From: Paracoccaceae bacterium
GTDB lineage: Bacteria > Pseudomonadota > Alphaproteobacteria > Rhodobacterales > Rhodobacteraceae
Direction of reading: 5' to 3'
DNA: 35,437 nucleotides
Assembly (NCBI GenBank): GCA_006844665.1
Contig: SPJP01000028.1
Location: forward strand, 1-35,437
The translations under genes were made by a program, and so were the position numbers. The notes under the pieces are model-generated. The model was not told the origin of the DNA. It did no database searches and saw only the letters and a program-made list of their open reading frames with translations. Positions 1 to 35,437 of this stretch are shown piece by piece; the first letter of the stretch is position 1; the number at the start of each line of letters is the position of its first letter.

Positions 1-1
1 G

Positions 2-1153
2 GATTGCGCCATGGACGCTTTGTCCGGAAACACGTCTCAGGCCACATTGGGCACGGTCGTGGAATCCCTGGCAGGTCAAGACCGCGACACAGGGCTGGAC
101 ATCAAAGCGATCCGCGAAATCTCGAACTACTGGGAAGCCGCCCGCGCCCATTACGCCGCCTTTGAAAGCGGCCTGCAGGCCCCCGCGTCCGAGGTCTATT
201 TGCACGAAATGCCCGGCGGCCAGTTCACCAACCTAAAGGCCCAAGCCCGGTCCCTGGGGCTAGAAGAACGTTGGCACGAGGTCGCGCAATCCTATGCGGA
301 CGTGAACCAGATGTTCGGCGACATCGTAAAGGTTACGCCCTCGTCCAAAGTGGTCGGCGATATGGCCCTGATGATGGTGTCCCAAAACCTTAGCCGCGCC
401 GATGTGGAAAGCCCTGATACGGATGTGGTCTTTCCAGACAGCGTCATCGACATGATGAAAGGCAGCCTTGGGCAGCCTCCGGGCGGCTGGCCAAAAGCGA
501 TCCAGAAAAAGATCCTGAAGGGCGACAAACCCTCGACCGATCGTCCAGGCCAGCACCTGCCAGCCGTGGATCTGGAAGCCGCGCGAAAGGATCTGTCTGC
601 CCAATTGGACGGCAAAGCCGTGGATGACGAGGACCTGAACGGCTACCTGATGTACCCAAAGGTCTTCCTGGATTACATGGGCCGCCACCGCACCTACGGG
701 CCCGTCCGCGCCCTGCCCACCCGCACGTTCTTCTACGGCATGAACCCGGGCGAGGAAATCGAAGCTGAAATCGACCCCGGCAAAACTCTGGTCATCCGGA
801 TGCAGGCTGTCGCCGATACCAGCGAAGACGGCGAAGCCAAGGTCTTCTTCGAACTAAACGGCCAGCCTCGCGTCATCCGGGTCGCCGACCGCATGGTGAC
901 ATCCTCTACCGTCAAACGCGAAAAAGCCGAGCCCGGCAACCCAGACCATATCGGCGCGCCAATGCCCGGCGTGGTTGCCAGCGTTGCGGTTCAAGCCGGT
1001 CAAAAGGTCAATGAAGGCGATCTGCTTTTGACAATCGAGGCGATGAAAATGGAAACCGGCATCCATGCCGACCGCGACGCCGTGATCAAAGCGGTTCATG
1101 TTGGCGCTGCTGGTCAGATCGATGCAAAAGACCTGCTAATAGAGCTCGAATAG
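2..1153 (+). CDS. pyc: Pyruvate carboxylase, C-terminal part (5' truncated by window edge)
   Basis: Open frame from the window start; C-terminal biotinyl domain with EAMKMETG; 'AMDALSGNTSQ' and the carboxyltransferase tail are typical of pyruvate carboxylase. Confidence 0.93.
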   Translation, partial: DCAMDALSGNTSQATLGTVVESLAGQDRDTGLDIKAIREISNYWEAARAHYAAFESGLQAPASEVYLHEMPGGQFTNLKAQARSLGLEERWHEVAQSYADVNQMFGDIVKVTPSSKVVGDMALMMVSQNLSRADVESPDTDVVFPDSVIDMMKGSLGQPPGGWPKAIQKKILKGDKPSTDRPGQHLPAVDLEAARKDLSAQLDGKAVDDEDLNGYLMYPKVFLDYMGRHRTYGPVRALPTRTFFYGMNPGEEIEAEIDPGKTLVIRMQAVADTSEDGEAKVFFELNGQPRVIRVADRMVTSSTVKREKAEPGNPDHIGAPMPGVVASVAVQAGQKVNEGDLLLTIEAMKMETGIHADRDAVIKAVHVGAAGQIDAKDLLIELE

Positions 1154-1181
1154 CTTCGGCTTATTCCAATAAACGAAAAAC

Positions 1182-1215
1182 AAAACGGCGCTCTTATTCA
1201 TGAGCGCCGTTTTTT
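1182..1215 (+). terminator. Rho-independent terminator of pyc
   Basis: aacggcgctc-ttattcat-gagcgccgtt followed by a T run, 30 nt after the pyc stop. Confidence 0.9.
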
Positions 1216-1418
1216 GCATCCAAAATCCAATAAAGCCACTCGAACGGCAATTACCAACTAAACAAAGCTTTATAGCTTGAAGTGCAATTCTTCTTTACGA
1301 CCCCGGATGCAATCTAACAACCTTTTTGTTTACACTTTCTCGCAAATTTACCTCAACTCTGCCTAGAACCTGCCCCATTTCAACTACATCTTTTGGCGAG
1401 TTTTGTACGAGGTCCGCT

Positions 1419-2123
1419 ATGAGAAGTGATTTTTGGGAAGAGGAATCCGGCGCGGTCACAGTGGATTGGACCGTTATGACTGCATCTATTGTCGGCTTGG
1501 GCATTGCCACCTATGGCGTTGTGACAGGCGGCATCAAGAACCTGTCTGGCGATATTGATCGGAATTTGGAACGCCCATTCGTCCAGACGTCATTCTTGAC
1601 CCCTGACGATTTTTCAAACGGACCCGGATCATGGGTTGGGGTCGGCACGTCGTCCCAGCCTGGGTTTGGCGACGTATTGGGGCCCGTTCAGGGCAACCCG
1701 GACGGTCGCGAAACCTTCTATCAGGATTTCGAGATCCCGGGCGGCGCGATGGAGGTTCAGTTCAACTTTGATCTTCTGTCCTTTGACAGCATCGACGGCC
1801 GTCCCGTCGACAATGGCTGGGGCGCAAATGAAGGTCCGGTCATGTATCTCGACGGCCAAGAAATCGCGCGCGCGGCCTCGGTCGACGGGAACCTAACATG
1901 GACCTATAGCAATGCACCCGGCATCGAAATCGAAAGCACTGTGGTTCAAAGCGACACGCATATCGGTGGCCCAAACCGTTGGTTTCCTGACGGCATAAAC
2001 CAAGTGAACATCAAATTTGACGAACCCGCCGAAAACGTCCGGCTTGGGTTTGGCCTGGCCGCCAACCAGTCGCTCCATGATGAAAGCATGGGCATCGACA
2101 ACTTCACCTTCCAGGCAATGTAA
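1419..2123 (+). CDS. Flp-pilin-like N-terminus fused to a beta-rich C-terminal domain (paralogue 1)
   Basis: The ORF is listed from 1326, but the internal ATG at 1419 gives MRSDFWEEESGAVTVDWTVMTASIVGLGIATYGVVTGGIKNLSGD, which aligns with the starts of the next two genes. Confidence 0.75.
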   Translation: MRSDFWEEESGAVTVDWTVMTASIVGLGIATYGVVTGGIKNLSGDIDRNLERPFVQTSFLTPDDFSNGPGSWVGVGTSSQPGFGDVLGPVQGNPDGRETFYQDFEIPGGAMEVQFNFDLLSFDSIDGRPVDNGWGANEGPVMYLDGQEIARAASVDGNLTWTYSNAPGIEIESTVVQSDTHIGGPNRWFPDGINQVNIKFDEPAENVRLGFGLAANQSLHDESMGIDNFTFQAM

Positions 2124-2171
2124 TCGCCCTAGCCACCGTTCAGCCCGAGACAAGAAAAAAGGAACACTGAA

Positions 2172-2861
2172 ATGATTTCACGTTTTCTAACCGACGAATC
2201 CGGCGCAGTCACCGTTGACTGGACCGTCATGACAGCCTCCATCGTCGGCTTGGGCATTGCGACCTATGGCGTTGTATCCGGCGGCATTCAGAACCTGTCT
2301 GGTGATGTTGACACCCATTTGTCCCAGGACCTGATCAACACCAATTTCTTCGAAGCGATTACCGTTTTGGCGATGGATTTCTCTGGCGGCAACGCAGGCA
2401 ACTGGCAAGGCGGCACCGTCATGGCACCTATCACAGCCTTGGGGGAAATGTTGGTGCTGGGACCAAATGAAAGCGCATCGCTATCATTGGACATTCCAGA
2501 TGGCGCAACATCCGCGACCCTTAGCTTTGATCTGGTCGGCGGCGACAGCTGGGACAATGAAATTGCAACGGTTTCAAGCGACGGTCAGGTGGTTGCAACC
2601 GGCAAGGGCGTTTGGACAACAGGCTCGATGACGTTCACAATCCCCGATGTTGATGGAGTCAGCGTCACCACAGACACCATATCATCTGGCACCAATCTGG
2701 GTGGCAGTGGCCAAACACTCTATAAGGACTCTGTCACGCGGGTTTCCATCACGGTGGACGATCCCGGCGAAACGCTCAACTTGGGCGTTCATTCGGGCAC
2801 AAACCAGGCTGTCTATGACGAGTTTCTGGGGATCGACAACGTAAACGTCACCGCGGAATGA
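2172..2861 (+). CDS. Flp-pilin-like N-terminus fused to a beta-rich C-terminal domain (paralogue 2)
   Basis: MISRFLTDESGAVTVDWTVMTASIVGLGIATYGVVSGGIQNLSGDVD; AAGGA ribosome-binding site upstream; C-terminal LDIPDGATSATLSFDLVGGDSWDNE...FLGIDNVNV. Confidence 0.82.
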   Translation: MISRFLTDESGAVTVDWTVMTASIVGLGIATYGVVSGGIQNLSGDVDTHLSQDLINTNFFEAITVLAMDFSGGNAGNWQGGTVMAPITALGEMLVLGPNESASLSLDIPDGATSATLSFDLVGGDSWDNEIATVSSDGQVVATGKGVWTTGSMTFTIPDVDGVSVTTDTISSGTNLGGSGQTLYKDSVTRVSITVDDPGETLNLGVHSGTNQAVYDEFLGIDNVNVTAE

Positions 2862-2875
2862 CAAGGAACAGCCCA

Positions 2876-3565
2876 ATGCTTTCACATTTTCTATCCGACG
2901 AATCCGGCGCGGTCACCGTAGACTGGACCGTTATGACAGCCTCGATTGTTGGCTTGGGCATCGCCACTTATGGCGTGGTTTCAGGCGGCATCCAGAACCT
3001 GTCGGGCGATGTTGACACGCATCTCTCCCAGGACCTGATCAGCACCAGTTTCTTCGACACCGTTTCCGTCCTGGCAATGGATTTCACCGGCGGCGACGCT
3101 GGCGACTGGCAGGGCGGCACCGTCATGGCCCCTATCGCCGCTTTGGGCGAAATGTTGGTTCTTGGGCCGCAAGAAAGCACGTCCCTCTCCATGGACATCC
3201 CAGACGGCGCGACATCTGCGACCATCAGCTTTGATCTGATCGGCGGCGACAGTTGGGACGACGAGGTTGCAACAATTTCCAGCGATAGCGACGTTGTGGC
3301 CACCGCGGTCGGCAACTGGAGAGCCGGAACAATGACCTTCACCGTTCCCGACGTCGACGGGATAGAGGTCAGCACAACTGTAATTTCTTCTGGCACTGAT
3401 CTAGGTGGCCATCCCTACACAGGCTTCAAAGACACTGTCACCCGGGTCTCGATCACCGTTGATAACCCCGGCGATACCCTGGACTTGGGCGTTTTATCGG
3501 GCACGGGCAGCGGCATTTATGACGAGTTTCTGGGCATAGATAACGTCAGTGTCACAGCGCAATAG
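2876..3565 (+). CDS. Flp-pilin-like N-terminus fused to a beta-rich C-terminal domain (paralogue 3)
   Basis: Close paralogue of the preceding gene; ATG at 2876 (MLSHFLSDESGAVTVDW) with upstream AAGGAA is preferred over the ORF-track start at 2858. Confidence 0.82.
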   Translation: MLSHFLSDESGAVTVDWTVMTASIVGLGIATYGVVSGGIQNLSGDVDTHLSQDLISTSFFDTVSVLAMDFTGGDAGDWQGGTVMAPIAALGEMLVLGPQESTSLSMDIPDGATSATISFDLIGGDSWDDEVATISSDSDVVATAVGNWRAGTMTFTVPDVDGIEVSTTVISSGTDLGGHPYTGFKDTVTRVSITVDNPGDTLDLGVLSGTGSGIYDEFLGIDNVSVTAQ

Positions 3566-3587
3566 CTGCCGCGACACTGACAATGGC

Positions 3588-4499
3588 TTACCGTCCGGGC
3601 AGGTTTGGCCCAAAGCTGGTGTCCGGATCGCCGCTTAGGCATCTTGGGATCACCGGGAAATCTGCCGTCAGCACATAGGCATAGGTGCCTTCGGGGTAAT
3701 CCTCTGTTTCCAGCCACGCGCCATTGCACGCGTCCAGATCACCTGATCCTTCGACATAAACATAGTCTTGAATGAACGCGCCGTCATAGGCCCCCGTGGG
3801 TTCATCCCCACCGGGACGCGTGCCGCTTTGCAGCTGGTAGCTGCTGGTCAATTCCTTCACCTGGCCCCCGATTTCTGCCGTCAGCGCGTAGATCGGAAAC
3901 CCGTCTGACGCCCAGCCGATCAAAGGGGATTCCGCGTCGCTGGACCATCCCAGCTGCTGCATCAACCCAATCGGCAATCCGTGGTAATGATAGGCCCCGG
4001 TTGGTTGGACATGGGCATAGTTGCTGTCCAGCCCCAACGGCACCGCACCGGCCAAAGCCTCGTATTGCCAGCCACTGCTTGGGTCGCCCTTCCAGAACTC
4101 TGCCGCAAGCGGGTCAAACGCCACGCCATTGACCGCAACACCGAACAGTTGGGCCAGCCGAAGGCTCGTTGCGCTGGTCAGCGAGCCCTCGATATCCATC
4201 ATATAGCGGTCATCCTGCGGGCTGATCTGGTTCGGCCCGTTGGAAAAGTCCCCCACCGTATGGGTGGGGATCGCGTTGGCCGTGATGGTCCGCGTATTGC
4301 CGCGCTCGGAAATCGCCACCTCGGCCCCGTTCAACGTCACGGTCGAGGCCGCCAGCGTAATACCCTCGGCCGTCGTGGCCGTATGTTCGCGGAACCGGGG
4401 CTGGCTGAAACCGGCAGCGGCAGAAATCACCGTCAGAACCAGGGCGGCAGCAGTGGCCGCCAGCAAAGAGCGTTTTATCGACATCTTGGTAACTTTCAT
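3588..4499 (-). CDS. YHYH domain-containing secreted protein (copy A)
   Basis: Contains YAHVQPTGAYHYHGLPIGLM and GWASDGFPIYAL; N-terminal signal-peptide-like stretch (MSIKRSLLAATAAALVLTV). Confidence 0.85.
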   Translation of the reverse strand: MKVTKMSIKRSLLAATAAALVLTVISAAAGFSQPRFREHTATTAEGITLAASTVTLNGAEVAISERGNTRTITANAIPTHTVGDFSNGPNQISPQDDRYMMDIEGSLTSATSLRLAQLFGVAVNGVAFDPLAAEFWKGDPSSGWQYEALAGAVPLGLDSNYAHVQPTGAYHYHGLPIGLMQQLGWSSDAESPLIGWASDGFPIYALTAEIGGQVKELTSSYQLQSGTRPGGDEPTGAYDGAFIQDYVYVEGSGDLDACNGAWLETEDYPEGTYAYVLTADFPVIPRCLSGDPDTSFGPNLPGR

Positions 4500-4534
4500 A
4501 ATCAGTTAAAAAGGTTGAAGAATTTCTGGAAAAA

Positions 4535-5494
4535 CTAAGGACGCCGAGGCCGCGCGCCTCCTATGGGCCGCTGCTTGGCAAAACTGCGGTCCGCCTGCCC
4601 CACATGGCAGCGTGGGATCACAGGGAAACTGTCGGTGATGAAATAGGCATAGGTGCCTTCGGGAAACTCTGCCGTGCGCACGACGGCACCGTTGCACGCA
4701 TCCAAAGACCCGGACCCGGCGACATATTGGTAATCTTGGGTGAATGTGCCGTCATAGCTGCCGGTTGGGCCCGATCCCCCCGGGCGATTGCCCGATTTCA
4801 GCTGATAGGAAGAGGTCATCTTAACCACAGATCCCCCAACCTGAGCCGTCATTGCATAGATCGGGAACCCATCTGCAGCCCAGCCAATCAAGGGCGACGC
4901 TTTGGTGCTGGACCAGCCCAATTGCTGCATCAGCCCAATCGGCAGGCCGTGATAATGGTAGGCCCCAGTGGGCTGCACATGGGCATAGTTCGCATCCAGC
5001 CCCAAGGGGATCGCGCCGCCCAAAGCCTCGTAATTCCAGCCCGACTGGCGGTTGCCCTTCCAGACCTCGGCGGTGCCAGGATCAAACGGCACACCATTCA
5101 CCGCCACCCCGAACAAAAACCGGCCCTGTCTGCGCGCCTGGCCTTGGCGCGGATTTGTCGTCATCTGAAAGCTATAGGACTGCGCCGAAATCCGGTTGGG
5201 ATTGCCAGAGTTCGGGAACCGACCGACCCGGTGGGACGGAATGCCGTTGGATTGAATAACGCGGGTCGATCCCTGAACCCCAACAGCCACCTGAGCCGTC
5301 CCCGCAGCGGAATTGGCCGCAAGCAGCCGCAATGGCTGGGCATCCGTGGCTGTGTGGGCGCGCACAGGCGGGCGCTGCTGGGCGTCGACCAGATGGGGCA
5401 ATCCTGCCGCCAGCCCCATTGCAGCAACCAACAGGGTCACACGCAGATTTGTCGACGGAAATTTACGGGTCTTTGAAGGTACAAGTTTAGACAT
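4535..5494 (-). CDS. YHYH domain-containing secreted protein (copy B)
   Basis: Same motifs as copy A (YAHVQPTGAYHYHGLPIGLMQQLGWSS), N-terminal hydrophobic segment, Arg/Pro-rich C-terminal tail. Confidence 0.85.
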   Translation of the reverse strand: MSKLVPSKTRKFPSTNLRVTLLVAAMGLAAGLPHLVDAQQRPPVRAHTATDAQPLRLLAANSAAGTAQVAVGVQGSTRVIQSNGIPSHRVGRFPNSGNPNRISAQSYSFQMTTNPRQGQARRQGRFLFGVAVNGVPFDPGTAEVWKGNRQSGWNYEALGGAIPLGLDANYAHVQPTGAYHYHGLPIGLMQQLGWSSTKASPLIGWAADGFPIYAMTAQVGGSVVKMTSSYQLKSGNRPGGSGPTGSYDGTFTQDYQYVAGSGSLDACNGAVVRTAEFPEGTYAYFITDSFPVIPRCHVGQADRSFAKQRPIGGARPRRP

Positions 5495-5864
5495 CGGGCA
5501 TCACCAAAACCGGGCCTGCGCCCAGATCTCCAAAATCAATGAACAAAGTGAAAATTCCTGGAACCGGATCATCGGTTTCCAGCACGGCGGTCAAAATGTC
5601 GGTGTCCCCGCCCAAAACATAATAAGGCAGGCTCACCCCCGAGATCGGCCCAAGCTCGGATCCGATCGTCGCGATCTCGACCGGGATATGGCCGCTGTTG
5701 AAAAATTGCAGGGTCACCGCCAACCCGTCATCCTGAACCGCGGTCTGGACGACATCCACCGCGATGGGGGACGCAGCATGGCCATCATGGGCCACGCTTT
5801 GCACCGGCGCTGCTAAAATCGCCCCGCATAAAAGCGCAGATCCTAGTTTTGAATATAGCGTCAT
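5487..5864 (-). CDS. Small secreted hypothetical protein, first gene of the YHYH operon
   Basis: Start at 5864 (MTLYSKLGSALLCGAILAAPVQSVAHDGHA, signal peptide) preceded by AGGAGG; stop overlaps the start of copy B. Confidence 0.7.
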   Translation of the reverse strand: MTLYSKLGSALLCGAILAAPVQSVAHDGHAASPIAVDVVQTAVQDDGLAVTLQFFNSGHIPVEIATIGSELGPISGVSLPYYVLGGDTDILTAVLETDDPVPGIFTLFIDFGDLGAGPVLVMPDV

Positions 5865-6030
5865 CGGGTCCTCCTGCTGATGATCTTGCAAAGTGAAACG
5901 CAAGCGCCCGACAGTTCCGTCGCAGTTTCGTGAGTTTTTTTGATCACCCGGTGAAACCGACTTTTTCGCGCTTGCGTGTATTTTCCACTTGCAGCCCCCC
6001 CACAGGTTTCATAAACCCCGGCTCAAGGAA

Positions 6031-6105
6031 GCGGGCGTAGCTCAGGGGTAGAGCATAACCTTGCCAAGGTTAGGGTCGGGCGTTCGAATCGCCTCGCCCG
6101 CTCCA
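6031..6105 (+). tRNA. tRNA-Gly (anticodon GCC)
   Basis: gcgggcg/cgcccgc acceptor stem, D-arm gctcaggggtagagc, anticodon arm ccttGCCaagg, T-arm ggttcgaatc-like (gcgttcgaatcgc), encoded CCA. Confidence 0.95.
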
Positions 6106-6137
6106 ATTAAACTAACCAACCCAGTTAGTTACGAATG

Positions 6138-6158
6138 GCCGCCTTCGGGCGGCTTTTT
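6138..6158 (+). terminator. Intrinsic terminator downstream of tRNA-Gly
   Basis: gccgcc-ttcg-ggcggc followed by ttttt. Confidence 0.85.
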
Positions 6159-6194
6159 CGTTTTTACCGCCCGGAACAAGGCCCAGTAGGGCCA

Positions 6195-7667
6195 TTACTT
6201 TGGTGGCAAAGTCAGCGCCACAACGCTGACCCCCGCATAGGGCTGCCCTGCCCTGTTTAGAACAACCATCCCCAGATCCTGAGCGTTGGCATCCAAACCT
6301 TGTGCGGTCTGCACAGCGCTTTCGGCGTTCAGTGCATCCTTGCGGCCCGGCACCAAATACAGCGCTGGCCCAACTGCATCTGCTGCGCCGGTGATCGCGA
6401 AATGATGGGGCGTGTGGCGCACATATAGCTTGGGAACACTCCCCCCCATGGCCAGGCCGGTGCCGATCTGGCCCGCCTCGATCCAGCTGTCCACGACGAT
6501 GGTCTGGCTGCCGTCATAGCCCGCAACAGCCGCCAGCGCAGGCGCCAGCCCCGACCAATCAAACACGTCCTCCGTATGATCCCAATCGGCCAGCTCCTCG
6601 CCCGGGGCAAGGATCCCGGTTGGCACATGCACCACCAAGGCCAGAACAATCGCCCATAAAAATGCCGCCGTCCCAATCGTCACCCAGCGGAACGCGCGCG
6701 GAATCCCTTCGGCCGCCCAAACCCCAACCAAAGGCAAGGCAAAGACAAAGCCCGGCATCGTCCAATGGGGAAAAGAGGCGTCCGAAAACAGATAGATCCC
6801 GTTGAACACCACAATCGGCCACAGCGCCAAATGCGCCAGCACCCGCGCGCCCATCGGCCCTTTCAGCGCCCTGACCGCAACGATCAATGCAACGACAAAG
6901 GTCGCAGGCAACAAATAGGCCAATTGCCCCGCCAGCATCACCGCGAAATTGCCCAACTGCAAACTGCGCGCCGTACGGCCGCCATGGAAGGCAAAGCTGA
7001 TCCAATCATGGGCGACATTCCACAAGATCACCGGCGCAACCCCGATCAACGCGATCACTGTGGCCAGCCAGAACCCCGGCTGGGTCATCCACCGCCACCG
7101 GTCTTGGGACAACAGCATGAACGAGATCACGCCAAACGGCACCAACCCCGCCTGATATTTCGACCCCAGCGCAATCGCCAGGCCTACCCCGCCAAAGATC
7201 CACAAGCTTACCGGCGGGCGCGGCTGGTCCGCCATCCGCACCAAAGCATAGGCCGCCATCGCTCCGCCCAGGTTCAAAGGCCCGTCCGGCAATACAAAGG
7301 CCCCGGACCCCAACGCCATATGCGGCGCGATCGCGAACAACAACAGCGTGAAGAACCCGGCCTTTTCACCCCCCAAGTGGCGGGCCGTCAGATACAACAG
7401 CCAGCCTGTGCCCGCGCCACACAGCAAAAACGGCAAGCGATAGGCAAACAGGTTTTCCCCAAACACAGCAGCCGAGGCCACAGGCGCCCAAAAGCCCAAA
7501 GGCGGATGGTCATAGAAAGACAGCGAAAATCCTCGGGCCGCCGCAACGGCGTAAGCCTCGTCCACACCCAATGGAAATGTGATCGAAATCAACAACTTGA
7601 AAGACATTGCTAATGCAAACAGCGCGATGGTTTTTTCGTGCCAAGTTCTAAGGTTCATCGCAGCCAT
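6195..7667 (-). CDS. Glycosyltransferase family 39-like (ArnT/PMT-type) integral membrane protein
   Basis: Multiple TM helices; N-terminal pattern GVDEAYAVAAARGFSLSFYDHPPLGFW characteristic of ArnT/PMT-like GTs. Confidence 0.8.
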   Translation of the reverse strand: MAAMNLRTWHEKTIALFALAMSFKLLISITFPLGVDEAYAVAAARGFSLSFYDHPPLGFWAPVASAAVFGENLFAYRLPFLLCGAGTGWLLYLTARHLGGEKAGFFTLLLFAIAPHMALGSGAFVLPDGPLNLGGAMAAYALVRMADQPRPPVSLWIFGGVGLAIALGSKYQAGLVPFGVISFMLLSQDRWRWMTQPGFWLATVIALIGVAPVILWNVAHDWISFAFHGGRTARSLQLGNFAVMLAGQLAYLLPATFVVALIVAVRALKGPMGARVLAHLALWPIVVFNGIYLFSDASFPHWTMPGFVFALPLVGVWAAEGIPRAFRWVTIGTAAFLWAIVLALVVHVPTGILAPGEELADWDHTEDVFDWSGLAPALAAVAGYDGSQTIVVDSWIEAGQIGTGLAMGGSVPKLYVRHTPHHFAITGAADAVGPALYLVPGRKDALNAESAVQTAQGLDANAQDLGMVVLNRAGQPYAGVSVVALTLPPK

Positions 7668-8653
7668 AGGTTACTTTCTTTCAACTGGTACCGGATCGTT
7701 TTTTCAGCTTTTGGCAAATCCGCGCGATCAAAAAGCGCCCGCGCCTTATCCCCTTTGCCCTGATACAGGATCCGCCGGAACGGCTCGTATTCCTTTAGGA
7801 CTTTCCTGACCTTATGGGGCATCGTCAAACCGCGCAGAACCTCTATCACCACGTCGTTTTCCCGGGCAAATAGCAGCGTCAAAACCCGGTAATGGCAGGT
7901 CACGGACCCATCCAAAAGCCCGTCAAACACAGGCCGCCCGCCCCCGTGTTTGTGGATCGCCAAAGGCAAGGCGATCTGGTCCAGCCATGGAAACATTGGC
8001 TGGCATTCCAACGCGGCCGGGGGCTCATCCCGAATAGCCACTGCGATCTGGGCAAAGCTGGCCGCAAAGGCGGCAGGGTCACGCCCAAAAAACCAACCCG
8101 CATTGAAATACAGATACCGTTCCCAATACTCATCCGGGAAATCAGGGTGCAAAGAGCTTTCGAAATCCAGCCCGAACTTATCATACAAACTGCGCCAAAC
8201 CGCGTCATAGCCCGGCCCGTACAGCTCGATGACCGGCCAGGTCGCTTCTCGCCGCATGGATGCGGACGGCCGGTCAAAATCAAACGGCACGCCCGACAAA
8301 GGGGCCAGATGCAATGTGTCAGTGTCAAAGAACACGAACGGCTCGCCAGCGGGCAAAATGCGCAGCGCTTCTATCTTGTTGCCATTGGGATAGCTTGCGC
8401 CGAACAGATGGCTTTCAAACGGCAAAACCTCGGCCCCTTGAACAGTCAAAAACGCCCGCACCGTATCGCTGATCCGGGGATCTGTCGGCCAGTTCGGGCC
8501 CGGCTGGGGTTCGGCAAAAATCAACCGCCCTTTGAAATCCGGATTTGCGGCCCGGAACGACACCGCGAACAACGCCGCTTCATATTCCAACCGACCAGCT
8601 TGAACGACCGCCAGAACGTTAAACTTTTCAGCGCCAGCTAATGGGTCTGCCAT
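7655..8653 (-). CDS. Hypothetical protein, possible nucleotide-diphospho-sugar transferase-like fold
   Basis: Long ORF overlapping the GT39-like gene; contains FVFFDTDTLHLAPL (DxD-like). Start is uncertain (ATG 8653 vs TTG 8743). Confidence 0.6.
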   Translation of the reverse strand: MADPLAGAEKFNVLAVVQAGRLEYEAALFAVSFRAANPDFKGRLIFAEPQPGPNWPTDPRISDTVRAFLTVQGAEVLPFESHLFGASYPNGNKIEALRILPAGEPFVFFDTDTLHLAPLSGVPFDFDRPSASMRREATWPVIELYGPGYDAVWRSLYDKFGLDFESSLHPDFPDEYWERYLYFNAGWFFGRDPAAFAASFAQIAVAIRDEPPAALECQPMFPWLDQIALPLAIHKHGGGRPVFDGLLDGSVTCHYRVLTLLFARENDVVIEVLRGLTMPHKVRKVLKEYEPFRRILYQGKGDKARALFDRADLPKAEKTIRYQLKESNLWLR

Positions 8654-8932
8654 GATCCGATCCGCAAAGGTTTCTGCCGGTTTATAGTCAGGTTCGCCCC
8701 CACGCGGAAAGCCGGGAATTGTAAAACCCCCGTTTATCCCCAAGCGCCCAGCCGTTGACAGCCTGAAAAAGCGGGAATAGGCAGGGGGCAGGCATTAGGC
8801 GCCACTTACGGATGCATGTCATCTGGGAAAGATCCTTTCACTTATATGATTGTTACGGTTTCGGCCTAAGACCGAAGCCGAACGACGGAGCCCGCCCAGC
8901 CATTGGTGCGGGATCCCCAAAGGACCACGACT

Positions 8933-10318
8933 ATGCAAGACAGTTCCCAAAACACGTTTCTGACCGGCCCCCTAAGCAGCCTTTATGTAAAAACCGCCCT
9001 GCCCATTATCTTTGTGATGAGCATGACCGGGCTGTTGGCCATTGCCGACGCCTTCTTTCTGGGCCGCTATGTCGGGCCCGAGGCGTTGGCCGCCGTCACC
9101 TTGATGTTTCCCCTGTATATGCTGATGGTCGCGCTTTCGACATTGGTTGCCACGGGCATGTCCAGCATGCTTGCCAGAGCGTTGGGCGCAGACCGAATAT
9201 CGGATGCGCTTGGAATTTTTGCCGGGGCGCACGGGTTGGCTCTGGCCCTTGGGGCTGGGCTGATCCTGTTATTCTTTACCTTCGGCTCCCAAGCCGCCCA
9301 TTTGATGGCAGACGGTTCCGACGCTCTGGCAGATATGGGGCTGACCTATTTGCGCATTGCGGTGATCTTCTCGCCCTTGATGTTTGTACTGGGGGTGAAT
9401 TCAGACGCCCTGCGCAATGAAGGCAGGGTAGGATTAATGGCGGCCCTTAGCTTGCTGGTTTCCTTGGCCAATATCGCATTCAACTACGTGCTGATCGCGC
9501 AACTGAACATGGGCATCGGCGGGTCCGCCTATGGCACGGTGCTGGCCCAGTCGCTTGCCCTCGCGATCATCATGGTCTTTCGGGTTCGCGGCCAGACACA
9601 GCTGCGCCCCACAGCCTTTCTGACCCATTCCTTGTTCGGGCGCTGGGGTCGGATACTGGCCCTTGGCGCGCCGCAAAGCCTGAACTTTCTTGGCATCGCC
9701 ATGGGCTCTGCCGTAATCATCGCGGCCCTTCAGCTGAACCACAGCCCCAATTACGAAGACACCGTGTCAGCCTATGGCATTATCACCCGAATTCTGACCT
9801 TCGTCTTCATGCCAATGCTGGGGCTGTCCCAAGCCATGCAAACCATCACCGGCAATAATTTTGGCGCCCAGCTTTGGGACCGGTCTGACAAAAGCTTAAC
9901 CGTCGGGATCTCGCTGACCTTTGGATACTGCGTCATTGTTCAAATCGTGCTTTTCTTGTCCGCCCCTTGGCTTGGCGGCGCGTTTGTCGACGACCCCCAT
10001 GTCATTGCCGAGGTCGGACGCATTCTGCCTATGATCACAGCGATGATGTTTATCGCAGGGCCCCTTGCAATGATCAGCGGCTATTTTCAGGCCATCGGCG
10101 ACGCCCGACGCGCATTGATGCTGGGCCTGTCCAAGCAATACCTATTCGCCGTCCCATTGACCCTGATCCTGCCGCTCGCGATGGGCGAGTTTGGAATTTG
10201 GGCAGCCCCCCCCTTGGCCGAGCTTTTGCAGCTCACCCTCGTGGCCTTCGTTCTGGCCATCACAGCCAAAACCAAAGGGCTGGGCTGGGGCGTATTTCAC
10301 GCCGGTTCCGCCAAATAA
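8933..10318 (+). CDS. MATE family efflux transporter
   Basis: 12-TM-like ORF with two MATE-like repeats (LSSLYVKTALPIIFVMSMTGLLAIADAFFLGRYVGPEALAAVTL); ATG 8933 after AAAGGA. Confidence 0.88.
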   Translation: MQDSSQNTFLTGPLSSLYVKTALPIIFVMSMTGLLAIADAFFLGRYVGPEALAAVTLMFPLYMLMVALSTLVATGMSSMLARALGADRISDALGIFAGAHGLALALGAGLILLFFTFGSQAAHLMADGSDALADMGLTYLRIAVIFSPLMFVLGVNSDALRNEGRVGLMAALSLLVSLANIAFNYVLIAQLNMGIGGSAYGTVLAQSLALAIIMVFRVRGQTQLRPTAFLTHSLFGRWGRILALGAPQSLNFLGIAMGSAVIIAALQLNHSPNYEDTVSAYGIITRILTFVFMPMLGLSQAMQTITGNNFGAQLWDRSDKSLTVGISLTFGYCVIVQIVLFLSAPWLGGAFVDDPHVIAEVGRILPMITAMMFIAGPLAMISGYFQAIGDARRALMLGLSKQYLFAVPLTLILPLAMGEFGIWAAPPLAELLQLTLVAFVLAITAKTKGLGWGVFHAGSAK

Positions 10319-10385
10319 TTAGAACTTTAAAATACGCCACTGGGCTGTATTCTTTGATGAACCTGTCAAAATAGAGGTCTATTCC

Positions 10386-10652
10386 ATGCAATCCAGTACC
10401 TTCATTGCAATTTTCTTAATTCTGATTGCGGGGATTTTCGCCTTTAAGTTTTATCAAAACATAGTCCGGCGCAATTCATTGCGGCGGACGTCAGACGGCC
10501 TCTTTATCTGGGTCGAATGGAATGGCAAGGAATGCAGTTCACACCAAGACCCAAACGCTCCTGGCGGTGCATGGTACACTGACAACTCGGATAGCAACAG
10601 CTGGGGCGGCGATGGCGGTGACGCAGGAGGCGATGGTGGTGGCGGGGACTGA
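10386..10652 (+). CDS. Small single-TM protein with Gly/Asp-rich C-terminus
   Basis: 88 aa; N-terminal hydrophobic helix (FIAIFLILIAGIFAFKFY), tail WGGDGGDAGGDGGGGD. Confidence 0.6.
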   Translation: MQSSTFIAIFLILIAGIFAFKFYQNIVRRNSLRRTSDGLFIWVEWNGKECSSHQDPNAPGGAWYTDNSDSNSWGGDGGDAGGDGGGGD

Positions 10653-11027
10653 GCCCGGCTGCATATCCGGTTCAAGGGACTAGCCGGCGCCACGCATCTC
10701 TTGCGCCGAAACAGCCCGAATGCGGAATCTTGAAACAAGCGCCCCGCGGACCTGCCCCAAAGATCAGCCCGGTGTCAGTCCGGTGTCAGTCTGGTGCAAG
10801 TCGCCCCCAACCAACCCGTTCCGAACATCGTGCAAGCGGTCTGGCCCAAGCGCCGGGACACAGACGCTTAACCGACGCAATACCGACGTTTTACAGCCCG
10901 GCAAAACTGACGGAAAAGAATACGAAAACCAGACCCGCGGACCCGGGTTGAGATTGAGCGAGCATTGGAAAGGGCGGCACGTAACCTCGGCCTCAGCGTG
11001 GGCAGACCCAGTAAAGACGACCAAGCA

Positions 11028-11050
11028 GGGGCGGCGTGTATAACCGCCCC
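11028..11050 (-). terminator. Possible stem-loop terminator downstream of uxaA
   Basis: ggggcgg / ccgcccc inverted repeat immediately after the uxaA stop; no good T tract. Confidence 0.35.
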
Positions 11051-11055
11051 GTGCG

Positions 11056-12579
11056 CTACATCACCGCGCCAATTTGCCAGGGTACAAATTCGTTATCCCC
11101 CAGACCCAGCGCTTCGGATTTTGTTGTCTGGCCAGAGGCAACAGCAAGAATATGCTGGAAAATTTCTTGGCCTTTATCCGCGATGCCGACCCCCTGGGAC
11201 ACCACATCCCCGGTGTTCAGATCCATGTCATCGGGCATTTTTTCAAACAACTGGTCCGAGGTCGCGACCTTGATTGTCGGGCTGGGCTTTGACCCAAATG
11301 CTGACCCGCGCCCAGTGGTAAACACAACCAATTGTGCCCCCCCAGCGATCTGACCCGTGGCCGAAACCGGATCATAGCCCGGCGTGTCCATAAAGACGAA
11401 GCCAGCAGCCTCGACCTTCTGGCCATAGTCATAAACCGCCGTCAGCGGGGTCGATCCTGCCTTGGCAACTGCGCCCAAGGATTTTTCGAGAATGGTCGTG
11501 ATCCCGCCCTGTTTATTGCCCGGGCTTGGGTTGTTGTCCAAAGACCCGCCATTCATCTGGGCGTAGTTTTCCCACCACTCGATCTGCTCGATCAGCTTGT
11601 TCGCAACATCCGCAGACGCCGCACGGCGCAACAACAATTGCTCTGCGCCGTACACCTCGGGTGTTTCCGACAGGATCGCCGTACCCCCTTGGGCCACGAT
11701 CAAATCGCTGGCGATCCCCAAAGCCGGGTTAGCCGTGATCGAGGAAAACCCATCCGAGCCGCCACATTGCAAACCAATCCGCAGTGCTGACACTGGCTGA
11801 GGGCTGCGTTTGGATTGGTTGACCGAAGGCAGGATCGACCGGACATGGTTCTTGATCGCCTCAATCGTTGCGCGCGTGCCGCCGGTGTCTTGGATCGTCA
11901 ATGCGTGGAACCGGTCCGTGCCCATATCCCCAAATTGCGCCTTCATCCGCGCGATTTGCATCACCTCGCAGCCCAGACCAACAATGATAGCAGCACCCAC
12001 ATTGGGATGGGTCGCGTGGCCCCACAAAACCCGGTCCAGAATGTCATAGCCGCGCCCGCTGGCCGCCATGCCACATCCCGTTCCATGGGCCAGGGCCACC
12101 ACCCCATCAACATCAGGGTAGTCGTCCAACAGGCCCGAAAGCTCGAGCTCGGACGCCGCGCGTTTGATCACCGTGGCCGAGCAGTTCACCGTGGCCACAA
12201 GCGCGATATAGTTTCGTGTGCCCACGCGCCCGTCCCCCCGCGCGTAGCCCTGAAATGTCAGCGGAGCAGCGTTCGGAATTGCCTGTTGGGCCAGCGCCAG
12301 ATCAGCACCAATCGCATAATCCTTGGCCGGGTTCGAGAACGCGCAGTTTTGGCTGTGCACATGCTCGCCTGCCTTTATGTCAGCGGTCGCTGTTCCAATG
12401 AACTGACCAAACTTAACCACCGGCTGCCCCGTGGCAATCTGCACGCGGGCGATCTTGTGGCCGGCGGACACAGGCGCAGGCAAGACCACGCCCAGACCCA
12501 AGGGGTCATCCCCTTGCACCGCCCGTTCTGTCACCACGGCGACGTTATCATTCGGATGGAGGATCAAGGGTTCAAACAT
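11056..12579 (-). CDS. uxaA: Altronate dehydratase (fused SAF + UxaA domains)
   Basis: MFEPLILHPNDNVAVVTERAV...; GYARGDGRVGTRNYIALVATVNCSATV; GLQCGGSDGFSSITANPALG; GFVFMDTPGYDPVSATGQIAGGAQLVVFTTGRGSAFGSKPSPTIKVA. Confidence 0.92.
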   Translation of the reverse strand: MFEPLILHPNDNVAVVTERAVQGDDPLGLGVVLPAPVSAGHKIARVQIATGQPVVKFGQFIGTATADIKAGEHVHSQNCAFSNPAKDYAIGADLALAQQAIPNAAPLTFQGYARGDGRVGTRNYIALVATVNCSATVIKRAASELELSGLLDDYPDVDGVVALAHGTGCGMAASGRGYDILDRVLWGHATHPNVGAAIIVGLGCEVMQIARMKAQFGDMGTDRFHALTIQDTGGTRATIEAIKNHVRSILPSVNQSKRSPQPVSALRIGLQCGGSDGFSSITANPALGIASDLIVAQGGTAILSETPEVYGAEQLLLRRAASADVANKLIEQIEWWENYAQMNGGSLDNNPSPGNKQGGITTILEKSLGAVAKAGSTPLTAVYDYGQKVEAAGFVFMDTPGYDPVSATGQIAGGAQLVVFTTGRGSAFGSKPSPTIKVATSDQLFEKMPDDMDLNTGDVVSQGVGIADKGQEIFQHILAVASGQTTKSEALGLGDNEFVPWQIGAVM

Positions 12580-13744
12580 GGGATAGGCCTTTGATAACGC
12601 CACGAATTTCTGCCAAACCTCGCATCCGGCCAATCAGGGGATAGCCGGGGATCAGGTCCCGGTCCAAATCTGACAGCATGTGATGGCCGTGATCAGGCCG
12701 GAACGGGATTTCAAAGGACGGCTCGCCCGCCGCTTGCCGTTTGGATTGCGCGTCCAACAAGACTTTGATCAAGGCAACCATATCCGTATCGCCACCCAAA
12801 TGCTCGGCCTCTTCAAAGGATCCGTCGGGGTCTTTGTGCACATTGCGCAGATGGGCGAAATGGATGCGATCTGCCAGCTTTTCGGCAATTGCAACCACAT
12901 CATTGGCCGGGTTCGCCCCAAGCGAGCCTGAACACAAAGTCACCCCATTAGACGGGCTATCGTAGGCCGCCATAATCCAATCCAGATCGTCGCCGTTCGA
13001 CACAATCCGCGGCAAGCCCAGGATATCGCGGGGCGGGTCATCGGGATGGACGCAAAACTGCATGCCCAGCTCTTCGGCCGTTGGGACTACCTCTTGCAAG
13101 AAACGGCGATAGTTTTGCCGCAACGCGTCGCGATCAATCCCTTCATAGGTCTTTAAAACCGTGCGCAGCCCATCAACATCGTAGCGATCAAACGCACCGG
13201 GCAGGCCTGCCATGATGCTGGCCAACAGGGCGTCACGCTCGGCATCGGTGGAGCGTTGGAACCACGCCCCCGCCTTGGCCAGAACCTCGGTTGAATATTC
13301 AGCTTCTGCTTCATGACGGCCCAGCATGTGAACCTCGAACGCGGCCATGCGTACAGCATCAAACCGCAGGCAGGTCGCGCCGCTTGTGACAGGCGCGGCC
13401 AGATCGGTTCTTGTCCAGTCCAGCAACGGCATGAAGTTGTAGCAGATCGTCTTCACGCCATTTTCGGCCAAATTCGCCATGGATTGCCGGTAGTTGGCGA
13501 ACAAAGGGTCCAAGTCCCCTGACCCGGTTTTGATCCGTTCGTGCACCGGCAGGCTTTCGACAACAGTCCAGCCAAAGCCTGCCTCTGTGATCTGGGCTTT
13601 TCTGGCCGCAATCGCATCTGTCGGCCACACCTGGCCGTAGGGAATTTCATGCAGAGCGGTTACAATGTCCTGCGCACCGGTCTGGCGAATTTCCGCCAGC
13701 GAGATAGGATCATACCCGCCATACCAGCGCCAATTCTCTCTCAT
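12572..13744 (-). CDS. uxuA: Mannonate dehydratase
   Basis: MRENWRWYGGYDPISLAEIRQTGAQDIVTALHEIPYGQVWP; HPDDPPRDILGLPRIVSNGDD; FRPDHGHHMLSDL. Confidence 0.95.
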   Translation of the reverse strand: MRENWRWYGGYDPISLAEIRQTGAQDIVTALHEIPYGQVWPTDAIAARKAQITEAGFGWTVVESLPVHERIKTGSGDLDPLFANYRQSMANLAENGVKTICYNFMPLLDWTRTDLAAPVTSGATCLRFDAVRMAAFEVHMLGRHEAEAEYSTEVLAKAGAWFQRSTDAERDALLASIMAGLPGAFDRYDVDGLRTVLKTYEGIDRDALRQNYRRFLQEVVPTAEELGMQFCVHPDDPPRDILGLPRIVSNGDDLDWIMAAYDSPSNGVTLCSGSLGANPANDVVAIAEKLADRIHFAHLRNVHKDPDGSFEEAEHLGGDTDMVALIKVLLDAQSKRQAAGEPSFEIPFRPDHGHHMLSDLDRDLIPGYPLIGRMRGLAEIRGVIKGLSHV

Positions 13745-15183
13745 GCCATTGTTCGCTTTTCGATGGCAGCCCGCACGCCCAGGGCCCAGATGTCTTCTGC
13801 GGCTTCGGTCACGGGGTCCTGCAATTTACCTGCCAGATCAGCCGGGAAAATCTCGCGGATTGAAAGAAGGGCTGCGACCTTGGCTTGGGGCGTGTCGGCG
13901 GCATCAGACAAGGCGGCCAAGTTATCGGCCATCGGGTCTTTCACCTCGATCGGGTTGCCACTTTCGTCCACGGCCCCGACGTAGCGCATCCAAGCGGCCA
14001 CGGCCAAACACAGCATCGGCGCGCTTTGGCCCGCTTCGAACGTGTCGCGCAATGTTCCCAACAAGCGCTGCGGCAATTTCTGGCTGCCATCCATCGCGAT
14101 CTGCCATGTCCGGTGGCGGATATTCCCGTTGGCGTAGCGATCAAACAATGCATCCGCATAAGATCCCAAGTCCACCCCAGGCGGGGGCGTCACGGTTGGC
14201 AAAATCTCGGCCCATAGCGCGCGGGCAAAGGTGCCAAAAACAGGGTCGCCAACGGTTTGGGCAATCGTTTCGTGCCCGGCCAAATACCCGGAATAGGCCA
14301 AGGCGGAATGGGTGCCGTTTAACATACGCAGCTTCATGTCTTCATGGGCGCTGACATTGGCGACCAGTTCGGCCCCGGCGGCGGCGAAATCTGGGCGCTG
14401 TCCGCCCACGAAATCATCCTCGATCGCCCATTGAGAAAACGGCTCGTGCATCACGGGGGCCGCATCGTGATACCCTGTTAAAGCCTGCACAGTGGCGATG
14501 TCATCTGCCGTGGTTGCCGGGGTGATCCGGTCGACCATTGTGCAAGGGAACCGGCCGAAATCCTTGATCCACTGGGCCAGATCCGGGTCAATCAAACCCG
14601 CCAATTCCAGCACCAGACCCTGAACCAGGCGCCCGTTGTCAGGCAGGTTATCGCAGGTCAGAATGGTAAAAGGGGGACGGCCCAATGCCCGGCGCATTTG
14701 CAAAGCGCGGACCAAGTAGCCAAGGGCAGATACCGGCACGTCATGGGCCAGGTCATGCTGAATATCGGGATGGTCCGCGTTCAGGCGACCGGTCGCAGGG
14801 TGGTGGCAATAGCCCTTCTCGGTCACGGTCAAAGACACGATCTTGACCGAGGCTGCGGCCATCGCATCCAAAACGGCTTGGGGGTTCTCGGGCGCGACCA
14901 ACACGTCATTCAAAACCTCGATCGCCCGAGGCGTTGCCCCCGTGGGGTCCAAGGAAACTGACGTATAGGCCCAGTCCTGATCTTGTAGCGCGTCGCGCGT
15001 TGTCGCACTGCGCAAGGAAACCCCGACAATCCCCCAATCGCCCCCAGACGCCTGCATCGCATCCGCGACATACACGCAGCCAAAGGCCCGAAAAAAGGCC
15101 CCTAGGCCCAAATGCACGATACCAGTGTTCGGTCGATCAGCGGTTTGTCTTTTCAAACGATTAGCGGGCAAGCCAGCCTCCAT
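13741..15183 (-). CDS. uxuB: Mannitol dehydrogenase family oxidoreductase, probable fructuronate reductase
   Basis: IVHLGLGAFFRAFGCVYVADAM, LTCDNLPDNGRLVQGLVLELA, MKLRMLNGTHSALAYSGYLAG; 4-nt overlap with uxuA. Confidence 0.88.
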   Translation of the reverse strand: MEAGLPANRLKRQTADRPNTGIVHLGLGAFFRAFGCVYVADAMQASGGDWGIVGVSLRSATTRDALQDQDWAYTSVSLDPTGATPRAIEVLNDVLVAPENPQAVLDAMAAASVKIVSLTVTEKGYCHHPATGRLNADHPDIQHDLAHDVPVSALGYLVRALQMRRALGRPPFTILTCDNLPDNGRLVQGLVLELAGLIDPDLAQWIKDFGRFPCTMVDRITPATTADDIATVQALTGYHDAAPVMHEPFSQWAIEDDFVGGQRPDFAAAGAELVANVSAHEDMKLRMLNGTHSALAYSGYLAGHETIAQTVGDPVFGTFARALWAEILPTVTPPPGVDLGSYADALFDRYANGNIRHRTWQIAMDGSQKLPQRLLGTLRDTFEAGQSAPMLCLAVAAWMRYVGAVDESGNPIEVKDPMADNLAALSDAADTPQAKVAALLSIREIFPADLAGKLQDPVTEAAEDIWALGVRAAIEKRTMA

Positions 15184-15904
15184 CTACGTTAAGTGTTGCA
15201 CCGTGGATGTAGCCAGCAGCAGGTGTGCACAGATAAACCGCCGCCCCTGCAATGTCCGAGGCTTGGCCCCAGCGCCCCGCCGGGATGCGTTCCAGAATAG
15301 CAGCGTTGCGGTCAGGATCCGCCCGTAAGGCTTCGGTGTTTTTTGTTTCGATATATCCGGGGGCAACCGCGTTTACGTTGATGCCTTTTTCCGCCCATTC
15401 ATTGGCCAGCAATTTGGTTAGACCGGCCACCCCGTGTTTGGCGGCTGTGTAAGACGGCACCCGGATGCCGCCCTGAAAAGACAGCAAAGACGCGATATTG
15501 ACGACAGCGCCGCCGCGCCCGGCGCGAAGTGCTTCGCGAGCAAAAGCTTGGGTTGTAAAGAACAGGGCCTTCAGGTTCACATCCATCACCGCGTCCCAGT
15601 CTTCTTCGGTGAAATCTACCGCGTCGGCACGCCGGATAATGCCCGCATTGTTGATCAGAATGTCGATGTCTTGTCCGGCAAACAAAGTTTGCCCCGCCAT
15701 GGGGTCAGCGAAATCCACCAAAATGGACGAGGCCGTGCCCCCCGCTGCTGTGATCAAATCAATCGTATGATCGCTGGCCCGGCGCCCTGCGCACAAAACC
15801 TCGGCCCCGGCCTGGGACAGCCCGACAGCAATAGCCTGACCAATGCCTGAGTTTGCGCCCGTGACCAATGCCCGGCGACCTGTCAGCGAAAAATGGTTGC
15901 TCAC
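15161..15904 (-). CDS. kduD: SDR family 2-dehydro-3-deoxy-D-gluconate 5-dehydrogenase (KduD-like)
   Basis: GTG start at 15904 (VSNHFSLTGRRALVTGANSGIGQAIAVGLSQAGAEVLCAGR), YTAAKHGVAGLTKLLANEWAEKGINVNAVAPGYIETKNTEAL; GTGA overlap with the kduI stop. Confidence 0.87.
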   Translation of the reverse strand: MSNHFSLTGRRALVTGANSGIGQAIAVGLSQAGAEVLCAGRRASDHTIDLITAAGGTASSILVDFADPMAGQTLFAGQDIDILINNAGIIRRADAVDFTEEDWDAVMDVNLKALFFTTQAFAREALRAGRGGAVVNIASLLSFQGGIRVPSYTAAKHGVAGLTKLLANEWAEKGINVNAVAPGYIETKNTEALRADPDRNAAILERIPAGRWGQASDIAGAAVYLCTPAAGYIHGATLNVDGGWLAR

Positions 15905-16725
15905 CGCAAATCCTCCATCGCGACCATGTCCATATCCGTGAAATCCACGTTGTCGCCAGCCATAGCCCAGCAAAACGTATAGGATGCCGTTCCGGCCCCG
16001 AAATGGATCGACCACGGCGGCGAAATCACGGCTTGCTCGTTCGCCATGACAATGTGGCGAGTTTGATCCGGCGCGCCCATCATGTGAAAAACACGCTGGT
16101 CTGCGGGCAGTTCAAAATACAGGTAAGCCTCCATCCGGCGGTCATGGACATGGGCGGGCATTGTGTTCCAGACAGAGCCCTCTGCGAACTGAGTGTACCC
16201 CATCAACAATTGGCAGCTTTGGCAGACCTCTGGATGCAAGAACTGGATGATCACCCGTTCGTTCGCGGTTTCGCGCGCGCCCATTTCAACCCGGCGCGCA
16301 TCGGCCAGTTTGATCAGCGTTGTTGGATAGCCGCGATGGGCAGGGGCTGACAAAATGTAGAACCGGCCAGCGCCCGAAAAGGTAATCGGACCCGCGCCCA
16401 TGCCAACATACAAAACCTCGCCATTTTCCAGGCTATAGGTTACGTCCCCGACAGACACGCTGCCTGCAGCGCCAATATTCAGCACGGCCATTTCCCGCCG
16501 GTCCAAGAAGCCTTCTGTCCCGGTTTCGGACATCGACCGTAGGGTCAAGGGCGCGTTTGTAGGCACGGCAGACCCAAGGATCATTCGATCATAGTGACTG
16601 TAGACCAGATTGATCTCGTCCTCGGCAAACAATCCTGCCACGTGAAAATGCTCGCGCAGTTTTTCGGTGTCGAACGTCTTGGCCGTCGCCGGATCAATCG
16701 CGTAGCGGGTTTCTGTTTTCAGCAT
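15901..16725 (-). CDS. kduI: 5-dehydro-4-deoxy-D-glucuronate isomerase
   Basis: YAIDPATAKTFDTEKLREHFHVAGLF, HVHDRRMEAYLYFELPADQRVFHMMGAPDQTRHIVMANEQAVISPPWSIHFGAGTASYTFCWAMAGDN. Confidence 0.96.
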   Translation of the reverse strand: MLKTETRYAIDPATAKTFDTEKLREHFHVAGLFAEDEINLVYSHYDRMILGSAVPTNAPLTLRSMSETGTEGFLDRREMAVLNIGAAGSVSVGDVTYSLENGEVLYVGMGAGPITFSGAGRFYILSAPAHRGYPTTLIKLADARRVEMGARETANERVIIQFLHPEVCQSCQLLMGYTQFAEGSVWNTMPAHVHDRRMEAYLYFELPADQRVFHMMGAPDQTRHIVMANEQAVISPPWSIHFGAGTASYTFCWAMAGDNVDFTDMDMVAMEDLR

Positions 16726-16741
16726 CAATTAGTCCCTCTGA

Positions 16742-16894
16742 TCACGGTGCCGCTACGCGGGTTGATCGAAGATGGCTGGGCAACCGACCCTCGGCCCCAG
16801 ATTGGGACCGAGAGGCGATGACCATCAGCTTGGGATCTGTCGCCAAGATTTGGCGTGCGACCCCGGTATCTACGACAGCTTCACGACAGGACAT
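16742..16894 (-). pseudogene. Truncated/degraded KdgF-like cupin remnant
   Basis: 50-codon ORF (below the ORF-track cutoff): MSCREAVVDTGVARQILATDPKLMVIASRSQSGAEGRLPSHLRSTRVAAP*; resembles the KdgF N-terminal pattern GVxRxILxxDPxLMxVxxxxxxGAEGxxHSHPH, then stops. Confidence 0.5.
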
Positions 16895-16904
16895 AACAGG
16901 ATCC

Positions 16905-18185
16905 CTAGTGAAACAGCGAAGGCAGCCACAAAGACAGCGCTGGAATATATGTCACCAGCAACAACGTCGCGAAGCCTGCGCCATAAAAGGGCCAGATCGT
17001 CCGTACTGCGTCCCAGATGGGGACCCGACCCACAGCGCAGCCAACAAAGAGAACCGCGCCAACAGGTGGGGTACACAGGCCAATGCCAAGGTTCAGGATC
17101 AAGATGACCCCGAAGTGGACAGGATCGACACCAAAGGCCGTTGCGACAGGCAAGAAAATGGGCGTGGTGATGACGATCAGGGGCGACATGTCCATGAACG
17201 TGCCCAGCACCAGCAACAAAAGGTTCAGCAGCAACAGAATGATGATCGGATTGTCCGACACATTTTGAAGCGCGGCAACCAAGGTCGCAGGCACTTTGGT
17301 ATAGGCTAGAAGCCAGCCAAATGCAGCCGCACAGCCAATTACCATCAGCACCATTGCGGTGGTCCGCACGGCAGCAAAGGTGGCTTCGACAAACTCGCCA
17401 AACGACAGAGTTTTGTAGACAAAGAACGTCACAAGAAGCGCGTAGACAACGGCGATATTGGAGGATTCTGACGCGGTAAAGATACCGGACCGGACGCCAA
17501 AGAAGATGATCGCAACAAGGATCAAGCCCGGTGCGGCGCTGATGAAAAGCGAACCGACCATACGAAAGCCGGGGAAACGCTCTGTCGGGTAGCCGCGCTT
17601 AGAGGCGACGAACCACGCGACGATCATCAAGGACAGCGCAAGGATAAAGCCCGGGATGATACCGGCAGTAAACAAGTCGGCAATAGAAATGCGCCCGCCT
17701 GCCGCGATAGAGTAAATGATCATGTTGTGCGACGGCGGCAGCATCAGTGCAATAATCGATGATGTGACCGTAATATTCACCGCATAATCAGCGCCGTAGC
17801 CGCGTTCCTTCATCTGAGGAACCATCAAGCCGCCGACAGCCGACGCATCCGCAGCAGCAGATCCTGACACACCGCCAAACATGACCGATGAAATGATGTT
17901 CACTTGGCCCAGACCGCCGCGCAAGTGCCCGACAAGCGCCCCTGCAAGCCCAACAAGTCGTCGGGCAATATCGCCCCGGACCATCAGATCGCCCGCGAAG
18001 ATAAAGAACGGGATCGCCATCAGCGAGAAGACCGAAACACCCGAATTGAGACGTTGGAAAACCACGACCGGCGGCAAGCCCAGATAGGCGATTGTCGCAA
18101 AGCTGGCGACGCCAAGGCAGAAGGCAACGGGCGTGCCGATAAGAAGAAGGAACACAAATGTCCCGAAGAGGATATAAAGTTCCAT
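16905..18185 (-). CDS. TRAP transporter large permease (DctM)
   Basis: FVFLLLIGTPVAFCLGVAS, FGGVSGSAAADASAVGGLMVPQMKERGYGADYAVNITVTSSIIALMLPPSHNMIIYS; probable hexuronate importer from context. Confidence 0.95.
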   Translation of the reverse strand: MELYILFGTFVFLLLIGTPVAFCLGVASFATIAYLGLPPVVVFQRLNSGVSVFSLMAIPFFIFAGDLMVRGDIARRLVGLAGALVGHLRGGLGQVNIISSVMFGGVSGSAAADASAVGGLMVPQMKERGYGADYAVNITVTSSIIALMLPPSHNMIIYSIAAGGRISIADLFTAGIIPGFILALSLMIVAWFVASKRGYPTERFPGFRMVGSLFISAAPGLILVAIIFFGVRSGIFTASESSNIAVVYALLVTFFVYKTLSFGEFVEATFAAVRTTAMVLMVIGCAAAFGWLLAYTKVPATLVAALQNVSDNPIIILLLLNLLLLVLGTFMDMSPLIVITTPIFLPVATAFGVDPVHFGVILILNLGIGLCTPPVGAVLFVGCAVGRVPIWDAVRTIWPFYGAGFATLLLVTYIPALSLWLPSLFH

Positions 18186-18707
18186 TTAAGTATCCAATGG
18201 GTCTTCGCCAAACCGCGCCGTGCGCAATCCAGCGGCGCGCCGTAGCACGCGCTCAAGTGAAAAGAGGACGATAAGAACGCCGCCAGCAACGAGCGGGGCA
18301 AAATCCCACGCACCCGAAATACCAAGCGACGGAAGCTTGTTTCCGGCGGTCTTTACGCCAAGCTGCCAGCCATACCAGATCATACCAAAGCCAAAGGCCC
18401 CAACAGCAAGATCCGAAATCGAATGCAGCACGACCTTGACCCGGTCCGGCAAAACATAAAGCAAGATGTCGAAGGACAGGTGGTAGCCTTCCCGGATGCC
18501 AACGGCGGCCCCCAAAAAGATGAACCACCCCATGATCATAACAGAGGCGGGCTCGGTCCAGACAATACTGTCATTGAGCACATAGCGCCAGAAAACTTGG
18601 GCGGCGATGATGGCCGTCATGATGACCAATCCCGTCCCTGCTATCCAAAGCGAAATCCGGGCCAGTACCCCGGTGCTTCGCGCTGAACGCTCCATAAAGC
18701 TTTTCAC
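18186..18707 (-). CDS. TRAP transporter small permease (DctQ)
   Basis: 4-TM ORF; likely GTG start at 18707 after GGGAGG; abuts DctM. Confidence 0.88.
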   Translation of the reverse strand: MKSFMERSARSTGVLARISLWIAGTGLVIMTAIIAAQVFWRYVLNDSIVWTEPASVMIMGWFIFLGAAVGIREGYHLSFDILLYVLPDRVKVVLHSISDLAVGAFGFGMIWYGWQLGVKTAGNKLPSLGISGAWDFAPLVAGGVLIVLFSLERVLRRAAGLRTARFGEDPLDT

Positions 18708-18732
18708 CTTGGGCCCTCCCCCTTTTAGAAAA

Positions 18733-18763
18733 TGCGCCCCGCACCAGAAAGGAACGGGGCGCA
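18733..18763 (-). other. Intercistronic stem-loop between dctP and dctQ
   Basis: tgcgccccg / cggggcgca arms; on the minus strand followed by ATTTTCT. Confidence 0.6.
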
Positions 18764-18785
18764 AAATAAGCTTGTCTAGTTTAGA

Positions 18786-19760
18786 TTATTCTACGGCCTG
18801 GATGCGCGCGACAAGGTCGATCAGCTCAGGAGACGTGATGTATTTTTCATAGACAGGAACCATTGCGTCGATGAATGGCTGCTTGTCGATGTCTGTGATG
18901 ACCTCGGAACCTGCGTCACGCACCAGCTGCTCGGATGCTGCTTCACGTGCGATCCAACGCTCGCGCATCAGCGGAACAGAGTCTTTCGCGGCCTGACGAA
19001 CGATGGCCTGATCTTCCGCGCTCAGAGCCTCAAAAGAGGACTTCGCCATAACCAGAACTTCTGGAACGATCAGGTGCTGGTCCAATGTGTAGTACTTGGC
19101 AACTTCGTAATGGCCAGTGCTTTCGTAGGAAGGCCAGTTGTTTTCAGCACCGTCGATGACGCCAGTCTGGATGCCGGAGTACACTTCACCGAATGGCATA
19201 GGCGTCGCGTTCGCGCCCAGGGCCGCAACCATGTCAACGAACAGGTCAGACTGCTGAACGCGGAACTTCATGCCAGCCAGATCAGCCATGGATTCGATAG
19301 GCTTCTGAGAGTTGTAGAAGCTACGTGCGCCACTGTCGTAGAACGCCAGGCCGACAAGATCATGTGCAGAGAAGGATTCAAGGATCTCATCACCGATTTC
19401 ACCATCCATGACAGTGTTCATGTGCTCGACCGAACGGAAGATGTACGGCAGGGACGGAACCTGAGTTTCAGGAATGATGTTGTTGAATGGTCCAAGGCTT
19501 ACGCGGTTCATGTCGATCACACCGAACTGAGTCTGCTCGATTGTGTCTTTTTCTTCGCCAAGCTGCGCAGAGTGGAATACTTCGATGCAGAGACGGCCAT
19601 CGGTCCGCTCTTCCAGCATTTCACCCATCAGCTGAACCGCAACAACAGTTGGGTAACCTTCAGAATGTGTATCAGACGAACGCAGAGTTGTCTCACAGGC
19701 GAAAGACGCAGAAGCAAGTACAGTACCCGCCAGAAGCGCCGAAACGAAAGTTTTAGTCAT
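18786..19760 (-). CDS. TRAP transporter substrate-binding protein (DctP)
   Basis: Signal peptide [21 protein letters not shown]; ...[55 protein letters not shown] ribosome-binding site. Confidence 0.95.
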
Positions 19761-19782
19761 GGTTTCCTCCCAGAAATGGCTC

Positions 19783-21189
19783 TCAGAGCCGATAAGCCTG
19801 CTTCGCAAGCCGGTAAGTAAGGTCATAAGCGACCTCGTTTGCCTCATCCTCAGCCAGCCGCCCCGTAGCGACCAGCCCAGCCAAAAATGAGCAATCCACC
19901 CTGCGCGCCACGTCGTGACGAGCAGGTATAGAACAGAATGCGCGGGTGTCATCATTGAACCCGACGGTGTTGTAGAAGCCGGCCGTTTCCGTCGCGGCCT
20001 CGCGGAACCGGAGCATGCCTTCCGCGCTGTCATGGAACCACCAAGGTGGGCCCAGCTTTAGGGCAGGATAGACACCTGCCAATGGGGCCAGCTCTCGGGA
20101 ATAGGTGCTCTCATCCAAGGTGAATAGGATGATGGTCAAATTGGGCTCTCGGCCGACGGCATTCAGCAATGGCTTTAGCGCCGACACGTAATCTGTGCGC
20201 GTTGGAATATCGTAACCTTTGTCCCGTCCGAACTGAGCCATGACATGATCATTGTGATTGCGCGAAGATCCCGGGTGGATTTGCAAAACCAGCCCGTCTT
20301 CCAGGCTCATCCGCGCCATTTCCGTCAGCATATGGCCGCGAAACCCGTCTGCTTCGTCCGGGGTGCAGATACCCGCCAGCGCCTTGGCAAATAGTTTCGC
20401 CGCATATTCCTGGGAATAATCTTCTGTCCGCGCTGTTGGATGACCGTGGTCCGAAGACGTGGCCCCAAAGCTTTTGAAAAAGGCACGGCGATTGCGGTGG
20501 GCGGCCAAATAGCCGGTCCATGTTGTAGCATCCTCGCCTGCCAGCGCGCCCATTTGTTCGACATTGGCGGCAAACCCATCGAAATCCGGGTCAACCACTG
20601 CGTCGGGTCGGTAGGCAGTGACCACCTTGCCAGACCAGCCGCTGTCTTTGATCATCTTGTGCCAGCGCAGATCGTCCAGCGCGCTTTCCGTGGTCGAGAT
20701 CGCTTCGATATTGAACTGCTCGAACAAAGCACGGGGCAAGAAGGCCTCTTGCGTCAGACAATCTGCAATTTTGTCATAAATCATATCGCCGGTTTCGGCG
20801 CTAAGTGGGGTTGTCACACCAAAGACGGTCTGCAGCGCGTGGTCCACCCAAATACGCGAAGGGGTGCCCCGGAACAGATGGTAATTGGCGGCAAACAGGT
20901 TCCAGATCTTTCGCGGATCCTGTTCTGTTTCGCCGCCATCAATCCGAGGAACGCCCATGGCTTCCAACGGAATGCCCTGGCTGTGCAACATCCGAAAAAC
21001 ATAGTGATCAGGGGTGACGAACAGCTCTGCCGGATTCGCGAATGCTTTGTTTTCAGCAAACCAGCGCGGGTCTGTATGGCCATGGGGGCTGATGATCGGC
21101 AAGTCGCAGACCGAACTATACAGCTGTCTGGCCAGGTCCCTCACGGTGGGTTCCACCGGAAAAAGCCGATCCTCGTTTAATAGTGCCAT
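19783..21189 (-). CDS. uxaC: Glucuronate isomerase
   Basis: [73 protein letters not shown]...; whole-length UxaC pattern. Confidence 0.96.
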
Positions 21190-21236
21190 GCGGCCTCCCC
21201 TTTCCCCCTGCCAATGTCGACGACTCGCCGACCTGA

Positions 21237-21254
21237 CAACTAATAACCTAGATG
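21237..21254. promoter_or_regulatory. Candidate GntR(FCD) operator, copy 1
   Basis: CAACTAATAACCTAGATG: inverted-repeat arms CAACTA/TAGATG (one mismatch), repeated 34 bp downstream. Confidence 0.6.
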
Positions 21255-21270
21255 CCACCAAATACAATGT

Positions 21271-21288
21271 CAACTAATAACCTAGTTG
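21271..21288. promoter_or_regulatory. Candidate GntR(FCD) operator, copy 2
   Basis: CAACTAATAACCTAGTTG: perfect 6-bp arms CAACTA/TAGTTG. Confidence 0.65.
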
Positions 21289-21351
21289 CGAGACAATTCA
21301 GTTTGGCCTACACTGATCTGAACAAAACCAACCAACTGAGGGAGAGCTCTC

Positions 21352-22077
21352 GTGAACAATACCGTTCTGCGTCCAGGCAAAGACTTGCCACTTTCTCAGC
21401 TCAAGCCAATATCGCCCCCCACAGTGGCCGATCACGTTTTTACAGAGCTGCACACAAGCATCCTGTCCCTGGCCCTGCCCCCGCAAAGCAAAATCTCTGA
21501 AACCGAGGTTGCAAAGACGATGGGGGTGTCCCGGCAACCTGTGCGCGAAGCCTTCAAACGCCTTGCGAAACTTGGGTTCCTGGTGATCCGCCCCCAAAGC
21601 AGCACAACGGTTAGCCTGATCTCGGAAGAGGCAGTCATGCGGGCGCGATTCATTCGGATTGCGCTGGAAATTCAGACCTGCCGCACCGCCTGCGCAGAAA
21701 TGAACACGTCAGACGTCGCGGCGCTGAAATCATTGCTGGAACAACAGCGCCTTGCGGTGGCTGCCAATGACCCCATCGCCTTTCACACCCTGGACGATCA
21801 GTTCCACCGCGAAATCTGTATGCGGTCCGGGTTGGATTACGTCTGGGACCTGATTCACGAAAGCAAGGGCCATATGGATCGCATCAGGATGCTGTCTTTG
21901 ACCTCCAGCTCTCAGCGCATCGCGCTTGAGGAACACATCGTCCTGGTCAACGCGATCGAGGCAAAAGACGCCGACGCTGCGTCAGCCGCGATCAACGCCC
22001 ATCTTAGCCGGATCGTTGTTTTGATTGAGCAGATGAAAACTGAAAACCACGATTGGTTCACGGAAGAATCCCTATGA
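21352..22077 (+). CDS. GntR family transcriptional regulator, FCD-type (hexuronate regulator)
   Basis: wHTH PTVADHVFTELHTSILSLALPPQSKISETEVAKTMGVSRQPVREAFKRLAKLGFLVIRPQSSTTV and FCD domain; GTG start after GGGAGAG. Confidence 0.93.
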   Translation: MNNTVLRPGKDLPLSQLKPISPPTVADHVFTELHTSILSLALPPQSKISETEVAKTMGVSRQPVREAFKRLAKLGFLVIRPQSSTTVSLISEEAVMRARFIRIALEIQTCRTACAEMNTSDVAALKSLLEQQRLAVAANDPIAFHTLDDQFHREICMRSGLDYVWDLIHESKGHMDRIRMLSLTSSSQRIALEEHIVLVNAIEAKDADAASAAINAHLSRIVVLIEQMKTENHDWFTEESL

Positions 22078-22994
22078 CACGCATTGTTTCAATCGGTGAA
22101 GCGATGGTTGAAATGGCCCCAAATGGCCAGGCAGGCATGTTTCAACGGGGGTTTGCTGGCGACACAATGAACACCGCTTGGTATCTGCGAAAACTGCTGC
22201 CCGAAACGGATCAGGTCGACTATCTGACCGCCGTCGGCACAGACGCAATATCCGAGCAGATGCTTGGCTTTCTGTCCCAGGCCCAGATTGGCACCGATTG
22301 CGTTTTACGCAGGTCTGACCGGACTATTGGCCTTTATATGATCCAGCTTTCGAACGGCGAACGCAGCTTTAGCTATTGGCGCGGGCAAAGTGCTGCCCGC
22401 ACCCTTGCCGACGACCCCCAAGCGCTGGCCAAGGCGCTGACGGGGGCCGATATCGCCTTTTTCTCGGGCATTACCATCGCGATTCTGCCAGCACCCCAGC
22501 GCGCCGAATTGCTGCAGGTTCTAAAAGAGTTTCGCGCAAATGGTGGACAGGTTGTGTTCGATCCAAACTTGCGCCCGCGCCTGTGGGACAGCGGGGCGCA
22601 AATGACCGAAGCCGTTATGCAAGCAGCCCAAGTCAGCGATATGGTCTTGCCCTCGCACGAGGACGAGGCCGACTGGTTCGGCGATAAGGACACAGAACAC
22701 ACCGCCAAGCGCTACCAAAATGCAGGCGCGCGCACGGTCATTGTCAAGAACGGCGCCGATGCGATGCTGGCACTGCATGACGGCGTTATCAGCCACCACC
22801 CCAGTGTAAAAGCCGCACAAGTCGTTGATACCACTGCAGCAGGTGACAGCTTTAACGCTGGTTTTTTGGCGGCCCTGCAGGCCGGGCAATCATTGGACAG
22901 CGCCATCAAAGCAGGCGCAACTTTGGCCGTAAACGTCATCCAAGCGCGCGGCGCTTTGATCTGGCCTGTAGAAGAGACGCTTTTGGTTTCCTAA
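22074..22994 (+). CDS. kdgK: 2-dehydro-3-deoxygluconokinase (PfkB family)
   Basis: MTRIVSIGEAMVEMAPNGQ...GFAGDTMNTAWYLRKLL..., VDTTAAGDSFNAGFLAAL; ATGA overlap with the regulator gene. Confidence 0.93.
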   Translation: MTRIVSIGEAMVEMAPNGQAGMFQRGFAGDTMNTAWYLRKLLPETDQVDYLTAVGTDAISEQMLGFLSQAQIGTDCVLRRSDRTIGLYMIQLSNGERSFSYWRGQSAARTLADDPQALAKALTGADIAFFSGITIAILPAPQRAELLQVLKEFRANGGQVVFDPNLRPRLWDSGAQMTEAVMQAAQVSDMVLPSHEDEADWFGDKDTEHTAKRYQNAGARTVIVKNGADAMLALHDGVISHHPSVKAAQVVDTTAAGDSFNAGFLAALQAGQSLDSAIKAGATLAVNVIQARGALIWPVEETLLVS

Positions 22995-23049
22995 AATTGC
23001 CATCAGCTGGGACATAGATCACGGCTACCTTGCGTTCCCAACGGGCTTG

Positions 23050-24264
23050 TTAAAGCTCAAAAGCCTTTAGCCCGGGGATCAAGCCAGTGCTTGCGGGCAC
23101 CAATGGGATCAAACAAGCCTGCAGCGCGTGGTAGATGTCCGGCTTGCCACGGAAGGGCGAGGATGCGGCCATCGGATCACTTTGCGCCACGGGCCACCAA
23201 CCCAACTTTGGATCAATGAATTCCGCCGGGATCACGGCCCAAATTTCGCGGTACCAATGCTCGAACCTGTCCTCGCCCAACGTTGCACGAAGCGAAGCCG
23301 CAGCCGCCGACCCTTCGCAAGCAGGCCACCACAGACGTAAGGTTTGATCAGGCTGGTTTTCGAAATCCAGCGTATAATAGAAGCCGCCATTCGTGCCGTC
23401 CCAGCCCGTCTGGCAGGCCGTATCAAACAGGGCGGCCGCAGCATCAGGCATCCAATCAAGGCGCTTTTCGCCCAAGTGCCACAGCTGGATCAGCAACCGC
23501 GCCCATTCCAACGCATGGCCCGGCGTAGTCCCCGCAGGCCGGAACATTGGATCGCCCGCGTAGGTCAGATCCGGGGTCCAATTCTGATGGAAATGTTCGA
23601 TCACAACCCAGCCCGCATAGCGTGCATGACGGTTGATGATCAACTCTGATATCTGCTCGGCCATGGTCAAAAAGCGTTTGTCGCCAAAGGCTTCAAAGGC
23701 GGCCATCAGGGCCTCCACGCTGTGCATATTGGCGTTTTGGCCCCGGTAGTCAGACAGCGGCGTCCAATCAGCAGCGAACTCTTCACGCATCGCGCCAGTG
23801 GCATCATCCCAGAAATGTGCCTCGATCGCTTCCATCACCAGATCGCGCAGATGCCCCGCCGATGGATGGCCAATTTCATGGGCCGAGGCCGCAGCCAGCA
23901 GGACAAACGCATGGCCGTAAGCCAGTTTTTCGGGCCGAGTAACGCCAACCGGGGAAACGCCCCAGAAGAACCCGCCGTTGTCAGTGTCATGGTGCCGTTC
24001 GATCAGGAATTTCATGCCATGGTCCACGATCTGTGCGGCCCCAGGATGGCCCAACATATCGCCCGCGGCAAAGCAATGGATCATTCGGCAGGTGTAGAAC
24101 AGCTCTTGTTCCGGCTCGGCAATCGGGGTGCCATCATCGTCCAAGATATGGAAACCACCGGCAGGATCGACGGCGTTTCCGCCAAACAAATCCAACAGAT
24201 CACGCGCCTGATCCAACAGCCAACGACGATGATATGGGCGCTTTGCAAACGGAGTCTGGGTCAT
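23050..24264 (-). CDS. AGE family epimerase/isomerase (possible mannose isomerase)
   Basis: ATG 24264 (MTQTPFAKRPYHRRWLLDQARDLLDLFGGNAVDPAGGFHILDDDG); alpha/alpha-barrel AGE motifs (FMTRMIHCFA-like TCRMIHCFAAG, PAGTTPGHALEWARLL). Confidence 0.88.
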   Translation of the reverse strand: MTQTPFAKRPYHRRWLLDQARDLLDLFGGNAVDPAGGFHILDDDGTPIAEPEQELFYTCRMIHCFAAGDMLGHPGAAQIVDHGMKFLIERHHDTDNGGFFWGVSPVGVTRPEKLAYGHAFVLLAAASAHEIGHPSAGHLRDLVMEAIEAHFWDDATGAMREEFAADWTPLSDYRGQNANMHSVEALMAAFEAFGDKRFLTMAEQISELIINRHARYAGWVVIEHFHQNWTPDLTYAGDPMFRPAGTTPGHALEWARLLIQLWHLGEKRLDWMPDAAAALFDTACQTGWDGTNGGFYYTLDFENQPDQTLRLWWPACEGSAAAASLRATLGEDRFEHWYREIWAVIPAEFIDPKLGWWPVAQSDPMAASSPFRGKPDIYHALQACLIPLVPASTGLIPGLKAFEL

Positions 24265-24316
24265 TTTCAGTCCTTGTGTGCGCATGCAGAACGAATGCCG
24301 ACGCGACCTTATATTC

Positions 24317-25405
24317 TTAGGCGACTTGCGTGTCACCCTCGCGCAGGGCATGGCCGTTGGCATCAAATACATGGGCCCGCCCTGGTACAAGTGCGACCGA
24401 AACCTCGGCCCCAATCGCCAGGTCCGGCGCTCCGTCCACCTTGACGATGAACTCTTGCCCGCCGGTCAAAGTCATGTGGATCAAAGCGTTTTCGCCCAAA
24501 TGCTCGACCACCGATACGGTGCCGGTCAGTGGCCCTTTGCCCGAATCGACCAAGACCACATCTTCGGGACGTATGCCCAAGGTGCGGGCCCGTTCGGCCA
24601 TGGGTGTTTCCGCCTCGATCTCGGCCCCGCCATCCAGCTTTAGCACGATCTTGCCACCGCGATTTTCGGCGACCACATCCAGCATATTCATCGGCTGGTT
24701 GGCGATAAAACCCGCCACAAAGGTGTTCACTGGCTTGCCGTACAGCTCTAGCGGGGTGCCGACCTGTTCGATATTACCCTTGTTCAAAACCACAATCCGG
24801 TCCGCCAGGGTCATCGCTTCGGTCTGGTCATGGGTCACGTAAATCATCGTAGCACCCAGGGAATGGTGCAGATGGGCGATTTCCACCCGCGTCTGTCCCC
24901 GCAAAGACGCATCAAGATTAGACAAAGGTTCGTCAAACAAGAAAACTTTGGGATTGCGCACAATTGCGCGCCCGATGGCCACACGCTGGCGCTGGCCCCC
25001 GGACAGAGCCTTGGGGCGACGGTCCAGCAAAGGTTCGATCTGCAGAATCCGGGCCGCATCGCGCACTTGCTTTTCAATCTCGGCTTTAGGCGTGCGCGCC
25101 AGTTCCAGCCCAAAGGCCATGTTCTGGTAGACCGTCATATGCGGGTAAAGCGCATAGGATTGAAACACCATGGCAATCCCCCGGGACGAGGCCGCGACGT
25201 CATTAACCCGCGTCCCCCCGATCGAGATATCGCCCCGCGTGACATGCTCTAGCCCCGCGATCATCCGCAGCAGCGTAGACTTGCCACAGCCCGAAGGCCC
25301 CACGAACACGACCAGCTCCCCAGCCTTGATGTGCAAATCAATGCTGGGGATGACATTCACGGCGCCATAGTCTTTTGACACGCCAGACAGAAGAACGTCG
25401 CTCAT
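24317..25405 (-). CDS. Sugar ABC transporter ATP-binding protein (MalK/UgpC family)
   Basis: Walker [25 protein letters not shown] signature, DEPLSNLDA Walker B, C-terminal TOBE region. Confidence 0.95.
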
Positions 25406-25407
25406 GA

Positions 25408-28400
25408 TCAGGCTCCTTTAACTGTCAGGCGCAAAGTGGCCACTTCGAACGGGCGCAAGGACACGGACACAGAGTTGTCGCTCACGTCCAGTACCTGTTG
25501 TTCTTGTTCGACCATATTCACCAATGCGGCCTTTGCCACGGGCAATCCGAAACTAATCACCGCGTCAGCCCGCCGATTGGCCTTTTCAAACACCCGAACA
25601 ATGATGTCCTGGCCTTCCTCGGATTTCTTAACGGTTTCAATCGTCACGTTTGGCGCATCGACGCTGGCAAAGGAAAACGCATCAACCGCGCTGCCGTCCC
25701 CTGCCCCGACCAAGGCCAGCGGATTGTTGAACCGCTCGGCCAAATCGTGGACCGTGGCCACATCCCCATCATGCAAAGCCAAAGCGTAGCGCAAGTGATG
25801 TTCGCCCTGATCGGCCGTTGGATGGGGCCATTTCGGGCCGCGCATCAGGGTCAACCGCACCGCCTGCCCATGGGCGTCATAGGCGTATTTGCAATCATTG
25901 ATCAAAGCAGCGCCAAAATCCGGTTCCTGCATTGCCACCCAGCGGTGCATCGAGGCTTCGAACTGCGCCTTGTCCCAGCTGGTGTTGCGATGGGTGGCGC
26001 GTTTGACATGGCCGAACTGGATTTCCGACAGAATGTCCGTTGTGTTCAAATCAAACTCGAACCCTGTTTTCAGAACCGTATGCTGTTCGCGCCAGTCAAC
26101 ATAAGTGTCAAAATCGACCTGACGGGCACCTGCCGCCAGCGACACGATCTGCACCACTTTGGACGACTGATAGCTGCGTTCGATCCGCAGGGCAGCCCGG
26201 TGAGGACCTTCTTCGATCACTTCGATCTGGCAAGGCAGATCTGACAGTTTCCAGAACGTGGTTTCAAACGACATATCAATGTCCCACGCGTCCCAGTTCA
26301 CGGGCTTGTCTTCATATGCGATCAATTCGTTGGCCTTGGCGCCTGCAGGGATCAACTCTCGCTGGTGTTTTTTGTCCAGGACCGAGGTTATTTCACCCGC
26401 TGCATCAAAGCGAACAGCGATTAAATCGTTTTCCAACAGATCCGTTTGGACCTTCAAAGACGTATCCGCTGCCGCGGCTGCGCCTTTGGCAGCCCCGACC
26501 CATCCCAATGACGGAACCGGTGTGGCGCGGGAAACGAATTCTTCGCTGCCATCCGCGCGGCTGATCTTTTGGACGGGCGAGGCTGCGCCGTCCACAACCA
26601 AGGACGACCCGTCCCAGCCCGCGTCCAGCGCCACCAGATCCGCCCGGTTTTGCGAGGTAAAGTTCATCACCCGCATGCCGCCATCGCCAACGGCCCCATT
26701 GGCAGCCACGTGCCAGGATCCATCTTCTGCCGCCATGTCCGCAAACAACGCGTCATATTCTGCGTCTGAATCTGCATAAACCTCGGGTATCGAGGTGCCG
26801 GGCAGGATGTCATGGAACTGGTTCAACAGAACGGTCTTCCAATGGGCGTCCAAGCGGTCCGCAGGATAGCCCGCCCCTTTGGTCATCGCGACAGAGCCTA
26901 GGAATTCCAGTTCGCGCACTTTGCGTTCGGCGCGGCGGTTGTTGGCTTTGGTTTTACCGATGGTGGTCAAGGTGCCCCGGTGCAGTTCCAAATACAGCTC
27001 GCCATGCCAGGACGGGAATTTTTCTGGCGTGTCATTCATCGTCTGGCTAGAGCGTTCCAGGAATTTGCCCAAACCTTCCATCCGCACTTCGGGTGCGCCG
27101 GGGATGCCTTTGGCAAACCGCATCCCGGCTTGGACCATTTCCCGGGTCGGGCCACCGCCCCCGTCGCCATGCCCGTAACAGATCAAAACGTCCTCGCTGG
27201 CCGCTTTAGGTTCCTGACGCCGCCACGCGCCCATCACTTCGGTTGCGGTCAGTTCAGAGTTGTAGGTCGTGAAAATATCTTCGCTGTCATAGTCCTGGGT
27301 CGTGATCAGCCGCGCCTTGATCGGCGTGCCATCAATCCCGTGCCAGAAAAACGCATCAAACGGGAATTGGTTGGTATCGTTCCAGCTGATTTTCGAGGTG
27401 ATGAAATGCTCTAACCCGCAGCCTTCCAGGATTTGCGGCATGTTGGCGGAATAGCCGAACGTATCGGGCAGCCAAACGCAGGTGGGCGTCACGTCGAAAT
27501 TATCCTGGTGGAATTTGCGGCCGAACATGATCTGGCGGATCATGCTTTCACCAGACACGATATTGGCATCTGGTTCCAACCACATCGCGCCTTCAATCTC
27601 GAACTGGCCGGACTTGACCCGCGCTTGAATTCCGTCCCACAGTGCCGGGTAGTCTTCTTTCAGGTAATCAAACAGAACCGCTTGATTATACATGAAAATA
27701 TACTCGGGGAATTCTTCCATCAGCTTTAGAACAGTCGCAAAGCTGCGTCCCGATTTTTCGCGCGTATGCAGCACACGCCACAGCCAACCCACGTCAATAT
27801 GCGTATGCCCAACAGCCGTCACCACTGGGCGCGCTTCGGTGTCCTGCATCGAATAAATCTCGCCCGCGATTGCCTTGGCATCCGCGATTGATGCGGTCAG
27901 TTCTGCCCCAACACCGCGCCGGTCCATGACGTGCAAGGCTTGGTCGATCAGCGCCAAAACCCGGTGCCGGCGCGTATCGTTTTGCTGCAAACACACAGCA
28001 ATATCTAAAGGCGCTTTCAGGTCGAAATAGATGCTCTCAACCGCCTCATTTCGCAGATAGGCTTTGACATCCAGCCCAACCAAAAGACGGTCAAAGAAGG
28101 TGAAGGCGTCGATCAGAATGCGGTGACGATTGCCCGGAAACGCATCCCGCTCGATCACGATTTCGGTGTGGTTGCCGTCCAAGCCTTGGGCGATCTTGCC
28201 ATCCAGATAGACCAAGCCCTGCGGGTCCGTACCGCCCGGGCGGTCCACCCAGCTGGACGCGAATTTCAGCAAGAACACACCGCCTGCCGCCTCGGTCGGA
28301 ACCTCGATTTCGGCAGCGATCCAAGTGTTGGCCTGAGGTCGGCCCCAAACCGTCCGTTCGTCAAAAGCCGCCCAGCTGGACCAATCGGCAGCCATTGCGT

Positions 28401-28572
28401 CTTCCGCGGTCATCACGTCTTCGCAATAGTGCCAGTTCGCCGCAAAAGTCACGGGCAGCAGGATCTTTTCGCGTAGATCTTCGCACAAGCGCAGCAGCTT
28501 GCCTTCAAGCTTTTCATCGTCGCGCTTCAGGCCCAAACGGGCGGCAATCGGGTTTCTGTATACTTCACCCAT
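25408..28572 (-). CDS. Glycoside hydrolase family 38 alpha-mannosidase
   Basis: [85 protein letters not shown]. Confidence 0.95.
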
Positions 28573-28593
28573 GGGTCGTCTCCTGTATTGGGG

Positions 28594-29403
28594 TCATCCT
28601 TTGACGCCCACCCCGGCAAAACCGGTGTTCATGTTGCGACGCAGCAAAAAGTAGACCGCAATGGCCGGCGCTGCGTAGAGAATTGAATATGCTGCCAAAA
28701 ACCCGTAATCGATGGCGCCTTGCTGGCCGAACGCCGCGTATAGGCCGACCGACATCGGGAATCCGGATTCGGCGCGGGAAAACAGCAAAGGCAGCAAAAA
28801 TTCGTTCCAAGCCGTCGTGAAGGTAAAGAACCAAACCACCGCCAAACCCGGCCGCGACAAGGGCAGAACAATCCGACCCACGATCTGAAACAGGCTGGCC
28901 CCTTCCACATGGGCGGCCTCTTCCAGCTCGATCGGGACGGTGTCGAAAAAGTTCTTTAGCAGCAGCAAGGCAAACGGCAGGTTCAAGATCGACAGGGCCA
29001 GGATCACGCCAAGATGGTTCAACAATCCGGTCTTTTGCGCGCTGAAAAAGATCGGGATCATCAGGCCGGTCGAGGGCATCATGCGCAGCAAAACCAGCCC
29101 CCATAGCATGGCATCCCGGCCTGGAATGCGGATGCGCGACAACGGATACGCCGCCCCGGCGGCCACCGCCACAGTCAGGGTCGCCGTGCCAAAGGCGATC
29201 ACCAGGGAATTCCACATCTGCAACCCAGAGCTGCCTGACAGCGCCCGGCCGAAATTGCCGACACCAGGGTCCTGTGGCAGGCGTAGAATGCCGACGGCCG
29301 AGGTGTCGAACGCGTTGGACAACAGCCAGGCAAACGGGCTGACCCAAATTACAGCGACAAAGCACAAAGCCAGTGCAAGCGAACGAGAGGGGCGTTCATC
29401 CAT
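28594..29403 (-). CDS. Carbohydrate ABC transporter permease (MalG-like)
   Basis: 6-TM ORF with EAAHVEGASLFQIVGRIVLPLSRPGLAVV (EAA loop). Confidence 0.95.
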   Translation of the reverse strand: MDERPSRSLALALCFVAVIWVSPFAWLLSNAFDTSAVGILRLPQDPGVGNFGRALSGSSGLQMWNSLVIAFGTATLTVAVAAGAAYPLSRIRIPGRDAMLWGLVLLRMMPSTGLMIPIFFSAQKTGLLNHLGVILALSILNLPFALLLLKNFFDTVPIELEEAAHVEGASLFQIVGRIVLPLSRPGLAVVWFFTFTTAWNEFLLPLLFSRAESGFPMSVGLYAAFGQQGAIDYGFLAAYSILYAAPAIAVYFLLRRNMNTGFAGVGVKG

Positions 29404-30299
29404 TATTCTGGCTCCTTCAACAGGCGGACATAGAACACAGCCAACAACCCAACCACGAGCAACATGGCCACCGAAATCGCCGATCCATAGCCAAGTTTGC
29501 CGATCTTAAAGCTTTGCTCGTACATAAAGATCGACAGCACTTTGGTCTGACGCCCCGGCCCGCCCCCGGTCATCGCGTAGACCAGCGGGAAGTAGGTGAA
29601 GGTCCAGATTGTGATGAACAACGTGTTGGTCCCGATATGGGATTTGATCATCGGCAAAGTCACCCGACGGGTGCGCTGCCACCAAGTCGCGCCATCGACT
29701 TGCGCGGCCTCGATCACGTCACGGGGCACAGAATCAAGTGCTGCCGAAAACAGCAGATAAGACCAAGCCGTCCCCTTCCAAACATTCGCCACAACGACGA
29801 CTGGAAACGCAAATTCGTTCAGGAAATTGACGGAATCGAACCCAAGTGGGCCCAAGACAACGCTGTTGATCAGCCCGTTTTCAGCCGTGGTGGCCGACCA
29901 TAGAAAGGCCGCGACGATATCGGGCAGCAACCAGCCCAACATAATGGCGACCTCGATGAAACCGCGCAAAGGCCCGCGCAAAGCGCGCATGACCGAAGCC
30001 AACAAAAAGCCCAACAGGGATTGCCCAACGATCGCCGAAAAGAAAGTGAAGGAAACAGTGACCCAGAGCGATTCCATGAACCCACGCCGGGTAAACAGAC
30101 GCTCGTAATTGTCAAAGCCAATCCAGCTCCAATTGACGGACTTCGCACCGACTAGGCTTAGATCGGTAAAGCTGAACGTAACCACCCAAACGGTGAAAAA
30201 GATCAAGGCACCGACAAACAGAACGGCAGGGATAGAGGCCAGAATGACCAAACCAAACCCGCCGCTTAGCCAGGGTTTTGTGTCGTTTCGAAGGGACAA
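29403..30299 (-). CDS. Carbohydrate ABC transporter permease (MalF-like)
   Basis: EAAQVDGATWWQRTRRVTLPMI (EAA loop). The ORF track starts at a GTG at 30344 inside a stem-loop; TTG 30299 after AGGAG is the more likely start. Confidence 0.9.
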   Translation of the reverse strand: MSLRNDTKPWLSGGFGLVILASIPAVLFVGALIFFTVWVVTFSFTDLSLVGAKSVNWSWIGFDNYERLFTRRGFMESLWVTVSFTFFSAIVGQSLLGFLLASVMRALRGPLRGFIEVAIMLGWLLPDIVAAFLWSATTAENGLINSVVLGPLGFDSVNFLNEFAFPVVVVANVWKGTAWSYLLFSAALDSVPRDVIEAAQVDGATWWQRTRRVTLPMIKSHIGTNTLFITIWTFTYFPLVYAMTGGGPGRQTKVLSIFMYEQSFKIGKLGYGSAISVAMLLVVGLLAVFYVRLLKEPE

Positions 30300-30326
30300 G
30301 GGGATGCTCCTGGTTGGCAGAAGGGA

Positions 30327-30356
30327 CCGGCTGGCCTGACGCACCAGGCCAGCCGG
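30327..30356 (-). other. Intercistronic stem-loop between substrate-binding protein and permease genes
   Basis: ccggctggcct-gacgcacc-aggccagccgg, 11-bp perfect arms, no T tract. Confidence 0.7.
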
Positions 30357-30366
30357 ATCATTGCAA

Positions 30367-31686
30367 TTACTCGTAAGTAATTACGTTATCTTCGCCGAAC
30401 TCGTCGACCAAAGCTGCATGATATTCTTCAACAGCTTCATCAACGCTTAGGCCTTCCAAGATGTCAGCAGTCATCTGCTGAACCAAAGCCGACACAATCT
30501 GGTAACCTGGGAAGGTATCGCGACCAGTTGTGTTTGCGGCCAATGGTGTGGCCCGTGCAAGGAACGGATCAGACTGGTAGGCATCGCCGCCCGAGATATC
30601 GGTACGAACAGCCATCCGGCCGTTTGTGACAGTCCAATCTTCGAAATTGCCCTGATCAAAGATGGTTGTCAGCAGACCAAACGCTGCATCTTTGTCCGAG
30701 GCATTTTCGTTCAAACCAATGGCCCAACCACCTGAAATGTTGGTTGTCTCCATTGTGCCTTCCAGGCCAGAGCCCGGCCACTCGGACCAGTTGACCATAC
30801 CGTCACGCTCGCTTTGGCTCAGCTCGCTGCCGCCGGAACAATCCCAGATGCAAGAGTTTTCCCAGCTGCCGCTGGCAACGATACCCATTGTACCTTCGCG
30901 CAGGCCTTGGCGAATGGTGCTGTCCACGTCAGTGGCATAGTTGGTTGCCTGTGTGCCCAGCTTTTCGTCGATATAAATGGTCTTGTACAACTCAAGCGTT
31001 CTGCGGATCGCGGGGCTGTCGCCAACCCACTTGCCAGCATCCCAGTCGCGCAGACGGTTGCGGCCAGCTTCTGGCACATCCGCGCCCAGCAATGCCATGT
31101 AGAAGCCCTGCATGGTGGTTGCTTCGCCGCGCTTGGTGCCTACTGGCAGCAGAAACGCGTCTTCGATCCCGGTTTTTTCCTGGATCTGACGGGCCGCATC
31201 CAGGATATCGTCCCAGCTTTTTGGCTCCCATGGCAGGGCGATGCCCGCTTTTTCCATTACAGGGACGCTGTACCACAGCATACGCACGTCAGTGTCAGTT
31301 GGCAGCGCATAGACACCACCGTCATAGGACACGACTTCGGTCAAGCCGGACATATAAGACGGGTACTGATCCCAGCCCGCCAGCGCGTCGTTCAAGTTCA
31401 TGGTGTACCCAGCCGAGGCCAGTTCAGACACCACAAAGCTGTCCATCTGGATCACATCGGCCGCAGTTCCGGACGCCAAATCAAGCGCAACACGCTCGAC
31501 ATAGCCTTCGCCGGGCAATTTGATCGCGTCGACTGTTTCGCCTGTGGCTTGCTCATAGGCTTCGATGCCTGGCTCTACCAGGTCAGCCAGCCAATCGGCA
31601 TACATAATGGAAACATCGGCCTGCGCCTGACCTGCCAGCAAAGCCATCGCTGCGGCTGTTCCAAAGAGTGACATAGAAATCTTCAT
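30367..31686 (-). CDS. Extracellular sugar-binding protein (ABC transporter)
   Basis: Signal peptide MKISMSLFGTAAAMALLAGQAQA; SBP family 1 pattern (LASGTAADVIQMDSF...). Confidence 0.93.
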   Translation of the reverse strand: MKISMSLFGTAAAMALLAGQAQADVSIMYADWLADLVEPGIEAYEQATGETVDAIKLPGEGYVERVALDLASGTAADVIQMDSFVVSELASAGYTMNLNDALAGWDQYPSYMSGLTEVVSYDGGVYALPTDTDVRMLWYSVPVMEKAGIALPWEPKSWDDILDAARQIQEKTGIEDAFLLPVGTKRGEATTMQGFYMALLGADVPEAGRNRLRDWDAGKWVGDSPAIRRTLELYKTIYIDEKLGTQATNYATDVDSTIRQGLREGTMGIVASGSWENSCIWDCSGGSELSQSERDGMVNWSEWPGSGLEGTMETTNISGGWAIGLNENASDKDAAFGLLTTIFDQGNFEDWTVTNGRMAVRTDISGGDAYQSDPFLARATPLAANTTGRDTFPGYQIVSALVQQMTADILEGLSVDEAVEEYHAALVDEFGEDNVITYE

Positions 31687-31753
31687 GTTTTCCTCCCAAA
31701 AAACGCACCATCCAGCGGTGCCACTGACAAAACGCTAGCCGGATGGAATCATT

Positions 31754-31769
31754 ATTGCAACGTTGCAAT
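31754..31769. promoter_or_regulatory. Candidate LacI-family operator O1
   Basis: ATTGCAACGTTGCAAT, perfect 16-bp palindrome with central CG. Confidence 0.75.
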
Positions 31770-31860
31770 TTTAAAAAATCCGGAAAAACTCGCCAAGTTC
31801 ACGCTACTTCCCTGTAAATAAATGATTAAAAAATTGGCAAAAGTGAAACTGCCTCAAAAA

Positions 31861-31876
31861 TTTGCAACGATGCATT
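31861..31876. promoter_or_regulatory. Candidate LacI-family operator O2 (imperfect)
   Basis: TTTGCAACGATGCATT, 3 mismatches to O1, upstream of the lacI-type gene. Confidence 0.5.
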
Positions 31877-31924
31877 TTTGCGTGCTATGTGTAATACAAT
31901 CAAGGACATCAAAGGGGGTTTTGC

Positions 31925-32959
31925 ATGACAACTGACGATTCCCGCGGGCTTACATCCGGTTCACGCCCGACGCTCAAAACCATCGCCGAGGCCACCGGCC
32001 TAAGCCTTTCGACCGTGTCTTTGTCCCTGCGCGGCGGCGCGAATCTCAAGAAAGAAACCCGCGACAAGGTCATGGAAGCGGCCCAGCGTTTGGGCTATGT
32101 CCCCGACCGTGCGGGTGTCCGTTTGCGCACCGGCAAAACCAACGTTCTGGCGCTGGTCATGGAAGGCACGGCCAGCTCGATGGAGTTCACGCGACACCTG
32201 ATCGAAGGCATCGGGCGCCACATCAACAGGACGCAATATAACCTAAACGTTACTCCTGATTTTGCGGGCAATGGCAGCGCTGAAACCGTTGAACATCTGC
32301 TGAAAAACAACTTCGCCGATGGCATCATTCTAACGGGCACCGGCCCCCGCGACCCCCGCGTTCAGGCCCTGACAGATGCCGGACGCCCCTTTGTGACCCA
32401 TGGCCGGACCGAGTTCTTTTCGCCCCATGCCTACCACGATTTCGATTCAGAAAAATTCATCCAAATCTCCGTCGAAAGACTGGTCAGTCAGGGCTGTAAG
32501 CATTTGCTTTTGTACTCGCCCAATGAACAGTCGATGAACCACCACACAATCGTGCGCGCCTTCCGCGCAGCTGTGGCCGATCACGGCGTCCGCTTTCAAG
32601 TTGCCGAAGGCGTCCCCCCCGGCGCGCCGTCAAGCACCATTCGCCAACAAGGGTATGAAATCGCCACCGCCCCGAATCGGCCCGACGGAATCATCTGCGA
32701 TACCGAGGTTCTGGGCCTGCCATTGTTATGCGGTCTAAAAGACGGCGGCTTGACCCCGGGCACGGACATCAAAACCGTGGCCAAGCAGGCAGGCGACATC
32801 CTAAGCACCGTCTTCCCGGAAATCGACACCGTGTCCGAACATGTTGTCGAAGCGGGTGAAGAGCTGGCCCGCCTTCTTCTGGCCCGCATCAACGGCGACG
32901 CGATAACTGATCTTCAAACCCTAGGCCCGCCCCGCCCCAGCTGGGATATGCCAGATTGA
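31925..32959 (+). CDS. LacI family transcriptional regulator
   Basis: PTLKTIAEATGLSLSTVSLSLRGGANLKKETRDKVMEAAQRLGYVPDRAG HTH and periplasmic-binding-like domain. Confidence 0.95.
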   Translation: MTTDDSRGLTSGSRPTLKTIAEATGLSLSTVSLSLRGGANLKKETRDKVMEAAQRLGYVPDRAGVRLRTGKTNVLALVMEGTASSMEFTRHLIEGIGRHINRTQYNLNVTPDFAGNGSAETVEHLLKNNFADGIILTGTGPRDPRVQALTDAGRPFVTHGRTEFFSPHAYHDFDSEKFIQISVERLVSQGCKHLLLYSPNEQSMNHHTIVRAFRAAVADHGVRFQVAEGVPPGAPSSTIRQQGYEIATAPNRPDGIICDTEVLGLPLLCGLKDGGLTPGTDIKTVAKQAGDILSTVFPEIDTVSEHVVEAGEELARLLLARINGDAITDLQTLGPPRPSWDMPD

Positions 32960-32968
32960 TCCAGCGCC

Positions 32969-33733
32969 CTACTTGGCCCCGTTCCCTTGATACAAAATGG
33001 TAGGGTGGCGCACAGAATCCTGGATGATCTTGCTAACATTCACCGGCCTGTCATCGGCGTCATAGGCGATTTGGCTAAGGGTCAACACAGCCGCAGGATC
33101 TTCCAAATGCAACAAAGCGCATTCAGCATCAGTTGCCAAACGGGCCCCCAAAGTGGTGCTGCCATGCTGGGGATAGACCCCGTATCGCGTACGCAGCTCG
33201 TGATACAGGGACTTGTTTTCTTCCGACCAGTCCAGATCCAGCAGCCCAGGGGCCAAGGCTGGCGCCAGCCAATCTTCCTGAACAACAACCGGGTCACCGT
33301 CCAGGGTCCTGATCCGTTGCAGATACAGAACCGGGGCATCTGCAGGCAACTGCAACGACTTGGCAATCTTTGGGTCGGTCGGCGCGATCGTGCCCAAAAT
33401 CAAGCGGCTGCCCGGAACCCGACCGCGCTCCATTGCACTGGTGGTAAAGCTTTTCAGCAGGTGGAATTCTGGCCCGGGCTTTTGCTCGGTCACGTAAAAC
33501 CCCTTGCCCGGCTGGCTTTGTACCTGCCCTTCCTGAACAATCGCGTGCAAAGCTTGGCGCACCGTGATCCGGCTGACCCCATATTCCGCGACCAAAGCCC
33601 GTTCCGACGGCAGCTTGGTGTTCACCGGGATCGCGCCGCTATCAATCTGGTTTTGAAGGATCTGCTTCAACTGCCGGTGCAGCGGCTCGTGCGACGCCCG
33701 ATCAATACTGCTCTTCGTGCTCTGCGGCTGCAT
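32969..33733 (-). CDS. GntR family transcriptional regulator, HutC/UTRA type
   Basis: EPLHRQLKQILQNQIDSGAIPVNTKLPSERALVAEYGVSRITVRQALHAIVQEGQVQSQPGKGFYV plus UTRA domain. Confidence 0.93.
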   Translation of the reverse strand: MQPQSTKSSIDRASHEPLHRQLKQILQNQIDSGAIPVNTKLPSERALVAEYGVSRITVRQALHAIVQEGQVQSQPGKGFYVTEQKPGPEFHLLKSFTTSAMERGRVPGSRLILGTIAPTDPKIAKSLQLPADAPVLYLQRIRTLDGDPVVVQEDWLAPALAPGLLDLDWSEENKSLYHELRTRYGVYPQHGSTTLGARLATDAECALLHLEDPAAVLTLSQIAYDADDRPVNVSKIIQDSVRHPTILYQGNGAK

Positions 33734-33802
33734 GGCGGTCCTACCTTTGGTTCTGTCATTGTCGCCCATGTGCCCGGCCAGCTCAAGATCTACGTTGACA
33801 TA

Positions 33803-33818
33803 ACTGGTTATAACCAGT
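33803..33818. promoter_or_regulatory. Candidate HutC-type GntR operator
   Basis: ACTGGTTATAACCAGT, perfect 16-bp palindrome, just after TTGACA (33795-33800); a second ACCAG-N5-CTGGT at 33823-33837. Confidence 0.7.
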
Positions 33819-33850
33819 AGCGACCAGTTGACCTGGTATTCGAGGATGCG

Positions 33851-35239
33851 ATGAAACTCACAGTGATCGGTGGCGGCGGTGTTCGCTCTCCTTTATTCGT
33901 AGGTTCGGCCCTGCGGCGCGCGGAAAAAAGCGGCGTGACCGAGATTTGCTTGCACGACATCAACGCAGAAAAGCTGGGCCTGTTCGGGCAATTGGGGATC
34001 GAACTGGGGCGTCGCCAAGCTTCGCCCGTCAAGATCACAACCACCACCGATATCGACGCAGCCCTGGATGGGGCATCCCACGCGGTAACAACCGTGCGCC
34101 CCGGTGATGAAGAAGGCCGGATCAAGGACGAAAAGATCGCGTTGAACCTGGGCGTGATCGGCCAGGAAACCACGGGCCCCGGCGGGTTTGCCATGGCGCT
34201 GCGGTCCATCCCTGTGATCTTGGACTACACGCGCAAACTGCGCGAAAAGAACCCCGACGCGTGGTTGTTCAACTTTACCAACCCTGCGGGCCTTGTGGCT
34301 CAGGCCCTGTCTGACGAAGGGTTCGAACGGGTCGTCGGGATCTGCGACAGCGCCAATGCCGCCCAAGACGCCGTGGCCACCCATCTGGCCATCCACCACA
34401 ACCACGTGCACCACCATGTCTACGGGTTAAACCACCTGTCCTTTGCCGGCCACGCCTTTGTGAATGGCGAAGAAAGGCTGCAAGCCCTGCTGGCCGATGA
34501 CGAATTTCTGTCCAGCTCTATGATGCGGTTGTTCGGCAAGGATCTGGTAAAACGGCACAAGCTGTGGATGAACGAATACCTCTATTACTACTACTACGCC
34601 GAACAGGCCGTCGACGCGATCCAAGCCGATGCCCGCACCCGCGGAGAGGAGGTCCGCGACCTGAACCAGGCCCACATGGCCGAATTGAAATCGATAGGTG
34701 TGTCTGCAAATCCCGACCGCGCACTAGACGCCTATTTCGCCTATGAAGGCCGCCGGTCGTCCACCTATATGCACTATGCCGACGACGCGGCCCCCTCGAT
34801 GGAAGACGCCGATACTCAAGACGCGCCGCCCCCCGCTGCAGGCCATAATGACCAAGCCGGAGAAGGCTATGCCGGCGTCGCCCTGAACATCATCGACGCG
34901 CTGGAAAGTGGCGAGACCTGCTATTCCGGCCTGAACGTTCGCAACGGCACGACCATCCCGTCTTTGCGGCCCGATGACGTGGTCGAAGTCAGCTGCAAAA
35001 TCGACAGATCCGGCATCCACCCCTTCCCCGTGGCAAACATCCCCGAGGCGCAAGATCAGCTGATCCAGAACGTCAAACGCTACGAACGTCTGACCTGCGA
35101 AGCCATACGCAAAAAAGATCGCACCATCGCGGTCGAGGGTTTGGCCGCCCACCCTTTGGTCTTGTCCTATTCCCGTTCAGAAACCCTCGTGAACGCCTAT
35201 CTGGACGCCCATGCGGACTATGTGGGCGCGTGGAAATGA
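33851..35239 (+). CDS. Glycoside hydrolase family 4 (6-phospho-glycosidase-like)
   Basis: MKLTVIGGGGVRSPLFVGSAL Rossmann start, PGDEEGRIKDEKIALNLGVIGQETTGPGGFAMALRSIPV, NFTNPAGLVAQAL, GLNHLSF. Confidence 0.92.
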   Translation: MKLTVIGGGGVRSPLFVGSALRRAEKSGVTEICLHDINAEKLGLFGQLGIELGRRQASPVKITTTTDIDAALDGASHAVTTVRPGDEEGRIKDEKIALNLGVIGQETTGPGGFAMALRSIPVILDYTRKLREKNPDAWLFNFTNPAGLVAQALSDEGFERVVGICDSANAAQDAVATHLAIHHNHVHHHVYGLNHLSFAGHAFVNGEERLQALLADDEFLSSSMMRLFGKDLVKRHKLWMNEYLYYYYYAEQAVDAIQADARTRGEEVRDLNQAHMAELKSIGVSANPDRALDAYFAYEGRRSSTYMHYADDAAPSMEDADTQDAPPPAAGHNDQAGEGYAGVALNIIDALESGETCYSGLNVRNGTTIPSLRPDDVVEVSCKIDRSGIHPFPVANIPEAQDQLIQNVKRYERLTCEAIRKKDRTIAVEGLAAHPLVLSYSRSETLVNAYLDAHADYVGAWK

Positions 35240-35437
35240 CCGAAGCCCCGACAGCCAAACTCACGTGTGATGTTGTCGTTGTCGGCGAGTATTTTTGCGA
35301 CCTCATTTTCCATCAACTGACCGCCCTGCCCCAACTGGGCACAGAGGTCTTTTCAAACGCTTTTGATACCGTCCCCGGGGGCAGTTTCACCCCAGTTCTG
35401 TCTTTGACCCGGCTTGGGGTCGATGTGCTGTGGCACT
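35236..35437 (+). CDS. PfkB-family carbohydrate kinase, 5' part (truncated by window edge)
   Basis: MTEAPTAKLTCDVVVVGEYFCDLIFHQLTALPQLGTEVFSNAFDTVPGGSFTPVLSLTRLGVDVLWH; ATGA overlap with the GH4 gene. Confidence 0.75.
   Translation, partial: MTEAPTAKLTCDVVVVGEYFCDLIFHQLTALPQLGTEVFSNAFDTVPGGSFTPVLSLTRLGVDVLWH

Follow-up and report, generated by a model that had tools for sequence, protein, structure and literature searches.

In current descriptions, Tad pili are built of minimal pilins that lack a head, and functions are added at the tip only. PilB and PilC of Streptococcus sanguinis consist of a small pilin module, a short linker and an extra module, the grafted, ligand-binding part being a vWA or a concanavalin-like lectin domain displayed on the filament, and such grafted modules are highly diverse (PMC8179133, PMC9934059). 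These proteins belong to the type IVa-like pilins of the N-methyl kind (IPR012902). The survey of modular pilins, which lists 264 architectures, employed an IPR012902 search only and does not mention Flp/Tad pilins (PMC8179133). KilLMN of Myxococcus, TadEFG and Caulobacter CpaL customise Tad pili by variable exposed domains, in some cases as paralogous sets within a genome (PMC12075869, PMC13170226), CpaL carrying a vWA domain (PMC13170226); the tips concerned are TadE/F/G-type minor pilins, present as dimers or trimers. Caulobacter PilA has a leader, a Gly cleavage site, Ala at +1, an acidic residue at +5, an aromatic residue at +6 and a single amphipathic helix, and Tad pilins are described as being without a globular beta-sheet domain (PMC11067988).

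The window analysed here, i.e. the whole stretch of 35,437 nucleotides from a Paracoccaceae bacterium, contains an array of three tandem genes at 1419-3565, where the original prediction had placed them; the open reading frames lie on the + strand. The encoded proteins share with PilB/PilC the arrangement of pilin module, linker and extra module, but their carrier is a minimal, otherwise headless Flp/Tad pilin. They likewise resemble the variable Tad tips in bringing variable, presumably exposed domains to a Tad-type subunit in paralogous sets, but the heads stand directly on Flp-type N-termini. In the leader and the start of the helix they follow PilA, except that Asp-Trp replaces Glu-Tyr and that a C-terminal region of about 180 residues has been added. 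We found no report of headed Flp pilins in the open-licence papers searched.

All three genes encode head-bearing Flp/Tad-type pilins: gene 1 (1419..2123, 234 residues) and gene 3 (2876..3565, 229 residues), as judged from the reading frames and alignment with relatives, and gene 2 (2172..2861, 229 residues), for which an AlphaFold2 model was additionally obtained. An AAGGA or GAGG-like ribosome site lies 6-9 nucleotides 5' of each start used, the likely sites read from the sequence being GAGG at 1409..1412 for gene 1 and AAGGA at 2159..2163 and 2863..2867 for genes 2 and 3, all on the + strand; the last of these favours the start of gene 3 at 2876 over a possible alternative at 2858. A scan of the array for promoters and terminators performed no better than on shuffled sequences, and the only long stem that it gave (1182-1213) is 3' of the upstream gene and was reported on the - strand.

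Each protein begins with an 11-residue leader ending in ESG and continues with the stretch AVTVDWTVMTASIVGLGIATYGVV and a head that is about 170-180 residues long; a single hydrophobic helix and the motif ESG-AVTVDW (the hyphen marking the predicted cut) are common to all three. The leaders, MRSDFWEEESG (1419..1451), MISRFLTDESG (2172..2204) and MLSHFLSDESG (2876..2908), are each predicted to be cut after G11, as indicated by residue conservation and by their register with canonical Flp. Over the first 47 residues genes 2 and 3 are identical at 44 positions and genes 1 and 3 at 39, and full-length identity is 46% for gene 1 and 77% between genes 2 and 3; the likeness among the three genes is not due to chance. 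For genes 2 and 3, dN/dS counts of 0.041/0.56 (N-terminus) and 0.19/1.1 (head) reveal that both parts of the pair are under purifying selection.

The proposal that the N-terminus is homologous to Flp pilins is borne out by profile-profile alignment. The short proteins that carry the same module in related genomes align with canonical Flp such that the cleavage sites are in register (hhalign, 96.5%, E 9e-10), the headed proteins align with canonical Flp at E 2.5e-6, and headed and short forms align with each other at E 4.5e-24. Among 124 distinct relatives, conservation is strongest around the predicted cut and at the start of the helix (G-1 99%, A+1 97%, D+5 99%, W+6 94%), positions that correspond to Ala15 and the Glu19/Tyr20 core pair of the Caulobacter Tad pilin (PMC11067988). 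The general layout of Flp pilins, G-XXXX(E/D)(Y/W) plus one hydrophobic helix, is present in the window proteins as G-AVTVDW, and in gene 2 the pilin helix (AVTVDW..., residues 12-50, 2205..2321) is marked by the conservation of D+5 and W+6 and by a modelled helix at residues 13-50, of low pLDDT. Profile comparison thus places the module within the Tad/Flp pilin superfamily. The window proteins score below threshold against Pfam Flp_Fap (PF04964); since no PF04964 match rises above the cut-off and the homology is seen at the profile-profile level, the module is best described as a divergent branch of Flp and not as a PF04964 member. Pfam, NCBIfam and PHROGs gave sub-threshold matches only, mainly to DUF4244 at the N-terminus, and none of these libraries names the three proteins, which speaks against the array being an already annotated family. 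Neither one of the proteins nor the 17-row profile, searched against PDB sequences, returned a match, the short-pilin profile gave no meaningful PDB match, and scans with the TadE/TadF/TadG families PF07811 and PF13400 gave no match to the window proteins. The predicted mature proteins, at about 218-223 residues, are far longer than headless Flp/Tad pilins, at about 45-60 residues.

The module occurs in 165 of 199 Rhodobacteraceae genomes, mostly as proteins of 60-80 residues and often in tandem, and the tad gene product RcpC/CpaB in 169. Both are present in 163 genomes and neither in 28, with the module alone in two (the present, fragmented genome and one other) and RcpC alone in six; the Fisher p-value for this co-occurrence, 5e-26, is overstated since the genomes are related. 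Where both the module and the rcpC lists gave positions (50 genomes), a short copy lies about 0.6-2.5 kb from rcpC in 44, and in a genome of the same genus (G035) two short pilins are directly 5' of cpaB and a secretin gene. The window's own headed genes show no linkage to tad genes. Canonical Flp_Fap was detected at E<=0.01 in only 33 of the 199 genomes, of which 13 have it above the cut-off. Of the six RcpC-positive genomes that have no module, five carry Flp_Fap above cut-off, which indicates that the module stands in for Flp and that the short form has largely replaced the canonical Flp pilin in Rhodobacteraceae. Within a sample of 289 Alphaproteobacteria, strong matches to the short-pilin profile (60-107 bits) are confined to this family; of the weak ones outside it, the two inspected (L141 and L143) are ordinary Flp pilins such as DESGATAIEYGLIA. 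The N-terminus that the original prediction had called Flp-like is not an isolated look-alike: throughout the family, the module is the type of pilin found at tad loci. Some copies are not linked to tad genes, as illustrated by short Asp-Trp pilins on Sulfitobacter plasmids (L129 14001-14195, L130 12001-12189; annotated 'hypothetical protein'), which adjoin exopolysaccharide genes (Pel, glycosyltransferase) and not tad genes. Contig C110 of the present assembly likewise has a solitary short pilin of the family (L145 1003-1215, - strand) that is remote from tad genes, its neighbour being an SMR-type transporter gene.

With no tad machinery in the window, the array had been expected to act in trans, and the same assembly does encode that machinery: contig C239 carries a TadZ-like ParA, TadA (T2SSE), TadB, TadC, a TPR TadD-like protein and an A24 peptidase. 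The last is the sole A24 prepilin peptidase gene of the assembly, and its presence removes the objection that a genome without such an enzyme would have raised. A headless short pilin lies at the edge of contig C131, beside CoA-transferase genes that also flank the pilins in G035. No RcpC, TadE or TadG was found in the assembly (83% complete, 280 contigs; TadE/TadG families at E<=0.01); TadE is present in four other genomes with headed pilins.

The beta-rich, lectin- or jelly-roll-like head that had been proposed is supported by modelling. AlphaFold2, supplied with a 17-row alignment of the window proteins and relatives, predicts for gene 2, beyond the low-confidence helix, a weak linker and an all-beta sandwich head at residues 61-229 (2352..2858), with 128 residues at pLDDT >=90 and the head mostly at about 90 or above. 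A pilin module, a short linker and a separately folding head, the layout of modular pilins, are thus predicted for the window proteins. The heads of gene 1 (1584..2120) and gene 3 (3056..3562), which we assign to the same class, A, match the head profile at 184.8 and 212.3 bits, scores to be read in the knowledge that each sequence is itself one row of that profile. Foldseek gave 15 PDB matches at E<=1e-3, mostly carbohydrate-binding modules (CBMs) and glycosidase modules, headed by CBM16, CBM27, a porphyran-binding module and CBM6, with CBM61, CBM4, CBM35, the gingipain K2/K3 adhesin domains and meprin following. The best match (CBM16, CBM27) has E 3.3e-4 at a probability of 1.00; TM-scores to the CBMs are modest, at about 0.4 (TMq 0.3-0.4), sequence identity to the CBM and gingipain domains is 10-17%, and no sequence-family match of the head to CBMs or gingipain adhesin domains was found. 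We therefore describe the head as a predicted beta-sandwich that resembles carbohydrate-binding modules and gingipain adhesin domains.

The head profile matches 12 of the 199 genomes. In five the head is on the pilin module, and in the other seven it occurs without it, inside open frames of 627-2148 residues; two of these frames were scanned and contain RTX repeats and Hint_2 domains, one of them also PA14. Its occurrence in such proteins indicates that the head is an independent module of secreted proteins and, along with the fold, suggests that it most likely binds a carbohydrate or glycoprotein surface, e.g. an algal or biofilm polysaccharide. A search of viral contigs with the head gave no relative, and there is thus no sign of phage origin; the viral Foldseek matches of the head are mostly unnamed or phage structural proteins and were left out of account. 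Class A heads also occur on another N-terminus, short and hydrophobic (GFKIDWSLVVVGVM...), which lacks ESGA (L127 2721-3434 and L128 2371-3099, both - strand), and the ESGA-less protein in genome G086 adjoins a headed pilin; these are possibly degenerate pilins or plain anchors.

By their sequences, the three array genes are members of a larger genomic set in which interchangeable heads are borne by the same carrier. Roughly ten more copies of the module occur in the genome, and several of them bear heads of unrelated kinds. Contigs C27 (where a second copy runs off the contig) and C21 have class A heads, C162 has three DUF642-like or CBM-like heads in a row (family matches below cut-off), C153 a Laminin_B head (53 bits against a cut-off of 22.4) and C223 an unassigned one. 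A Laminin_B-headed pilin is also found in Jannaschia sp. Os4; in two genomes, Laminin_B scores above the Pfam cut-off. At least two further head classes occur in relatives, one that the sequence suggests is alpha-helical and one, 'LIYQASDF', the model of which is of moderate confidence and has no PDB match. In Roseicyclus and relatives (L071, L080, L084, L086, L088-L090), the same carrier bears apparently alpha-helical heads of about 100 residues (...QRNIVDD..LDYYFGF...). The collected proteins fall into two groups by mature length, of about 40-80 and about 190-260 residues; the loci were chosen for having heads, and counts of head classes are not frequencies.

The array is preceded by the C-terminal part of a pyruvate carboxylase gene (11..1153, + strand), which is not part of the pilin. 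A pyruvate carboxylase 70-80% identical to it was found by tblastn immediately 5' of headed arrays in eight other assemblies, including those of Nioella nitratireducens and Jannaschia sp. Os4; two of the eight, both metagenome-assembled genomes (L056, L057), are near-identical in the array region. A marine, algal setting of the array may be inferred from its named relatives and from the link of tad genes to algal-bloom Rhodobacterales (PMC8383342). Convergent with the array are tandem genes for YHYH-domain proteins (3588-4499 and 4535-5494, both - strand; PF14240, 206 and 214 bits). By eye, the stretches at about 11059-23000 and 23053-35236 comprise a sugar-acid catabolism region, with mannonate dehydratase-like, uronate isomerase-like and TRAP transporter genes, together with sugar ABC transporter, large mannosidase-like and GH4-like genes, a content that would be in keeping with the degradation of polysaccharides as a way of life. 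A contig labelled uncultured Paraglaciecola (L060), which is probably a mis-binned Rhodobacteraceae contig, has a headed pilin gene with a disrupted frame and 67% identity to gene 2.

Those elements of the original prediction that can be computed have all been upheld. From the computed properties, i.e. the N-terminal homology, the tad linkage in the family, the presence of machinery and peptidase, and the fold class and diversity of the heads, we infer cleavage, incorporation, position in the filament, ligand and adhesion as follows. TadV, the Tad prepilin peptidase, would cut the 11-residue leader after Gly11, and the mature protein would then start with a helix (Ala+1...Asp+5-Trp+6) like those that make up the core of Flp pili. 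The headed subunits would next be inserted by the Tad motor encoded elsewhere in the genome, probably either in low numbers between the short headless pilins or at the tip, and the beta-sandwich head of about 170 residues would be displayed outside the cell. In the Caulobacter Tad pilus the mature N-terminus is directed toward the fibre core and the C-terminus outward (PMC11067988), and a C-terminal head would be exposed because of this orientation. It is likely, in our judgement, that the array genes encode modular Tad pilins of this type, which after processing by TadV become part of the Flp pilus alongside its other subunits and there display exchangeable adhesin heads.

The same helix would also serve as an anchor, and class A heads on a short hydrophobic anchor without the ESGA motif do exist in G086 and G145, as would be expected were the proteins uncleaved type II signal-anchor proteins of the inner membrane, with the head periplasmic or shed after proteolysis. 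However, the best-conserved residues of the module (G-1, A+1 and D+5) are those of prepilin cleavage and filament packing, none of which a plain anchor needs, and nor does it need a module common to tad-locus pilins; we regard this reading as unlikely. Quite improbable, too, is a role as pseudopilins, in which the headed subunits prime pilus assembly or push cargo and are not adhesins. TadE/F/G-like minor pilins prime Tad pili (PMC12075869), and TadE was not found in the present assembly, but the four relatives mentioned above have TadE in addition to headed pilins, the headed genes are outside the tad locus, and a head fold that differs between paralogues suits ligand binding better than conserved priming. 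The variable tips of the Kil pili of Myxococcus select prey (PMC12075869), a precedent for heads that act as phage- or bacterium-directed decoys or as contact-killing tips. Those tips are, however, TadEFG-like and not Flp-type, whereas the heads described here resemble carbohydrate-binding and adhesin domains, and no effector or toxin-like domain was detected in the window proteins with Pfam, NCBIfam or PHROGs, such that decoys or killing tips seem very improbable indeed.

The adhesive modular-pilin reading can be extended, more tentatively and with somewhat less than an even chance of being correct, to one Tad pilus as a general display scaffold. The genome would supply some ten Flp-type subunits, or more, whose heads are unrelated to one another (CBM-like, Laminin_B, DUF642-like and others); co-polymerised along the shaft with headless pilins, these would let a single fibre present a combinatorial set of lectins that can be exchanged. 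The Asp-Trp pilin, which is unannotated, would on this view be specific to the family and take the place of the Glu-Tyr Flp.

Both modular pilins (PMC8179133) and variable Tad tips (PMC12075869, PMC13170226) are already known; what appears to be new is that heads are grafted straight onto subunits of Flp type and form a multigene repertoire. The results also present an Asp-Trp version of the Glu-Tyr pair that is said to be conserved across Tad pilins. For most tad loci in Rhodobacteraceae they point to the likely pilin, a 'hypothetical protein' in the two plasmid records inspected. If Flp-type subunits do carry whole adhesin domains, Tad pili would be customisable by plain gene fusion, and standard searches (Flp_Fap, IPR012902) would overlook such pilins. 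The Rhodobacteraceae are major partners of marine algae, and the proposed arrangement, if true, would provide a testable basis for the choice of surfaces by members of this family, in which one adhesive pilus could grip many surfaces.
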